DNA from: Streptomyces sp. T12
GTDB taxonomy: Bacteria > Actinomycetota > Actinomycetes > Streptomycetales > Streptomycetaceae
Reading direction: 5' to 3'
Assembly: GCF_028736035.1 (NCBI RefSeq)
Contig: NZ_CP117866.1
Coordinates: 10,829,001-10,893,000 of the forward strand
Length of the DNA stretch: 64,000 nucleotides
The notes under the pieces were generated by a model. The model had not been told where the DNA came from, made no database searches, and saw only the letters and a list, made by a program, of their open reading frames with translations. Below, in pieces: positions 1 through 64,000 of the stretch. Made by a program: the position numbers and the translations under genes. Numbering within the stretch: position 1 is the first letter of the stretch; each line of letters opens with the position of its first letter.

Positions 1-1
1 G

Positions 2-379
2 GGCGCCCGGGTCCGCACCGCGCTGCATGCCGCCCTCGACGACCATGCGGGATGGACCCCGGCCGCCGGTCAGGACCACCGGCATGACGACAGGCTGCTG
101 TACGGCGCGGCACGAGAGGTCCTCGCCGGACAGGTGGGTGACTTCGCCCGGTCCCATGGCGGCACGATCGACCTCGTCGGCGTACGCGACGGCGTCGTCA
201 CCGTCCGCCTCGGCGGCGCTTGCCGCGGCTGCCCTGCTTCCTGGTTCACGCTGCATCAGCGTCTGGAGCGCCAACTGCGGCGACGCCAGCCCGGTCTGCT
301 GGGAGTCCGGAACATCGCCTCAACGGTGAAACCGGCCGACCAACGAGCGTCCCGGACCGTCCTGGACCCCAGCGATTGA
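2..379 (+). CDS. NifU-type Fe-S scaffold domain protein, C-terminal part
   Basis: The gene enters from the left edge, so only the last 125 residues are visible. The reading frame is open from base 2 to the TGA at 377-379. Visible residues 45-85 match the NifU C-terminal domain: a short beta region followed by GGACRGCPAS with Cys at about 74 and 77, the CxxC pair that in this family holds a transient Fe-S cluster for transfer to apo-proteins. The stretch before it is Asp/His-rich and not recognised. Cargo is unknown; the nearby nitrate reductases and radical SAM protein are Fe-S enzymes, but a link is only an inference. The family call is firm for the CxxC region; the true start lies outside the window. 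Confidence 0.75.
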   Translation, partial: GARVRTALHAALDDHAGWTPAAGQDHRHDDRLLYGAAREVLAGQVGDFARSHGGTIDLVGVRDGVVTVRLGGACRGCPASWFTLHQRLERQLRRRQPGLLGVRNIASTVKPADQRASRTVLDPSD

Positions 380-383
380 TACG

Positions 384-533
384 GCAGCCACGGAGCGTCC
401 CCCTGACTACGCCGACGTGGCCACTGGGCTGTGCTTCGGCCAATGGGAACGCCGCACCGAACTCCACGACGCATTCGTATCCCTGGCCTGCGACCTCATC
501 TGCTGGCGGCGCCTCAGCAAGCCTGCGTCATGA
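384..533 (+). pseudogene. IS5-type transposase, C-terminal remnant
   Basis: The frame ending at TGA 531-533 encodes about 40 residues, including QWERRTELHDAF and LACDLICWRRL, which resemble the extreme C-terminus of IS5-group transposases (pattern ERR-x5-AF-x2-LA-x7-RRL). Nothing upstream in this frame looks like the DDE catalytic domain, and the preceding bases overlap the end of the NifU-type gene. It is best read as the scar of an insertion sequence whose body has been lost. I saw no terminal inverted repeats. Confidence 0.5.
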
Positions 534-1004
534 CCGTGGTACGAGCTCTAAAGGACCATCAGTTCGGCGGAGTCGAGCGCGGGGTGGTCAGGCGCAGCCA
601 ACCTCCGAACTCAGTGGGGCCGTTGTTCAGGGCGAGTTGCTCGGCTGACGCGAAGGTTCGACAGCTGAACTGGCGCGAGCCCCCCTCGTGGACAGGCCCA
701 ACACTCAGGCCTTAAGCGCGCAGTTGGGCCCGGACTCGGGATGCAACGAGGCTCCCGCCACTCAACGTGGCGAAGAACACCCTGTGTTACCAGCTAGTTT
801 ACTTACATGTCTTGAGGATCGCGTGCCAAAGTGCGCAAGTGTTGGCCTATGCGATGCATGGTGTAGATGTTCGCTTTTACGTAAAGCGGCAGGCGTGAAT
901 TTACGGGGACGTGTCGGTGGGCCAGAGCCAGAGCCAGAGTCAGAGCCAGGAACAGCCGGAAGCCGGCACGTACTTGTCCAAGCTAGGGATAAAGAACTTC
1001 CGGT
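534..1004. other. Gene-free stretch
   Basis: I see no credible gene on either strand between the transposase scar and the helicase remnant. Composition is less GC-biased than in the flanking genes (for example AT-rich patches near 785-815 and 875-900). The stretch contains the short GCCAGA tandem repeat listed separately. It probably held the missing 5' part of the helicase or the insertion element. Confidence 0.5.
921..949 (+). repeat. GCCAGA short tandem repeat
   Basis: About four and a half copies of the hexamer GCCAGA lie in tandem, with one T substitution in the third copy. The tract sits roughly 55 bases before the first recognisable helicase codons, close to where that gene is broken, so it may mark a slippage or recombination point. 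Confidence 0.6.
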
Positions 1005-2519
1005 ACCTTCATTCACCGCTTCATCGTGACTCCGCTGTACGCCAAGGCCTACCAGCAGGAGCCAAACTATGTGCAGTCTTGGCGGGACGTACCCAGCACG
1101 AGCTTCCGCCTTCGCGACATCGGGAGAACGAAAGACCTCGAGTTCAACTGGTTCGACTTTGACTCAGATGGTCGGGCTCACCTCAATCTGTGCCGAGTGC
1201 CGCGAGAATTCGGCGATGCGGATGCTCACAGGATGCTTGCGGAGCGTAAGCAAGAGGCGGAGGCCAATGCGGCCTATATCTTTGGGCGCCTTCTCCGTGC
1301 AGGTACGGTCAGTTGTGCAGCCGCACGCGTGCTGGCTGAATTCTGGATCGGCAGCTCCGAGGGGCGGGCCATCCTCGCTCCGCTGTTGCGGTCACGCTTC
1401 GCTGAGGTGATTGTCGACGAGGCGCAGGACTGCGGTCGCGAGGAGTTGCGCATCCTGGAGTTTCTCCGCGACTGCGGAGTGCACGTTGTGATGGTCGGCG
1501 ACATCGACCAGTCGATCTACGAGTTCCGGAGCGCCACACCTGCCGCCGTTCAGGAGTTCGCCACCAGCCTGCCCGGCCCGCTGGAGCTGAGAGATAACTG
1601 GCGCAGCTCGCCAGCCATTTGTGCGTTCAACAGTGCGTTGAGGTCCGGGCAGTTCGTCGAGACAGCTCGGGGCGACAACTCCATCGTTCAAACTCCGGTG
1701 CACTTGATCGAGTTCTCGTCTCTCGACCAGATCGTGCCCGCTGCTCTGGACGTTGCTGAACAGTACAAGCTGACCGCAGACGATTTGATGCTCCTGTCGC
1801 ACGCCGAGGTCCACGGTATGAAGGCGGCCGGCGTGGTGAGCCCCGAAAGCGTGGGAAGCAGCCGAGTCCTCGCCATCGCCAGCGCCGGGCTGAAGCTCAG
1901 GTCGCGGGAGACCGATCCGAAGACTCGTCGGAAAGCAGTGGATCAGGTACAGCGCGCTGTTCTGGCAGCCTTCACAGTGAACCAGAGGACGGAGCACCAC
2001 AGCTTCGATGCGTTGTGCGAGCAAGCAGGGGTCGAGCAGCGCTGGCTGGAGGCGTTTGCGGTCCGGATGGCGATCAGTCTCGATGCCGAGGGCCGGGCCA
2101 AACAGAAGTTCGCCGTCGAGGTTCGCGACTTCATGAAGACCGCGGACTGGGGCGACGTGGCACCTCCCAGTTCCAGCGACCTCGGCAAGCTGTTCAAGGC
2201 TCCGTCGGATGGGGCTTGGACAAGCGTCGCCAGCTTCGGCAACAGCCCAATGATCCGCTTCTCCACCGTGCACGGCGTCAAAGGCATGGAGTTCCCCGGC
2301 GTGGTGCTCGTCCTGCCGGAGAAGCTACGCGTAGATCGCATCACGGAGTGGACAGTCCTCGACGACTGGGAAGGCGGTCATGACACCGAGGCCCGGCGCG
2401 TCCTCTACGTGGCCGGCTCTCGGGCCCAGGAACTGCTGATGTGCGCGGTCCACCGCAGGCATGTCGCCCGAGTGGGGGCACTGCTCGACGCCAAGGGCGT
2501 CCCGTATGTCAGAACCTAG
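1005..2519 (+). pseudogene. UvrD/PcrA-type superfamily 1 helicase, 5'-truncated
   Basis: Counting from a GTG at 1026 the frame gives 497 residues with clear SF1A helicase motifs: DEAQD (Walker B, 131-135), GDIDQSIYEFR (158-168), NWRSS (191-195), VHGVKGMEF (about 415-423) and RRVLYVAGSRA (about 457-467). Walker A (GxGKT) and the start of domain 1A are absent. In-frame codons upstream of the GTG read GTFIHRFIV, which resembles the helicase Ia/Ib region, before a stop at 990-992. No ribosome binding site precedes the GTG. Without Walker A the product could not hydrolyse ATP normally. I read it as a gene that lost its 5' end; a dominant-negative or regulatory product is possible but unsupported. 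UvrD-type helicases occur in repair and in some defence systems; there is no nuclease partner here. Confidence 0.75.
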
Positions 2520-2567
2520 TGCGACTTGCCCATCCGCCCGGTGATCGTGCCTGACGGTGGGGGCTGG

Positions 2568-2852
2568 TCATGCGGCCCCGGAGGCGGGGCCAGGGCTGGC
2601 CTCATTCGCCCACCGGGCGGCGAGTTCTCCGGCACGCCCAGCTGCGGCGGCCACCGCGTCCGGACCGCCGCCCGCCTGCCCCGCCGCGTACCCGACCAAG
2701 AAGGTCGTCAGCGGGGCGGCCGGTCGGGCGACGCCGTGAGCGGCCTCGCCCGCGAGGGCGAGGAGCAGCGTCCGGTCGACTTCGAGCTCGATGCCCAGCT
2801 CGGCCTTGAGGGCGGCCGTCCATTCCTTCAGTACGTCGTCCATGATCGTCAT
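2568..2852 (-). CDS. DUF6457 family protein
   Basis: This 94-residue acidic, mostly helical protein contains AHGVARPAAPLTTFLVGYAAG, typical of the DUF6457 family of actinomycetes. From memory, members occur near or fused to molybdenum cofactor enzymes (for example MobA-type proteins); no biochemical role is known to me. It is the last gene of the narGHJI-VKOR run, 58 bases after the VKOR stop and on the same strand, which supports a role with a molybdoenzyme. An alternative start three codons in (ATG at 2843) is possible. Residues after about 80 are an Ala/Gly-rich tail. No membrane segment is visible. Confidence 0.65.
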   Translation of the reverse strand: MTIMDDVLKEWTAALKAELGIELEVDRTLLLALAGEAAHGVARPAAPLTTFLVGYAAGQAGGGPDAVAAAAGRAGELAARWANEASPGPASGAA

Positions 2853-2910
2853 ATCTTTCGTCCGGGTGACCTGTCAGCGGGTTGTGCGGCGTGCGGAGGG
2901 CGTTGGCCGG

Positions 2911-3546
2911 TTACAGAAGGCTGCTCCAGTACGGCCAGAAACGGGTGAGGACGAGCAGCACGATCACCCCGTACCAGGCGCCGAGGAGCATCCAGTGCGT
3001 GTCGCGGACGATATACAGCACGCCTCGGGGCACGGGGACGATGCCCCGTTCCATGCAGTGCACGGTGACGTACCAGAACAGGGCGATGGTCACGATCCAG
3101 ACGGCAGCGCAGTAGGGGCAGAGCTTGTTGAGCTCGTAGAGCGACTCCCCGATCAGCCAGTGTGCGAACGCCACCCCCACCAGCGCCCCGGCGTCCAGCG
3201 CGAGCCACAGCCGACGGTGCAGGCGCGCCCCGGAGAGCACGGCGATGCCCAGGGCGGTCACGGCGGCGAAGGCGCCCAGGCCGAGCAGCATGTTGGGGAA
3301 GCCGAGCAGGCTGCCCTGCGGGCTGGACATGACGCTGCCGCAGCTCACGACGGGGCTGATGTTGCAGGGCGGTTGGTAGGCCGGGTCCTTGAGGAGCCGC
3401 CAGTCGTCCACGGTGAGCTGGAAGGAGGCGAGCCAGCCGATGATCCCGGTGAGGACCATCACCCATCCCGTGCGGCGGCTCGCGCCCACCGTGTGCCGGT
3501 GCCGGGTGGGCGTGGCGGCCGGTGCGAGCGCGGGTCCGTGACTCAC
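2911..3546 (-). CDS. Vitamin K epoxide reductase (VKOR) family membrane protein
   Basis: A 211-residue polytopic membrane protein. Family Cys are all present: C61 and C69 in the first periplasmic loop (CNISPVVSC) and the redox pair C143/C146 in LCPYC. It should reoxidise disulfide-forming proteins outside the membrane using quinone. The GTG start at 3546 overlaps the narI TGA (GTGA), so it is translationally coupled to narI. An internal ATG 29 codons later is a weaker alternative. Its presence inside a nitrate reductase operon is unusual: NarI and VKOR both use the quinone pool, so it may sustain disulfide formation when O2 is low. That role is inferred; the family call is firm. Confidence 0.85.
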   Translation of the reverse strand: MSHGPALAPAATPTRHRHTVGASRRTGWVMVLTGIIGWLASFQLTVDDWRLLKDPAYQPPCNISPVVSCGSVMSSPQGSLLGFPNMLLGLGAFAAVTALGIAVLSGARLHRRLWLALDAGALVGVAFAHWLIGESLYELNKLCPYCAAVWIVTIALFWYVTVHCMERGIVPVPRGVLYIVRDTHWMLLGAWYGVIVLLVLTRFWPYWSSLL

Positions 3547-4325
3547 GCCGCTCGCCGGGAGCCGGAGGCCGACCGGGTCCGGCCCGCGGTCTTCGGGGCT
3601 GCCGTCGGTGTGGCTCGCCGCCGGTAGACCAGGTAGGGGCGGGCCAGGTATCCGATCGGGGCGCTCCACACGTGGACCAGCCGGGTGAACGGCCAGGCGG
3701 CGAAGAGCAGGAAGGCCGTCAGGGCGTGCAACTGGAACAGCAGCGGGGCTCCGGCGATCGCTTCGGGCTGGGGCTGGAGGACGAACAGGCCGCGGAACCA
3801 TACGGAGACGGTGGAGCGGTAGTCGTAGCCGGCGCCGAAGACGTTGTGGGCGGCGGTGGCGGTGATGCCGAGCAGGACGGTGGCGGAGAGCAGGGGGAAG
3901 AGGAGTTTGTCGCTGCGGTCGGTGCCGAGGCGGATCTGGCGGGTGAGCAGCCGGCGGGCGCACAGCATGCCGAGCCCGGCGACCATGGCGACGCCCGCGA
4001 CCGATCCCGCCCATACGGCTGTGGTGTGGTAGGCGTGCTCGGTGATGCCGACGGCCTCGGTCCACGCGTCGGGAATGGCGAGCCCCACGACATGGCCGGC
4101 GATCACCATGAAGGCGCCCAGGTGGAACAGGGGGCTGCCCCAACGCAGCCAGCGGTGTTCGAGGAGCTGGGTGGTGCGGGAGGTCCAGCCGAACTGGTCC
4201 TGGCGGTAGCGCCAGACGTGCCCGACCACGAACACGGCGAGGCAGATGTAGGGGACGGCGACCCACAGGAGAAGGTCGGCGCCGCTCGCCGAAGCGGCGG
4301 CCACGGGGGAGAGCGCGACGTTCAT
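3543..4325 (-). CDS. narI: Respiratory nitrate reductase gamma subunit (first operon)
   Basis: This 260-residue protein with five membrane segments is the cytochrome b subunit that anchors NarGH and passes electrons from menaquinol to NarH. All four expected heme ligands are visible: H68 and H78 in FHLGAFMVIAGH, and H200 and H218 in the last segments (FQLHALTAF and TRLVHVW). The signature HVWRYRQDQFGW follows the first membrane segment. It overlaps narJ by ATGA at 4322-4325 and VKOR by GTGA at 3543-3546. The C-terminus carries a basic tail rich in Arg and Thr beyond the usual end. It is the paralogue of the narI at 31401. Confidence 0.93.
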   Translation of the reverse strand: MNVALSPVAAASASGADLLLWVAVPYICLAVFVVGHVWRYRQDQFGWTSRTTQLLEHRWLRWGSPLFHLGAFMVIAGHVVGLAIPDAWTEAVGITEHAYHTTAVWAGSVAGVAMVAGLGMLCARRLLTRQIRLGTDRSDKLLFPLLSATVLLGITATAAHNVFGAGYDYRSTVSVWFRGLFVLQPQPEAIAGAPLLFQLHALTAFLLFAAWPFTRLVHVWSAPIGYLARPYLVYRRRATPTAAPKTAGRTRSASGSRRAA

Positions 4326-5113
4326 CGGGGGCCTTCCGTACGGCTGGTCGGGGTGGGCGGGACTCGGGTCGGCGGGGCCTGTACGGGCGGCACGAAGGTG
4401 CCCGGAGGTGCGAACTCCCCGTCTCCGTACGTCCCGTAGGGATCGAGGCCGACCTCCTCGTTCGGCGGGCCCTCGGCGACCAGCTGGGCCACCGCCGCGC
4501 GGTCCGCCTCGGTGGGCGGCGGCAGGAGGGTGAGCAGCGCGGCCAGGACGTGCCGGTAGGGGGAGTCCGAGTCGGTCAGCGCGCGGTGGATCAGCTCCAG
4601 CCCGCGCCGGTGCTGGCGCAGCGGCGCCTCGCCGCCGCCCGGACCCGCCAGGGCGGCGAACTCCAGCACGACCGGCAGGTGGTCGGGCAGCTCACCGCCG
4701 TCGGTGTCCCAGCCTGCGGCCCGATAGCGCTGGTTCAGGGTGAGCAGGGCCATGCCCCGGCGGCGGGTGTCGCCGTGCAGGTAGTAGGTGAGGTAGAGGC
4801 TGCTCTTGCGGCGCAGGTCGAACATCTCGACGTAGTGCCGCTCCAGCGCCTCCGGGTCCTGGCCGGCGAACCAGGTGGTGAAGGCGGCCAGGTGTTCGGC
4901 GGCGGGCGAGGGCGGCAGCGCTTCGGCGGTGGCCGTCAGCACCGGTCGCGCGGTGGTGAGTTCGGCGTCCGGGTACTGCAGCAGCAGCGAGCACAGCCGC
5001 AGCAGCAGGGTGCGGGTCTGGGCCTCTTCGGGGCTGAGCCGGGCCGGGCGGCGTACGGCCGCCCGGACGCGGGTGCGGACGAGGGCGGGGATGGTGGCGG
5101 GCAGCGGGCTCAC
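4322..5113 (-). CDS. narJ: Nitrate reductase assembly chaperone (first operon)
   Basis: A 263-residue soluble protein of the NarJ/TorD family, the private chaperone that holds NarGH while cofactor and Fe-S clusters are inserted. It is not part of the finished enzyme. Recognisable sequence: LLRLCSLLLQYPD near residue 36-48, and SLYLTYYLHGDTRRRGMALL in the middle. Typical NarJ proteins are 190-240 residues; the excess here is a Pro-rich tail after residue 225 and an Arg-rich start. The start overlaps the narH stop (ATGA) and the stop overlaps the narI start, so translation is coupled. The paralogue at 30757 lacks the N-terminal extension. Confidence 0.93.
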   Translation of the reverse strand: MSPLPATIPALVRTRVRAAVRRPARLSPEEAQTRTLLLRLCSLLLQYPDAELTTARPVLTATAEALPPSPAAEHLAAFTTWFAGQDPEALERHYVEMFDLRRKSSLYLTYYLHGDTRRRGMALLTLNQRYRAAGWDTDGGELPDHLPVVLEFAALAGPGGGEAPLRQHRRGLELIHRALTDSDSPYRHVLAALLTLLPPPTEADRAAVAQLVAEGPPNEEVGLDPYGTYGDGEFAPPGTFVPPVQAPPTRVPPTPTSRTEGPR

Positions 5114-6642
5114 GAGTGGCCTCCGGTGGTGTGGCGGCGCAGGGTGGGGATGCCGAGCATCACGCGTCGGCCACCGGCCTCGGCCGGGTCGCCGGACGAC
5201 TCGACCGGGCAGCGGTTCTCCATCGCGGTGAGCGCGGCGGCGTCCTCCTTGTGCGCGGCGGGGACGACGTACCGGTCGGCGTACTTGGCGACGGCGAGGA
5301 GGCGGTGCAGGTCTTCCGCCTCACGTGCGGTGAGACCCACCGCCTTGAGCGTGGCCTCGTCGCCGTCCTCACCGAGGGTGCGTTCGCGCATGTACGAGCG
5401 CAGGGCAGTGAGCTTCATGAGCACGCCGGCGACGACGTCGGTGTCTCCGGCCGTGAAGAGTTCCGCCAGGTACTCCAGCGGGATGCGCAGCCGGGTGACG
5501 GCGGCGAAGACGTGGTCGGGGTCGTCCTGGTTGCCGCCCGCCGCGTCGACGGCGTCGAGGACGGGGGAGAGCGGGGGCACGTACCAGACCATGGGCAGGG
5601 TCCGGTACTCCGGGTGCAGCGGCAGCGCGACCTTGTAGCGCATGACCAGGTCGTACACGGGGGAGCGGCGGGCCGCGTCCAGCCAGTCCTCGGGGATGCC
5701 CGACTCCCGTGCGGCCGCGATGACGTCGGGGTCGTACGGGTCGAGGAAGACGCCGCGCTGGGCGTCCAGCAGGTCGTGCTGGTCGGGGGTGGCGGCGGCC
5801 TCGCCGACGCGGTCGGCGTCGTAGAGGAGCAGGCCGAGGTAGCGCAGGCGGCCGACGCAGGTCTCGGAGCAGACGGTGGGCTGCCCGGCCTCGATGCGCG
5901 GGAAGCAGAAGGTGCACTTCTCGGCCTTGCCGGTGGCGTGGTTGACGTACACCTTCTTGTACGGGCATGCCGTCACGCACATACGCCAGCCACGGCAGCG
6001 GTCCTGGTCGACGAGGACGATGCCGTCCTCGACCCGCTTGTACATGGCGCCGGACGGGCAGGCGGAGACGCAGGCCGGGTTGAGGCAGTGTTCGCACAGG
6101 CGGGGCAGGTGGAAGAGGAAGGTCTGCTCGAACTCGAACTTGACCTTCTCGGCCCATTCCCCGGTCAGGTTGGGGTCGCCGCCGGCGTTCTCGGGTGCGC
6201 CGCCGAGGCCGTCCTCCCAGTTGGCGCCCCAGGTGATGGCGGTGGGCTTTCCGGTGAGGACGGAGCGGGGGCGGGCGACCGGGATGTCCTTGCCGGCCGG
6301 GGCGCTGACCAGGTTGTCGTAGTCGTAGGTGACCGGCTCGTAGTAGTCCTCGATGGACGGCAGGTCGGGGTTGGAGAACAGGGACAGGAGCCGCTTGATC
6401 CGGCCACCGGAGCGCAGCACCAGCCGTCCGCGCTTGTCGAGCATCCAGCCGCCCTTCCACTGCTCCTGGTCCTCGTAGCGGCGGGGGTAGCCGACTCCCG
6501 GCTTGGTCTCGACGTTGTTGAACCAGGCGTACTCGACGCCGGTGCGGTTGGTCCACGTCTGCTTGCAGGTGACCGAGCAGGTGTGGCAGCCGATGCACTT
6601 GTCGAGGTTCATCACCATGGCGATCTGAGCCATGACGCGCAT
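5110..6642 (-). CDS. narH: Respiratory nitrate reductase beta subunit (first operon)
   Basis: This 510-residue Fe-S electron-transfer subunit sits between NarI and NarG on the cytoplasmic face. Four Cys groups are visible: C16/C19/C22/C26 (CIGCHTCSVTC), CEHCLNPACVSACP, CRGWRMCVTACP and CTFCFP with CSETC. The Trp in CRGW replaces a Cys, as in known NarH proteins where that cluster is [3Fe-4S]. I start at the ATG at 6642 (MRVMAQ), one base after the narG stop. An in-frame ATG five codons upstream lies inside narG and is less likely; the second operon has the same junction. The C-terminal half contains VGLTAREAEDLHRLLAVAKY, typical of the NarH dimerisation domain. Confidence 0.95.
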   Translation of the reverse strand: MRVMAQIAMVMNLDKCIGCHTCSVTCKQTWTNRTGVEYAWFNNVETKPGVGYPRRYEDQEQWKGGWMLDKRGRLVLRSGGRIKRLLSLFSNPDLPSIEDYYEPVTYDYDNLVSAPAGKDIPVARPRSVLTGKPTAITWGANWEDGLGGAPENAGGDPNLTGEWAEKVKFEFEQTFLFHLPRLCEHCLNPACVSACPSGAMYKRVEDGIVLVDQDRCRGWRMCVTACPYKKVYVNHATGKAEKCTFCFPRIEAGQPTVCSETCVGRLRYLGLLLYDADRVGEAAATPDQHDLLDAQRGVFLDPYDPDVIAAARESGIPEDWLDAARRSPVYDLVMRYKVALPLHPEYRTLPMVWYVPPLSPVLDAVDAAGGNQDDPDHVFAAVTRLRIPLEYLAELFTAGDTDVVAGVLMKLTALRSYMRERTLGEDGDEATLKAVGLTAREAEDLHRLLAVAKYADRYVVPAAHKEDAAALTAMENRCPVESSGDPAEAGGRRVMLGIPTLRRHTTGGHS

Positions 6643-6643
6643 G

Positions 6644-9600
6644 TCAGTACTCCACATCCTGCGAGCGACGGCGAATCACGGTGACCTCGTCGCGCTGGTT
6701 GCCGGTCGGGCCGTAGTAGTTGAAGGCGTAGGTGAACTGGGCGTAGCCGCCCGCGAGGTGGGTGGGCTTGAGCAGCAGCCGGGTGAGGGAGTTGTGGATG
6801 CCGCCGCGCTTGCCGCTGACCTCGGTTTTCGGCACGTTCACGTTGCGGTCCTGGGCGTGGTACATGTACACGGTGCCCTCGGGCATGCGGTGGGTGACCA
6901 CGGCGCGGGCGGCGACGACGCCGTTGCGGTTGTAGGCCTCGATCCACTCGTTGTCCTTGACACTGATCTTCTCGGCGTCGGCGGTGGACATCCAGATCAC
7001 GGGGCCGCCGCGGGACAGGTCGAGCATGTACTTGTTGTCCTGGTAGTTGGAGTGGATGGACCACTTGGAGTGCGGGGTCAGATAGCGGACCGTGACCTCC
7101 GCCCGGCCGTTCTCGCGCAGCTGCTCATCGCCGTAGTGCTTGGGCGTGTTCAACGGAGGCCGGTAGACGGGTAGTTGCTCGCCGAGTTCGGCGATCCAGT
7201 CGTGCTGGACGAAGAAGTGCTGGCGGCCGGTGAGGGTGTGCCAGGGCTTGCGGTGCTCGACGTTGATCACGAACGGCGAGTAGCGGCGGCCACCGGTCTC
7301 GCTGCCCGACCACTCGTACGACGTCATCACCGAACGGGGCTGGGTGCGCGTGTCGGCGAACGTGATCCGCTCCGCCTCGCGCTCGGAGGCCAGTTCCACC
7401 AGGCCCTCGCTGCCGGTCCGGCTTTCCAGCACCCGGAACCCCTCCGTGGCCAGACGCCCGTTGGTGGTGCCGGACAGGGCGAGAATCGCCTCGCACATGT
7501 CGCTCGCGGTGGCCAGCGAAGGCCGGCCGGCGGCGATCCCTTCTCGTACGGTCCCGTTGCGGCTCTGCAGTTCCTCGATCTCCTGGTTCGGGTGGACGGT
7601 GACACCCTTGGTGGTCGTGCCCAATGTGTCCAGCAGCGGACCGACCGCGCGCATCTTCTGCGCGATCGCGGCGTAGTCCCGCTCGATGACGACGAGCTTC
7701 GGCATGGTGCGGCCCGGGATCGGCTCGCACTCGCCCGTCTTCCAGTCCCGTACGACGCCCCCCGGCTGGGCGAGTTCGTCGGGGGTGTCGTGCAGCAGCG
7801 GTACGGCGAGGACGTCGGTGCGGGTGCCGAGGTGCTCGGCGGCGAGTTCGCTGAACTTGTCGGCGATGGTCAGGAAGGTGTCGTAGTCGGTGCGGGCCTG
7901 CCAGGGCGGGGCGATGGCCGGGGTGAAGGCGTGCACGAAGGGGTGCATGTCCGTGCTGGACAGGTCGTCCTTCTCGTACCAGGTGGCGGCGGGGAGGACG
8001 ACGTCGGCGAGCAGGCCGGTGGAGGTCATCCGGAAGTCCATGGTGACGAGCAGGTCGAGCTTGCCCTCGGGGGCCTCCTCCCGCCACACCACGTCCTTCG
8101 GGCGTCCCTCGGGCGGGGTCTCCTCGGAGCGGACGGCCGCGTCCGTGCCCAGCAGGTGGCGCAGGAAGTACTCGTTGCCCTTGCCGGAGGAGCCGAGCAG
8201 GTTGGCTCGCCACACGGTCAGTACGCGGGGGAAGTTGGCCGGGTCGTCGGGGTCCTCGGCGGCGAACCGCAGCCGCCCGGACTTCAGCTCGTCGACGATG
8301 TGCTCGGCGACCTCACGCCCTTGAGCCTTCGCCTCGTCCGTCAGGTCCAGCGGGTTGCGGTTGAAGCCCGGGTGTCCCGGTGTCCAGCCCAGCCGCACGG
8401 CCTGCGCCAGGCAGTCGGCGAACCCCTTGCCCTGGAACCGTCCCTTCCCCAGCGGGGAGGCGAGCTCGTCGGGCCCGAACGCCTCGTAGCGCCACTGGTC
8501 GGAGTTCAGGTACCAGTAGGAGGTGCCCGCCATGTGCCGGGTGGGCCGCTGCCAGTCGAAGGCGAACGACAGGTGCTGCTGTCCGGTGACCGGGCGGACC
8601 TTCTCCTGGCCGACGTAGTGCGCCCAGCCGCCGCCGTTGACGCCCTGGCAGCCGGTCATGGTGGTCAGCGCCAGGAAGGCGCGGTAGATGGTGTCGGAGT
8701 GGAACCAGTGGTTGGTGCCGGCGCCGAGGGCGATCATGGACCGGCCGTTGGTGCGCTCGGCGTTGCGGGCGAACTCGCGGGCGATGCGGGCGGCCTGCTC
8801 GGCGGGCACGGAGGTGATGGTTTCCTGCCAGGCCGGGGTGTACGGCTCGGAAGCGTCCTTGTACGACGACGGCCAGCTGCCCGGCAGCCCGGGACGCCGC
8901 ACACCGTACTGGGCGAGCATCAGGTCGAAGACGGTGGTGACGAGCCGTCCGCCGATCCGGCGGACCGGAACGCCCCGGACCATGACCGAACCGCCCTCGG
9001 TGCCGCCCTCGTCGAACCGGGGCAGCGCGATCTCGACGGTCTCGTCGGCCCGCTCCAGCAGGCTCAACTCCGGCATGACATCGCCCAGTTCGAGATTCCA
9101 GCGGCCTCGCCCGGCCTCCCCCCACCGGAAGCCGAGCGAGCCGCCCGGGACCACCGGATCGCCGGTGGCCCGGTCCAGGAGAACCGTCTTGGACTCGGCG
9201 TGTTCTTCTTCACGGCCGAGATCGGCAGCGGTGAGGAACCCGTCGGGGACAAGACCGTGGTCGTGCTCGCGCAGGGTCACCAGGAATGGCGCGTCGGTGA
9301 ACTTGCGCATGTAGTCCTGGAAGTACGGCACTTCGCGGTCGACCAGGAACTCGCGCAGGATCACATGCCCCATGGCCATCGCCAGCGCGCCGTCCGTGCC
9401 GGGGTGCGGGGCCAGCCACTCGTCGGCGTGCTTGACGTTGTCGGCGTAGTCGGGGCTGACCGCGACGACCTTGGTGCCGTTGTAGCGGGTCTCGGTGAGG
9501 AAGTGTGCGTCCGGCGTGCGGGTCACGGGGATGTTGGAGCCCCACATGATCAGATATCCGGCGTTCCACCAGTCCGCCGCCTCCGGTACGTCCGTCTGGT

Positions 9601-10342
9601 CGCCGAAGACCTGCGGGGAGGCGATCGGCAGGTCGGCGTACCAGTCGTAGAACGACAGCAGGGTGCCGCCGATCAGCGAGTGGAACCGCGCCCCGGCCGC
9701 GAACGACGCCATCGACATCGCCGGGATCGGCGAGAAGCCCGCGACGCGGTCGGGGCCGTACGCCTTGACGGTGTGCACCTGGGCGGCGGCGACCAGCTCG
9801 CTCACCTCGTCCCAGCCGGCGCGCACCAGCCCGCCCTTGCCGCGGGCCCGCTTGTACGCCCGCGCTTTCGCCGGGTCACCGGTGATCTCGGCCCAGGCAG
9901 CCACCGGGTCACCGAGCCGTCGCCGGGTCTCGCGCCACAGCTTCAGCAGCGCACCCCGCACGTACGGGTAGCGGACCCGGCTGGGCGAGTAGGTGTACCA
10001 GGAGAACGACGCCCCGCGCGGGCAGCCGCGCGGCTCGTACTCGGGGCAGTCCGCGCCGATCGACGGGTAGTCGGTGGCCTGGTGCTCCCAGGTGATGATC
10101 CCGTCCTTGACGTACACCATCCACGAACACGAACCGGTGCAGTTCACCCCGTGCGTGGAGCGCACCACCTTGTCGTGCGACCAGCGGTCCCTGTAGAAGC
10201 CCTCCCACTTCGGGTCGCCTGTGCCGAACACGGCGCGTCCGTCGGCGGACACCTCGCGGCGGGTGAGCAGCCTGCGGGCGGCCAGCGGCCAGCTTTCACC
10301 GGCGCGCAGCGCCTCACGCCGTACGTTCTGATCGTTCTCCAT
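6644..10342 (-). CDS. narG: Respiratory nitrate reductase alpha subunit, Mo-bisMGD catalytic (first operon)
   Basis: A 1232-residue catalytic subunit reducing nitrate to nitrite. Near the N-terminus H64-x3-C68-x3-C72 with C107 forms the FS0 [4Fe-4S] site, which has a His ligand in NarG. YADLPIASPQVFGDQTDVPE carries the Asp that ligates molybdenum. No twin-arginine signal is present, so the enzyme faces the cytoplasm and needs nitrate import; NarK is encoded at 23291. I chose ATG 10342 (MENDQN); a GTG 12 codons upstream (10378) is possible. First gene of narGHJI-VKOR-DUF6457. A DevR/OsdR-like inverted repeat lies about 100 bases upstream (10436-10450). Closely related to the narG at 25360. Confidence 0.95.
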   Translation of the reverse strand: MENDQNVRREALRAGESWPLAARRLLTRREVSADGRAVFGTGDPKWEGFYRDRWSHDKVVRSTHGVNCTGSCSWMVYVKDGIITWEHQATDYPSIGADCPEYEPRGCPRGASFSWYTYSPSRVRYPYVRGALLKLWRETRRRLGDPVAAWAEITGDPAKARAYKRARGKGGLVRAGWDEVSELVAAAQVHTVKAYGPDRVAGFSPIPAMSMASFAAGARFHSLIGGTLLSFYDWYADLPIASPQVFGDQTDVPEAADWWNAGYLIMWGSNIPVTRTPDAHFLTETRYNGTKVVAVSPDYADNVKHADEWLAPHPGTDGALAMAMGHVILREFLVDREVPYFQDYMRKFTDAPFLVTLREHDHGLVPDGFLTAADLGREEEHAESKTVLLDRATGDPVVPGGSLGFRWGEAGRGRWNLELGDVMPELSLLERADETVEIALPRFDEGGTEGGSVMVRGVPVRRIGGRLVTTVFDLMLAQYGVRRPGLPGSWPSSYKDASEPYTPAWQETITSVPAEQAARIAREFARNAERTNGRSMIALGAGTNHWFHSDTIYRAFLALTTMTGCQGVNGGGWAHYVGQEKVRPVTGQQHLSFAFDWQRPTRHMAGTSYWYLNSDQWRYEAFGPDELASPLGKGRFQGKGFADCLAQAVRLGWTPGHPGFNRNPLDLTDEAKAQGREVAEHIVDELKSGRLRFAAEDPDDPANFPRVLTVWRANLLGSSGKGNEYFLRHLLGTDAAVRSEETPPEGRPKDVVWREEAPEGKLDLLVTMDFRMTSTGLLADVVLPAATWYEKDDLSSTDMHPFVHAFTPAIAPPWQARTDYDTFLTIADKFSELAAEHLGTRTDVLAVPLLHDTPDELAQPGGVVRDWKTGECEPIPGRTMPKLVVIERDYAAIAQKMRAVGPLLDTLGTTTKGVTVHPNQEIEELQSRNGTVREGIAAGRPSLATASDMCEAILALSGTTNGRLATEGFRVLESRTGSEGLVELASEREAERITFADTRTQPRSVMTSYEWSGSETGGRRYSPFVINVEHRKPWHTLTGRQHFFVQHDWIAELGEQLPVYRPPLNTPKHYGDEQLRENGRAEVTVRYLTPHSKWSIHSNYQDNKYMLDLSRGGPVIWMSTADAEKISVKDNEWIEAYNRNGVVAARAVVTHRMPEGTVYMYHAQDRNVNVPKTEVSGKRGGIHNSLTRLLLKPTHLAGGYAQFTYAFNYYGPTGNQRDEVTVIRRRSQDVEY

Positions 10343-10435
10343 GGCCGAGAACGCTAGGCGGCGCACCGCGTCCCCCACCTGGGGCTGGCGGTCCCTGACG
10401 GCTGGCCTTCCGGCCCAATATGGCTGGTCGTAATA

Positions 10436-10450
10436 GGGCCCAATGGTCCC
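10436..10450. promoter_or_regulatory. DevR/OsdR-like inverted repeat upstream of narG
   Basis: GGGCCCAATGGTCCC is a near-perfect inverted repeat of the form GGGnCC-n3-GGnCCC. It lies about 95 bases upstream of narG (minus) and 300 bases upstream of the hemerythrin-DUF2249 gene (plus), in their divergent intergenic region 10343-10747. A second, weaker GGCCTTCCGGCCC lies at 10404-10416. Similar repeats occur at 12329, 23156, 36970, 40697, 44556 and 52304. The remainder of the 400-base gap holds no gene. Confidence 0.5.
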
Positions 10451-10747
10451 TGTGGTGGGGTCCGGTCGGCCGAGGAGTCAGCGCGGCCGGCGTTGCATGC
10501 TTGGCAGTGATCGAACCGCAGATGCCCCTCTGTACGACCGCATTCCGTGCCTGCCAGGCGGCCAATTCCTCCGTCCCTGGCCGCCGCAGGTGTAGCGCGT
10601 ACGGCGCGTGGCGCCCGGGTCGGTCACGCGTCCGGCCGCCACTGGCGGCCGGACGCGGCATCCCTCTTCCCTGGCGTCGACGCCCGGGATGCCATCCCCA
10701 CTCGCACCGGTCGGCTGAGCCGACCGTGACCTGCTGGAGACACCGTC

Positions 10748-11581
10748 ATGAGCGTGCTCACCCTCGCCTCGGCCCCCGAAGACGCCACGGCCCTCGAAGC
10801 CGCTGAGGCGCATCACGCCCGCTTGGCCGGGGAGTTGGCCGGGCGGGTGAGGATGCTGCTGACCGCCGTGGACCGCGACCCCAGCGCCGCCGAGAAGATC
10901 CATGCCGGTCTCGTGGCCTTCTGTGACCGTGCACTGCTGCCGCACGCCACCGCCGAGGAGGCCGTGCTCTACCCCGCCGCCCACGGCCTGCCCGAGGCCC
11001 GCCTGCTCATCGAGAGTCTCATCGGCGAACACCACTGCCTCACCGCGCTCGTCGACGCCCTACGCTCCGCGCCCAGCCCGGCGGGCGCGGCGGCCGACGC
11101 CCGGGCCCTTCAGGTGCTCTTCGAAGAGCACGTGGCCAAGGAGAACGGCCTCGTGCTGCCCCTGCTCGCCATGACGTCGGAGGTCTCCCTGGCGGAGCTG
11201 CTCGCGGAGATGCATCACCGGCTCGCGGGCGACACGGGCAACACCAGCGCTCAAGAAGATCAGGACACCGAGGAAGGACTGGCCATGCGAGAAGGGCAGA
11301 TCGAGGAGACCGGCGGTTGCGGCGGGGTATGCGGCTGCGGTGGTGCGGAGGAGACGGCCGAGCCCGAACTGGACGTGCGGGAGGTTCCGCACGCCCTGCG
11401 TCACGCCACGGTCTTCGGCGCCCTGGACGCCGTTCCGGCGGGCACCGCGATGGTGCTCGTCGCACCGCACGACCCGCTGCCGCTGCTCGCGCAGATCGAA
11501 CAGCGCAGCCCTGGCGTCTTCTCGGTGGAGTACCTGGAACGCGGCCCCGAGACCTGGCGGCTGCGGCTCAGCCACCGCTGA
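10748..11581 (+). CDS. Hemerythrin-domain protein fused to a DUF2249 domain
   Basis: 277 residues in two domains. Residues 15-155 are a hemerythrin-type four-helix bundle with metal-binding His/Glu in HHARLAG, LLPHATAEEAVLYP, GEHHCLTALV and FEEHVAKENGLVLP, expected to bind a di-iron site that senses or stores O2 or NO. A linker follows with a Cys/Gly cluster (GGCGGVCGCGG, around 196-206), then residues 215-277 match DUF2249, a TusA-like fold. ATG 10748 has a GGAG ribosome site. It lies divergently from narG and upstream of the nitrite reductase-like genes, so a role in NO or O2 handling during nitrate respiration is plausible. The Cys-rich linker could hold a metal or cluster; this is inference. 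Confidence 0.8.
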   Translation: MSVLTLASAPEDATALEAAEAHHARLAGELAGRVRMLLTAVDRDPSAAEKIHAGLVAFCDRALLPHATAEEAVLYPAAHGLPEARLLIESLIGEHHCLTALVDALRSAPSPAGAAADARALQVLFEEHVAKENGLVLPLLAMTSEVSLAELLAEMHHRLAGDTGNTSAQEDQDTEEGLAMREGQIEETGGCGGVCGCGGAEETAEPELDVREVPHALRHATVFGALDAVPAGTAMVLVAPHDPLPLLAQIEQRSPGVFSVEYLERGPETWRLRLSHR

Positions 11582-11696
11582 TCCGTCGTTACTCGACTTC
11601 ACGGCGGCGCACAGACGTTGCCCACCTGACGCGCACGCACCGCCGTACCCGCAAGCACACGAGGAACAAGCACACGAGGAAGAAGGACAACACGTC

Positions 11697-12200
11697 ATGG
11701 ACGGATCGCACCGTCGGGCCGGCACCCTGCTCGGGACAGTCGGCATAGCCCTGGCAGCGGCAGGGCCGGTCATGGTGTGGCGTGGCCGCAGCGGCAGGAA
11801 GGAGATCCGTGCCGAACTGGCCGCCCAGAAGATCACCTTCCCCGAGCGCGGGCTGCCCGCCGAACTCGCCGCCCACGCCGGCCGCCGTGTGGAAACCGGA
11901 CCCGAGGCACACGCCTACGCCGAGTTCATCAAGGGCAATCTCGCCCACGCCACCGGCGGCCGTACCTATGCCGAGATCAGCGCTGAGCTGCACGCCGCCG
12001 GAGGCGACGACGACAAGCTCGCCGAGCTGCGCCAGACCGCGTTCATGGGTCAGTCCCTGCGCGCCTCGCTGATGTCCGCCCACCAGGCATGGCACCTCAC
12101 GACCTTGGTCACGGGCCTGGGCGCCGCACTGACCGGCCTGGGTGTCGCCTTGGTGGCCACCGCTGACGCCCTGACACCCTGCTCTTCGAATCGCCCCTGA
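11697..12200 (+). CDS. Small membrane protein, actinobacterial 'LigA'-labelled family
   Basis: A 167-residue protein with a hydrophobic segment at residues 8-27 and another near the C-terminus (about 133-155). Between them is a soluble region with KITFPERGLPAEL, AGRRVETGPEAHAYAEFI and TYAEISAEL. This pattern is familiar from actinobacterial proteins often labelled 'aromatic ring-opening dioxygenase LigA', a label not supported by any visible dioxygenase motif. I chose ATG 11697; the open frame extends upstream but overlaps the previous gene. It follows the hemerythrin gene by 115 bases. Function unknown; both termini probably lie on the same membrane face. Confidence 0.6.
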   Translation: MDGSHRRAGTLLGTVGIALAAAGPVMVWRGRSGRKEIRAELAAQKITFPERGLPAELAAHAGRRVETGPEAHAYAEFIKGNLAHATGGRTYAEISAELHAAGGDDDKLAELRQTAFMGQSLRASLMSAHQAWHLTTLVTGLGAALTGLGVALVATADALTPCSSNRP

Positions 12201-12328
12201 CAAACGGCGGCGCGCACGGACGGGACCTGCACCCCCGCGTGCGTGGGATGCCCAGAGTGCCGGCAGGCACGCCATCCCCAGTCGCCCTTCCGACGGTCCA
12301 TCCGGCCCTGGTCCACCTGCCGCGAACA

Positions 12329-12343
12329 GGGACCGTCGGCCCT
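12329..12343. promoter_or_regulatory. DevR/OsdR-like inverted repeat upstream of the radical SAM gene
   Basis: GGGACCGTCGGCCCT fits GGGnCC-n3-GGnCC(C/T). It is nested in a longer palindrome: GAACAGGG at 12324-12331 pairs with CCCTGTTC at 12340-12347. The site is about 240 bases upstream of the radical SAM gene, in the gap 12201-12581, where I see no gene. It is the most symmetric of the candidate boxes. Confidence 0.5.
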
Positions 12344-12581
12344 GTTCGAGAAGACCATCGGCCGCCGCGCCGACCACCGCCGCCGGTGGATGCTGACGGC
12401 GACCGCTCCGGAGGTATCCCGTGCACGACCACATCGACCGCCCTCAAGGCCGATTCCACCGCTGTCGCTCGCGGTGGGTGCCGCGCACGGTCCGGCCCGG
12501 TCACCGTCCGGCCGCCCGCCTCGTCTGCCCTGACTCCAGGGCGGCCGGACACAGCCCCCGGGCGCTGGGCAGGGCGGCGCG

Positions 12582-13865
12582 ATGAGGACCGCCACCCATG
12601 CCATCCGTCGCCAGCGGCACAACGCGGGGGAACGGCCGTTCATCATCATCTGGGAGTCCACGCGGGCCTGTCCGCTGGCCTGCCTGCACTGCCGCGCCGA
12701 AGCCGTGCCCGACCGCGACCCGCGCGAGCTGGACACCACCGCCGCCAAGGACCTGCTGCACCAGGTGGCCGCCTTCGGGCAGCCCGCCCCCCTGTTCGTC
12801 ATCACCGGAGGCGACCCGTTCCAGCGCCCCGACCTGACCGAGCTCATCGCTTACGGCCAGGAGGTCGGCGTCCGGGTCGCGGTGTCGCCGTCCGGTACGC
12901 CGACGCTCACTGCGGAGCGGCTGCGCGAGGTGCACGCGGCGGGTGCGGTGGGGCTCTCGCTGAGCCTGGACGGCTCCACCGCAGAGCTGCACGACGACTT
13001 CCGCGGGGTGCCCGGGGTGTTCCGGTGGACTCTGGACGCCTGGGACGCGGCGCGCGCCCTCGGGATGAAGGTGCAGATCAACACCACGGTCGCCCGGCAC
13101 AACCTGCATGACCTCCCGGACATCGTCCGTCTGGTCGCCGAGCACGGGGCGATGCTGTGGAGCGCCTTCTTCCTGGTGCCCACCGGTCGTGGCCGCAGCC
13201 TGGGCGCGTTGACCGCGGGCGAGGTGGAGGACGTCCTCAACTTCGTCTACGACGTGGGCCTGACCGTGCCGGCGAAGACCACCGAGGCCCACCAATTCCG
13301 CCGCGTCGCCCTGCAACGCCAAATCCTCGCCGCCACCGGCGACGACCATGTGGCGGTACTCGAACTCGGCCCGCTCTACCGGGAGTTGACCGAGCGGGCC
13401 GCCGAGCTGGGCCTGGCGGCCGGAGCGCGCCGGGTGCGGCGCCCGCCGCTGGACGTCAACGCGGGCCGCGGCTTCGTCTTCATCTCCCACACCGGCACCG
13501 TGCATCCCAGCGGGTTCCTGCCGCTGGGTGCCGGCAGCGTGCGCGAGACGCCGCTGACGGAGATCTACCGCACCTCGGAGCTGTTCACCGGTCTGCGGGA
13601 CCCCGACCAGCTCGGGGGCCGGTGCGGAGCGTGCGAGTTCCGCCGGGTCTGCGGCGGCTCGCGGTCCAGGGCGTACGGCGTCACCGGCGACCCGTACGCC
13701 GAGGAGCCCTGGTGCGGCTACGTCCCCGGCTCCTTCCCGCACCAGCGGGAACTGGCCGCGCTGCTGTCCGACGGCGCCGCCGCGGAGGACGGGCCGGTCC
13801 CCCGGCACAGTGCGTCCCACGAGAACCGGGGCCGGAGTTCGACCAAGCACCAAGGAGTGGCATGA
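12582..13865 (+). CDS. Radical SAM/SPASM protein, TIGR04053-like
   Basis: A 427-residue radical SAM enzyme. The [4Fe-4S]/SAM site is C30-x3-C34-x2-C37 (CPLACLHC), followed by the glycine motif TGGDPF at about 74-79. A C-terminal SPASM-like region has CGACEFRRVCGG and a further Cys in EEPWCGY, enough for an auxiliary cluster. The family resembles NirJ/AhbD-like heme-modifying and PqqE-like enzymes and corresponds to TIGR04053 as I recall it; substrate unknown. The stop overlaps the ATG of the copper protein (ATGA at 13862-13865), so the two are made together. That suggests a job in maturing or supplying a cofactor for the nitrite reductase-like protein or its redox partners. Confidence 0.8.
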   Translation: MRTATHAIRRQRHNAGERPFIIIWESTRACPLACLHCRAEAVPDRDPRELDTTAAKDLLHQVAAFGQPAPLFVITGGDPFQRPDLTELIAYGQEVGVRVAVSPSGTPTLTAERLREVHAAGAVGLSLSLDGSTAELHDDFRGVPGVFRWTLDAWDAARALGMKVQINTTVARHNLHDLPDIVRLVAEHGAMLWSAFFLVPTGRGRSLGALTAGEVEDVLNFVYDVGLTVPAKTTEAHQFRRVALQRQILAATGDDHVAVLELGPLYRELTERAAELGLAAGARRVRRPPLDVNAGRGFVFISHTGTVHPSGFLPLGAGSVRETPLTEIYRTSELFTGLRDPDQLGGRCGACEFRRVCGGSRSRAYGVTGDPYAEEPWCGYVPGSFPHQRELAALLSDGAAAEDGPVPRHSASHENRGRSSTKHQGVA

Positions 13866-16528
13866 CCAGCATCGCCAGTGGGCCCACCGGGACCGGCGAC
13901 GTGAGCGGGCCCGGCAAGGGCGACGCGAGCGGTCCCGGCAAGTACCCGAACAGGTTCAGGGCGTCCGGCGTGAAGGCCCGGCATCTGCGCGCCCACGTCC
14001 TGGTCATGGGGTGGCTGGCGTTGGCCCTGCTGGCGGTCGCGGCGCAGGACTCGCTGCCGGTGGCCCGCTGGCTGGCTGTGCACATGTTCCTGCTCGGTGC
14101 CGTCACCACCGCCATCCTCATCTGGAGCGAGCACTTCGCCGTTGCCCTGCTGCACGCGAAGATCCCCGACGCACGAGGGAGCGCCACCCGGCTCGCGACG
14201 GCCAACCTCGCCGTGGCCGGGCTGCTCATCGGAGTGTGGACCGCCCAGCCCGTGCTGACCGCAATCTCCGCCGCGCTGCTGGTGGCCGCGGCCACCGCGC
14301 ACTTGATGATGCTGATCCGCCTGAGGCGGGGCGCGCTCGGCGGGCGGCTCAAGCCGATCGTCTCCTACTACCAGGCGGCCATAGCGGCTCTGATCGCCGG
14401 TGCCGTCCTCGGCTGGCTGCTGGCCACCGGCGGCGCTGGAGGCCCCGACCGGTACGCCGGGCTGCGCTTGGCGCACATCCACGTCACGCTGCTCGGCTGG
14501 ATCGGGCTGCCGGTCCTGGGCACGCTGTTCATGCTGTGGCCGACCGTGCTGGGCGTTCGGATGAAGGACCGCACCACCAAGGTGTCCCGATGGGTGCTGT
14601 GGCTCACCGGCAGCGGACTGCTGGTGGCCATCGCCGCGCTGGCCCTCGGCTGGCGCTGGCCGGCCGCGGCGGGCCTCGCCCTCTACGCGGACGGAGCGGC
14701 CCTCGCCGTCAACCTGTTCGTCCGTACCGTACGCGGCAACCGGCCCGTCTCCGCGGCGGCGGCCTGGATGCTCGCCGCGGCCACCTGCTGGCTGCTGATC
14801 GCGGTGGCGGCGGACCTCGCATGGCTGGCCGCCCGGCCGCTCGCGGCGGCACAGACCGGGATCGACACACTGCTCCCGGTGCTGCTCATCGGCTTCGTCG
14901 CCCAGATCCTGATCGGCGCGCTCACCTATCTGCTCCCGGTCGTCCTCAGCACCGGCCCGAAGGACCGTGCGGCCGTACGGGCGCTGCTCGAACGGGGCTG
15001 GCTGCCGCGACTGGTGGCGCTCAACACCGGTGTCGCACTGGCGGCACTCCCGCTGCCCGGACCGGCCGCCACGACCGGCATGCTGCTGGCCGCGCTGGCC
15101 GGGGCCGCGTTCCTCACCCTCGCGGTGCCCGTGCTCGTCCACAGCGGCCGGAGGCTGTCGCCGGATGCAGGCGCGGACGGCGTGTCACGGCGCCCGGCCC
15201 TGTGGGGCACCGCTGCGGGCGCCGTACTGACCGTTCTGGCCGTGCTCGTGGCCAACAGCGGCGGGGGCGCGATTGGCGAGACGGCCGCTGCCGGGACGGC
15301 GGGTGCGGGCTCCGGGACCACCCGCACGGTTGCCGTCACGCTGGCGGACATGCGCATCCGCCCGGCCCGCATCGAGGTCGCGGCAGGCACCGCGCTGCGG
15401 CTGAAGGTCACCAACACCGATGCCCAGCGCCACGACCTCAAGGTGGAGGACGGCCCCGCCACCCCGATGCTCGCCCAGGGCGACACCCGTGTACTCGACC
15501 TCGGGCAGGTCACCGAGAACCGCGAGGCGTGGTGCACCCTGCCGGGACACAAGGCGGCCGGAATGACCATGAACATCGTCGTGAAAGACGAGAAGGACGA
15601 CACGGCGACGGACAGCAGCGGACACGACGGGCACACGCCCGCCGCCGACGACGCCGGCCTGGACCTCTCCGCCGACTTCTCCACCGGCTGGCAGTCACGC
15701 GACGCCGACCTCGCCCCCGCACCCGGCGGAACGGTCCACAGGGTCGAGCTGCACGCCGCCCACACCACGGTCGAAGTGGCCCCGGGCGTGAAGCAGCAGA
15801 TGTGGACCTTCGGCGGCATTGCACCCGGCCCCACCCTGCGCGGCAAGGTCGGCGACGTCTTCGAGGTCACCCTCGTCAACGACGACCACGGCATGGGCCA
15901 CGGCATCGACTTCCACGTCGGCTCCCTCGCCCCCGACCAGCCCATGCGCACCCTCGACCCGGGCGAACGCCTGGTCTACCGCTTCCGCGCCGAGAAGGCC
16001 GGAGCCTGGCTGTACCACTGCAGCACCAAACCGATGCTCCAGCACATGGGCAACGGCATGTACGGCGCCATCGTCATCGACCCGCCCGGCCTCGCGAAGG
16101 TGGACCACGAATACGTGCTGGTCTCCTCCGAGCTCTACCTCGGCAAGCCCGGCAGCACAGCCCAGGTGACGAAGATGCGTCAGAACACCCCGGACGCCTG
16201 GGCGTTCAACGGCATCGCCAACCAGTACGCCCAGCAGCCCCTGAAGATGAAGCCCGGTGAGCGGGCCCGCTTCTGGGTGGTCGCCGCCGGACCCAGCGAC
16301 GGCATCGCCTTCCACGTCGTCGGCACCGTCTTCGACACCGTGTACAAGGAGGGCGCCTACCTGCTCAAACCGAACCAACCGGGCGGAGCCCAGGTACTGG
16401 ACCTGGCCCCAGCACAGGGCGGTTTCGTCGAGACGACGTTCCCCGAGGCCGGCCACTACCCGTTCGTCGACCACGACATGCGCCACGCCGAAGCCGGCGC
16501 CCACGGCATGGTGGAGGTGAGCAAGTAG
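13862..16528 (+). CDS. Membrane-anchored copper nitrite reductase-like multicopper protein
   Basis: 888 residues in three parts. Residues 40-455 hold about 11-12 membrane segments, including HIHVTLLGWIGLPVLG, a His-rich helix seen in oxidase-like membrane proteins. Residues 470-575 are a cupredoxin with type 1 copper ligands (H near 523, CTLPGHKAAGM near 557-567). Residues 595-888 are a two-domain CuNiR-like unit: HGIDFH (about 679-684), YHCSTKPMLQHMGNGMYG (about 717-735) and a second-domain His in AFHVVGTVF (about 817). NirK has this order of type 1 and type 2 copper ligands, so nitrite to NO is likely, with the extra cupredoxin passing electrons from the membrane. ATG 13862 has an AGGAG site. 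A longer upstream frame exists but overlaps the radical SAM gene. Another copper oxidase function is possible. Confidence 0.8.
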   Translation: MTSIASGPTGTGDVSGPGKGDASGPGKYPNRFRASGVKARHLRAHVLVMGWLALALLAVAAQDSLPVARWLAVHMFLLGAVTTAILIWSEHFAVALLHAKIPDARGSATRLATANLAVAGLLIGVWTAQPVLTAISAALLVAAATAHLMMLIRLRRGALGGRLKPIVSYYQAAIAALIAGAVLGWLLATGGAGGPDRYAGLRLAHIHVTLLGWIGLPVLGTLFMLWPTVLGVRMKDRTTKVSRWVLWLTGSGLLVAIAALALGWRWPAAAGLALYADGAALAVNLFVRTVRGNRPVSAAAAWMLAAATCWLLIAVAADLAWLAARPLAAAQTGIDTLLPVLLIGFVAQILIGALTYLLPVVLSTGPKDRAAVRALLERGWLPRLVALNTGVALAALPLPGPAATTGMLLAALAGAAFLTLAVPVLVHSGRRLSPDAGADGVSRRPALWGTAAGAVLTVLAVLVANSGGGAIGETAAAGTAGAGSGTTRTVAVTLADMRIRPARIEVAAGTALRLKVTNTDAQRHDLKVEDGPATPMLAQGDTRVLDLGQVTENREAWCTLPGHKAAGMTMNIVVKDEKDDTATDSSGHDGHTPAADDAGLDLSADFSTGWQSRDADLAPAPGGTVHRVELHAAHTTVEVAPGVKQQMWTFGGIAPGPTLRGKVGDVFEVTLVNDDHGMGHGIDFHVGSLAPDQPMRTLDPGERLVYRFRAEKAGAWLYHCSTKPMLQHMGNGMYGAIVIDPPGLAKVDHEYVLVSSELYLGKPGSTAQVTKMRQNTPDAWAFNGIANQYAQQPLKMKPGERARFWVVAAGPSDGIAFHVVGTVFDTVYKEGAYLLKPNQPGGAQVLDLAPAQGGFVETTFPEAGHYPFVDHDMRHAEAGAHGMVEVSK

Positions 16529-16974
16529 TGGACACCGTCGGCTGGTGGTCCCTGGTGCGGTTCGCGCATGTGGCCGGTGCCGCCCTGTGGGTCGGTGGGC
16601 AGTTGGCCCTTTCCCTGGTGATCCTGCCGCTGGCCCGCCATCTGCTGGCCCCGGAGGCCAAGGCCAGCTTCACCGCAGCGGCCGGCCGCCGGTTCGGAAT
16701 GCTGACAGGGGCGGTGTTCCTGCCCGTGCAGCTGGCCACCGGCTGGGCCATGGCCTGGCACAGGGGAGTCACCTGGGCTTCCCTCGCCGAACCCGGCTAC
16801 GGCCGCACCCTGGCCACCAAACTCGCCCTCTTCGTGGTCGTGATGCTCGCCGCGGCCGGCCACGGCATCGCCCACGCCAAGGGCCGCGCCGACCTGGCCC
16901 GGTCCCTGGCGGTCGTCTCCCTCGTCGGCTCACTCGGAGTCGTCCTGCTGGCCACGGCTCTGCCTGCCACCTGA
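16528..16974 (+). CDS. CopD-like small membrane protein
   Basis: A 148-residue protein with four predicted membrane segments. The first reads LVRFAHVAGAALWVGGQL, with the HxxAxxxWxGG pattern of CopD and related b-type membrane proteins, and further His occur in AWHRGV and AAGHGIAHAKG. The GTG start shares one base with the TAG of the nitrite reductase-like gene, so the two are coupled. By position it may bind copper or heme for the copper enzyme. No Cys is present. The family call rests on the membrane pattern, not on a catalytic motif. Confidence 0.65.
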   Translation: MDTVGWWSLVRFAHVAGAALWVGGQLALSLVILPLARHLLAPEAKASFTAAAGRRFGMLTGAVFLPVQLATGWAMAWHRGVTWASLAEPGYGRTLATKLALFVVVMLAAAGHGIAHAKGRADLARSLAVVSLVGSLGVVLLATALPAT

Positions 16975-17010
16975 CCAGCGGCCACGACGAAGAAAGGAAG
17001 AGAAGCCATC

Positions 17011-18037
17011 ATGCGCACCCAAGTCCTGCCGGACACGGCCACCGTGCAGTCGCTCCTGACGGCCGCCGTGGCAGCCCCGTCGATCCACAACACGCAGCCC
17101 TGGCGCTTCCGCCTGGACCCCCACCGCCAGGTACTGGAGGTCCACTCGGCGCCGGAGCGAACCCTGCCACTGACCGACCCGATGCACCGCGCCCAGTATC
17201 TGTCCGTAGGCGCCGCGGTCTTCAACCTTCGGCTCGCCGCCGTCCACCAGGGCTGGCGACCCGAGGTGAAACTGCTGCCGGATCCACACGAACCCGGACT
17301 GCTGGCCGCCGTACGACTGACCGGTCCGCTCGGCGAGGAAGACCAGCCGTCGGACCCTGACCTCTACGAGGCCATCACACGGCGGCACACGAGCCGGATG
17401 CCGTTCACCGGCCGCCCGGCGCCCGGCGCCCGAGCCGATCGTGGCGGAGATGGCGTCGGCAGCGCACGCCGCCGGCGCCCGCCTGCACATCCCGGACATC
17501 GCCGGAACACGGCGGCTGCTGCGTCTGACCGCCGCAGCCGAGGCACGTAACCACGCCCATCCGGACCGCACCGCCGAAACCCTCACCTGGATCAACGCCC
17601 CAGGAACGAGCACCCCCTACGGCATACCCGCCACCGCCCTCGGCCCGCCCGACGCGGCCGGGCGGATGCCGATGCGCAACTTCCCCGGCGCACTGCCCGC
17701 CCTCCGCCTGCCCGCCCTGTGGTTCGAACGCCACGTCCAGCTCGCCCTGCTGTGGACACCCCACGACCGGCGGGAGGACTGGCTGCGGGCCGGCCAGGCC
17801 CTGCAGTACGTCCTGCTCACGGCGACCGCCCGCGGGCTGCGCACCTCACTCCTGCACCAGGCCATGGAATGGCCCGACCTGCGGTCCGCAACAGCTCTCC
17901 CACGACACAAGCGGTGCCATCCGCACGTACTGATCCGATTCGGCTACGGCCCGGATGGCGTCGGCACACCGCGAGAATCCGGGCACTCCGTTGCTCGTCC
18001 CGCAGGACCGCCCGCAACCGATACGGAACCGGGCTGA
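17011..18037 (+). pseudogene. Acg-type FMN-binding nitroreductase, frameshifted
   Basis: Two adjoining frames together encode a roughly 340-residue Acg-family nitroreductase. The first (17011 onward) has APSIHNTQPWRF and ends its homology at RRHTSRMPFTGRPAP; the second, from about 17430, continues with EPIVAEMASAAHAAGARLH and ends at 18037. The switch lies in the repetitive GGCGCCCGGCGCCCGAG stretch near 17418-17432 and is a single-base-type shift. Acg (Rv2032) of M. tuberculosis is a DosR-regulated member, in keeping with this neighbourhood. Start ATG 17011 follows an AGGAAGAG site, 36 bases after the CopD-like gene. Either a real inactivation or a read error in GC-rich sequence. Confidence 0.75.
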
Positions 18038-18099
18038 GAGCCGCGGTCTGTCACGGCGCTCCGGCCCGAGGCCCACGGCGGTGTGGCGCGAGCAAATCC

Positions 18100-19140
18100 C
18101 TACCGCGCAGGCTCGTCCGGCTCTTCGGGTCGCCCGATCGGATTCCTGCCCGTGGTGAAGAAGTCGGGGTCGGGCCAGATCCCTCCAGCCGTCCACCTCT
18201 TCACGAAGGGCTCCAACCTCTCCGCGAACGGATCGCGTTTGGTGGTGACCAAACTGGTCGCCCACTGCCGGACCGCTCCAGCTGCCCAGTCCGCAATCTG
18301 AAGCTGCGGCGCCGCAGTGCTGTCGGAGAACGCGACGCTGGTGACGGGCAGGCGCTCCATCATGAGTCCCGGCCGCGCAGGGTCGGGGAGCCAGTGCAGG
18401 TACTGGAGGAAGACAGAGCCACGGGCGACCGCCTTTGACTCGTCGTGAACGAGGGCGAAGTCGCCCACGATCTTCCCCATCTCGCCGCAGACCACCGCCA
18501 GGCACGGAATCGCAGGGTCGAGCACATCCCGCATCTCCCCGGATGTGATCCTGCGGATGATGTCGTCCCCCTGCGCGCGCGTGCACTCCAGCAACTCGAC
18601 CCACTTCGTCAGTGGCGGCTTCGTCGTGGCCCGGTAGGTGGAGATCGCAGCGAACAGATCGGCTGCACTGGCGCGACTACGCCGCCGTACCGCGTCGACA
18701 AACGTCTGGAGCATACGGTCGTATGCGCCGGGGTCACCCAACACGGGGCCCGAGAGGTGGTAAAGGTTGGCCAGCCCCAGCGCGGCGTCGCCGTCGTACA
18801 GGTTGAAGCCCGTCTCGTGTGCCAGCTCCTCGACCAGGACGTCGACCATCTTGGTCACCACCATGAAGCGTTTGTTCGCGATGAACGCCAGGATGCTCTC
18901 GCCGGCCAGCGTGTCGAACGCGGCGATCAGCGCATCCCGGCCCGTGCCGGTCTGCGACAGAGCGGTGTACTTCGGTTCGCCGTGTGTTGAGGGGAGGTGC
19001 GCTTTGACGTCCTCGACGGTCTGTTGGGCCAGGCTGTCATCCAGGTGGACGGCCGCGGCGCAGAACACAGGCTGATCCGGGTCGAGAAGGTTCTCCCCTG
19101 TGGAACTGGACTCATCTGCGTAGACCGTAGGTGTCGCCAT
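18100..19140 (-). CDS. DUF3800 domain protein
   Basis: A 346-residue soluble protein matching DUF3800: an N-terminal acidic motif YADESSSTGEN (residues 7-17), a central ALVHDESKAVA and, near the end, VAFSDSTAAPQLQIADWAAG with the conserved QxAD. The DUF3800 fold is considered RNase H-like, and the conserved Asp/Glu suggest a metal-dependent nuclease, though the substrate is unknown. Members often sit in accessory or defence regions. Here it stands alone, convergent with the nitroreductase pseudogene and without partner genes. ATG 19140 is the first start; codon use looks slightly less GC-biased than in the nar genes, consistent with acquisition. Confidence 0.7.
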   Translation of the reverse strand: MATPTVYADESSSTGENLLDPDQPVFCAAAVHLDDSLAQQTVEDVKAHLPSTHGEPKYTALSQTGTGRDALIAAFDTLAGESILAFIANKRFMVVTKMVDVLVEELAHETGFNLYDGDAALGLANLYHLSGPVLGDPGAYDRMLQTFVDAVRRRSRASAADLFAAISTYRATTKPPLTKWVELLECTRAQGDDIIRRITSGEMRDVLDPAIPCLAVVCGEMGKIVGDFALVHDESKAVARGSVFLQYLHWLPDPARPGLMMERLPVTSVAFSDSTAAPQLQIADWAAGAVRQWATSLVTTKRDPFAERLEPFVKRWTAGGIWPDPDFFTTGRNPIGRPEEPDEPAR

Positions 19141-19509
19141 GGGGTGCAGCGTCGTCCAGCAGACCTCTGGTGTCGAGGCGTTTGTTGCAACTCACCGCCC
19201 AGGAGCTGTGGATCCGCTCCGCACACTGATCGGCCGACCCCGGCGAGCGATCAGTGCCATGCCCACTGGGACTCCTCACGCCATGACGACCAGAGCGCGT
19301 GGGGCGAGCAGCACCCCTGGTCGTGTGCAACACCGCGACGTGGCCGAGAGGGACGCACGGCGCCCCCCGGAACCTGCCGCGCGGATAGCTCATCGGGGGC
19401 TGCCGTCGAAGCAGCCCCCGGACTGATGGAACGTCACCGACCCGTGCCCATCTGGCGCACAGGGTGTCGGCGGCCGACGGCAGCCCGACGCGCCCGGTAT
19501 GGGCGCCCG
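19141..19509. other. Intergenic region without a gene
   Basis: This 369-base region separates the DUF3800 start from the aldehyde dehydrogenase stop. It holds the hairpin listed at 19395-19419 and presumably the DUF3800 promoter. I see no coding potential with family resemblance and no tRNA. Confidence 0.6.
19395..19419 (-). terminator. Hairpin downstream of aldehyde dehydrogenase
   Basis: GGGGGCTGC (19395-19403) pairs perfectly with GCAGCCCCC (19411-19419) around a 7-base loop, about 90 bases past the aldehyde dehydrogenase stop. There is no U-run, as is common for actinomycete terminators. Confidence 0.6.
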
Positions 19510-21028
<1,519 letters not shown>

Positions 21029-21138
21029 GGCGGCTCTCCTCGGTGGCGATGGTGAGTGACAGAGGTACGACGGCCCACGCCGTCGTGGTCTGCCCCACCG
21101 TGGCCCCGGGAGGTTGGCGCGAGGTTGGTGCGCGGGTG

Positions 21139-22362
21139 TCAGTCGCGCAGCGCGGTGGTCAGCCGGCCGGCCGCGATCGCCCGACGTGCGTCGGCCGGAC
21201 CGAACAGCCGCAGCGCGTGCTCGTGCACCTCCGCGTCGTACGGTGCACGCCCGCCGTAGCGCAGGGCGTGGTCTGGGCGTGTACTTGCCAGGACCGCCTC
21301 CCTCACGGCGACCTCCAGGTGGGTGCGCCATTCCTCGATGCCCGGGGCCTCTGAGCGGGCGAGCAGCGGCCCGCGGTAGAGGCGCAGGGCCGTCTCCGTG
21401 TCGCCGCTCTCCAGCGCGCGCAGCACGTCGACGGCGTCGCAGGATACGGGTGTGGTCAGCGTGTAGCGGCGGGTGGCGATACCGCCGCCGAGGGCCCGGC
21501 GGAGATGCGAGATCTCCGCCTTGAACGTGGAGGCGGTGACGGCACGGTCGCCGTACAGGGCCTCGCGGAGTCGGTCCGGTGTGTATCCGTCCGGTTCCAG
21601 CGCGAGAAGCGTGAGGATCTCCAGCTGCCGGGGCCGCAGGAGAAGGGGGACGCCGTCTCGTACGGCCTTCTCGGTGCCCAGGCGGTTCAGCCGCAGCTGG
21701 GGCAGCCGGTCTTCGGGAGGCCGAAGGGACAGTTCCGTACGGAGGCCGGCCTCGATGGCGGACGCCAGGCCGCGCACGGTGGATATGGCCAGGGGGTGCG
21801 AGCGGTCCCAGGTGGTGGACAGGTCCAGGACGCCTAGGACGTGCCCGTCGCGGCCGTGGATGGGCGCGCAGTAGCAGGCCCAGCCGTGCAGCGCCGTCAC
21901 CAGGTGTTCGGCGGAGAAGACGGTGTTGGGGCGGCCGGTGCGCAGGGCGAGGGACACGGCGTTGGTGCCCATGGCCTGCTCGTCCCACCGCCCGCCCGGC
22001 GCGAAGTTGACCCGCTCGGCGCGTCGCCGCATCGCCTGGCCGCCGTACGTCCAAAGGATCGTCCCGGACTCGTCGGTGACCGCGGTGACGAATCCGGCGT
22101 CGTCGGCGACGCTGCGGAGCTCGTCGGCGAGGCCGTCGACCGGCCCGCGCAGCGGCGATCCGGACCAGCGCCGGTGCACTGCACCACCGTCGGCGACGGG
22201 AGCGCTGTCCCGGCCGGGATCCACACTGGTCAGCGAGCGCGCCCACGACTCGGTCACCTCCTGGCGCAACGCGCCGCCACCGATCGGGGGCGTACCCGCG
22301 ACCTTCAACCGTGGCACCCAGCGGGACCACTCGTCTTCCAGACCGGCCCTGCGCCGCCCCAT
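21139..22362 (-). CDS. GAF-domain transcriptional regulator with winged-helix output
   Basis: 407 residues. Residues 75-215 form a GAF-type sensor resembling the N-terminus of acetoin/alcohol regulators (AcoR type): FAPGGRWDEQAMGTNAVSLA, GWACYCAPIHGRDG and GVLDLSTTW. Residues 245-330 resemble an OmpR/SARP-like winged helix (RPRQLEILTLLALEPDG, LREALYGDRAVTASTFKAEI), and the last 80 residues are helical. The AAA+ domain and Fis helix of true AcoR proteins are absent, so this is a sigma-54-independent variant common in actinomycetes. ATG 22362 follows a GGGAGGGG site. It lies just upstream of the aldehyde dehydrogenase on the same strand and most likely controls it in response to aldehyde, alcohol or redox state. 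Confidence 0.75.
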   Translation of the reverse strand: MGRRRAGLEDEWSRWVPRLKVAGTPPIGGGALRQEVTESWARSLTSVDPGRDSAPVADGGAVHRRWSGSPLRGPVDGLADELRSVADDAGFVTAVTDESGTILWTYGGQAMRRRAERVNFAPGGRWDEQAMGTNAVSLALRTGRPNTVFSAEHLVTALHGWACYCAPIHGRDGHVLGVLDLSTTWDRSHPLAISTVRGLASAIEAGLRTELSLRPPEDRLPQLRLNRLGTEKAVRDGVPLLLRPRQLEILTLLALEPDGYTPDRLREALYGDRAVTASTFKAEISHLRRALGGGIATRRYTLTTPVSCDAVDVLRALESGDTETALRLYRGPLLARSEAPGIEEWRTHLEVAVREAVLASTRPDHALRYGGRAPYDAEVHEHALRLFGPADARRAIAAGRLTTALRD

Positions 22363-22552
22363 GTGCTTCCCCTCCCGTCGAACGGGGACAATTGCCCTTT
22401 GTCCGCGATGACTTCGCCACCCCGCCTGACTGATCGGACGCGAGGACGATGGGACCGGTACGAGGCTCGAGCCGACAGGCTGACTACCGTCGGCCCGCGC
22501 CCTGTCCGCGCCGCAGGCGCCAGAAGCCCGGCGGGCCGCGGCGGGCTGCGCC

Positions 22553-22975
22553 TCACTCAGTGCCGAGCGTTCCCCTGAGTTCGCGTCCGGTGGCCATCTC
22601 CGACTCGATCCGTACGAACACCGCGTCCCGCAGGGGCATCCAGGAGATGGGGCCGGCCTGCGACAGCCGTTCCTGCTCGGCGGGATCGGTCACCACGGTG
22701 GCCCGCCCGGTGACGACCACGCTCCAGCCGGACCGGGTCGCCGCATCGAACTCGTCCGCCTCGAAGGCGACCACCACGCCGTCGATGGCGCGGACGAGGT
22801 CCGAGTCCGGCGAGGTGCACAGCAGGACGGAGGCGTTCGTGTCCAGGGAGAAGTTGATGGGGAGGACCGCGGGCAGCGCCTGCCGGGTGTAGACCACGCG
22901 GCCGACCGGCACCTTGGCGAGCAGCCGCAGGCACTCCTGCCGGTCGAGTGAGCGAAAGGCGTCGTTCTGGAACAT
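22553..22975 (-). CDS. Pyridoxamine 5'-phosphate oxidase-fold flavoprotein
   Basis: A 140-residue split-barrel protein of the PNPOx-like family. VPVGRVVYTRQALPAVLPINF (residues 22-42) and LLCTSPDSDLVRAIDG followed by VAFEADEFD are typical of small actinobacterial members binding FMN, F420 or heme. Several relatives belong to the M. tuberculosis DosR regulon. ATG 22975 has a GGAGG site 10 bases upstream. It is divergent from narK, and a 42-base palindrome lies just upstream of its start. A truncated relative is at 53318-53465. Cofactor and substrate cannot be read from the sequence. Confidence 0.75.
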   Translation of the reverse strand: MFQNDAFRSLDRQECLRLLAKVPVGRVVYTRQALPAVLPINFSLDTNASVLLCTSPDSDLVRAIDGVVVAFEADEFDAATRSGWSVVVTGRATVVTDPAEQERLSQAGPISWMPLRDAVFVRIESEMATGRELRGTLGTE

Positions 22976-22996
22976 CAGTCCATCCTCCCCGTGGTC

Positions 22997-23038
22997 GCGG
23001 AGAGGGGGTAGGGCCGACCGGCCCTACCCCCTCTCCGC
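22997..23038. repeat. 42-base perfect palindrome between the PNPOx gene and narK
   Basis: A 20-base arm (22997-23016) and its exact reverse complement (23019-23038) are separated by two bases. The core is GGGCCGACCGGCCC. It starts about 22 bases upstream of the PNPOx ATG, so it lies in that gene's leader or promoter, and also lies in the narK upstream region. It could be an operator, a cruciform or a hairpin in the PNPOx mRNA leader. Confidence 0.75.
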
Positions 23039-23155
23039 GCGAGGGACGACCGATCGCAGCCGTTGTTCCGCGGGAGCCACGCGGGCAAGGCGGTTCAGGG
23101 GGCTGTTTGGAGGGACGGCCGGGCCCGGACTCAGGGGACCGTCTGTCCACCGGTA

Positions 23156-23170
23156 GGGACTGATGGCCCA
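23156..23170. promoter_or_regulatory. DevR/OsdR-like inverted repeat upstream of narK
   Basis: GGGACTGATGGCCCA fits the DosR-type pattern GGGACn-n3-GGCCC. It lies about 120 bases upstream of the narK start in the divergent PNPOx-narK intergenic region. narK2 is a known DosR target in M. tuberculosis, which supports the reading. Confidence 0.5.
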
Positions 23171-23290
23171 TGCCTCCGGTGAGTCCTGATGCGGACAGTG
23201 GTGACGTGACGCCGTTCTGCAGGCAAGGGGCCTGCGGTGCGCGTGCGATCCCGGTGGCGCAGTACCACCATGAGGAAAGGGACGGACAAC

Positions 23291-24571
23291 ATGGTCCAGC
23301 CGTTGAAGTCGAAGAGCGGCAGCTCACCGTCAGGTGCGCCGGTGTCCGGCCGGGCGTGGCTGATGCTGGCCCTGGCCACCGTTGGTTTTGCCGTGAACTT
23401 CTGGGCGTGGGCGCTGCTCAGCCCGCTCGGCCCGCGGTTCAAGGACGGGCTCGACCTGTCGTCGTTCGAGCAGTCACTGCTGGTCGCGGTGCCGGTCGTG
23501 GTCGGTTCCCTGGGCCGCATCCCGGTAGGCGCGCTGACCGACAGGTTCGGCGGCCGGATCATGTTCCCGATCGTGTCGGCGGCCACCATAGTGCCCGTGC
23601 TCTACCTCGGCCTGGCCGGCCACTCCTCCCTCGCCGCCCTGCTGGCCGGCGGGTTCTTCCTCGGCATCGGGGGCACCGCGTTCGCCGTCGGCGTGCCGTT
23701 CGTCAACGCCTGGTTCCCGCCCGAGCGGCGCGGGCTCGCCATCGGTGTCTTCGGGGCCGGCATGGGCGGCACCGCCATCAGCGCCCTCACCACGGTGAAG
23801 CTGGTCGACGCCAACAGCATGTCCACCCCGTTCCTGATCACCGCCGCGGTCCTGGCCGTGTACGCCGTGGCCGCCGCGCTGCTGCTGCGCGACGCACCCG
23901 GCCGCACCGTACCGACCGAGCCGCTGGCCCGCCGCCTGGCCGCCACCGCCCGGCTGCCCATCACCTGGCAAGCGTCCGCGCTGTACGCGGTCGCGTTCGG
24001 CGGCTACGTGGCCTTCTCCGTCTACCTGCCGACCTACCTCAAGACCGGCTACGGCCTGGCCCAGGCCGACGCCGCGAACCGCATGGCCGGATTCGTACTC
24101 CTCGCCGTGGCGATGCGCCCGATGGGCGGCTGGCTGTCCGACCGGCTGGGCCCGGTCCGGGTGCTGGCCGGCTCGCTGGCGGTGGTCGTGGCCGGGGCGG
24201 TCATGCAGTCGTTCACCCCGGGCCTGGCGCCGCTGGGCACGATCGCCTTCCTGGCCATGGCCGCCGCACTCGGCGCGGGCAGCGGGGCGACCTTCGCCCT
24301 GGTGGCTCTGCGGACCCCGGCCAACCAGGTCGGCTCGGTCACCGGTGTGGTCGGCGCCGCGGGCGGCCTGGGCGGCTTCCTGCCGCCGCTGGTGATGGGC
24401 TCGCTGTATGGCGAGTACGGAACGTACGCGGCCGGCCTCGCCCTGCTCGCGTTCGTGGCCGCCGCGGCGCTGGCCTTCACCCTCACCGGTGTGCGCGCCG
24501 CGGCCGAAGGCGGCCGGCGCAAGCAGAGCACCCGCCAGCGCAAGCACCGCACCGCCGACACCACCGCGTAA
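23291..24571 (+). CDS. narK: NarK-type nitrate/nitrite transporter (MFS, NNP family)
   Basis: A 426-residue major facilitator protein with 12 membrane segments. Both nitrate/nitrite porter signatures are visible: GIGGTAFAVGVPFVN with FPPERRGLAIG around residues 128-155, and GAAGGLGGFLPPLVMG in segment 11. It should import nitrate and/or export nitrite for the cytoplasmic NarG enzymes. ATG 23291 (MVQPLK) follows an AAGGGA site; two upstream in-frame starts (23237, 23270) give longer N-termini without homology. It lies directly before a hemerythrin and the second narGHJI operon, an order I recall from the SCO0213-SCO0219 region of S. coelicolor. Confidence 0.9.
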   Translation: MVQPLKSKSGSSPSGAPVSGRAWLMLALATVGFAVNFWAWALLSPLGPRFKDGLDLSSFEQSLLVAVPVVVGSLGRIPVGALTDRFGGRIMFPIVSAATIVPVLYLGLAGHSSLAALLAGGFFLGIGGTAFAVGVPFVNAWFPPERRGLAIGVFGAGMGGTAISALTTVKLVDANSMSTPFLITAAVLAVYAVAAALLLRDAPGRTVPTEPLARRLAATARLPITWQASALYAVAFGGYVAFSVYLPTYLKTGYGLAQADAANRMAGFVLLAVAMRPMGGWLSDRLGPVRVLAGSLAVVVAGAVMQSFTPGLAPLGTIAFLAMAAALGAGSGATFALVALRTPANQVGSVTGVVGAAGGLGGFLPPLVMGSLYGEYGTYAAGLALLAFVAAAALAFTLTGVRAAAEGGRRKQSTRQRKHRTADTTA

Positions 24572-24618
24572 GGGCGAGCGGACGAGAACGACGGGCCGAG
24601 GAACAAGGGAGTAGACCG

Positions 24619-25092
24619 GTGTGCGAGTACTGCGGCTGCCAGGCCCTGGAGACCATCGACGAACTGACCCAGGAACACGAGAGGGTCGTCAACCTCATCA
24701 GCCTCCTACGGGACGCCCGGCGTGACGGCGCTATCGCCCGGATGGCGGAGCTCGCCCGCGAGATCGCGGCCGTGCTGGGCCCGCACACTCAGGTGGAGGA
24801 GCACGGCCTGTTCCCGGCCCTGGCCGCCGAGTTCCCCGAGCAGATCGCGGCGCTGGAGGACGAGCATCGCCGCATCGAGGCGGTGCTGGCCGAGGCGGAC
24901 GGGCCGTACCTGACCGACCCGAGTTGGCCGGACCGGCTGATGGAGGGGATGGCCATGCTGCGCGACCACATCCTCAAGGAACAGGACGGCGTCTTCCCGG
25001 CCGCCCTCGCGAACCTCAGCACCGAGGAGTGGGAAGCGGTCGAGGCCGAGCGCCTGAAGGCGGGCGGCGCTCTGTCCCGGCCGACCCCCTGA
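24619..25092 (+). CDS. Hemerythrin HHE domain protein with N-terminal Cys motif
   Basis: A 157-residue four-helix bundle with the HHE ligand pattern: EHERVVNLI (about 19-27), HTQVEEHGLFPAL (about 55-67), EDEHRRIE and RDHILKEQDGVFPA. It should bind a non-heme di-iron site for O2 or NO. The N-terminus VCEYCGC adds a compact Cys cluster not needed for the di-iron site, comparable to the Cys-rich linker in the hemerythrin protein at 10748. The start is GTG 24619 with an AAGGGAG site. It follows narK by 48 bases, is probably co-transcribed with it, and is closed by a strong hairpin. Confidence 0.8.
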   Translation: MCEYCGCQALETIDELTQEHERVVNLISLLRDARRDGAIARMAELAREIAAVLGPHTQVEEHGLFPALAAEFPEQIAALEDEHRRIEAVLAEADGPYLTDPSWPDRLMEGMAMLRDHILKEQDGVFPAALANLSTEEWEAVEAERLKAGGALSRPTP

Positions 25093-25126
25093 AAAGTCCG
25101 CCCGCCAACGTCGACGGGGCAGCACT

Positions 25127-25181
25127 CCTGCAAAGCCCCGTACCCCCGCTCACCCCGAGCGGGGGTACGGGGCTTTGCAGG
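25127..25181 (+). terminator. Strong hairpin after the narK-hemerythrin pair
   Basis: A 24-base perfect stem (25127-25150 with 25158-25181) around a 7-base loop follows the hemerythrin stop by 35 bases and separates it from narG. The stem is symmetric and could act in either direction. Confidence 0.85.
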
Positions 25182-25263
25182 CGAGGGCATGGCCAGGCGG
25201 TGCCGGGATACCCCGGCACGCAGGCGATCTCGACCAAACCGCGCGTTGTTCGTGGTGTGGCTG

Positions 25264-25294
25264 TTGACCCTCCCGGGGACGGCGGTCGTAGAGT
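25264..25294 (+). promoter_or_regulatory. Candidate promoter of the second nar operon
   Basis: TTGACC (25264-25269) and TAGAGT (25289-25294) are spaced by 19 bases, 66 bases before the narG GTG. This is close to a sigma-70/HrdB promoter apart from the long spacer. I did not find a clear DevR/OsdR-like box here. Confidence 0.35.
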
Positions 25295-25359
25295 CGTGTG
25301 CTGGCGGAACCGATCACAATTCGAACGGGTGCCCGTGGTGCCCGGGGCGGAGTGGCACG

Positions 25360-28300
25360 GTGAGCACGGAGACCAGCCGGGAACAGACGCGGGCGGGCTT
25401 GGACGGCGAGTTGGCGGAGGCGCTGGTGCGCAGCCGCCGCTTCTTCACCCGGGCGGAGGTCTCCGACGACCTGCGCACGTTGCACCGAAAGGGCGGCCGG
25501 CAGGCGGACGAGTTCTACCGGGACCGCTGGTCGCACGACAAGGTGGTGCGCTCCACGCACGGAGTGAACTGCACCGGCTCGTGCTCGTGGAAGGTGTTCG
25601 TCAAGGACGGCATCATCACGTGGGAGGCGCAGCAGACCGACTATCCCTCGGTGGGCCCGGACCGTCCCGAGTACGAGCCGCGCGGCTGCCCGCGCGGCGC
25701 GGCCTTCTCCTGGTACACGTACTCGCCGACGCGGGTGCGCTACCCGTACGTGCGCGGCGTGCTGCTGCAGATGTACCGCGAGGCCAAGGACCGGCTGGGC
25801 GGTGATCCGGTGGCGGCCTGGGCGGACATCGTCTCCGACCCGGAGCGCGCCCGCCGCTACAAGGCGGTGCGCGGCAAAGGCGGCCTGGTGCGGGCGAGCT
25901 GGGACGAGGCAGTGGAGATGGTCGCCGCCGCGCACGTGCACACGATCAAGGAGTACGGGCCGGACCGGCTGGCCGGCTTCTCGCCGATCCCGGCGATGTC
26001 GATGGTCTCGCACGCGGCCGGCGCCCGCTTCTACTCGCTGCTCGGCGGGGCGATGCTGTCGTTCTACGACTGGTACGCCGACCTGCCGGTGGCCTCGCCG
26101 CAGGTGTTCGGCGACCAGACCGACGTGCCGGAGTCGGGGGACTGGTGGGACGCCGGTTACCTGATCATGTGGGGTTCCAACCTGCCGGTGACCCGTACGC
26201 CGGACGCGCACTGGATGGCCGAGGCGCGCTATCGGGGCCAGAAGGTGGTGGCGGTCTCCCCGGACTACGCGGACAACGTGAAGTTCGCTGATGAGTGGCT
26301 CGCGGCCCAGCCCGGCACCGACGGGGCGTTGGCGATGGCCATGGGCCACGTGATCCTCAAGGAGTTCTTCGTCGACCGGGCCACGCCGTACTTCACCGAC
26401 TACGTCAAGAAGTACACGGATCTGCCCTTCCTGGTCGCCCTTGACGAGGCCGAGGGCGAGCCGGGCACCTACCGGCCTGGCAAGTTCCTGACCGCTGCCG
26501 ACCTCGGCGGCGAGCACGCGGCGGCCGAGCATGCGGAGTTCCGGACGGTTCTGCTGGACGCGGCCACCGGCCGGCCGGTGGTGCCCAACGGCACGCTCGG
26601 TGACCGCTACGGCGAGGCTGGCGCCGGGAGGTGGAACCTGGACCTCGGCGACGCCCAGCCCCTGCTGTCCGCTGAGGGCGGTGCCGAGGCGCCGGTCGCC
26701 GTCGACCTGCCCCGCTTCGATGCCCTGGACGGCAGTGCGGGGCGGCTGCGGCGCGGGGTGCCGGTGCACCGGGTGGCTGGGCGGCTGGTGACCACGGTGT
26801 ACGACCTGTTGCTGGCCCAGTACGGGGTGGCCCGCGACGGCCTGCCGGGCGAGTGGCCGTCCTCGTACGAGGACGCGGAGGAGCCGTACACCCCGGCCTG
26901 GCAGGCGGCGATCACCGGCGTGGACGCCGGGAAGGCGGCGCGTATCGCCCGCGAGTTCGCGGCCAACGCCGAGGAGTCCGGCGGCCGTTCGATGATCATC
27001 ATGGGGGCGGGTACCAACCACTGGTTCCACTCCGACACCATCTACCGTTCCTTCCTGACGCTGACCACGTTGACTGGCTGCCAGGGCGTCAACGGCGGCG
27101 GCTGGGCGCACTACGTCGGGCAGGAGAAGGTCCGCCCGATCACCGGCCACTCGGCGATCGCGACCGCCGCCGATTGGAACCGGCCGGCCCGGCTGATGAT
27201 CCAGACCGCGTACTGGTACCTCCACAGCGATCAGTTCCGCTACGACCCGTTCTCGGCCGACACCCTCGCGGCGGCCGGCGCGGGCGGCCCGTTCGCGGGG
27301 AAGACCACCGCCGACGTCATCGCTCAGTCCGCGCGGATGGGCTGGATGCCGTCGTATCCCACCTTCGACCGCAACCCGCTGGACCTCGCCGACGAGGCAC
27401 AGGCCGCGGGCCGCCCGCCCGCCGAGCACATCGTGGACGAACTCAAGTCCGGGCGGCTGAAGTTCGCGGGCGAGGACCCGGACGCCCCAGAGAACTTCCC
27501 GCGGGTGCTGACCGTGTGGCGGGCCAACCTGATGGGATCCTCGGCCAAGGGCAACGAGTACTTCCTCAAGCACCTGCTCGGCACCGACGCCTCGGTGCGT
27601 GCCACCGAGGCACCGTCGGACGCCCGCCCGCGCGATGTGGTCTGGCGGGAGGAGGCCCCGGTCGGCAAGCTCGACCTGCTGCTGGCCCTGGACTTCCGGA
27701 TGACCAGCACCACGGTCTTCTCTGACGTCGTACTGCCCGCCGCCACCTGGTACGAGAAGCACGACCTGTCCAGCACGGACATGCACCCCTTCGTGCACGC
27801 CTTCAACCCGGCGATCGCCCCGCCCTGGCAGACCCGCACCGACTGGGACGCCTTCCACACGCTCGCCAAGGAGCTCAGCCGTCAGGCCGCCGATCATCTC
27901 AGTGTCCGCACGGACGTGATCGCCGCCCCGCTGTTGCACGACACCCCGGACGAACTGGCCAACCCGCACGGACGGGTCCGCGACTGGAAGGCCGGGGAGT
28001 GTGAGCCGGTGCCGGGCCGCACCATGCCCAAACTCATCACCGTCGAGCGGGACTACGCGGCCGTGGCCGAGAAGATGGCCGCCCTCGGCCCGTTGCTGGA
28101 CACCCTGGGCGCCACCACCAAGGGCGTCACCTTCAAGGTCGACCGAGAGCTGGAGTACCTGCGCCACAAGAACGGCACCGTGCGCGGAGGAGCGGCCGAC
28201 GGACGGCCCTCGATCGCCCGCGACGTACACGCCTGCGAGGCGATCCTCGCACTGTCCGGCACCACCAACGGCCACCTGGCCACCCAGGGCTTCCACACCC

Positions 28301-29085
28301 TCGAAGCCCGCACCGGTACACAACTCGCGGACCTGGCCGCCGAGCACGAGGGCAAGCAGATCACCTTCGCCGACACCCAGGCCGCCCCCGTCCCGGTCAT
28401 CACCTCCCCGGAATGGTCCGGCTCGGAGACCGGCGGTCGCCGGTACTCCCCGTTCACCGTCAACGTCGAACGCCTCAAGCCCTGGCACACCCTCACCGGC
28501 CGCCAGCACTTCTACCTCGACCACGACTGGATCACCGCCCTCGGCGAACAACTCCCCGTCTACCGGCCACCGTTGAACATGGACGCCCTGTTCGGCGAGC
28601 CGCGCCTCGGAGACGTCGGGGAACTGGGCGTGACCGTGCGCTACCTGACCCCGCACAACAAGTGGTCGATCCACTCCGAGTACCAGGACAACCTGTTCAT
28701 GCTCTCCCTCTCCCGGGGCGGCCCGGCGATCTGGATGAGCACGCAGGACGCGGCGAAGATCGGCGTACACGACAACGACTGGATCGAGGCCGTCAACCGC
28801 AACGGCGTGGTCGCCGCCCGAGCGGTCGTCTCGCACCGCATGCCGGAAGGCACCGTCTACATGCACCACGCCCAGGACCGGCTCATCGACGTGCCCCGCA
28901 CCGAGACAACCGGCCGGCGCGGCGGCATCCACAACTCCCTGACCCGCCTGCTGATCAAACCCAGCCATCTGATCGGCGGCTACGCCCAGCTCTCCTACGC
29001 CTTCAACTACCTCGGCCCGACCGGCAACCAGCGCGACGAGGTCACCGTCGTCCGCCGCCGCGCGAACCAGGACGTGGAGTACTGA
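25360..29085 (+). CDS. narG: Respiratory nitrate reductase alpha subunit (second operon)
   Basis: A 1241-residue Mo-bisMGD nitrate reductase. The FS0 site is H67-x3-C71-x3-C75 plus a Cys in YEPRGCPRG; YADLPVASPQVFGDQTDVPE carries the molybdenum-ligating Asp. No Tat signal, so it is cytoplasmic. I chose GTG 25360, with GGAG 12 bases upstream; the open frame extends to 25189 but that part runs through the terminator region and has no homology. Highly similar along its length to the narG at 6644, differing mainly in the N-terminal 45 residues and in a variable stretch around 370-440. One base separates it from narH, as in the first operon. Confidence 0.95.
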   Translation: MSTETSREQTRAGLDGELAEALVRSRRFFTRAEVSDDLRTLHRKGGRQADEFYRDRWSHDKVVRSTHGVNCTGSCSWKVFVKDGIITWEAQQTDYPSVGPDRPEYEPRGCPRGAAFSWYTYSPTRVRYPYVRGVLLQMYREAKDRLGGDPVAAWADIVSDPERARRYKAVRGKGGLVRASWDEAVEMVAAAHVHTIKEYGPDRLAGFSPIPAMSMVSHAAGARFYSLLGGAMLSFYDWYADLPVASPQVFGDQTDVPESGDWWDAGYLIMWGSNLPVTRTPDAHWMAEARYRGQKVVAVSPDYADNVKFADEWLAAQPGTDGALAMAMGHVILKEFFVDRATPYFTDYVKKYTDLPFLVALDEAEGEPGTYRPGKFLTAADLGGEHAAAEHAEFRTVLLDAATGRPVVPNGTLGDRYGEAGAGRWNLDLGDAQPLLSAEGGAEAPVAVDLPRFDALDGSAGRLRRGVPVHRVAGRLVTTVYDLLLAQYGVARDGLPGEWPSSYEDAEEPYTPAWQAAITGVDAGKAARIAREFAANAEESGGRSMIIMGAGTNHWFHSDTIYRSFLTLTTLTGCQGVNGGGWAHYVGQEKVRPITGHSAIATAADWNRPARLMIQTAYWYLHSDQFRYDPFSADTLAAAGAGGPFAGKTTADVIAQSARMGWMPSYPTFDRNPLDLADEAQAAGRPPAEHIVDELKSGRLKFAGEDPDAPENFPRVLTVWRANLMGSSAKGNEYFLKHLLGTDASVRATEAPSDARPRDVVWREEAPVGKLDLLLALDFRMTSTTVFSDVVLPAATWYEKHDLSSTDMHPFVHAFNPAIAPPWQTRTDWDAFHTLAKELSRQAADHLSVRTDVIAAPLLHDTPDELANPHGRVRDWKAGECEPVPGRTMPKLITVERDYAAVAEKMAALGPLLDTLGATTKGVTFKVDRELEYLRHKNGTVRGGAADGRPSIARDVHACEAILALSGTTNGHLATQGFHTLEARTGTQLADLAAEHEGKQITFADTQAAPVPVITSPEWSGSETGGRRYSPFTVNVERLKPWHTLTGRQHFYLDHDWITALGEQLPVYRPPLNMDALFGEPRLGDVGELGVTVRYLTPHNKWSIHSEYQDNLFMLSLSRGGPAIWMSTQDAAKIGVHDNDWIEAVNRNGVVAARAVVSHRMPEGTVYMHHAQDRLIDVPRTETTGRRGGIHNSLTRLLIKPSHLIGGYAQLSYAFNYLGPTGNQRDEVTVVRRRANQDVEY

Positions 29086-29086
29086 C

Positions 29087-30756
<1,670 letters not shown>

Positions 30757-30760
<4 letters not shown>

Positions 30761-31404
30761 GGCCCCGCGCCACTGATGCCCACAACGCGCTGGCCTGGCA
30801 GGCCCAGTCGCTGCTGCTGGCCTACCCCGACGACCAGCTCGAACAGCGCCTCGCCCTGGCCCTCAAGGTCGCCGCCACCCAGCCGAAGACGGTCGGCAGC
30901 CCTCTCGTGCGCTTCGCCGAGCACGTCGACCGCACCCCGCTGCCGGAGCTGGCCGCCGACTACGTCGCCACCTTCGACCACCGCAAACGCTGCTGCCTCT
31001 TCCTGACCTACTACGCGCACGGCGACACCAGAAAGCGCGGCCTCGCCCTGCTGCGTCTGAAGCAGACCTACGCCAGAGCCGGATGGCGGGTCACCGACGA
31101 GGAACTGCCCGACCACCTGGCCGTCGTCCTCGAATTCGCCGCCACCGAGCCCGCCCTCGGATACCGGCTGCTCAACGATCACCGTGCCGGCCTGGAACTG
31201 TTGCGACTCGCCCTGCGCGACGCCGCCTCGCCCTGGGCGAACGTCCTGGACTCCGTGTCCGCCACCCTGCCGGCCCTGGGCGGCGACGAACGCGAAGCCG
31301 TCATGCGCCTCGCCGCCGAGGGGCCGCCCGAGGAACAGGTCGGCCTCGACCCGTACGCATCCCCCGTGTTCCTGCCCGATCCCGTCGTAGGAGGTCCCCG
31401 ATGA
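30757..31404 (+). CDS. narJ: Nitrate reductase assembly chaperone (second operon)
   Basis: A 215-residue NarJ family chaperone for NarGH maturation. Conserved sequence includes QSLLLAYPDDQL and CLFLTYYAHGDTRKRGLALL; the end EEQVGLDPYASPVF matches the corresponding region of the paralogue at 4322, which continues into a longer Pro-rich tail. ATG 30757 overlaps the narH stop and the TGA overlaps the narI ATG, so three genes are coupled. Length is typical for the family. Confidence 0.93.
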
Positions 31405-32171
31405 CCGCACCCGCGCAGCCCGTCACCCTGGCGGTCGAGGCCGGCACCGGCGGCATCCTGCTGTGGGTCGTCCTGCCGTACGTGGCGCTCGCGGTGTTCG
31501 TCCTCGGCCACATGTGGCGCTACCGCTACGACAAGTTCGGCTGGACCACCCGCTCCTCCCAGCTGTACGAACACCGCCTGCTGCGCATCGGCAGCCCGCT
31601 GTTCCACTTCGGCATCCTCATCGTGCTCCTCGGCCACATCGGTGGCCTGGTCATCCCCGAGAGCTGGACTGAAGCGGTCGGCATCAGCGAGGACGCGTAC
31701 CACGTCTCCGCCGTCGTCCTCGGCACGATCGCGGGCGTCGCCACCGTAGGCGGGCTGGCCATCCTGATCTACCGGCGCCGCACGGTCGGGCCCGTGTTCT
31801 CGGCCACCACCCGCAACGACAAGGCGATGTACGTCTCCCTGTCCCTGACCATCGCCCTGGGCCTGGCCGCCACCGTGGCCGCGAACCTCGTGGGCGGCGG
31901 GTACAACTACCGCGAGACGATCTCCCCCTGGTTCCGCTCCATCTTCTACCTCCAGCCCGCCCCGGACCTGATGAGCGAAGCGCCGGTGCTGTTCCAGCTG
32001 CACGCGCTGAGCGCCCTGCTGCTGTTCGCGTTCTGGCCCTTCACCCGGCTCGTGCACATGCTCACCGCACCAGTGGGTTATCTGACCCGGCCCTACATCG
32101 TCTACCGCGGCCGCGACACCCAACTCGGCGCCAGGGCTCCGCGCCGGGGCTGGGAACGCACTGGGGCATGA
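31401..32171 (+). CDS. narI: Respiratory nitrate reductase gamma subunit (second operon)
   Basis: A 256-residue five-helix cytochrome b subunit. Heme ligands H69 and H79 (FHFGILIVLLGH), H201 (FQLHALSAL) and H219 (TRLVHML) are present, and HMWRYRYDKFGW follows the first helix. It takes electrons from menaquinol. ATG 31401 has a GGAGG site 8 bases upstream, inside narJ. No VKOR or DUF6457 gene follows here, unlike the first operon. No terminator hairpin was obvious in the following 120 bases. Confidence 0.93.
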   Translation: MTAPAQPVTLAVEAGTGGILLWVVLPYVALAVFVLGHMWRYRYDKFGWTTRSSQLYEHRLLRIGSPLFHFGILIVLLGHIGGLVIPESWTEAVGISEDAYHVSAVVLGTIAGVATVGGLAILIYRRRTVGPVFSATTRNDKAMYVSLSLTIALGLAATVAANLVGGGYNYRETISPWFRSIFYLQPAPDLMSEAPVLFQLHALSALLLFAFWPFTRLVHMLTAPVGYLTRPYIVYRGRDTQLGARAPRRGWERTGA

Positions 32172-32294
32172 GCGCCTCGTGGATGGACCCTCGGCCCACC
32201 GGATGGCCTTCGACTGACGGATCAGACGTCTGCAAGGAGCCGGGCCCTGCACTCCTAACGCGTACGCGGTCGGCTCGTCCGGCGGCGCCGGCTT

Positions 32295-32674
32295 TCAGAC
32301 CCATTGTTCCCACGCGGACGCCAAGCTGGGGTGCAGTGTGACGTACGGATTCCCCGTGAGCCCCACGCGGATCTCGGCCGGAGCGCCGATCAGGTGGAGC
32401 ACCACTGCTGGGCCGAGGAAGAACACCTCGAGCACGTCCTCGACAGCGATCCCCTCGACGCAGCGCAGCTCTCGCAGGTCGAGAAAGAATGCGTTGTGTC
32501 TGAAGCCGGCGAGGGCTCGGAGCTGCTCGTGCATGCGGCGCTGGGTGGTAGCACGAGGGCGCCGCTGACCGCGATCCACACACATGACGCCGTCTCGGCC
32601 AAGACGCGCATCCGCATGATCACGATGTCCAACGGTGCTCCTGCTGTGCCTCTGATCTGCGGACGGTGAGGCAC
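32295..32674 (-). pseudogene. STAS-domain (anti-sigma antagonist-like) protein, frameshifted
   Basis: Two overlapping frames together resemble one STAS domain. The N-terminal piece (from about 32617) reads MRVLAETASCVWIAVSGALV; the C-terminal piece reads EQLRALAGFRHNAFFLDLRE, then a helix and VVLHLIGAPAEIR, the usual strand-helix-strand order ending at 32295. The frames change near 32545-32560. The phosphorylatable Ser position does not hold a clear Ser, so it may never have been a classic antagonist. Evidence is pattern resemblance only. Bases 32172-32294 and 32675-32870 hold nothing I recognise. Confidence 0.4.
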
Positions 32675-32871
32675 GCAGCCATGAACGGACCCCGCCCTTC
32701 CCTCTTGCTACCACCGCGTTCCGGTCTTTACGGATCGGGCGCGGCTCGTGCGTGCGAAGCCTCCCCGAGTCCCGCACACGCGTAACACCCCATTCCGCGA
32801 AGACGGTTGACGCGCCGCTGAACCGGCCGGGTCCTATGGCAACGGTGCTGCTCGGCAGCGGACAACGCGCA

Positions 32872-32914
32872 GGAGCCTGCTCGCGGCGATCAGAAGGACC
32901 GCGGAGCAGGCTCC
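32872..32914 (-). terminator. Hairpin after the DASS transporter
   Basis: GGAGCCTGCTCGCGG (32872-32886) pairs with CCGCGGAGCAGGCTCC (32899-32914) with a single bulge and a 12-base loop, just past the transporter stop at 32928. Confidence 0.7.
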
Positions 32915-32927
32915 CCCTCCGTACGGC

Positions 32928-34421
32928 TCACCAGTGCCCGAGGATCTTCAGCCACACGGCGCCGACACCCATCCAGATGGCGATGTTGGCCGCGGCAGCG
33001 GCAAGGCCGGTACGCCACCACTCGCCGAGGGTGACGTACCCGCCGCCGAAGAGGACGGGGGCCGGGCCGGAGGCGTAGTGGGTCAGGCCGCCGTACAGGG
33101 AGCTGATGAATCCCAGCACCAGCGCGGCCATCACCGGCGGAGCTCCGGTGGCAGTCGCGGCCGCGAGGAAGGCGGCGTACATGGCCGCGACATGAGCGGT
33201 GTTGGAGGCGAACAGGTAGTGGGAGAACAGGTAGATGAGGGTCAGGGCGACGAATGCGGCCTGCCAGCCCACGCCGGAGACGGCATCGGTGATCGAATCG
33301 CTGAACCAGCCGATCACACCGAGGTCTTGCAGCTGGCCGGCCATCATCACCAGTACCGAGAACCACACCAGCGTGGTCCAGGCCGACTTCTCCGCGACCA
33401 GGTCGCCCCAGGTCAACACCCCGCTCACGAGCAGCAGGGTCACGCCGGTGAAGGCCGAGACGGTGGCTGACAGGTCCCAGACCTGGCCGCCGACCGACCA
33501 GAGCAGGAGCAGCAGCACGAAGACCGCCGCCATCGTCCACTCGTTGCGGGACATCGACCCGAGCTCGGTGAGCTGGGCGCGGGCCTGTCCCGGCGCCTCG
33601 GGGGTCTCTCGCAGCGACGGCGGGAAGATCCGGTACAGCAGCGCGGGGAGCACCAGCAGGGCGACCAGGCCGGGCACGATTGCCGCCAGTGCCCAGGAGG
33701 TCCACGTCAGTTGCACGCCGTGGTCGGCGGCGAGCTTCTGCACCAGCGGGTTGGCGGCCATGGAGGTCAGGAACATGGCGCTGGTGACCGTGTTGACCTG
33801 CATCGCGGTCACGCTGAGGTACGCGCCCAGCTTGCGGCGGCTCTCATCGCCAGGGTGTGAGCCGGCGTTGGTGCTCAGCGAGCGGATGACCGGGTGGATG
33901 ACACCACCGGAGCGGGCGGTGTTGCTGGGCGTGGCCGGGGCGAGCACCAGGTCGGTCAGGGTGATCCCGTAGGCCAGACCGAGGCTGCTGCGGCCCAGTT
34001 CTCTGACGAACAGCAGCGCGATCCGGCGGCCGAGTCCGGTCTTGGTGAAGCCGAGTGAGATGAAGAACGCGGCCACGATCAGCCAGATCGTCGGCTCGGA
34101 GAAGCCGCCCAGGGCGACGTCCGGCTCCAGCGTTCCCGTGATCACGGTGACGGTGAGGCCGACCAGGGCGACCGCGCCCAGCGGCAGAGGTTGGAGGATC
34201 AGGCCGAGCACGGTCGCGGTGAAGATGGCCAGGACCGCCCAGCCGCCCTGCTTGATCCCGTCGGGCTGCGGCAGCAGATAGACGATCAGGCCCACGGCGA
34301 CCGGGGCGATCCACTTCGCTGCCCTCCATACCGCGGTGCTCCTGGGCCTGGCCGGGGTACGGTCCGGTGCCGACCCGGCGAGTGATCCTTCGGTGTCCCG
34401 GAAGGGTGTCATCGGTGCCAT
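32928..34421 (-). CDS. DASS/SLC13-type anion transporter
   Basis: A 497-residue protein with about 12-14 membrane segments. The two substrate/Na+ SNT motifs of the divalent anion:Na+ symporter family are present as ATPSNTARSGG (about 159-169) and FASNTAHVAAMYA in the second half, with matching hairpin regions GGFSEPTIWLIVAAFFISLG and VWFSVLVMMAGQL. Closest to the bacterial 2-oxoglutarate/malate translocator branch, so dicarboxylates such as malate, succinate or fumarate are likely, which would suit low-oxygen metabolism. ATG 34421 is used; ATG 34412 is possible. A weak DevR/OsdR-like box lies about 120 bases upstream (34538-34552). Confidence 0.8.
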   Translation of the reverse strand: MAPMTPFRDTEGSLAGSAPDRTPARPRSTAVWRAAKWIAPVAVGLIVYLLPQPDGIKQGGWAVLAIFTATVLGLILQPLPLGAVALVGLTVTVITGTLEPDVALGGFSEPTIWLIVAAFFISLGFTKTGLGRRIALLFVRELGRSSLGLAYGITLTDLVLAPATPSNTARSGGVIHPVIRSLSTNAGSHPGDESRRKLGAYLSVTAMQVNTVTSAMFLTSMAANPLVQKLAADHGVQLTWTSWALAAIVPGLVALLVLPALLYRIFPPSLRETPEAPGQARAQLTELGSMSRNEWTMAAVFVLLLLLWSVGGQVWDLSATVSAFTGVTLLLVSGVLTWGDLVAEKSAWTTLVWFSVLVMMAGQLQDLGVIGWFSDSITDAVSGVGWQAAFVALTLIYLFSHYLFASNTAHVAAMYAAFLAAATATGAPPVMAALVLGFISSLYGGLTHYASGPAPVLFGGGYVTLGEWWRTGLAAAAANIAIWMGVGAVWLKILGHW

Positions 34422-34802
34422 CCCATGCGTAGAGCCCGGCTCGCCTTGGAATGCTCAGCCGGAGCAGGATCGAGCATTCGCCTCTACGGTGACGGAGGGG
34501 GAGGACACCTGGCGTGTGGCGACCGGCCCTCGTTGTGGGGCCGAATGGCACCACTGAGGACGGGCGGCGCCTGCGGCAGCAACGGCCTCGCCAGCCAGAC
34601 AAACGGTCCGATCACCGGGACCCACCGCGCGGGACGGACAGCGGGTGTCCTACGTCGTACTCCCGTCCGACGGCGTGAGATGGGCAACGGTCCATCGCGA
34701 AGCTGGCGCCACGATGAGAACCGAGCGGCTGTGGGTCATCCCAGGGCAGACCGATCCTCCGGATCCGTCTCCCCTCACGGAGAGCACCGCCGGGCGGCGA
34801 GG
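34422..34802. other. Intergenic region without a gene; weak regulatory box
   Basis: I see no gene here, notably no response regulator next to the sensor kinase. GGGCCGAATGGCACC at 34538-34552 resembles the narG box at 10436 with mismatches in the right arm. The region also holds the DASS promoter. Confidence 0.4.
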
Positions 34803-35702
34803 TCAGGCTTGCGCCTGGACGGGCAGAGGGACCGTCCATTCCACGATGGTGCCGGTGGGCTGGTTCGGCGTGAGAGTCAGGCTGCCGCCCAAGTCGGTGG
34901 CGCGCTGGCGGAGGTTGTCCAGGCCACTGCGGCGGGTGACGGCGGGGTCGATGCCTCGCCCGTTGTCGGCAACGCGCAGTCCCAGCCGGGTGCCGTCCGT
35001 CTCGGCGGTGACCTCCACCGCGGTGGCGTGTGCGTGGCGGGCGGTGTTCGACAGCGTCTCGCGGAGCACCGCCAGCAGGTGCTCGGCGTGGCCGTCGGGT
35101 ACGTCGGTGTCCAGCAGGCCGGTCATCCGCAGCGCGGGAGAAAAACCGAGCGTGTCGGTGGCCTGGTCGGTCTCGGCCAGCAGCTTCGCGCGCAGGCCGC
35201 CGCGCCCGTCCGAGCGGTCGCGCTCACGCAGCGCATAGATCGTGGTCCGGACCGTCTTGATGGTGTCGTCGAGATCGTCGACCACCCGCTGGACGCGCTC
35301 GGCCACCTCGGGCCGGTCGGCCACCCGGCCAACCACCGAGTTCAGCGTCAGGCCGGAGGCGAACAGCCGCTGGATGGCCAGATCGTGCAGGTCGCGGGCG
35401 ATGCGGTCACGGGCGGTCAGGACCATGAGCTGATCGGCCTCGCGCCGGTGCTCGGCGATCTCCAAGGCGAGTGCCGCCTGGTCGGCGAAACCGCTGATCA
35501 TGACCATGGTGGCGTCGGAGAACTCCTCCCCGCCAGGCAGGTTGGCGACCTGCACGACTCCCCGCGCGTGCTCGTGCCCGCCCAGCGGGAGCAGGAACCC
35601 GGCGCCCAGCGGGATCTGTGCCGCGGAGCCGCCCCCTTCCTGCGGCTCGTCGGACAGGGAGCTGCTGGTGCATGGTGGAGCGGCTGCCGGGCTGGCCGAC
35701 AC
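34803..35702 (-). CDS. DevS/OsdK-type sensor histidine kinase, N-terminally truncated
   Basis: 299 residues covering the last part of a GAF domain (PLGAGFLLPLGGHEHARGVV and FADQAALALEIAEHRREADQL, about 30-92), a HisKA_3 dimerisation region with the phospho-acceptor His in RDRIARDLHDLAIQRLFASG (about 98-117), and an HATPase domain with N-box ETLSNTARHAHA and G-box VADNGRGIDP. Family members usually have two GAF domains and 550-600 residues, so about half is missing, including any heme-binding GAF. No natural start is evident; the 5' end runs into hsp20 on the other strand at 35672. Even if expressed it could not sense in the usual way. DevS/OsdK kinases drive the DosR/OsdR dormancy response. 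Confidence 0.8.
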   Translation of the reverse strand: MSASPAAAPPCTSSSLSDEPQEGGGSAAQIPLGAGFLLPLGGHEHARGVVQVANLPGGEEFSDATMVMISGFADQAALALEIAEHRREADQLMVLTARDRIARDLHDLAIQRLFASGLTLNSVVGRVADRPEVAERVQRVVDDLDDTIKTVRTTIYALRERDRSDGRGGLRAKLLAETDQATDTLGFSPALRMTGLLDTDVPDGHAEHLLAVLRETLSNTARHAHATAVEVTAETDGTRLGLRVADNGRGIDPAVTRRSGLDNLRQRATDLGGSLTLTPNQPTGTIVEWTVPLPVQAQA

Positions 35703-36085
35703 TGCCTGACCTGTTCGGCTGGGTCGAGTCGGGGTTCCCCGGAGGGCACATGGTTCCGGGAGCGCACGGCATCCGTATCGAAGAGCACCTCGCGGATGAG
35801 AAGTACGTGCTGCGGGCCGAACTCCCGGGCATCGACCCCTCCAAGGACGTCGAGATCACCGTCACGGAAGGCGTCCTCACCCTGCGGGCCGAGCGCAGCG
35901 AGGAGACCACACAGAAGCAGCGGACCGAATTCCGCTACGGAGTCTTCGCCCGCTCCGTGCGGCTCCCGGCCGGAGCCAAGGGCGACGAAGCGATCGCGGA
36001 GTACAAGGACGGCGTCCTGACCATCACGGTCCCGGTGCCGGAGGCGAAGGCGGGCACCAGGACCATTCCTGTGCGGCACGGCTGA
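35672..36085 (+). CDS. Hsp20 family small heat shock protein
   Basis: A 137-residue protein with a complete alpha-crystallin domain (residues 28-125): IRIEEHLADEKYVLRAELPG, then VEITVTEGVLTLRAER, FRYGVFARSVRLP and YKDGVLTITVPVPE. The N-terminal arm WPTLPDLFGWVESGFPGG matches the actinobacterial Hsp20 branch that includes DosR/OsdR targets. ATG 35672 is chosen by similarity, but its ribosome site is weak and the upstream DNA is kinase coding sequence on the other strand, so the native promoter and perhaps a few N-terminal codons seem lost. It is a holdase for unfolded proteins. A strong hairpin follows. Confidence 0.85.
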   Translation: MVERLPGWPTLPDLFGWVESGFPGGHMVPGAHGIRIEEHLADEKYVLRAELPGIDPSKDVEITVTEGVLTLRAERSEETTQKQRTEFRYGVFARSVRLPAGAKGDEAIAEYKDGVLTITVPVPEAKAGTRTIPVRHG

Positions 36086-36110
36086 GGGCAGGGCTCGACC
36101 GAGCCGCACC

Positions 36111-36151
36111 ACGTGTGCGCAGCCGGGAGGGCATGCCGGCTGCGCACACGT
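36111..36151 (+). terminator. Hairpin after hsp20
   Basis: A 16-base perfect stem (36111-36126 with 36136-36151) and a 9-base loop lie 25 bases past the hsp20 stop. Bases 36152-36361 hold no recognisable gene. Confidence 0.8.
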
Positions 36152-36361
36152 CTGTGGTTCTTCACGCGGGTTCTCCATGCGCCGGGATGCGACCGGTGTG
36201 CGAGGCGGAGTGAGAGGCTCCGGAGTCCGTCGCGGGGCCTTCGGCCTGATGACGCGGCTGTCGGCCCCGGCTACGGCCGGCGCGGTGCGGACGTACAGGA
36301 TGCGGAAGGCGGTTGGCGCAGGCGACTCGTCGGGGCTGCCGTAGCGGACCGTCCTGTGTGC

Positions 36362-36820
36362 TCACCGCTCCAGCTCGATGGCGATTTCGGGTGTTTCGTG
36401 GAGCGTGTTGTGGATGGTGCAGTGGGAGGCGACGGCGAGCATGGCCGCGTGGCGTTGCGGGGAGAGCGCGGGCGGCGGTACGAGGACGAGGCGTATGGAG
36501 GCGACGCGGGCAGGGCGGTCGGTGGCCATGGTGAACTCCGTACGGACCCGGAGCCCGGTGCTGTGCAGGCCGTGGCGCTGGAGGTAACGACCCGCGTAGA
36601 AGGCGACGCAGGTGGCCAGGGACGCGGCGAACAATTCGACCGGGGTGGGCGCGGTGTCCTTGCCACCGGCCTCCACAGGCTGGTCGACCAGGAGTTGGTG
36701 ACCGCGGACATCGACGGCGTACGCGTCACCGCAGACGTGGGTGACCTCGAGCCGGTGCACGTCCGCTTCCGGTTCCGGTGGCTGCGGGGTGGTGACGATC
36801 TCCGGTGCTGTGCGGGTCAT
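36362..36820 (-). CDS. OsmC/Ohr family protein
   Basis: A 152-residue OsmC-like thiol peroxidase-fold protein. Both expected Cys are present: SLATCVAFYAGRYL (about residue 90) and VASHCTIHNTL (about 134). This family reduces organic hydroperoxides or handles persulfides. ATG 36820 is divergent from the SQR-like gene at 37020, with a DevR/OsdR-like box between them. The next-door SQR/TusE/DsrE cluster makes a reactive-sulfur role attractive, but the sequence does not decide. Confidence 0.8.
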   Translation of the reverse strand: MTRTAPEIVTTPQPPEPEADVHRLEVTHVCGDAYAVDVRGHQLLVDQPVEAGGKDTAPTPVELFAASLATCVAFYAGRYLQRHGLHSTGLRVRTEFTMATDRPARVASIRLVLVPPPALSPQRHAAMLAVASHCTIHNTLHETPEIAIELER

Positions 36821-36969
36821 GGCGGAGCCCTCCTTCGTATGTCGACAGCTGCCGGACTCCAGTGGAACGCGGGCGGCGCGGGACGGGGAGAGGCCGAGTG
36901 GGGTGGCGGGAGGGCCGTTCGGCCCGGCGGGGGCAGCCCCGGCGCTATACCCCCATGGGTAAGTGGCCA

Positions 36970-36984
36970 GGGACCAGTGGCCCC
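36970..36984. promoter_or_regulatory. DevR/OsdR-like inverted repeat before the sulfur cluster
   Basis: GGGACCAGTGGCCCC is a close match to GGGnCC-n3-GGnCCC. It lies 36 bases upstream of the SQR-like ATG and 150 bases from the OsmC start, so it may serve either gene. Confidence 0.5.
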
Positions 36985-37019
36985 TGCCTCCACCTCAACT
37001 CCCGCACGACAGTGGAGGC

Positions 37020-38261
37020 ATGAGCAAACACATCGTGGTTCTCGGAAGCGGCACCGCCGGCACGCTGACGGCCAACCGGCTGCGGCGGATGTACGACGAG
37101 CGCGAGTGCCGGATCACGGTCGTCGACCAGGATGACGACCACGTCTACCAGCCCGGGCTGCTGTTCGTGCCCTTCGGGCTGGCACAGCCCCACGGACTGG
37201 TCCGGTCCCGGCCGCGCCAGCTCCACGACGGCATCGACTATCGGCGGGCCCGGATCGACCGGGTGGACCTTGACGCGGACACCGTGCACTTCGCCGTCGG
37301 CGGCTGGCTGACCTACGACGTCCTCGTCGTGGCGACCGGAGCCGCGCTCCTCCCAGAGGAGACAGAGGGGCTGACCGGCCCCGGCTGGGGCGAGAAGGTG
37401 TTCACCTTCTACGACCTGCCCGGTGCGATCGGCCTTCACCACGCGCTGGAGCGCTTCGAGGGCGGCCGGATCGTCGTCGACGTGGCCGACCTGCCGGTCA
37501 AGTGCCCTGTCGCGTCCCTGGAGTTCGCCTTCCTCGCCGACTGGTACTTCCAGCGGTGCGGCATCCGCGACCGGGTCGAGCTGACGTACGTCACGCCTCT
37601 GGACGGCGCCTTCACCAAGCCGGTCGCCGCCAAGGCGCTGAGCGGTCTGCTGGAGGAGAAGAGCATCGAGCTGGTCACCGAGTTCACGCTCGGAGAGGTC
37701 GACGGCACGGGCGGCCGGTTGGTGTCCTACGACGAGCGCGAGGTGACGTTCGACGTGGCCGTCGTCGTGCCGTTGCACGGCGGCGCCGAGTACGTCAACC
37801 GTTCGCTGGGTCTGGGTGACGAACTGGGCTTCGTCCCCGTTGACCAGCACACGCTCCAACACCTCAGCCATCCCAACGTGTTCGCCATCGGTGACGCGGC
37901 CGGCCTGCCCGCCTCCAAGGCCGGCTCGGTGGCCCACTTCGAGGGCGAGGTGCTGGTGCACAACATCGGCCGCTTCCTCGCCGGGCAGCCGCTGGACGCC
38001 TCCTACGACGGACACACCAACTGCTTCGTCGAGACCGGCTTCCACAAGGCCTTGCTCATCGACTTCAACTACGAGACCGAGCCGTTGCCCGGTCACTTCC
38101 CGGCCACGCTCGGCCTGCCGCTGCTGAAGGAATCGCACGCCAACCACCTCGGCAAGCTCGCCTTCGAGTGGCTGTACTGGCACAACCTGCTGCCCGGCCG
38201 GGAACTGCCCGGCATCGGCTCGGCGATGCCCGAGCGCGGCAAGAACCATGTCCACGTCTGA
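37020..38261 (+). CDS. Sulfide:quinone reductase-like FAD oxidoreductase
   Basis: 413 residues. The FAD site begins at residue 5 with VVLGSGTAGTLTANRL, the second at VLVVATGAALLPEE, and FAIGDAAGLPASKAG closes the FAD pocket. C162 in PVKCPVASLEF and another Cys in TNCFVETG (about 341) correspond to redox Cys positions in SQR, making sulfide oxidation to persulfide with electrons to quinone likely. An NADH dehydrogenase-like role cannot be excluded. ATG 37020 follows GGAGG closely. First gene of a three-gene set with TusE-like and DsrE-like proteins. Confidence 0.8.
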   Translation: MSKHIVVLGSGTAGTLTANRLRRMYDERECRITVVDQDDDHVYQPGLLFVPFGLAQPHGLVRSRPRQLHDGIDYRRARIDRVDLDADTVHFAVGGWLTYDVLVVATGAALLPEETEGLTGPGWGEKVFTFYDLPGAIGLHHALERFEGGRIVVDVADLPVKCPVASLEFAFLADWYFQRCGIRDRVELTYVTPLDGAFTKPVAAKALSGLLEEKSIELVTEFTLGEVDGTGGRLVSYDEREVTFDVAVVVPLHGGAEYVNRSLGLGDELGFVPVDQHTLQHLSHPNVFAIGDAAGLPASKAGSVAHFEGEVLVHNIGRFLAGQPLDASYDGHTNCFVETGFHKALLIDFNYETEPLPGHFPATLGLPLLKESHANHLGKLAFEWLYWHNLLPGRELPGIGSAMPERGKNHVHV

Positions 38262-38277
38262 AATGAGGAGAACCGTC

Positions 38278-38595
38278 ATGCCCACCGCCACCTACGACGA
38301 CACCGTCGTCCCGGTCGACGACGAGGGCTTCTTCACCGAGCCCGACCAGTGGACCGAGGCCATGGCCGGGCAACTGGCCCGCGAGCAGGGGGTCGAGGAC
38401 CTGACCGAGCGGCACTGGACGGTCATTCGCTTCATGCGCGCCGAGTACGCCGCCAAAGGCACCGGTCCCACCGTTCGGGTGCTCGGCAGGACCTCTGGCG
38501 TGAGCGTCAAGGAGCTGTACCAGCTCTTCCCCAAGGGCCCGGCGAAGACCGCCGCGAAGATCGCCGGAATCCCCAAGCCCCGCGGCTGCATCTGA
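38278..38595 (+). CDS. TusE/DsrC-like sulfur carrier, single-cysteine form
   Basis: A 105-residue protein of the DsrC/TusE family: FFTEPDQWTEAMAGQLA, LTERHWTVIRFMRAEY and a C-terminal arm AAKIAGIPKPRGCI. The penultimate Cys (C104) that carries sulfur as persulfide is present. The second Cys found 10-11 residues earlier in true DsrC is Ala here, so it resembles TusE or regulatory DsrC-like proteins that shuttle sulfur but cannot form the DsrC trisulfide. ATG 38278 has a GAGGAG site and follows the SQR-like gene by 16 bases. No TusB/C/D or dissimilatory sulfite reductase is seen, so the partner is probably the DsrE-like protein downstream. Confidence 0.85.
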   Translation: MPTATYDDTVVPVDDEGFFTEPDQWTEAMAGQLAREQGVEDLTERHWTVIRFMRAEYAAKGTGPTVRVLGRTSGVSVKELYQLFPKGPAKTAAKIAGIPKPRGCI

Positions 38596-38628
38596 CCTGC
38601 CCGCCGTATTCGGAACGGAGTATCCGTC

Positions 38629-39102
38629 ATGGCCGCCACCGGCACGATCGAGAAGGTGTCGATCATCGTCTCCAAGGGGTCCCTGGAAGGGATCTACCCA
38701 GCCCTGATCATGGCCAACGGCGCCCGCGCCGAGGGCATTGAGGCCGACCTGTTCTTCACCTTCTTCGGCCTCGACGCCATCACGAAGAAGCGTTACGAGC
38801 ACATCAGGCTCGCCACCGTAGGCAACCCGGGGCTGCACCTGCCCACCGTGCTCGGCGGCCTGCCGGGCGTACCGGACCTGATCACCCGGTACATGGAACG
38901 GAAGATGGAGAAGCTCGACATCCCGCCCATACCCGAGTTCATCGAGATGATCTCCGACACCGGTGCGGGCATCTACGCCTGCAAGGCGTCGGTGGACCTC
39001 TTCGAACTCGACAAGGACGACCTCACCGAGCAGGTCCAGGGCATCATCACGGTCGGCGAGTTCTACGACCTCGCCGCCGGCGGGCAGATCATCTACACAT
39101 GA
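38629..39102 (+). CDS. DsrE/DsrF-like (DsrE2-type) sulfur-relay protein
   Basis: 157 residues with the DsrE-like fold: KVSIIVSKGSLEGIYPALIM, then ADLFFTFFGLDAI, LPTVLGGLPGVPDLIT and GAGIYACKASVDLF. The Cys in IYACKAS (about residue 120) matches the persulfide-carrying Cys of DsrE2-type sulfurtransferases. It follows the TusE-like gene by 33 bases and ends in a strong hairpin, closing a compact SQR-TusE-DsrE operon in which persulfide sulfur made at the membrane could be relayed in the cytoplasm. Confidence 0.82.
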   Translation: MAATGTIEKVSIIVSKGSLEGIYPALIMANGARAEGIEADLFFTFFGLDAITKKRYEHIRLATVGNPGLHLPTVLGGLPGVPDLITRYMERKMEKLDIPPIPEFIEMISDTGAGIYACKASVDLFELDKDDLTEQVQGIITVGEFYDLAAGGQIIYT

Positions 39103-39187
39103 CGGGCGTGTGACGGGCGACGGCCGCCTGACGCGGTACGCCGCGAGTCGCCGGTGGTCGACCGTTCCGACAAGGAGTCGTGCGAAC

Positions 39188-39225
39188 CGGGCCTCCACCC
39201 GCCCTTCCGTGAGGGTGGAGGCCCG
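39188..39225 (+). terminator. Hairpin after the DsrE-like gene
   Basis: A 13-base perfect stem (39188-39200 with 39213-39225) with a 12-base loop lies 86 bases past the DsrE-like stop. Confidence 0.75.
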
Positions 39226-39676
39226 CGGGGGCGTGCCGCCGGGGGAACGGCATGCTCACGGGGAGCGGCCGACGACCCACGTACGGTCGCCTTTACCCGC
39301 GAGCGGCCCCCGGAGCACGAACGCCCTCTTCCCGAGGACGGCAGCCGGCAGGCCATCCGTAACGCCCGCGCCCAATTACAGATTCAACCTTACGAACTGA
39401 TGACTGAAGTCCCACGTGGCCTGATACCAGGGCTGGTCGACCCCTACCGCAACGCCGATCGGTGAGGTTCAGTCGACGCAGTGGACGGTGGATCCACCGT
39501 GCGAAGAGGAGGAAGGCCGCCAACCGACCGGGCGCGCATGTGCGAACACCTGGGGCAGCGGCGCAGCCGCCCACTCTGCTCACGTCGAGCGTGCCGCATT
39601 GCCGACTGCCGCACCAGCTGTGGACCGTTTCGAGGGGCCGCCACGAACCATGGGAGTACCAGGGCCTCTTGGGTTC
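39226..39676. other. Gene-free stretch
   Basis: Between the DsrE operon hairpin and the stop of the broken universal stress gene I see no coding region with family resemblance on either strand, and no clear regulatory repeat. Confidence 0.5.
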
Positions 39677-40560
39677 TCAGCCGTGTGGGACAACCGCGAC
39701 GGGGCAGGGAAGGTGGTGAAGCGCCGCGTGTGCGACGGGCCCGAGTTTCCAGGTGAGGTGGGACGGGTGCCGACGACGTCCCACGACGGTGAGCCGGCTG
39801 CGCGTGGCGGCGGACATGAGCACATGCGCGGCCGGACCGGTGGTGACCTGTTCCACGACGGAGACTTCGGGGAACTTCGTACGCCACGGCTCCAGCGCGG
39901 CGACGAGGCGTGCGCGTTCCTCCGCCTCGTGGGAGCCGTCGGCGTGCCCGGCGGACGTCGGATGGGTGATCAGAGCCGCAGAAGCCAGGGCCCGCACCGC
40001 GCGTACGCGTGCTCCCTGCGACTCGGCGGTGGTGAAGGCGAACTCCAGCAGAGGGTTGGCGGTGGCTCCAGACTCCCGGAGGCCGACCACGATCTCGTCC
40101 CGGTCCGCCGTGCCGGATGCTCTCAGCCGGCCTCGACGGCGGGATCGCCGGCCCGGACGGTGACGGCCGGGCACTGCGCCAGTCCCAGGACGTGCAGGCT
40201 GATGGAGCCGAGCAGGAAACCTGCCATCGAGCCGTGTCCACGGGAGCCGAGCACGAGTAGGGACGCGCTCTCGCTGCGGTCGAGAAGAGCCTGCGCGGCG
40301 GGTTCCGATATCAGTTCCGTGGTGAGGGACAGATCGGCGTAGCGGTGGAGCAGTTCGGCCTCGGTCCGGCGCAGCACCTGCTCGCCGTACCGCTGTTTAC
40401 TGCGGGCCTCCTGCGGGATGGGCACGTTGAGCGGCTGGGTGGTCCAGGAGTGGAGCAGCAGGACGGGCAGGTGCCGGTCCCGGGCTTCGCGCGCGGCCCA
40501 CCACGCGGCCGTAACGCTCGCAGCGGAGCCGTCGAGTCCGACGACGACAGGTCCGGTCAT
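39677..40560 (-). pseudogene. Tandem universal stress protein, frameshifted between domains
   Basis: ATG 40560 with a GGAGG site starts a normal first USP domain (VVVGLDGSAAS, LLVLGSRGHGSMAGFLLGSI) that ends at a stop at 40123. The second USP domain continues in another frame from about 40110 (EIVVGLRESGATANPLLEFAF, then LTVVGRRRHPSHL and CPVAVVPHG) to 39677. Joined, they give the usual 290-residue two-domain architecture of the intact copies at 44665 and 52385. The break lies in the interdomain linker. Single domains can be functional in this family, so the first half may still be made. It is divergent from the USP at 40876. Confidence 0.8.
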
Positions 40561-40696
40561 GGCACACCTCCGGTGTCGGCGCGACAGGTGAGACGAAATG
40601 GGCTGCGGAAGGAGAATGGGGCTGCCGCGCATGGTCCCCGCCTCCAGACTCGTCGCCGTACGGCCACCAAGGGGAGGGCCGGACGGTGCGCCCTTG

Positions 40697-40711
40697 GGGC
40701 CCGTACGGCCC
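40697..40711. promoter_or_regulatory. DevR/OsdR-like inverted repeat between divergent universal stress genes
   Basis: GGGCCCGTACGGCCC is an imperfect inverted repeat related to the other boxes. It lies 137 bases from the broken USP start and 165 bases from the USP at 40876. A nearly identical GGGCCCGTCCGGCCC precedes the USP at 52385. No gene is seen in 40561-40875. Confidence 0.45.
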
Positions 40712-40875
40712 AGTGCGGGACGCGGGCGTTCGCCAGACGCTGAGAGCCTCGGAAGCAAGGGCGGGCGGCCCGGCCGAGGCTGCCGGGTCCAGCGCCCGGC
40801 CGCGTCGTGCTGCCGCCGCTTCAGCGCGGGGCACTCGGGTTGCGCCCCTGACCGCCCGGAGAGGGGAGAGCCGCG

Positions 40876-41664
40876 ATGAGCGGTCTGGTCGTAGTGGGCG
40901 TGGATGGCTCGCCGTCGAGCCTCGACGCGGTGGAGGCCGCGGCGTGGGAGGCCGGCCGACGTGGGGTGGCGCTGAGGCTGGCGCACGCCCTCGCATGGCC
41001 GTCGGAGCCTGTGCCGCCCGGTGTGCCGCCCTGGGATCCGAACGGGGCAGGGCTGCATCACGGGACGAACGCCGCATTGGCCGAGGCCGAGCGGCGAGCC
41101 CGCAGTGTCGCGCCGCAGGTGGAGATCACGTGCGAGGTCCTCATGGGTGAGCCCGGGGCGGTACTGGAGTCGGAGTCGCGCTTGGCAACACTCACCGTGG
41201 TGGGCGAGGGCCCGGCGAGTCGGCGGCATGGCTCGGTCGCCGGGCAGCTGACCGCTCGCGGCACCTGCCCGGTGCTGGTGGTGCGCGGTCGGCCGCACCG
41301 AACCGGTCCTGTGGTGCTGGCCGGCGGTGCATCGTCGGCGACCCGGGGAACGGTCGAATTCGCCTTCGCCGAAGCTTCTGCGCGCGGTACGGACCTTGTT
41401 GTCCTCCACGCGCATGGGGACGACGACCGGTTCGCGCCGACCGGGCTGCGCAAGAAGTACCCCGACGTCACGGTGCGCTTCCGACGGGTCCGGTACCGGG
41501 TGCTGCGCCGCGCTCTCGTAGACGCGAGCGCCGACGCTCAGCTCGTCGTGGTCGGCGTACACGGCAGGCGCCGCGTCGCGGACATGCTGCCGGGGTCGGT
41601 CGTCAGGGCGGTTCTGCGTGACGGGCAGTGCCCTGTCGCCGTGGTCCCGGCCGGGACGGTGTGA
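40876..41664 (+). CDS. Universal stress protein, tandem domains
   Basis: 262 residues with two USP domains. The first begins VVVGVDGSPSSLDAV, but its nucleotide-binding loop reads VVGEGPASRRHGSVAGQL, which departs from GxxGx9G(S/T); the second domain is shorter, with VVVGVHGRRRVADMLPGSV and CPVAVVPAG. It is the most diverged of the four copies and may bind ATP poorly. ATG 40876 has a GGAGAGG-like site. Its TGA overlaps the GTG of the P-type ATPase, so the two are translated together, unlike other USPs here. Confidence 0.85.
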   Translation: MSGLVVVGVDGSPSSLDAVEAAAWEAGRRGVALRLAHALAWPSEPVPPGVPPWDPNGAGLHHGTNAALAEAERRARSVAPQVEITCEVLMGEPGAVLESESRLATLTVVGEGPASRRHGSVAGQLTARGTCPVLVVRGRPHRTGPVVLAGGASSATRGTVEFAFAEASARGTDLVVLHAHGDDDRFAPTGLRKKYPDVTVRFRRVRYRVLRRALVDASADAQLVVVGVHGRRRVADMLPGSVVRAVLRDGQCPVAVVPAGTV

Positions 41665-44402
41665 CCGTGGACGGACAGACGACCACCGAGCGGGTACGGG
41701 CCGTCCCCGCGGACGAGAGCCCCTTCAAGGTGTCGGACGCCCACCGGCTGACCGCTGCTCAGGTGGCGGCCCGCCTCGACGTCGACCCCGGCGTGGGACT
41801 GAGCGCACGGCGGGCTACCGAACGCGGCGCAGAGTGTGGGCCGAACCGGCTGGCCGAACCGGCCCGGCGGCCGGAATGGCTGAAGTTCCTGGACCAGTTC
41901 CGCAACTGGCTCATCGGTATCCTGCTGATCGCCGCCGTCGTCGCCGGCGCGATCGGAGACGTCAAGGACGCTGTGGTGATCACCGTCGTCCTGCAGATCA
42001 ACGCTGTCCTCGGCTATCTGCAGGAGCGACGAGCCGAGCGCAGCCTGGAGGCGCTGCGCCGCATGCTGGTGCCGACCGCCAGGGTCCGCCGTGACGGTAC
42101 GGAGCAGGTGGTGGAGGCGGACAGCCTCGTACCCGGGGACGTGGTGCTGCTGGAAGCCGGCGACCGTGTACCGGCCGACGGGCGGCTGACCGTCGCGGAG
42201 TCGGTGGAGGTGGCCGAGGCCGCGCTGACCGGCGAGTCCCAGCCGGTCGCCAAGGACGTGGCGGCGGTCGGGCGGGCCGGAGAGGCCGAGGTACCGGTCG
42301 CCGAGCGCGCCGGCATGCTGTTCATGAACACCGCCGTGACCCGGGGCCGCGCCGAGATGATCGTCACGGCCACCGGCATGCGTACCGAACTCGGCGCGAT
42401 CGCCGAGGCGTTGCGCACCGGCGCGGAGCCACCCAGCCCGCTCCAGATCCAACTGGACAGTCTTGGGCGGCGGCTCGCGCTGCTGAGCGGCGTCGCCGTC
42501 GTCGCCTACGCCCTCACCGCACTGGTGCGTGGCGAGGGGTTGGCGGACATCGCGCTACGGGCGGTGGCCCTCGCCGTCGCCGCGATTCCCGAAGGCCTGC
42601 CCGCCGTGCTGGCACTGACGCTGGCCCTGGGCGTGTACCGCATGGCGCGGCGCGGTGCCATCGTCAAGCGCCTCGCCTCGGTGGAGTCGCTCGGCTCGGC
42701 GACCGTCGTGTGCAGCGACAAGACCGGGACGCTCACGCTCAACGAGATGACCGTGCGTGCCCTGTGGGCCGCGGGCAGGCTCTACGACGTCACCGGCGAG
42801 GGCTACGGGACGGCAGGCACCGTCCAGACGTTCCGGTCCCCAGACCCCGGCGTCCCGCTGGAAGCGGTGCTTCCCTTCGCGTTGTGCAATGACGCGCGCC
42901 TGACCGAGAACGGCTTCATCGGCGACCCGACGGAGGCGGCGCTGGTGGTCCTCGCGGCGAAGGCCGGTATGGATGCCGACCAGCTGCGCACAGAGCTGCC
43001 TCGTATCGGCGAACTGCCCTTCGACGCCGCTACCAAGTACATGGCCACCTTCCACGCCGAACCCGACGGCCGCACCCGCGTTCACGTCAAGGGCGCGGTG
43101 GACGTCCTGCTTGGCCTGTGTGCCGACGTCCGCACCGAAGACGGTGTGCGGGGGCTCGACGACCGGCAACGGAGCGAGATTCTCACCGTGACGTCGGAAC
43201 TGGGCGGAGCCGGGCTGCGCGTCCTGGGCGCGGCCACCGCCGTCATGGACGGCCCGCCGCCGGCGTCCACTCCGGCCGAGTTGCCCGGACTGACCCTGGT
43301 GTCGATCGCCGGCATCGCCGACCCGCCCCGCCCGCAGGCACGGGACGCGATAGCGCTGTGCCGCACGGCCGGAGTCGCTGTCAAGATGATCACCGGAGAC
43401 CACGCCGACACCGCGGCCGCCATCGCAGGCGAGCTGGACATCGCAGGCGACGTCGTGACCGGCGCTGAGCTGGACAGCATGACGGAGGACCAACTCGCCG
43501 CCCGCATCGACGACATCGGCGTGTTCGCTCGCGTCGCACCCGACCACAAGGTCGCCATCGTGCGGGCCCTGGCCAGCCGCGGCCACATCGTCGCGATGAC
43601 CGGAGACGGCGTCAACGATGCCGCCGCGCTGCGGGCCGCGCACATCGGCGTGGCCATGGGCGTCACCGGCACGGACGTGGCCAAGGAAGCCGCCGACATG
43701 GTCCTCACCGACGACGACTTCTCCACCATCGTGCGAGCCGTCCGCGAAGGGCGCGCCATCTACGACAACATCGTCAAGTTCGTCCGCTTCCAACTGGCCA
43801 CCAACATCGGTGCGATCCTGACCCTGCTGGGCGCCTCCCTGGCCGGGCTGCCCGCGCCGCTCACGGCGGCGCAACTGTTGTGGATAAACATCATCATGGA
43901 CGGGCCGCCCGCGATGGCGCTGGCCGTCGACCCGGCTCGCGACGACGTGATGCGACACGCCCCGCGTGACCCGGCGGAGCGGATCCTGGACGCCCGCCGG
44001 GTCTTCGCGATCGTCCGGGCCGGTGCGGTGATGGCCGCGGGCACCGTGACCCTGCTGGCCCTCGCCCGTGCGCAGCTGGGCCCGGACACCGCCCTGACCA
44101 TGGCGTTCACCACGTTCGTCCTGTTCCAGTTGTTCAACTCCCTCAACGCCCGCGCGGACGACGGACCCCTGCTCGGCCGCCACCAGTTCCGCAACCGCAC
44201 CCTGTGGCTGTGCCTGGCCGGCGTCCTCGCCATACAGGTCATCGCCGTCCACCTGCCCTGGGCACGTACGGTCTTCGGCACCGTGCCGCTGAACGCGGCC
44301 CAGTGGGCCGTCTGCGTGGGTACCGCATCCACCGTCCTTCTCGCCGAACTGGCCGTGCGGGCCGCGCTGTCGGCAATGCGCAGGACCGGTGCGCCTGCCT
44401 GA
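41661..44402 (+). CDS. P2-type cation-transporting ATPase, CtpF-like
   Basis: A 913-residue P-type ATPase. Actuator TGES at about 188, PEGLPA before the phosphorylation domain, phosphorylated Asp at about 353 in CSDKTGTLTLNEM, KGAVDVLL in the nucleotide domain and MTGDGVNDAAAL at about 645-656. The N-terminal cation-ATPase domain and C-terminal six-helix domain are present. No heavy-metal CPC motif, so Ca2+, Mg2+ or Mn2+ type. M. tuberculosis CtpF is a DosR target of this class. The GTG start overlaps the USP stop (GTGA at 41661-41664); GTG 41667 is an alternative. Coupling to a USP suggests control by energy state; this is inference. Confidence 0.9.
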   Translation: MTVDGQTTTERVRAVPADESPFKVSDAHRLTAAQVAARLDVDPGVGLSARRATERGAECGPNRLAEPARRPEWLKFLDQFRNWLIGILLIAAVVAGAIGDVKDAVVITVVLQINAVLGYLQERRAERSLEALRRMLVPTARVRRDGTEQVVEADSLVPGDVVLLEAGDRVPADGRLTVAESVEVAEAALTGESQPVAKDVAAVGRAGEAEVPVAERAGMLFMNTAVTRGRAEMIVTATGMRTELGAIAEALRTGAEPPSPLQIQLDSLGRRLALLSGVAVVAYALTALVRGEGLADIALRAVALAVAAIPEGLPAVLALTLALGVYRMARRGAIVKRLASVESLGSATVVCSDKTGTLTLNEMTVRALWAAGRLYDVTGEGYGTAGTVQTFRSPDPGVPLEAVLPFALCNDARLTENGFIGDPTEAALVVLAAKAGMDADQLRTELPRIGELPFDAATKYMATFHAEPDGRTRVHVKGAVDVLLGLCADVRTEDGVRGLDDRQRSEILTVTSELGGAGLRVLGAATAVMDGPPPASTPAELPGLTLVSIAGIADPPRPQARDAIALCRTAGVAVKMITGDHADTAAAIAGELDIAGDVVTGAELDSMTEDQLAARIDDIGVFARVAPDHKVAIVRALASRGHIVAMTGDGVNDAAALRAAHIGVAMGVTGTDVAKEAADMVLTDDDFSTIVRAVREGRAIYDNIVKFVRFQLATNIGAILTLLGASLAGLPAPLTAAQLLWINIIMDGPPAMALAVDPARDDVMRHAPRDPAERILDARRVFAIVRAGAVMAAGTVTLLALARAQLGPDTALTMAFTTFVLFQLFNSLNARADDGPLLGRHQFRNRTLWLCLAGVLAIQVIAVHLPWARTVFGTVPLNAAQWAVCVGTASTVLLAELAVRAALSAMRRTGAPA

Positions 44403-44536
44403 CGCGCAGTCCGTCACCGGCCCCTGTGCCGAGCAGGCCAGCTGTTCAAGAGCGTCCGGATCAGCATTCGGATCGGGTATCCCGATCTGAGGGAGCTGCC
44501 GGGTTCGCACGCGGCCCGGCGGCTCGCCCTGCGGGC

Positions 44537-44570
44537 GGCCCATCGGCCCTCGTCAGGGCCGATGGGCCCC
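44537..44570 (+). terminator. Hairpin after the ATPase, overlapping a DevR/OsdR-like box
   Basis: A 14-base perfect stem (44537-44550 with 44555-44568) and a 4-base loop. Its right arm runs into GGGCCGATGGGCCCC (44556-44570), which resembles the other putative boxes. It lies 135 bases past the ATPase stop and 95 bases before the next USP, so it may terminate the ATPase transcript, regulate the USP, or both. AGGACCTGATCGGCCT follows at 44577-44592. Confidence 0.55.
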
Positions 44571-44664
44571 CTGTAAGGACCTGATCGGCCTCTCCGCTCC
44601 ACGCGTCCCAAGCAGGACGCTGGAATCGCCCCCGATCTGGTACTCGACCCCAGGAGGTACGACC

Positions 44665-45570
44665 ATGTCCCGCACCGTCACCGTGGGCCTCGACGGCTCG
44701 CCGGAGAGCCGGTCCGCCGCCGAATGGGCGGCTCGCGAGGCGAAGCTGCGCGGGCTGCCGCTGAAGCTGGTCAACGTCTGGGCGCCGGTGCCGGACCCCA
44801 TCGCCCAGGCCCCGCTTCTCGGTGGCGAGACCCACCAGCACTGGACCGAGCGGATCCCGCGGGAAGCCGCCGCGGGCCTCCGTCTGCGCCACCCCGGTGT
44901 CGAGGTCGCCATGGAGCAGCTCCATGGCCAGGCCATGGAGGTGTTGCCCGGTGTGGCGAAGGAGTCCGAGCTGCTCGTTCTCGGCTCTCGCGGGCTGAGC
45001 GGAATCGGCGGTTTCATGGTTGGCTCGGTCGGCATGGCCGTCGTGGCGCACAGCGAGCGGCCCGTCGTCCTCGTACGGGCCGGCGAGCAGGCCGCCGACG
45101 AGCACACCCTGGACCCGTCCGGGATCCCGTCCGCCGCCACGCCCTATCGGCCCGTCGTGCTGGGCCTCGACATCGACAGCCCCGACGACGCGGTGATCGA
45201 GTTCGCCTTCGACGCCGCGACCCGACGGAAGACCGCCCTTCGCGTGGTCCACGCCTGGAATCCGCCGCCCTACCTCGCCTACGGACTGCCTGCCGACGCC
45301 GTGCTGAACACCCTGCTGGCTACGCAGGATGCCGCCGTCCTCACCCAACTGCTGCGTCCCTGGCGGCAGAAGTTCCCGGACATCGAGGTAGTGGAGGAGG
45401 CCCGTACCGGCAAGGCCGCCAACCACCTGGTCGACGCCGCGCGTGACGCCTCCCTGGTCGTCGTCGGCCGCCGTGTTCGTCGCTCGCCGTTCGGCGCCCA
45501 CATCGGACCCATCACGCACGCCGTCCTGCATCACGCCACCGCCCCCGTCGCCGTCGTCCCGCACGACTGA
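44665..45570 (+). CDS. Universal stress protein, tandem domains
   Basis: 301 residues with two complete USP domains: VTVGLDGSPESRSAAEW and GSRGLSGIGGFMVGSVGMAV (ATP-binding GxxGx9GS) in the first, VVLGLDIDSPDDAVIEFAF and VVVGRRVRRSPFGAHIGPIT in the second. ATG 44665 has a strong AGGAGG site 9 bases upstream. It has its own upstream box and hairpin, so it is probably expressed separately from the ATPase. Closest in pattern to the USP at 52385. A role in ATP-dependent growth arrest during hypoxia is known for M. tuberculosis relatives such as Rv2623. Confidence 0.9.
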   Translation: MSRTVTVGLDGSPESRSAAEWAAREAKLRGLPLKLVNVWAPVPDPIAQAPLLGGETHQHWTERIPREAAAGLRLRHPGVEVAMEQLHGQAMEVLPGVAKESELLVLGSRGLSGIGGFMVGSVGMAVVAHSERPVVLVRAGEQAADEHTLDPSGIPSAATPYRPVVLGLDIDSPDDAVIEFAFDAATRRKTALRVVHAWNPPPYLAYGLPADAVLNTLLATQDAAVLTQLLRPWRQKFPDIEVVEEARTGKAANHLVDAARDASLVVVGRRVRRSPFGAHIGPITHAVLHHATAPVAVVPHD

Positions 45571-45980
45571 CAGTGATGCCCTGGGCGGCTCAAGTCTCGT
45601 TGCGCGCGATGTCCGGGGCAGAACGAGACACCTCTCTCGCGTGAGGCCGGTGGATCATCTCCAGGCGGGTTGGCGGATGGCAACACGCACACGAGCGGGC
45701 ACCGCCGCATCGCTGCGACGGTACCCGTCCTGGGAGCTGGTCCGGCCGGCCGAGCCGGTGAGAGCAGTCAGCGGTTGCGGCTGACGAACGGCAGGCGTGC
45801 CCACGCCCTGGCCAGCCCTCGGGTGGCGCCGGCCCCCGCAGCGGCGAGGGTGCTTGATCTGGCGGGGATCAGCCCGCGCCACAAGGGGCTTCGCCCTTCT
45901 CCGCTTCGGCCAGTGAGTCGAATGGGCGCAACCGCTACTCGTGGCACTGTCGTTGATGGACGCGCTGAAGGCTCCGTCGG
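45571..45980. other. Gene-free stretch
   Basis: Between the convergent USP (44665) and the nitroreductase-membrane protein (45981) I see no gene and no strong hairpin. Confidence 0.5.
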
Positions 45981-47060
45981 TCACCTCAACAGGAGCACCA
46001 GTGCCCACCCGGTGACGGCAGCGACCGTGCCCGCCATCAGCAACCCGGCGAGTACGCCGATGCCCGCGATCAGCAAGGGAGACTGGCCCGGGTGCCACAA
46101 CGGCATGGTCACTGCGAAGAAGACGGCCAGTCCGGCCAGCCAGGCTGCCGCGGTGGCCGGAATCCATTTCCAGGCGTCGGTGACGTGTCGCTGCAGCACC
46201 CACCACTGCGCGGTGCCCAGGCTGAGCAGCACAAGTACCCCGCCGACCGCTGCCAGGCCGGCGACAGCGGGCGAGAAGCCGACCCGCGGAGCCACAAGAG
46301 AGGGCAGCAGCCCCAGCATCCAGGCGAAGCCGGCGGCCACCGCCGTTGCGGCCACCCAGCGGCGAGGCCGCAGATCGGGCATCACCCGGGCGAGCACATG
46401 GGCCTGAGCCGCGCCCAGCAGTGCTCCCTCTGCCGTCCCCGCTGCCACCAGCATCGGCCAGGCAATCGCCGTGGATGCCTCGCTGGACATGGCCCCGGCG
46501 GCCGCCGGGACGCAGAAGCCCGCAGCCTCTCCCAGTGTTGTCCATCGCCACCACTGCCCCCAGAGCCGCAGCCCAGCCGGCGCTGACGGCTCGCCGACAG
46601 GGCCTGAGCGCACGGGCTCCGGACTTGGGACACGGTCGGACGACAAGGTGACCACGATCAGGGGATCATCCTTGCTGATCCGGACGTGTGGATGTCGCCG
46701 ACCGTAAGCCCTTTCCGCTGCGATACGGCCGGCATGACCAGCTGGCATCAGGCGGCCGATGCCTTCGTAGGTCACTCCGCCGACCAGAACACCGACGTGA
46801 TGGGGCTGGGTGAAGTTCCGCCACCACTGTTTGTCGGCAGCGCGACCTGCGAGCACGACGAGTTGATCGACCTCGCGCGCGTACTGCACAGGCAGTGTCA
46901 CAGGGCGCCCGGTGCGGCGCCCCAGGAAAGCCAGTGCACACAGGCCGGGCACTGCCGCCTGCCACCGCGATCGGAGCAACGTCAGGACGATGCGGTTCAC
47001 CCACCGGGTCCGGCGCACCGCTATGGCTGAGACAGCCGCCGGTCTGTTCCCTGCATCCAT
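45981..47060 (-). CDS. Deazaflavin-type nitroreductase domain fused to a membrane domain
   Basis: 359 residues in two parts. Residues 35-130 resemble the F420-dependent nitroreductase (Ddn-like, PNPOx-fold) family: LGRRTGRPVTLPVQYAREVD, VVLAGRAADKQWWRNF and GVLVGGVTYEGIGRL. A hydrophilic linker follows, and residues 165-359 form about six membrane segments with no Cys pairs or obvious His ligands (AEGALLGAAQAHVLAR, LSLGTAQWWVLQRHV). Fusion of this reductase type to a membrane unit is uncommon in my experience; it could couple F420H2 or flavin oxidation to a quinone. ATG 47060 lies just past the palindrome at 47087-47122 that ends adhE. Confidence 0.65.
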   Translation of the reverse strand: MDAGNRPAAVSAIAVRRTRWVNRIVLTLLRSRWQAAVPGLCALAFLGRRTGRPVTLPVQYAREVDQLVVLAGRAADKQWWRNFTQPHHVGVLVGGVTYEGIGRLMPAGHAGRIAAERAYGRRHPHVRISKDDPLIVVTLSSDRVPSPEPVRSGPVGEPSAPAGLRLWGQWWRWTTLGEAAGFCVPAAAGAMSSEASTAIAWPMLVAAGTAEGALLGAAQAHVLARVMPDLRPRRWVAATAVAAGFAWMLGLLPSLVAPRVGFSPAVAGLAAVGGVLVLLSLGTAQWWVLQRHVTDAWKWIPATAAAWLAGLAVFFAVTMPLWHPGQSPLLIAGIGVLAGLLMAGTVAAVTGWALVLLLR

Positions 47061-47086
47061 ACCTCAAGGCTCTCTGCGGTCGGAGT

Positions 47087-47122
47087 TACGTACGCCAGGG
47101 CCGAACGGCCCTGGCGTACGTA
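47087..47122 (-). terminator. 36-base near-perfect palindrome after adhE
   Basis: 17-base arms (47087-47103 and 47106-47122) are perfect reverse complements around AA. It starts 10 bases past the adhE stop, so it fits a terminator, but it also lies 27 bases upstream of the next minus-strand start and has the core GGGCCGAACGGCCC, like the palindrome at 22997. Confidence 0.7.
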
Positions 47123-47131
47123 CGGTCGGCC

Positions 47132-49840
47132 CTACGTGCCGGGCGTGTTCACGCGGCCGTAGTAGGCGGTGCGCATGATCTCTTGCATGTCGTCGAGCAT
47201 GGGCATCCGCGGGTTGGCGGGTGCGCACTGGTCCTCGTAGGCGTTGAGGGCCTGCCGGGGCAGGGCGTCCAGGAAGGTCTTCTCGTCGATGCCGAGGGAC
47301 TCGAAGGTGGGCTCGATGCCGACCGCGTCGCGGAGGCGTTCCACAGCGGTGGCCAGGGATTCGACACCCTCCGCAGGGGTGGCGGCGGGCAGGCCCAGGG
47401 TGCGGGCGATGCCCTGGAAACGTTCGGGGGCGCGGTAGTTCTCGTACTTCGGCCAACCCGTCAGCTTGGTCGGGACGGTGCCGTTGTATCGGATGACGTG
47501 CGGCAGCAGGACTGCGTTGGTGCGGCCGTGGGCGATGTGGAAGGTGGCGCCGAGGGTGTGGGACATGGCGTGGACTATGCCGAGGAAGGCGTTGCCGAAG
47601 GCCATGCCTGCGATGGTGCCGGCGTTGTGCATCTTCTCCCGGGCCTCCGACGAAGCCTCGCGGTGGTTCACCGCCGACTCGATGTTGTCGAAGATCAGGC
47701 GGATCGCGTGCAGGGCGAGGCCGTCGGTGAAGTCGTTGGCGTACACGGACACGTACGCCTCGATGGCGTGGGTGAGGGCGTCGAAGCCGCTGTCGGCGGC
47801 CAGAGCCGGGGGCAGCTCGGTGGTGAGCAGCGGGTCGATGATGGCCACGCTGGGGGTGAGCGCGTAGTCGGCGAGTGGGTACTTCTTGCCTGTCGCGGGG
47901 TCGGAGATGACGGCGAAGGGGGTGACCTCGGCGCCGGTGCCTGAGGTGGTGGGGACGCACACCAGGCGGGCGAGCTTGCCCAGGACGGGGAAGCGGAAGG
48001 CGCGCTTGCGGATGTCGGAGAACTTCTGCCGCATGTCGGCGAAGTCGACGTCCTCGCCGTCGGCCTGCTGCTCGTACAGCAGCCACATCACCTTGGCGGC
48101 GTCCATGGGCGAGCCGCCGCCCAGCGCGATGATGGTGTCCGGGCGGAAGTCGCCCATGAGGCGGGCGCCGCGTCGGACGGAGTCGATGCTCGGCTCGGGC
48201 TCGACGTTGTCGATGATCTGCAGGGTCACCGGCTGGGGCCGACGCTGGAGGACGCGGCTCACCCGGTCGACGAAGCCGAGGCGGGTCATGGTCGCGTCGG
48301 TGACGATCGTGACGCGGTGGACGTCCGGCATGGAGGCCAGGTACCGGATGGACTGCGGCTCGAAGTAGATCTTCGGCGGGACCTTGAACCACTGCAGGTT
48401 GTTGTGGCGGCTGCCGACCCGCTTGATGTTCAACAGGTTCGCAGCGGACACGTTGTTGGACACCGAGGTGCTGCCCCAGGAGCCGCAGCCCAAAGTGAGG
48501 GACGGCAGCAGGCTGTTGTAGATGCCGCCGATGGCGCCCTGTGAAGAGGGCGAGTTGACGATGACGCGTACGGTCTTCATGCGCTTCCCGTATGCCTCCG
48601 CGAGCGCCGGGTCGCCGGTGTGGATGACCGCGCTGTGGCCCTGGCCGTGGAAGGCGACCATGTCGGCGGCCAGGTCGAAGCCCTGGTCCTCGGAGCCGGC
48701 GCGCAGCACGGTGAGCACCGGGCAGAGCTTCTCGCGGGTCAACGGCTCGTCCGGGCCGACCCGTTCGGCCTCGACGAGGATGAGGGAGGTGTCTTCGGGC
48801 ACGCTGAACCCGGCCTGCTGCGCGATCCACGCCGGGCTCTGTCCGACGGCCGCCGCGTTGACCTTCGGCTCGCAGCCTCCCCCAGCCTCCGGCCGGGGGT
48901 GCCCCCAGCTCGACGCGTTGACGGGGAACAGATACGTCTCCAACTTCCGCTTTTCCTCGGCGGTCGCCAGGTGGGCGTGCAGCGTGCGGAACTCGGCGAG
49001 TGCCGCGTCGTAGATCTCGGTGTCCAGGATGACGGCCTGCTCGGAGGCGCAGATCATGCCGTTGTCGAACGCCTTCGACAGCACCAGGTCGTTGACGGCC
49101 CGGCGCAGCTTGGCGCTCTTGTGTACGTACGCGGGGACGTTGCCGGCGCCCACGCCCAGGGCGGGTTTGCCGGCCGAGTAGGCGGCCTTGACCATGGCGT
49201 TGCCGCCGGTGGCGAGGATCAGAGCGACGCCCGGGTGGTGCATGAGCGTGCCTGTCGCCTCGATGGACGGGGTCTCGATCCACTGCACGCAGTGCTCGGG
49301 CGCACCCGCGGCGAGGGCCGCGTCGCGCACGGTGCGGGCCGCCTCCGCGCTGCACCGCTGGGCTGAGGGGTGGAAGGCGAAGACGATCGGATTGCGGGTC
49401 TTCAGCGCCATGAGCGCCTTGAAGATCGTGGTGGAGGTCGGGTTCGTGACGGGAGTGATCGCGCACACCACACCGACGGGCTCGGCCACCTCGATCACGT
49501 CGTCGATGTCGTCGCGGGCGACGACCCCGACGGTCTTCATCTTCCCCATGCTGTGCGTGACGTGCTCGCACGCGAACATGTTCTTCGCGGCCTTGTCCTC
49601 GAAGACGCCGCGGCCGGTCTCCTCCACGGCGAGCAGGGCGAGCTCGGTGTGCCGGTCCAGGGCGGCGACGGAGGCCTTCTTGACGATGTGGTCGACCTGT
49701 TCCTGGTCGAGGGCCTCGTAGTCGGCGAGCGCCTTCAGCCCGTTCGTGACCAGCCGGTCCACGGCGATCGCGGTGTCGGAGGGCCCGCCCTCGGAGTCCT
49801 TCGGGGCAGCGGTCCGGTTGCGGTCGTCCTTACGGGACAT
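47132..49840 (-). CDS. adhE: Bifunctional aldehyde/alcohol dehydrogenase AdhE
   Basis: 902 residues. The N-terminal half is a CoA-acylating acetaldehyde dehydrogenase with catalytic C264 in DNGMICASEQAV and VCAITPVTNPTSTTIFK; the C-terminal half, from about 460, is an iron-dependent alcohol dehydrogenase with ALGGGSPMDAAKVMW, TTSGTGAEVTPF and iron His in HAMSHTLGATFHIAHGRTNA. It converts acetyl-CoA to ethanol and regenerates NAD+ without oxygen. ATG 49840 (MSRKDD) has an AAGGAGG site; a longer upstream frame reads into PTS remnants and is rejected. An in-frame insertion between about 310 and 325 (SSWGHPRPEAGGGCEP) carries a palindromic repeat. An AdhE of this kind belongs to the hypoxia cluster of S. 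coelicolor as I recall. Confidence 0.93.
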   Translation of the reverse strand: MSRKDDRNRTAAPKDSEGGPSDTAIAVDRLVTNGLKALADYEALDQEQVDHIVKKASVAALDRHTELALLAVEETGRGVFEDKAAKNMFACEHVTHSMGKMKTVGVVARDDIDDVIEVAEPVGVVCAITPVTNPTSTTIFKALMALKTRNPIVFAFHPSAQRCSAEAARTVRDAALAAGAPEHCVQWIETPSIEATGTLMHHPGVALILATGGNAMVKAAYSAGKPALGVGAGNVPAYVHKSAKLRRAVNDLVLSKAFDNGMICASEQAVILDTEIYDAALAEFRTLHAHLATAEEKRKLETYLFPVNASSWGHPRPEAGGGCEPKVNAAAVGQSPAWIAQQAGFSVPEDTSLILVEAERVGPDEPLTREKLCPVLTVLRAGSEDQGFDLAADMVAFHGQGHSAVIHTGDPALAEAYGKRMKTVRVIVNSPSSQGAIGGIYNSLLPSLTLGCGSWGSTSVSNNVSAANLLNIKRVGSRHNNLQWFKVPPKIYFEPQSIRYLASMPDVHRVTIVTDATMTRLGFVDRVSRVLQRRPQPVTLQIIDNVEPEPSIDSVRRGARLMGDFRPDTIIALGGGSPMDAAKVMWLLYEQQADGEDVDFADMRQKFSDIRKRAFRFPVLGKLARLVCVPTTSGTGAEVTPFAVISDPATGKKYPLADYALTPSVAIIDPLLTTELPPALAADSGFDALTHAIEAYVSVYANDFTDGLALHAIRLIFDNIESAVNHREASSEAREKMHNAGTIAGMAFGNAFLGIVHAMSHTLGATFHIAHGRTNAVLLPHVIRYNGTVPTKLTGWPKYENYRAPERFQGIARTLGLPAATPAEGVESLATAVERLRDAVGIEPTFESLGIDEKTFLDALPRQALNAYEDQCAPANPRMPMLDDMQEIMRTAYYGRVNTPGT
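48879..48909. repeat. Streptomyces-type palindromic repeat inside adhE
   Basis: The stretch CTCCCCCAGCCTCCGGCCGG followed by GGGTGCCCCCAG resembles the short palindromic elements scattered through Streptomyces genomes. It falls in frame in adhE and adds roughly ten residues, in a position where I expect AdhE proteins to run directly into the KVNAAAVGQSP region. Confidence 0.6.
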
Positions 49841-49866
49841 GGAACTACGCCTCCTTGGTCGGAATT

Positions 49867-49934
49867 GCCGAAGCCGGGGCTTCGGCCCTCGTACCGGGAG
49901 CGGCACCGCGAGGGTTCGGTACCGCTCCCGGTAC
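49867..49934. promoter_or_regulatory. Two inverted repeats in the adhE upstream region
   Basis: GCCGAAGCC (49867-49875) pairs with GGCTTCGGC (49878-49886) around two bases, and GTACCGGGAGCGG (49891-49903) pairs with CCGCTCCCGGTAC (49922-49934). Both lie 27-95 bases upstream of the adhE start. The first contains GGGGCTTCGGCCCT, reminiscent of a DevR-type half-site pair. They may be operators, or a terminator left from the decayed PTS gene upstream. No Rex-type TTGTGAA repeat is visible. Confidence 0.5.
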
Positions 49935-50034
49935 CACTGTGGCTCCTGGCATGCCCGCCACTGCGGTGCCGAAGGTCCCCGCTGAGGTCCCGGTCGGCCC
50001 TCATTTCGCCACCGGTACGGCGCGGTCACCGGCG

Positions 50035-50917
50035 CCTGTCCGATCGCGAAGCCGAGGGCGATCAGCAGACCGCCCGCGGCGACGAACGGGACCATGTAAC
50101 TCACGCCGGACATCAGCCACTTGCGGAGCTTGGTTCCGTAGCCGTCGCCGGGTTCACCGGCCCGCTGCACCGGGGTCCCGCCCTTCGCGGCCGCTGTGAC
50201 CTCGCCGCGTGCGGCCTTCGCCCTGACCTCGGAGTGCCGAGCCCTGCGTCTCGACGACGATCTCGACGTCACCAGCGTCCCGGCCCGCGTTCTCCAGCGA
50301 CTCGGCAGCCATCTAGGTGTGCGCGATGCCGGTGGGGCAGGAGGTGACGGCGACGATACGGAAGGGTTCCGCTGCGCCGGGCTCCTCGGAGGAGGCCGTT
50401 CCAGCCGACGCCGCCGCGGAGTCTTCGGTGCTTACGGGGCTCGTGCTGCTCTCGGGCTCTGGGTGTCCTCGCCGCGGATCAAGGCTGCGGCGGCGGCCGC
50501 GTCGTCCACGGACCGCAGCGTGGTCGTGAACTCGGGGTTCATCAACTGCCGGGCCAGCGACGACAGGATCGTCAGATGGGCGTCGTCCGCGCCCGCCGGG
50601 GCGGCGATCAGGAAGATCAGATCGGCCGGGCCGTCCGTGGCGCCGAAGTCCACGCCGCGCGGGCTGCGCCCGAAGGCCAGGCTCGGGTGGGTGACGTAGG
50701 TGGAGCGGGCGTGTGGGATGCCAATACCTCCCTCCAAGCCGGTGGGCATCTGCTGCTCGCGAGCGGCGAAGTCGGCGAGGAACCCGTCGAGGTCGGTGAC
50801 CCGGCCCTGGTCGGCCAGGCGCTCGGCGAGCGCGCGGACGGCCTCGTCCTTGCTTCCGGCCTCGAGGTGAAGGTCGATCAGTTGGGGATTGATGAGGGGG
50901 ACTGCGGACGCGGTCAT
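50035..50917 (-). pseudogene. Fructose-type PTS permease (EIIA-EIIB-EIIC), decayed
   Basis: Pieces of a FruA-like permease appear in order. EIIA is an intact 161-residue frame (50917 to 50432) with GLEGGIGIPHARS (active His) and FLIAAPAGADDAHLTILSSL. EIIB is reduced to RIVAVTSCPTGIAHT followed by a stop where Tyr is expected, then MAAESLENAGRDAGDVEIVV and a frameshift. EIIC keeps only its first helix (WLMSGVSYMVPFVAAGGLLI) before homology stops near 50035. A full protein would be about 650-700 residues, so most of the membrane domain is gone. The EIIA frame might still be translated (AAGGGG site). Confidence 0.85.
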
Positions 50918-51008
50918 GTGCTCTGCCCCTTGCAGGCTGGCCCGGCTGTCCGGGATGGGGCGGGAAAATTGGGAGGTGGCGGTGGTGCGGGCGTCGCCGG
51001 GCTCAGGG

Positions 51009-51034
51009 GCCGGGATGGCCGTGGCCGTCCCGGC
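51009..51034 (-). terminator. Hairpin after the CBS-BON gene
   Basis: GCCGGGATGGCC (51009-51020) pairs with GGCCGTCCCGGC (51023-51034) with one wobble position and a two-base loop, 27 bases past the CBS gene stop. Confidence 0.55.
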
Positions 51035-51060
51035 GGCACGCCGCCGAAGCGACGTCGGGA

Positions 51061-51786
51061 TCACCGCTCCGGGAGCCAGTGATGGGCGATCCGGCGCGAG
51101 GGGTGTGTCTCGGGCAGGCGGGTGTCATCGATGCGGAAGGTGAGGCTGCTCATCACGCCCACGACGCCGTCCACCTTCCAGACCAGCTGGACCACCAGAG
51201 GGATGTCGCTGCGGTGCTCCAGGCGACCTTCCAGCGTGGCCACGCCGTCACGGACGGACACGATCACGGTGTGCGGCGGCAAGCACATGGCGCGAGTCAG
51301 GACCTCGTCGATGATCTCCTGGCGGATCTCCTCGTCGGTCCGCAGGAAGACCCGCAGCAGGTCGCGGCGGGTGGCGATGCCGATGAGGCGGTCCTCCTCG
51401 TCGACCACGGGCAGCCGTTCGATGTGGTGACGCTCCATCACCCGGGCCGCGTCCGCGACGCGTTGCTCCGGGTGCACCGTGATCGCGGGCGTCGACATCA
51501 GCTGCCCCGCAGTCGTGGCGCGGGCTTCGGCGGCCCTGCGCCGTACCTTCCGGCGCAGGGCGGAGAGCGGGAAGCGGCGTCCCGGGTCCCGTTCGGCCCG
51601 AGCCGCCTGTCGGCGTACCAGGTCGGTCTCGGAGATCACGCCCACGACCTTGTCGTCGGCGTCCACCACCGGCAGGCCGCTGATCCGATGCTGGTCCAGC
51701 AGCCGCGCCACATCCTTGAACGGCGTCTCCCGGCGGGCGCCGATGACCTCGCTGGTCATCACCTCGCCGACCTTGCAGGTCTTCAT
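51061..51786 (-). CDS. CBS-pair protein with BON domain
   Basis: 241 residues. Two CBS motifs form a Bateman module: VGEVMTSEVIGARRETPFKD with HRISGLPVVDADDKVVGVIS (6-60), and LMSTPAITVHPEQRVADAAR with IERLPVVDEEDRLIGIATRR (95-145). A BON domain (about 155-225: VSVRDGVATLEGRLEHRSDI) follows. CBS pairs bind adenine nucleotides and can sense energy state; BON domains often bind membranes or other domains. M. tuberculosis Hrp1 (Rv2626c), a CBS-only protein, is strongly DosR-induced. ATG 51786 starts the reading frame; the gene stands alone with its own hairpin. Confidence 0.88.
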   Translation of the reverse strand: MKTCKVGEVMTSEVIGARRETPFKDVARLLDQHRISGLPVVDADDKVVGVISETDLVRRQAARAERDPGRRFPLSALRRKVRRRAAEARATTAGQLMSTPAITVHPEQRVADAARVMERHHIERLPVVDEEDRLIGIATRRDLLRVFLRTDEEIRQEIIDEVLTRAMCLPPHTVIVSVRDGVATLEGRLEHRSDIPLVVQLVWKVDGVVGVMSSLTFRIDDTRLPETHPSRRIAHHWLPER

Positions 51787-52271
51787 GGCTGTCTCCCCCT
51801 CTCCTTCACCACTTCAAGCGGAGCGCGACCGGTCTGTGGTGCGTACGGCGCCCGCGGGCCTGCCCGGACACCGCCGGGGGTCGTGCCCCGGCGGTCTGCA
51901 TCGGCGGGCCGGAACTCGCGGGTTCGAGCGGCCGGTTCGGCCGTTGCCGTCCCTTCGGACTGTCCCGGGTAGCCGGCCCTCCGATGCCACTTCAGCCTCG
52001 CTTTCCACGGTGTGCAGGGGGAGGGGTCGACCGGCCCGGGCTCCCGGGCCGAACCGTCCGCTCATCGGCCGGTCCGGGTGGGACTGGTGGGCCGACAACG
52101 CCGAAGATCCGAAGAGCGGGCGGCCCGGCTCGCCGTGGCCCCCGGGGCGGCGGTGAGGGTGCAGTCGAAGGCCGGCGCAGGACGGAAGGGCCGCTGCGAC
52201 CACGCTCATGACGGAAGCACCTGCAGACGCGTGGCGCCGCAGCCGTGCGAACGCCGCGCCGAGGCCCGCGA

Positions 52272-52318
52272 CTGGCCCAATCGGGCCAGGGAGCCCAAGG
52301 GCAGGGCCCGTCCGGCCC
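52272..52318. promoter_or_regulatory. Two inverted repeats upstream of a universal stress gene
   Basis: CTGGCCCAATCGGGCCAG (52272-52289) and GGGCCCGTCCGGCCC (52304-52318) lie 67-113 bases before the USP start. The second nearly equals the box at 40697. In the remaining gap (51787-52384) I see no gene; a weaker GGGACTGGTGGGCC lies at 52080-52093. Confidence 0.45.
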
Positions 52319-52384
52319 CTGCCCACAGCCCGGTGTTCGGCACAGGCTTGATGGTGGACATATGGATCCGAGGAGGCACAGGTC

Positions 52385-53293
52385 ATGGAGAGATACGTTG
52401 TCGCGGGGATCGACGCTTCTCCCGAGAGCCGCGCCGCCGCTCACTGGGCGGCCCGGGAAGCCCTGCGCCGAGGCGTGAGGCTGCGGCTCCTGCACGCATG
52501 GCAACTGCACCCGCGTCCCGCCGCCAACGTGCCCATGGACATGACCGAGCGAAGCTGGGCACGGCAGATCCTCAAGGAGGGATCGGACAGCGTCCGCGCC
52601 GCGCACCCCGGGCTCGAAGTCGTCGAGCAGCAGGTGCAGGCGTCACCGGCCGCTGCCCTGCTGGAGGCGGGGGAGCGGGCTGAGCTGCTGGTGCTCGGGT
52701 CCCGCGGGCTCAGCGGAGTCGCCGGCTTCCTGCTCGGCTCGGTGTCCGCGCGGGTCGTCGCCAGGTCGCCGCGCCCCGTCGTGCTGGTCCGCGCGGGTGA
52801 GAGCGTCGCTGACGAACACTTCCCCGTCCCCGGCGGTGTCTCTCCGGACGAGATCCCCGAGATTCCGTACCGCGATGTCGTCCTCGGCCTCGACACCGGC
52901 CAACCCTGCGACGAGCTCATCGAGTTCGCCTTCGAGACCGCCCGGCGCTGCTGCGCCGCGCTGCGCGTGATCCACACCTTCACGGTTCCGCCGGGATACG
53001 CCACCGCCGACCGGGTCGTCCCGCCGCCCGGCCCGGAGCTCCTCGCGGAGCACGAACATGCCGTGGTCGCGACGCTGCGCCCGTGGTGCGAGAAGTTCCC
53101 CGAGGTCGCCGTCACCAAGACAGTCGTCGAAGGCCGGGCGGCCGCCGAACTGACCCGCGCCGCTTCTGGATCGGCCCTTGTCGTCGTGGGACGCCGGATC
53201 CGGGACAGCCGCCTCGGCCCCCGTACCGGCCCGGTCACCCACGCGGTGCTGCACCATGCCGGCTGCCCCGTCGCTGTCGTCCCGCACGTCTGA
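52385..53293 (+). CDS. Universal stress protein, tandem domains
   Basis: 302 residues with two USP domains: VVAGIDASPESRAAAHW with GSRGLSGVAGFLLGSVSARV, and VVLGLDTGQPCDELIEFAF with VVVGRRIRDSRLGPRTGPVT. The first ATP loop is complete (GxxGx9GS); the second deviates, as in related tandem USPs. ATG 52385 follows GAGGCACAGGTC, a moderate site. Similar in organisation and interdomain linker length to the USP at 44665. Confidence 0.9.
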   Translation: MERYVVAGIDASPESRAAAHWAAREALRRGVRLRLLHAWQLHPRPAANVPMDMTERSWARQILKEGSDSVRAAHPGLEVVEQQVQASPAAALLEAGERAELLVLGSRGLSGVAGFLLGSVSARVVARSPRPVVLVRAGESVADEHFPVPGGVSPDEIPEIPYRDVVLGLDTGQPCDELIEFAFETARRCCAALRVIHTFTVPPGYATADRVVPPPGPELLAEHEHAVVATLRPWCEKFPEVAVTKTVVEGRAAAELTRAASGSALVVVGRRIRDSRLGPRTGPVTHAVLHHAGCPVAVVPHV

Positions 53294-53317
53294 ACCAGTG
53301 CCCGAAACCGGCAGTCG

Positions 53318-53465
53318 TCCGGCCGACGTGCACAGGAGCACCGCGCCGTCGCCGTCCAGGCAGAAGTTGACCGGCAGGACTGCGGGCAGGGCCTTACGCG
53401 TGTGGACGACGCGGCCGACGGGCACCTTTGCCAGCAGGCGCGAAGCTCTTCGGCGCCGGGACTGG
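53318..53465 (-). pseudogene. PNPOx-fold flavoprotein, internal fragment
   Basis: On the minus strand RLLAKVPVGRVVHTRKALPA and then VLPVNFCLDGDGAVLLCTSA match residues about 17-55 of the intact protein at 22553. Homology stops abruptly on both sides, at the end of the USP gene and at the HNH-type fragment. It is a relic of a second copy. Confidence 0.75.
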
Positions 53466-53630
53466 GAGAGGGCACGCGCCCGCAGGACCCATTGTCGACA
53501 CGGTCACGAGTACACGCCGGAGAACACCTACCTGGACCCTCGAGGCTTTCGGCAGTGCCGGGCCTGTCGTAGCGAGAGGGACAAGGGCCGTTGGGTTGGG
53601 ACCGTCCATGTGAGATCCCGTGAGAGATGA
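53466..53630 (+). pseudogene. HNH-type zinc motif fragment
   Basis: The frame ending at 53630 carries HCRHGHEYTPENTYLDPRGF followed by RQCRACRSERDKGR, the C-x2-GH-x2-T-x2-NTY and CRxC pattern of zinc-binding HNH endonuclease proteins common in actinophages. Only about 50 residues are present, without the His-Asn-His catalytic part that usually follows or precedes. A phage or homing-endonuclease remnant is likely. Confidence 0.5.
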
Positions 53631-53703
53631 GAGCGTCTGACGGGTGAGCGAGACACCGACGAACACCCTGCAATACCGCTTTGACGGGCCAGGATAGGCA
53701 CCC

Positions 53704-54885
53704 GTGCTGATCTTGGGTCCCTCCCTGGGTACCACACGGCGCATGTGCTGGCGCAACAACCCCACCTCGGGTCTTGTCCTGTCACATGTCACCTACCAGC
53801 CCAAGCACGCCGCCCGGCCGATCGAGGTCCTCGGCAGAGCCGCCCTCGCCCAGATCCTTGTTCCGTACGACAACGGCGAGCACGAGTACAACGACGTGAC
53901 CGAGCAGTTCTTCGGCGACAACGCCCTGCCGGTCAAACCGAAGGACTGCCCGAACGGCACGATCAAGAGCTTCCCGGCCGCCAACCCGGACGGGGAGGGG
54001 CGCCGGACCGTCAAGGGGCTGTGCGTGACGACGCAGCCGCGCGGCTTCGCCTACCACGGGAACAGCGACCACGTCGGGGAGACCCGCGCCCACACCGACT
54101 CCGCGCAGGGCAGCGACCTGGTCGTGTACACCATCAACGCCATCGGCTGGTACCACTACATCACCCAGTGGAACTTCTCCGACGACGGCACCATCACCGC
54201 CAAGGAGGGAGCCACCGGCAACCTCGCCGACGACGAGTTCGACGCCTCCGACAGCACCGGCTGGCCGGTCGGCAAGAACGGCAACGCCAGGGCCCTCAGT
54301 CACCAGCACAACGTTCTGTGGAAGCTGGACTTCAAACCGGACGGTTCGTGGAAGTCCAGGGTCGAGCGCTACGACACCAAACCCAATGGCACCGACGCCT
54401 CCACGCGCATCGGGCGGCTGAAGACCACGCGCACACCGATCACCAAGGAGTTCAAGGGCGACAACAGCAACGCCCGCTGGTGGCGCGTCGTCAGCACGGC
54501 CAGGAACGGGGAGAACCACCCGCGTTCATGGGAGATCGTCCAGCAGCACACCGACAAGTACACCTCGCGCCCGTACACCCGGCACGACCTGTACGTCACC
54601 CAGTTCAACCGCTGCGAGACCTACTCGAACGACAACAACAGCAACGGCGAGACCGGCTGCAAGGACCATGTGGGTCAGTTCGTGAACGGACAGATCCTCA
54701 CCCGTCCCGTGCTGTGGGTGAACGTCGGCTTCCACCACATCGCCCGCGACGAGGATCAGACGCCGATGCCGGTGCACTGGCAGGGCTTCCAGATCGTCCC
54801 GCGTGACGTGACCGACATGAGCCCGCTGACACCCGACCGTCTGCACAAGCCGAAGTACAACGGAGAAGTCCACGCCCACTCATGA
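53704..54885 (+). CDS. Copper amine oxidase catalytic-domain protein, 5'-truncated and atypical
   Basis: 393 residues align by eye to the C-terminal catalytic domain of copper amine oxidases: VLGRAALAQILVPYDNGEH, copper His H200 and H202 in SHQHNVLWKLDF, and FHHIARDEDQTPMPVHWQGF with the third His. The cofactor site, normally T-x2-N-Y-D/E-Y, reads INAIGWYHY: the candidate TPQ Tyr (150) is kept but its Asn and acidic neighbours are Trp and His. No signal peptide or N2/N3 domains remain; the frame begins inside homology at GTG 53704, next to other gene fragments. It may be a truncated secreted protein or a non-oxidase relative. Confidence 0.65.
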   Translation: MLILGPSLGTTRRMCWRNNPTSGLVLSHVTYQPKHAARPIEVLGRAALAQILVPYDNGEHEYNDVTEQFFGDNALPVKPKDCPNGTIKSFPAANPDGEGRRTVKGLCVTTQPRGFAYHGNSDHVGETRAHTDSAQGSDLVVYTINAIGWYHYITQWNFSDDGTITAKEGATGNLADDEFDASDSTGWPVGKNGNARALSHQHNVLWKLDFKPDGSWKSRVERYDTKPNGTDASTRIGRLKTTRTPITKEFKGDNSNARWWRVVSTARNGENHPRSWEIVQQHTDKYTSRPYTRHDLYVTQFNRCETYSNDNNSNGETGCKDHVGQFVNGQILTRPVLWVNVGFHHIARDEDQTPMPVHWQGFQIVPRDVTDMSPLTPDRLHKPKYNGEVHAHS

Positions 54886-55000
54886 CGGCCGGGCGGGGAA
54901 AGCGATCTTCGCAGACCGGCTCTTGCACGGCGGCACGGTGCCGGGCGGTGGGTTCGTTACTGCGGCGTGAGCGCCCACTCGGTGGGACGTCCATCCCTGC

Positions 55001-55050
55001 GCTTGAAGTTTCAAATGAATTCCGTCAGACTCTCGTTTGACGCTTCAAAC
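55001..55050. promoter_or_regulatory. Two MarR-type operators upstream of the DUF6069 gene
   Basis: GCTTGAAGTTTCAAAT (55001-55016) and GTTTGACGCTTCAAAC (55035-55050) match GTTTGAA-n2-TTCAAAC, the exact palindrome found in front of the MarR gene at 56443-56458. Their centres are 34 bases apart, about three helical turns. They lie 45-94 bases before the DUF6069 start. Bases 54886-55000 hold no gene. Confidence 0.7.
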
Positions 55051-55094
55051 GTTCCCTTGTGGAGCTCTCCCGCAGTCGCCTCCCTGGAGTTGCC

Positions 55095-55508
55095 ATGTCC
55101 CTTCCTTCTGGTGCAGTCGCCGTCCGCCGTGGTCCGCTCGTGGTGCTGGGAGGTGTGCTCGCCGCGATCGTGGTGGCCTCTGTGGCGGACGCGGTGCTCG
55201 CTCTCCTCGCGCTGGCCGCCGGCGCGCCCGACGATTTCGAGCCGCTGAAGGCGTCCTCGTACATCTTCCTGACGGCGGTCGGGGTGGTGGCGGGTGCCGT
55301 GGGCTGGGCGATCGTGCGCAAGGTGTCGAAGGACCCCGAGGCGCTGGTGCGCTGGCTGGTGCCGACCCTCGTCGTGGTGTCCTTCGTTCCCGACTTCCTG
55401 CTCTTCGGTGACGGCGGTGCGATCGGCGTGGGGGCGCTGCTCCTGATGCACGTGGTGGTCGCGGCGGCCGCGGTGTTCGCGTATCGCAAGGTCATGCCCC
55501 TGTCGTAG
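55095..55508 (+). CDS. DUF6069 family membrane protein
   Basis: A 137-residue protein with four membrane segments ([20 protein letters not shown] near the start; [58 protein letters not shown]), typical of the DUF6069 family of actinomycetes. I chose ATG 55095 with GGAG upstream rather than the GTG at 55059. Function unknown. Two MarR-type operators precede it and a perfect hairpin follows, so it is a single-gene unit probably repressed by the MarR protein at 56480; that pattern often marks a stress or efflux-related target. Confidence 0.7.
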
Positions 55509-55531
55509 GGGCACGGACAACAGACGGAAAA

Positions 55532-55571
55532 CGTCGGGCGGGCAGGGGCTGTAGTGCCTGCCCGCCCGACG
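55532..55571 (+). terminator. Hairpin after the DUF6069 gene
   Basis: A 15-base perfect stem (55532-55546 with 55557-55571) with a 10-base loop lies 24 bases past the stop. It also lies just past the end of the minus-strand CoA-transferase pseudogene. Confidence 0.8.
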
Positions 55572-55581
55572 CGTTCACGGC

Positions 55582-56340
55582 TTATGGCCTCCGGATCAGA
55601 GGCGCGTCGGTGCGGGCGGCGATGTCCTCGGCGCTCACATCCGGACCGCACTGGCACGAGAGTGAGGCCATGGGGCGTGATGGCGCCGTGGACGAGGTCC
55701 ATCGCACCGCCCATGCCCTTGATCATCTTGCCGGGGATCATCCAGTTGGCCAGGTCGCCGGCTGCACAGGCCTGCAGGGCGCCGAGCGCGGCGGTGTCGA
55801 TGTGGCCGCCCCGGATCATGCCGAACGACAGTGCTGAGTCGAAGAAGGAGGCCCCCGGCAGTACGGTGACGGTCTCCTTGCCCGCGTTGATCAGGTCGGG
55901 GTCGACGTCGTCCTCGATGGGGTACGGGCCGGTGGGAGGTGGCCGGGGATGAGGGTGGGCAGGCCGATGCCCGGGTTGACGTAGGAGCCGTCGCTGAGTT
56001 CGGCGGCGGCGCGGGCGGCCATGTGGTCGCGGGTCCACCCCGGTTGCGTACGGACGGTGGTGCTCATGTGCGTACGGCCCTCTTCTCCGGGCTCAGCGCG
56101 CCCGGCTCGACGAGTTCCTCCACCTCGGCGACGGTGATGCTGCCCGCCATCGCGGCCAGCGGGTTGAAGTGGGCGGCGGACTTGCGGAAGACCAGGTTCC
56201 CGTGGCGGTCGCAGGGCCAGGCCCGTACGAGGGTGAAGTCGGTGGTGATGCCGTGTTCGAGGACGCACGTGCGGTCGGTGAAGTCGCGGGTCTCCTTGGG
56301 CTGGGAGGCCGCGGCGACCGTGCCCCGTATCCGGCTCATC
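55582..56340 (-). pseudogene. 3-oxoacid CoA-transferase subunits A and B, decayed
   Basis: Subunit A survives as its C-terminal third ([40 protein letters not shown]) and ends early with an ATGA overlap to subunit B at 56064-56067. Subunit B begins normally ([18 protein letters not shown]), then lacks about 20 residues that should include the catalytic Glu region, resumes at [20 protein letters not shown] and [20 protein letters not shown], lacks about 50 more, and ends out of frame with [17 protein letters not shown] at 55582. At least three internal deletions make it non-functional. Confidence 0.85.
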
Positions 56341-56442
56341 CATGCCATGGATGGGATTCGCCCGGCGCACTCGGGTACGGCGCCCGTGGCGTCGGCGGGG
56401 TCGGCGCCCTCGACCTGGCCGGTGGTGATCAGATGCGGGGCG

Positions 56443-56473
56443 GTTTGAAGATTCAAACGATGCTGCCTAGAAT
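56443..56473 (+). promoter_or_regulatory. MarR operator and -10 box of the marR-type gene
   Basis: GTTTGAAGATTCAAAC (56443-56458) is a perfect palindrome with a two-base centre. TAGAAT (56468-56473) is a good -10 element seven bases before the ATG at 56480, which implies a leaderless transcript. The palindrome covers the -35 region, so the regulator should repress itself. Confidence 0.7.
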
Positions 56474-56479
56474 GTGACC

Positions 56480-56986
56480 ATGCCCACGACGCCACGCTGG
56501 CTGGACACCGAGGAACGACGAGCCTGGCTCGCCTACGTCGAGTTCTCCACTCACCTGTCCGACCACCTGAACCGCCAGCTACGACGGGACGCGGGGCTGA
56601 CGCATGCCGACTACACCCTGCTCGCCCACCTCTCCTCCGTCCCCGACCAGACCCTGACGATGTCCGAGCTGGCCGAGCGCCTGAAGATCACCCGCAGTCG
56701 ACTCACTCATGCCGTGACCCGCCTTCAGCAGGCCGGTTACGTGGACCGCTGCGACGACCCGGCAAACCGGCGCAACCAGCTTGCCGTGCTCACCGCGCAG
56801 GGGAGCCGGCTTCTGGAGCGGGCGGCCCCCGGCCACGTCGAGGCCGTACGTCGCGCCGTCTTCGACGCACTGACCCCCGAACAGGTGCTCCAGTTCGCGG
56901 AGATCGGTGAGGCCATCAACGCCGCACTGCAACGCGTGGACGCCGCACAAGACGATCAGGAGGTACTGCCCTGGCGTCGGAGGTAG
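56480..56986 (+). CDS. MarR family transcriptional regulator
   Basis: 168 residues with the MarR winged helix: LTHADYTLLAHLSS, LTMSELAERLKITRSRLTHAV (recognition helix), RLQQAGYVDRCDDPANRRNQLA (wing) and a C-terminal dimer helix. No Cys in the sensing region suggests a ligand-binding rather than thiol sensor. ATG 56480 fits a leaderless start; GTG 56474 would overlap the -10 box. The same 16-base palindrome occurs here and twice before the DUF6069 gene, which identifies a likely target. The decayed CoA-transferase genes start divergently and may once have been controlled too. Confidence 0.88.
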   Translation: MPTTPRWLDTEERRAWLAYVEFSTHLSDHLNRQLRRDAGLTHADYTLLAHLSSVPDQTLTMSELAERLKITRSRLTHAVTRLQQAGYVDRCDDPANRRNQLAVLTAQGSRLLERAAPGHVEAVRRAVFDALTPEQVLQFAEIGEAINAALQRVDAAQDDQEVLPWRRR

Positions 56987-57267
56987 GGCGGTCTGATCTC
57001 GGTGGCACGCCAGGCGTCCTGGCCGTGATCCGCAGCGGTGAGCGGTCGGCATGACACGTGCCGGCGGGCCACGGGGGCGACTCCGGCGTGAATCTCGCCC
57101 GCGTGTCCTCCCCGAGGCCGGGAACCGGTGCGCGGACGCCGGTCGGGTTGGCGCGTTTGGTCAGGCGGTGCGGGTGCCGGAGTCGGGGCGACCGCGCAGC
57201 GGTGCGTCCCCGGTGTCCGGGGGCCGCACCAGCTGCTGGAGGCCAGGGCCGTAGCGGGCGCGCAGTT

Positions 57268-57384
57268 CGTCGGGGAAGCGCTTGCCGGGCCAGCAGGCCT
57301 CGCAGCGGCGGCCCGACGACGCCGGCGGCGTAGTTCGAGGCGGTGATGACGAACCTGCGGTCGCTCACCGCGGCGTCGAAACGC
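57268..57384 (-). pseudogene. Possible LysR-type regulator fragment
   Basis: FDAAVSDRRFVITASNYAAG, then VVGPPLRGL on the minus strand resembles the first strand of LysR substrate-binding domains (D-R-x-F-x-I-x-x-S-x-Y). It is short and isolated; homology ends near 57268. In 56987-57267 I see no other recognisable gene. Confidence 0.3.
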
Positions 57385-57669
57385 CGAGCTGGCGGCCGGT
57401 ATCGGCTGGTAGCGCAGCCGTCTCCCGCATCAGCTCGGCCGTATGGAACGGCGGGGCCCGATCCGGCCGAGGAGTGCGCCACCGACAGCCGGCGCGCTGA
57501 GGTGGTGCTCACGGCCGACGGCGCGCAAGCCTTCCGGAACGCTTCCCTGCCGCACCTGCGCGCCGTCCGTGGGCTGTTCGTCCATCCCCTCACACCGGAC
57601 GACGTTGCCGCGGCCGATCGGATCGCGACGGCACTGCGCGGTCGTCTGACGGCGCTGCGCACCTCCTGA
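57385..57669 (+). pseudogene. MarR-type regulator fragment
   Basis: The frame ending at 57669 encodes ECATDSRRAEVVLTADGAQA followed by LPHLRAVRGLFVHPLTPDDV, the wing and C-terminal helices of a MarR protein. The recognition-helix region just before (AVSRISSAV; MERRGPIRP) is spread over other frames, so the gene is frameshifted and lacks its N-terminus. Confidence 0.6.
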
Positions 57670-57771
57670 GCACTGCCCCGGCCGTTGCGGGTGTGCGGCA
57701 CACGGCCTGTGACAGTATCGGCTGTGGACGCAGGGCCGCATGCTGGTGTTGAGGGCAGAGGAACGAGTGAC

Positions 57772-58788
57772 ATGAACCGGCCACCAGGAATGATGGATGT
57801 GGCACGGGAGGCCGGCGTCTCGCACATCACCGTCTCCAGGGTCATCAACGGTCATCCGTCGGTACGGCCGGAGACCCGCGCCCGGGTCGAGGCTGCGATC
57901 CAGAAGCTCGGCTACCGCCGCAACAGCGTGGCCAGGGCCCTCAAGAGCCGCCGTTCGTCGACGATCGGCGTGGTGATCGTCGGGTCGGACCTCTTCGAGC
58001 TGCCCCGCATCCTCCTGGGTGTGGAGACGGCCGCCAAGCAGGCCGGTTACTGGGTGAGTCTGGCGAGCCGGCAGGGCGAGAGCACCACCGGTGACCTCGT
58101 GGAGACACTGCAGCGGCTCACCGATCAGTCGGTGGAGGCGATCGCGGTCGTCGCCGACCGTCCCCTCGCCGTGGAGGCGCTGTCCGGCCTCGTCTTCGAG
58201 GTGCCGGTGGCGGTGGTGATGTCCGGCAGCGTGCCCAACCCCGATCTGAGCTTCGTCGAGGTCGACCAGGAACTCGGCGCCCGTCTCGCGGTGCGGCACC
58301 TCCTCGATCTCGGACACAGGCACATCGCCCACCTGACGGGCGCCCTGCGCACCTTTGACGCCCGGGCCCGCGTCGACGGCTGGCAGGCCGAGCTCGCCAC
58401 CGCGGGCGCGGAGGGGATCATGCTCGAAGGGGACTTCAGCGCGGAGAGCGGCTTCCGCCTCGCCCACCAGCTCTGCGCGGACGGCACCGACCTGCCGACC
58501 GCGGTCTTCGCGGGCAACGACCAGATGGCGATGGGAGCGCTGGCGGCGTTCGCGGAGCGGGGTGTGATGGTGCCACAGGACGTGTCGCTCGTCGGGTTCG
58601 ACGACATGAAGGGCTCGGGCTACCTCGTGCCCGCCCTGACCACGGTCCGACAGGACTTCGCCCACCTGGGCATGAGCGCCATCGAACTGCTGGTCAGGAT
58701 GCTGGGCGGGGAACCAGCGGAACGACAGAAGATCACCCCGGAACTCGTCGTACGGCGCAGCACCGCCGCTCCCCGCGCCGATTCCTGA
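57772..58788 (+). CDS. LacI family transcriptional regulator
   Basis: 338 residues. The DNA-binding helix-turn-helix and hinge are clear: MMDVAREAGVSHITVSRVIN followed by PETRARVEAAIQKLGYRRN. The periplasmic-binding-protein-like sugar domain follows (TIGVVIVGSDLFELPRILLG; VSLVGFDDMKGSGYLVPALT). ATG 57772 with AGAGGAA upstream is preferred over a GTG 29 codons earlier. The palindrome TGTTAACGTTAACA at 61637, between the divergent GH43 and permease/GH1 genes, is a plausible binding site. The inducer is probably a xylo- or gluco-oligosaccharide. Confidence 0.88.
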   Translation: MNRPPGMMDVAREAGVSHITVSRVINGHPSVRPETRARVEAAIQKLGYRRNSVARALKSRRSSTIGVVIVGSDLFELPRILLGVETAAKQAGYWVSLASRQGESTTGDLVETLQRLTDQSVEAIAVVADRPLAVEALSGLVFEVPVAVVMSGSVPNPDLSFVEVDQELGARLAVRHLLDLGHRHIAHLTGALRTFDARARVDGWQAELATAGAEGIMLEGDFSAESGFRLAHQLCADGTDLPTAVFAGNDQMAMGALAAFAERGVMVPQDVSLVGFDDMKGSGYLVPALTTVRQDFAHLGMSAIELLVRMLGGEPAERQKITPELVVRRSTAAPRADS

Positions 58789-58981
58789 AGCGTGGCGCCG
58801 AAGCACGGCACCGAAGCGTGACGCCGAAGCATGGCGCCGATTCGAAAGTTTCGCTGTTCTGTCGCGCTGTTGCCGGAGTGCCGCCGTCAGTAGCGTCGTG
58901 CGGGCAAGCCGTGGTGCCGTTGAAGCAGCACAGGGAAGTGGCCCTCGCCAGGGGGCGTCACCCGAGGAGTACGAACAGCAC

Positions 58982-59953
58982 ATGCGTTATCGGGAACTCG
59001 GCCGCACCGGGCTGACCGTGTCCGAGATCGGCTACGGAGCCTGGGGGCTGGGCCAGGGGGCCTGGGTCGGCGCCGACGACGACTCCGGCGTACGTGCCTT
59101 GCACCGCGCCCTCGACCTGGGCGTCACCTTCATCGACACCGCCCGGGCGTACGACCGCAGCGAACGCGTCGTCGGCCGTGCGCTCAGGGAGCTTCCAGGC
59201 GGCGGGGACGGCGTGCACGTGGCGACGAAGGTCGGGCCGAAAGTGCCGGTCTCCCTCTCGCCGAGCGGACTGGACCCCATGGAGGCGTTCCCCGGCTCGC
59301 ACCTGCGCGAGAGCCTGGAGACCAGCCTGCGCGAACTGGGCCGCGATCACGTCGACCTCCTCCAGCTGCACACCTGGGAGGACGAATGGACCGGCCGCGG
59401 CGACTGGCTGGAGACGGTGGACGCCCTCAAGCAGGAGGGCAAGATCAGGTCCTTCGGGATCTCCGTCAAGGACCACCAGCCCGAGAACGTGCTCGCGGTG
59501 CTGCGCACCGGGGTTCTGGACACGGTCCAGGTCATCTACAACGTCTTCGAGCAGGCACCGTCCGATGCGCTGCTGCCGGCCTGCGCGGAGTACGGCGTGG
59601 GTGTGATCGGGCGGGTCGCACTCGACGAAGGCGCCCTCACCGGCTCGATCCGGACGGGCGTCACCTTCCCGGAGGGCGACTGGCGTAACTGGTACTTCAG
59701 GGACGACCGGCCCGCCCAGGTCGAGAAGCGCGTGGACGGGATCCTCGCCGACCTGGGGATCGATGTCGAGGAACTCCCGTCCACCGCCCTGCGGTTCGCC
59801 CTCGCCGGGCAGGCGGTCTCCACCGTCATCGTCGGGATGCGCTCCCTGAGGAACGTGGAACGCAACGCGGCGATCGCCGACGCACCGCCGCTCACCCCGC
59901 AGCAACTCTCGCTGCTGGCCAAGCACCGCTGGGTGAAGAACTTCTACGGCTGA
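58982..59953 (+). CDS. Aldo/keto reductase
   Basis: A 323-residue (beta/alpha)8 NADPH-dependent reductase. The catalytic tetrad is visible: Asp and Tyr in FIDTARAYDRSE, Lys in VATKVG and His in LLQLHTWEDE. The C-terminal cofactor region is VSTVIVGMRSLRNVERNAAI. ATG 58982 (MRYRELGRTG) is the typical start; upstream in-frame codons lack homology. It lies 193 bases after the LacI regulator and faces the GH43 gene, so it may act on a sugar or glycoside product, or on an unrelated aldehyde. Confidence 0.88.
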   Translation: MRYRELGRTGLTVSEIGYGAWGLGQGAWVGADDDSGVRALHRALDLGVTFIDTARAYDRSERVVGRALRELPGGGDGVHVATKVGPKVPVSLSPSGLDPMEAFPGSHLRESLETSLRELGRDHVDLLQLHTWEDEWTGRGDWLETVDALKQEGKIRSFGISVKDHQPENVLAVLRTGVLDTVQVIYNVFEQAPSDALLPACAEYGVGVIGRVALDEGALTGSIRTGVTFPEGDWRNWYFRDDRPAQVEKRVDGILADLGIDVEELPSTALRFALAGQAVSTVIVGMRSLRNVERNAAIADAPPLTPQQLSLLAKHRWVKNFYG

Positions 59954-59984
59954 TCCGTGCCCGCGCTCGCTTGTAGGCGCGCCG

Positions 59985-61571
59985 TCAACTGCAGCTGCCC
60001 ACCCGTGTCGCCGTTCTCGGCCGGCCCGGGTGGGGCGCGTACTCGAACCAGCGCACATGCGCGTCGCCCGCGCCGGCTTCAGCCTCGCCGACGCCGTACA
60101 GGCCGATATGGACACCGACGAACCCGCCGGCCCGTTCCGTGCTGAAGAAAGGGCGGTCGATGCTGCCGAGGGTCGTCCAGGTGCGGTCCTCGACGTGGAA
60201 CGTGTAGCCGGATTCGTCGCTGTCGACCACGAGGACGACGTCGCCGTCCGTCACGGCGACCGACGCGAGGCGGGTGTCGGTACCTGCTTCGTGGGCGGTG
60301 AGTACGACGTGAGGGGTTCCGAAGGCGTCGACGGTCAGCGCGAGGGTGGCGTGGTGGTTGTGCTGGAAGACGACCAGCCCGGCTGCCTGCGTCGGCGCGG
60401 CGGCAGCGAAGCGGATTCGGGCCCTGGCGCGCATGCGGAGATGCTGCTGACGGCGCGCGACGAACGCGGGAGTGCCCGTCGAGGTCAGGGGCTCGGGGGA
60501 CAGGCGGATGGTCAGGCCGCCTTCCCCGGGGCTGGGCGAGACGAGATGGTCGACCGGTCCGCGCAGGCTGTTCCATTCCGGGCCGAGCACCGTGCCGGTG
60601 AAGTCGTCCCGCACCGGCCCGCCCGGGCCCACGGCCGCCGCGGTGACTCCCGCGGGCAGCCGCTCCGACAGCCTCACCCGCCCGGTGTCCGGTGCGAAGA
60701 CGGGGCCTCTGGCGGTCCATTCGACCGGGACCAGGAACACCTCGCGGCCGAGCGTATGCGTGCCGTCGATCGGTCGTACTCCCAGAGCGACGGCCCAGGT
60801 CTCTCCGGCGGGGGTGTCGACGAGGTCGACGTGTCCGACGTTGTGTATCGGTTCCGCCGCCCCGCGGTGGCGGTGGGTGAGCAGGGGGCTCCTGGGATCC
60901 GTGGTGTACGGGCCGGTGACGACGTCGGAACGGGCCGCGGTCACGGCGTGATGGTGTTCGGTGCCGCCCTCCGCGCCGATCAGGTAGTAGACGCCGTCCC
61001 GTTTGTACACGTGCGGCGCCTCCACCCAGGCACCGCGCATCGCCCCGTACCAAAGGATGTGGGTCGGGCCGGTCAACGCCAGTGTCTCCAGGTCGAGTTC
61101 GCGCATCCACAGTTCCCCGGGGCCGGTCTCCTCCGGGCGGGCGGCGTCGCGGCATGCGGTGAACCAGCAGCGGCCGTCGTCGTCGAAGAACAGCGAGGGA
61201 TCGATGCCCTCCGCCTCCAGCACGATCGGGTCCGACCACGGACCGGCGGGGTCGGAGGCGGTGCAGAGGAACGTGGTGCTGCCCTGACGGCCTCTCGCCA
61301 GCGTCACGACCACGTAGAAGGTGCCCTCGTGATGGCGGATGGTGGCTGCCCAGAGGCCGTCCGAGACATCGAGCCCGGTCAGCGACACCTGGGACGGCCG
61401 GTGCACCACGTGGCCCAGCGGTCTCCAGTTCACCAGGTCGCGGCTGTGGAAGACCGGGAGCCCGGGATAGTACGCGAACGATGACGTGACCAGGTAGAAG
61501 TTCTCCCCGACCCGGCAGATCGAGGGGTCCGGATGACTGCCGGCGAGAACGGGGTTGGCGAAGGTCGGCAC
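59985..61571 (-). CDS. GH43 family beta-xylosidase/arabinosidase
   Basis: 528 residues. The five-bladed propeller domain (1-320) has the catalytic base D15 (GSHPDPSICR), the pKa-modulating Asp at about 124 (GIDPSLFF) and the acid Glu at about 184 (GAWVEAPHVY). A C-terminal beta-sandwich (about 325-520) contains LVVFQHNHHATLALTVDAFG, typical of GH43 beta-xylosidases. No signal peptide, so it acts on imported oligosaccharides. ATG 61571 is divergent from the permease remnant and GH1 gene, with a LacI-type operator 66-79 bases upstream. Confidence 0.9.
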   Translation of the reverse strand: MPTFANPVLAGSHPDPSICRVGENFYLVTSSFAYYPGLPVFHSRDLVNWRPLGHVVHRPSQVSLTGLDVSDGLWAATIRHHEGTFYVVVTLARGRQGSTTFLCTASDPAGPWSDPIVLEAEGIDPSLFFDDDGRCWFTACRDAARPEETGPGELWMRELDLETLALTGPTHILWYGAMRGAWVEAPHVYKRDGVYYLIGAEGGTEHHHAVTAARSDVVTGPYTTDPRSPLLTHRHRGAAEPIHNVGHVDLVDTPAGETWAVALGVRPIDGTHTLGREVFLVPVEWTARGPVFAPDTGRVRLSERLPAGVTAAAVGPGGPVRDDFTGTVLGPEWNSLRGPVDHLVSPSPGEGGLTIRLSPEPLTSTGTPAFVARRQQHLRMRARARIRFAAAAPTQAAGLVVFQHNHHATLALTVDAFGTPHVVLTAHEAGTDTRLASVAVTDGDVVLVVDSDESGYTFHVEDRTWTTLGSIDRPFFSTERAGGFVGVHIGLYGVGEAEAGAGDAHVRWFEYAPHPGRPRTATRVGSCS

Positions 61572-61636
61572 GGGCGCACTCCGAGGCGGGTGGGGGCGGG
61601 GGAGAGGGATTCGTCGGGGTGGAGGCCTTGACAGCT

Positions 61637-61650
61637 TGTTAACGTTAACA
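61637..61650. promoter_or_regulatory. LacI-family operator between GH43 and GH1 units
   Basis: TGTTAACGTTAACA is a perfect 14-base palindrome with the central CG typical of LacI operators, the only AT-rich palindrome nearby. TTGACA at 61628-61633 immediately precedes it on the plus strand, so binding would block the rightward promoter. Confidence 0.75.
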
Positions 61651-61711
61651 TCACCTTGGTTTCTGGCAAGAGGACCGGCAGCCGACCGGAACGCACCATG
61701 TCGAAGGAGAC

Positions 61712-61948
61712 GTGAATGAGCCGTTCGTCATGTTCTCCGACCAGGGCAAATACCCGATCACGCCGGGTCTGGACACGTCCCCGTCCAAGGGCGTGGGCGA
61801 CACCGACCTCTTCCCCCTGGTCGGCCTGGGCTCGGCCGTCTCCGTCCTCCCCCTGATCGCCCTGGTCCTGAGCCTGCGGCGGCTCTGGCGCGCGGTTCCG
61901 GCGCGCGGTTCTGGCGCGCGGGGGCCGGCCAGGGGCCTGAAGGGGTGA
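61712..61948 (+). pseudogene. Sugar ABC transporter permease, C-terminal remnant
   Basis: The 78-residue frame contains LFPLVGLGSAVSVLPLIALV followed by LSLRRLWRA, which matches the last membrane helix and end of MalG/CebG-type permeases. Everything before it is missing. A good AAGGAG site sits upstream of GTG 61712 and of an out-of-frame ATG at 61716, which looks like the start of a different, lost gene. I infer one deletion that joined the 5' end of a transporter operon to the tail of its last permease gene, leaving the beta-glucosidase intact behind the original promoter. Confidence 0.6.
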
Positions 61949-61985
61949 CCCGATCCTTACCGATACTCATCAGAAAGAGGCGTGC

Positions 61986-63446
61986 ATGCCGACAGCCTGG
62001 CAGGAACCCGCCGAGCCCCTGTCCTTCCCCGCCCACTTCATCCTCGGCTCCGCGACCGCCGCCTACCAGATCGAAGGCGCCGCCACCGAGGACGGCCGCG
62101 GTCCCTCCATCTGGGACACCTACTCCCACACCCCGGGCAAGACATGGAACGGCGACACCGGTGACGTCGCCGCCGACCACTACCACCGCCTCGAGGACGA
62201 CCTCGATCTCATGGCGTCCCTGGGCCTGCAGGCCTACCGGTTCTCCCTCGCCTGGCCGCGTATCCAGCCCACCGGCCGGGGCCCGGCCAACCCCAAGGGG
62301 CTGGACTTCTACAGCCGTCTGGTCGACGGCCTTCTCGCCCGGGGCATCACCCCGGTCGCCACCCTCTACCACTGGGACCTGCCCCAGGCCCTCGAAGACA
62401 CCGGCGGCTGGACGAACCGCGCCACCGCCCACGCCTTCGCCGACTACGCCCGTATCGTCGGCGAAGCCCTCGGCGACCGCGTCGCGATCTGGACCACCCT
62501 GAACGAACCGTGGTGCTCCGCCTACCTCGGCTACGGATCCGGAGCCCACGCCCCCGGCCGCACCGACGGCGCCGCGGCACTGAAGGCGGTGCATCACCTC
62601 AACCTCGCCCACGGCCTGGCGGTTCAGCAGCTCAGGGCGGTCACCACCAATGATCCGCAGTACTCCGTCACCCTGAACTTCCACGTCCTGAGGGGCAAGG
62701 GCGACGGCGGCGAAGAGGCCGTGCGCCGCATCGACGCGCTGGCCAACCGCTCCTTCACCGAACCCCTGCTGCGCGGCCACTACCCGGAGGACCTCATCGA
62801 GGACACCGCCGCCGTCACCGACTGGGCGTTCGTCGAGGACGGTGACCTCACCCAGATCCACCAGCCCTTGGACCTGCTCGGCGTCAACTACTACGCCACC
62901 ACCACGGTCCGCCTGTGGGACGGCGTGACACCACGTCAGAACCACGACGGCCACAAGGACATGGGCGGCTCGGCGTGGCCCGGATCGCCGCACGTCGAGT
63001 TCGTCGAACAGGACGGCCCGCACACCGCGATGGGCTGGAACATCGACCCCGACGGCCTCGAAGAACTCCTCCTCGACCTGCACACCCGGTTCCCGAACCA
63101 GCCCCTGGTCATCACGGAGAACGGAGCGGCCTTCGACGACCATCTCACCACCCGCCCCGACGGCACCCACGCCGTCCACGACCCCGAGCGTGTCGACTAC
63201 CTACGTCGCCACCTCACCGCCGCCCACCGGGCACTTGCCGCCGGTGTCGATCTGCGCGGGTACTTCGTGTGGTCGCTGATGGACAACTTCGAGTGGGGTT
63301 ACGGGTACTCCAAGCGCTTCGGCATCGTCCATGTCGACTACGACTCCCAGCGTCGTACGCTCAAGGACAGCGCCCTGTGGTACCGGGAGCTGGCACGCAC
63401 GGGGGCCGGCCGGACGCCCGGTGAGACCCGCCCGCTACCCACCTGA
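61986..63446 (+). CDS. GH1 beta-glucosidase
   Basis: A 486-residue retaining beta-glucosidase. Acid/base E174 in TLNEPW and nucleophile E378 in VITENG are both present, and [20 protein letters not shown] and [13 protein letters not shown] match the family. No signal peptide: cytoplasmic, splitting cellobiose or related disaccharides. ATG 61986 follows AAAGAGG. Together with the LacI regulator and permease remnant the locus resembles ceb/bgl loci of streptomycetes, but the transporter is gone, so substrate entry must rely on another system. Confidence 0.92.
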
Positions 63447-63448
63447 GA

Positions 63449-63495
63449 CCGTGACCGCACCCGTGCAACGGCATGGACGGGTGCGGTCGTCACGG
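63449..63495. terminator. Bidirectional hairpin between GH1 and the SnoaL-like gene
   Basis: CCGTGACCGCACCCGT (63449-63464) pairs with ACGGGTGCGGTC...CACGG (63477-63495) with a three-base bulge. It lies directly past the GH1 stop and at the end of the convergent SnoaL-like gene. Confidence 0.65.
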
Positions 63496-63912
63496 TTGCG
63501 CGTCGTCGGTCATGGCCTCACGGACCTTGGCGGTGTCCACGAACTGCTCGAAGCGGACGATCAGTCCGCCGCGTACGACGAAGTGGTGCGCGACGCGGAC
63601 GTCGATCCGCTTGCCGGTCGCCTTGTTGGCCGCCGTGTAGCGGGCCAGGACGACGACGTCCTCGCCGTCGACGACGTAGGTGTCGTCGTGGGCGATCCAG
63701 TTGTCCCACTCCTTGCCCAGCTGCTCCATGACGTTGGAGGTCACGCCCTGGGGGGTGCGGTAGGTGCCGGCCAGCGGGAAGCCGGCCATCTCCTTCCACT
63801 CCACGTCGGGGGCGAGGGTCGCACGCAGGGCTTCCAGGTCCCCGTTGGCGGACGCCAGGTACTGGCGGCGTACGACGTCGGCGGGGGCGGTGGACGTGGC
63901 GAAGTCGGTCAC
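63490..63912 (-). CDS. SnoaL-like/NTF2-fold protein
   Basis: A 140-residue NTF2-like (ketosteroid isomerase/SnoaL) domain: VVRRQYLASANGDLEALRAT, then LAPDVEWKEMAGFPLAGTY, VLARYTAANKATGK and FEQFVDTAKVREAM. The pocket Asp in APDVEW is in its usual place. I prefer GTG 63912 (MTDFATS), just after the stop of the next gene at 63915; GTG 63924 would overlap it by 10 bases. Function in this family ranges from isomerases to binding proteins; no substrate can be assigned. Confidence 0.75.
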   Translation of the reverse strand: MTDFATSTAPADVVRRQYLASANGDLEALRATLAPDVEWKEMAGFPLAGTYRTPQGVTSNVMEQLGKEWDNWIAHDDTYVVDGEDVVVLARYTAANKATGKRIDVRVAHHFVVRGGLIVRFEQFVDTAKVREAMTDDAQP

Positions 63913-63914
63913 GG

Positions 63915-64000
63915 TCAGCCCCACTTCATCTCGCCCTTGGCGACCTTGGCGCCGATCCGGGCGGCGATCAGCATGCCGTTGTCCGGGTAGCGGGCGACGA
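63915..64000 (-). CDS. Unidentified protein, C-terminal end only
   Basis: The last 27 codons of a minus-strand gene are visible, ending RYPDNGMLIAARIGAKVAKG and then EMKWG before TGA at 63917-63915. Too short to assign. Its stop is three bases before the SnoaL-like start, so the two are probably one operon. Confidence 0.5.
   Translation of the reverse strand, partial: VARYPDNGMLIAARIGAKVAKGEMKWG

Follow-up and report, generated by a model that had tools for sequence, protein, structure and literature searches.

What does a radical SAM enzyme do when its gene overlaps that of a membrane-bound copper nitrite reductase? The question is raised by a stretch of 64,000 nucleotides (hereafter the window; C1:10829001-10893000) from the 11.46 Mb, high-GC genome of Streptomyces sp. 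T12. As the original prediction had described, three of its open reading frames overlap head to tail (Table 1): the stop of the radical SAM gene and the ATG of a NirK fusion have 4 nt in common (ATGA), while the stop of the fusion and the GTG start of a CopD-like gene have 1 nt in common. Just upstream of the plus-strand genes, and in the opposite direction, lies a first nar operon (narI, narJ, narH, narG; 3543 to 10342), and a second look-alike of four genes is visible at about 25360-32168. Regarding the protein encoded between the HHE-DUF2249 gene and the radical SAM gene, a Pfam search returned nothing above cut-off. Scanned against Rfam and for tRNA genes, the window gave no matches.

Table 1. 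Features of the window (positions counted from its first nucleotide).
Feature	Position	Strand	Product	Basis
narI, nitrate reductase 1 heme b subunit	3543..4325	-		TIGR00351, 196.2 bits (cut-off 105.55)
narJ	4322..5113	-		TIGR00684, 120.9 bits (cut-off 59.35)
narH	5110..6642	-		ORF; adjoins narG in related loci; name given from position and sequence, no family score
narG	6644..10342	-		ORF; kept in related loci; named by position and sequence, no family score
Hemerythrin HHE + DUF2249 protein, GGCGGVCGCGG linker	10748..11581	+		PF01814, PF10006
Protein of no known domain, between HHE-DUF2249 and radical SAM	11697..12200	+		ORF; start codon uncertain
Radical SAM/SPASM protein, TIGR04053 family	12582..13865	+	427 aa, ATG	TIGR04053 profile, motifs, tree, neighbourhoods
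NirK fusion: membrane domain - cupredoxin - copper nitrite reductase, actinobacterial	13862..16528	+	888 aa	Homology and profiles
NirK fusion, membrane domain	13985..15265	+	residues about 42-468	Hydropathy, conservation, sub-cut-off COX1 likeness
NirK fusion, cupredoxin domain	15311..15586	+	residues 484-575	H524, C558, H563, M568
NirK fusion, CuNiR domain	15734..16522	+	residues 625-887	Alignment to solved CuNiRs, invariance, residue check
CopD-like small membrane protein	16528..16974	+	148 aa, GTG	Sub-cut-off PF05425, position after nirK

The fusion was predicted to join a membrane domain, a cupredoxin and a CuNiR-like unit, and Pfam profiles, CuNiR homology and hydrophobic segments all agree. 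Cupredoxin_1 matches residues 484-549 and Copper-bind residues 521-575, whereas CuNiR homology covers residues about 627-887 (E about 2e-43 against the Geobacillus enzyme), the last 260 residues aligning with the CuNiR of Geobacillus and with other solved CuNiRs. In the CuNiR domain, H680, C720, H728 and M733, which we take to be the type 1 copper ligands, H685, H719 and H871 (presumably type 2) and D683 and H818 (presumably catalytic) are invariant in 11/11 aligned rows, of which the most distant shows 37% identity; the same rows all have the cupredoxin residues H524, C558, H563 and M568. With type 1 ligands, type 2 ligands and the catalytic Asp and His all present, the protein is a member of the copper nitrite reductases. 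It does not reach the cut-off of TIGR02376 (149.2 of 296.3 bits), and a Thermus CuNiR that matches the solved structure 6hbe (E 4e-255) likewise misses it with 154 bits.

The membrane domain comprises 11 hydrophobic segments by hydropathy, two of which are long enough for two helices each, so that about 13 helices are predicted from the segment lengths. It had been called His-rich: H74, H147 and H205 are indeed kept in 50/50 rows, but these are just three histidines, and in a set of 13 rows that includes two separate-gene forms, H74 and H205 are invariant while H147 is absent from one. The same domain also exists as a stand-alone gene adjoining a cupredoxin-NirK gene (e.g., G172:C96). Proteins with homology to heme-copper oxidases include NnrS, and NnrS-like proteins resemble the domain by their about 12 helices, their weak similarity to COX1 and their two or three kept histidines. 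Yet, the domain stays below the gathering score of PF00115 (COX1; 17.6 of 34.8 bits), its profile comparison with qNor is not significant (hhalign probability 0.9%) and no PDB relative is found by sequence at E≤1, which led us to reject it as a proven heme-copper oxidase. An internal threefold repeat was rejected too, as the thirds of the domain give only weak hhalign matches (E 0.00077, 0.014 and 0.44). The two or three kept histidines nonetheless suggest that the domain may hold a heme, and a quinol-to-nitrite role is plausible.

The original prediction also knew of no characterised example of such a module. This may hold for its biochemistry, but the membrane-cupredoxin-CuNiR architecture is already in print (PMC4770552), where it is described for the actinobacterial NirK of the Propionibacterium acnes type. 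Many relatives of the fusion are named in Mycobacterium, Mycolicibacterium, Rhodococcus and Streptomyces. Unlike the P. acnes type, the fusion of the window overlaps a radical SAM gene and is followed by a CopD-like gene, an order that we saw in one Streptomyces clade only.

Within that clade, the three-gene order is well kept. Across 199 Streptomyces genomes, drawn evenly, the NirK fusion was found in 16 (E≤1e-30, at most four candidates scored per genome) and TIGR04053, the family of the radical SAM protein, in 23 (above cut-off, at most nine candidates scored per genome). Both genes co-occur in 15 genomes, nirK stands without the radical SAM gene in 1, the radical SAM gene without nirK in 8, and 175 have neither (Fisher p = 5.6e-16, kinship ignored). 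The two genes overlap or nearly touch in the 15/15 loci with both (spacing of -20 to +7 nt, taking the nearest start codon), and the CopD-like gene directly follows nirK in 16/16 loci, window included; so tight a spacing and so regular an order are no accident. At face value, this would favour the original prediction that the radical SAM protein is the fusion's own maturation factor, one that might install a cofactor. However, 8 of the 23 radical SAM loci are devoid of a matching NirK, and all eight lie beside nar genes. The sixteenth NirK genome (G350, locus L102) has kept nirK and copD along with a 69-aa remnant of the radical SAM gene, whereas G418 has kept the radical SAM gene although almost nothing is left of the membrane domain in its NirK. 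Moreover, three genomes contain four paralogous loci for membrane NirK (L111-L114) that lack a neighbouring radical SAM gene, and G038 and G288, outside of Streptomyces, combine a full-length match to the fusion with no TIGR04053 protein above cut-off (at most six candidates scored per genome). No copper nitrite reductase is known to need a radical SAM enzyme. A maturation role is thus very improbable, and the tempting “maturase” label should be corrected.

The same neighbourhoods point to nar, not to NirK, as the constant partner. In six of the eight nar-only loci (L103, L106-L110), narI is followed by the radical SAM gene and then by cgoX, with NarI and CgoX above their cut-offs in 6/6 and NarJ scored in two; in the other two (L104, L105), the radical SAM gene is divergent from narG. 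Altogether, narG lies within the examined stretch in 22/23 Streptomyces radical SAM loci, and in 20/23 it is part of the adjoining nar operon, separated by no more than two small genes (exceptions: L207 has a narG fragment only, L208 no narG upstream and L211 no narG at all). That six nar gene rows contain an additional cgoX deserves attention because the cgoX of S. coelicolor failed to complement a S. aureus strain in anoxia (PMC6620371).

What, then, does the radical SAM protein do for nitrate respiration? Its assignment to the SPASM type proved right: it scores 488.7 bits against TIGR04053, above the curated cut-off of 395. The second-best family is AhbD (TIGR04545; 308.8 bits, below the cut-off of 500) and the third NirJ2 (197.1 bits). 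It carries the motifs CX3CX2C and, C-terminally, CX2CX5CX20C, i.e., those published for the AhbD of Methanosarcina barkeri (Mbar_A1458; PMC3942049). Four further cysteines of AhbD (in GC, FCFISH, PCGY and GGCRARAY) have given way to other residues in the window protein and its Haloferax orthologs, as judged from an alignment with two AhbD rows; of the four, only the one in FC is seen again in a handful of TIGR04053 proteins, e.g., L061 and L173. AhbD reportedly has a second auxiliary cluster, which, given these replacements, would be missing in the window protein. In a midpoint-rooted tree of 50 rows, 41 rows (members of TIGR04053 and close relatives, scored in part) form one branch (98/97), paired with a branch of three AhbD rows (99/97), and these 44 rows are split (100/100) from six NirJ, AhbC and pseudo-SAM rows. 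Within Streptomyces, the nirK-linked form stands beside the nar-linked form. By these sequence comparisons, the protein belongs to a branch of tetrapyrrole enzymes next to AhbD, and TIGR04053 proteins resemble AhbD as well in occurring with heme or denitrification genes. AhbD, however, acts together with AhbA/B and AhbC in the siroheme pathway, whereas the T12 genome gave no match to the AhbA/B profile (PF17805) and no AhbC-like radical SAM protein by score: against TIGR04053, its other radical SAM proteins do not exceed 62.9 bits, compared with about 200 for AhbC/NirJ1-like proteins. Since AhbA/B were not found, the coproheme of this Streptomyces would come from the coproporphyrin pathway, of which hemE, cgoX and chdC lie within about 7 kb, 2.5 Mb from the window, and hemH elsewhere.

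A phenotype is available from haloarchaea. According to PMC5746218, deletion of ahbD (HVO_2144) in Haloferax volcanii abolishes only anaerobic growth (denitrification, DMSO), and heme rescues it, partially in denitrifying and nearly to the parent level in DMSO-respiring cultures, whereas deletion of PitA, the ChdC protein, slows aerobic growth; ahbD is surrounded there by nirK, halocyanins and norB. Two proteins of Haloferax are TIGR04053 members by score (497 and 502 bits), and in 7/11 Haloferax loci (L128-L132, L134, L135) the gene order nirK..radical SAM-halocyanin..norB is that of HVO_2141..2144(ahbD)-2145..2147. The TIGR04053 proteins of Haloferax are thus the syntenic counterparts of HVO_2144. 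In a control panel, three genomes, H. volcanii included, have matches at E≤1e-80, and two of the three (not specified which) exceed the TIGR04053 cut-off. Nitrogen-oxide reductase genes surround the TIGR04053 gene in 10/11 Haloferax loci; over all 72 haloarchaeal loci, a nitrogen-oxide reductase probe matched nearby in 32, and that or DUF2249/halocyanin in 43, while none of the denitrification probes matched in the other 29.

In Firmicutes and Actinobacteria, heme is finished by ChdC (HemQ), and several TIGR04053 genes sit among the genes of that route. In G007, the row hemE-hemH-cgoX-chdC-radical SAM runs on a single strand, with about 350 nt between chdC and the last gene. In G010, the radical SAM gene and hemE-hemH diverge, cgoX and hemA lying a short distance away, and in G139 it directly follows cgoX. 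A Chloroflexi MAG (L199) has hemB-chdC-hemE-radical SAM-cgoX-hemH, in which HemE, CgoX and HemH are above cut-offs, ChdC is a likeness (132 of 235 bits) and HemB was recognized by resemblance only. Further, a CgoX-like gene lies downstream of the radical SAM gene in five haloarchaeal loci: three are above the TIGR00562 cut-off (L139, L147, L218, the last alone scored at full length) and two just under it (L143, L196). Among 296 actinobacterial genomes, 27 have TIGR04053 above cut-off, and 22 of these carriers also have ChdC (vs. 163/296 overall), a proportion that fits an oxygen switch without proving one. As for the five carriers lacking ChdC (G073, G010, G157, G135, G129), G010 and G135 have HemH, lack ChdC and HemF, and show neither HemN nor AhbA/B above cut-offs, which leaves TIGR04053 as the sole candidate that we found to finish heme, even though absences from such draft genomes may be gaps. 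G073 and G157 have no HemH, or a HemH fragment. G129 lacks HemH but possesses AhbA/B, so that TIGR04053 would serve there as the AhbD of the siroheme route.

The enzyme might instead act on another tetrapyrrole, as a NirJ-like protein would in heme d1 synthesis. Such a role would suit Thermus L120, in which the radical SAM gene adjoins a cytochrome cd1 nitrite reductase (PF02239, 370 bits), as well as those 5 of the 24 non-Streptomyces actinobacterial loci that have a NirJ1/AhbC-like radical SAM partner. (Three of the 24 lie beside coproporphyrin-pathway genes, in one a match to hemA lies some 8 kb away, and the probes matched neither heme genes nor a NirJ1/AhbC-like partner in 15; some of the 24 stretches were short.) Nevertheless, we consider it quite improbable: the tree places the protein with AhbD and apart from NirJ and AhbC, Thermus HB5018 keeps the radical SAM gene beside a CuNiR, the Haloferax and window loci have NirK and need no heme d1, and G129 would use the protein as AhbD. 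In Thermus L225, the neighbour of the radical SAM gene carries the annotation “nitrite reductase” only.

The main rival is a peptide or protein maturase, because a gene for a small CGCGG protein (TIGR03995, labelled “putative rSAM-modified RiPP” in NCBIfam) often adjoins the radical SAM gene in haloarchaea; the target in Streptomyces would be the CGCGG stretch of the HHE-DUF2249 protein. A CGCGG frame is present in 41/97 non-actinobacterial loci, although five of these look spurious by eye (L146, L191, L204, L224, L225); it lies within 1 kb and on the same strand as the radical SAM gene in 18, including 15 at ≤170 nt upstream. The two CGCGG proteins that were scored match TIGR03995 with 145 and 131 bits (cut-off 70). 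Over the first 40 kb of the window, a CGCGG frame turns up just once, as the linker GGCGGVCGCGG of the HHE-DUF2249 protein, a linker found likewise in 6/15 related loci; TIGR03995 does not match this protein. What makes such a maturase unlikely is that the frame is absent from the 8/8 Streptomyces nar-only loci and from the 24 other actinobacterial loci, while the full CGCGG occurs in the HHE proteins of L111 and L113 with no radical SAM gene alongside (one being elsewhere in the genome). Moreover, the closest branches of the tree act on tetrapyrroles, and a peptide target leaves the heme gene rows, the pairing with cgoX and the heme-rescued ahbD phenotype unexplained.

We therefore come to the reading that the tree position with AhbD, the heme gene rows, the nar-radical SAM-cgoX order, the genomes lacking ChdC, the Haloferax synteny and the cysteine motifs have in common: quite probably, the protein is an oxygen-independent, SAM-dependent coproheme decarboxylase (heme b synthase), similar to AhbD and providing heme b for nitrate respiration. 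Weighing against it are the missed AhbD cut-off, the four replaced cysteines, the 15 actinobacterial loci whose neighbourhoods gave no heme or NirJ1/AhbC-like match, the 29 haloarchaeal loci that no denitrification probe matched, the Thermus gene beside cytochrome cd1 and the CGCGG frames. Most likely, then, some soil bacteria keep the gene of an oxygen-free heme-making enzyme next to their nitrate-respiration genes. Such an enzyme would have the substrate and product of ChdC, with which it shares a gene row in G007, but the two families are unrelated and ChdC requires H2O2 (PMC10965808). In the scheme that we propose, Streptomyces would make coproheme by the coproporphyrin pathway, with hemE, cgoX, hemH and chdC located elsewhere in the genome. 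During nitrate respiration, ChdC would run short of oxidant and the radical SAM enzyme would stand in without oxygen: a 5'-deoxyadenosyl radical would abstract hydrogen from two propionates of coproheme, CO2 would leave and vinyl groups would form. NarI carries heme b. As ChdC would lack its oxidant in anoxia, the heme b of NarI, and perhaps that of the NirK membrane domain, would be finished in this way. The radical SAM gene accompanies the respiratory nitrate reductase genes; in the Streptomyces clade to which the window belongs, the end of the radical SAM gene would have come to overlap the three-domain nirK, followed by the CopD-like gene. NirK itself would reduce nitrite to NO outside the membrane, with electrons passing probably from quinol to the membrane domain, the cupredoxin and the type 1 copper.

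More tentatively, with rather less than even confidence, TIGR04053 as a whole could be the oxygen-independent coproheme decarboxylase that has been missing from bacteria with the coproporphyrin pathway. Streptomyces would then hold an anaerobic heme branch in its nitrate-respiration operon, for which some species would have a CgoX of its own, and in the clade that includes the window heme b might go both to NarI and to a heme-copper-oxidase-like NirK domain (through H74 and H205), making the latter one quinol-to-nitrite enzyme with its own electron path.

This idea is partly anticipated, since a 2023 review (PMC10548856, citing Dailey 2015) mentions the occurrence of ahbD beside hemY/hemH/hemQ. 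Our literature search, which covered few subscription papers, retrieved no measured activity for any protein filed under TIGR04053, no text naming that family, and no report of its heme role or of gene rows that join it with nar or nirK. As far as searched, the new elements are the function of the TIGR04053 family, the Streptomyces nar-radical SAM-cgoX rows and the overlap of the radical SAM gene with a membrane NirK. Now that operons, a tree and a phenotype connect a named family with oxygen-free heme synthesis, this question can be tested directly in Actinobacteria.

Regarding the third gene, its position after nirK is as described; the protein scores 23.3 bits against PF05425 (CopD), below the gathering score of 32.1. 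A HemJ-like protein was considered and rejected, the window protein having no UPF0093 match. A relative adjoining the radical SAM gene of G135 reaches 51.4 bits against PF05425, and the same relative shows a weak match to UPF0093 (14.3 of 34.2 bits).

The coupling of the TIGR04053 radical SAM/SPASM gene (rSAM) to a CopD-like gene was seen in a locus of the distant actinobacterium G135 (L049), where the CopD-like gene (PF05425, 51.4 bits) adjoins the TIGR04053 gene, and the pairing therefore recurs beyond Streptomyces. No peroxide-dependent coproheme decarboxylase (ChdC) was found in G135.

The architecture of NirK, the membrane domain–cupredoxin–CuNiR fusion, varies among the compared genomes. 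In locus L210 of G418, the membrane domain is almost wholly lost, the match covering residues 441–887 plus about 27 residues of that domain, while rSAM and CopD are still there. Elsewhere, the membrane domain occupies a separate frame beside cupredoxin-NirK or related multicopper frames (contigs C96 of G172, C27 of G097, C48 of G140 and C1 of G051).

In haloarchaeal loci (among L118–L226), TIGR04053 clusters with the small CGCGG protein (TIGR03995), often together with DUF2249 proteins and denitrification genes. Although annotated as a putative rSAM-modified RiPP, the CGCGG protein could instead be linked to heme. Another TIGR04053 gene, accompanied by a molybdenum-cofactor guanylyltransferase gene, is carried by a 2894-base plasmid record of Campylobacter jejuni FORC_084 (L124); its protein is placed with Deinococcus in the tree, and the record may be a contaminant sequence.

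Coordinates of the features in the window and in two compared loci
Sequence	Position	Feature	Basis
Window	17011–18037	Acg/Rv3131-like FMN oxidoreductase gene, two overlapping frames	Profile match
Window	23237–32168	NarK-type transporter, hemerythrin-like protein, four narGHJI-like genes	
Window	36365–51786	OsmC, universal stress proteins, cation ATPase, aldehyde/alcohol dehydrogenase fusion, CBS-BON protein	
L049 (G135)	353–1907	TIGR04053 and CopD-like genes	
L210 (G418)	7885–9186	NirK variant, membrane domain almost wholly lost	

Downstream of the CopD-like gene in the window, the oxidoreductase gene looks frameshifted, one frame matching profile positions 2–134 and the other 128–313 in the profile search. 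Further on, four genes look like a second narGHJI operon, which no rSAM gene directly adjoins in the window; the hemerythrin-like protein of this region was named by eye. The gene set beyond these nar genes resembles a hypoxia or dormancy regulon.
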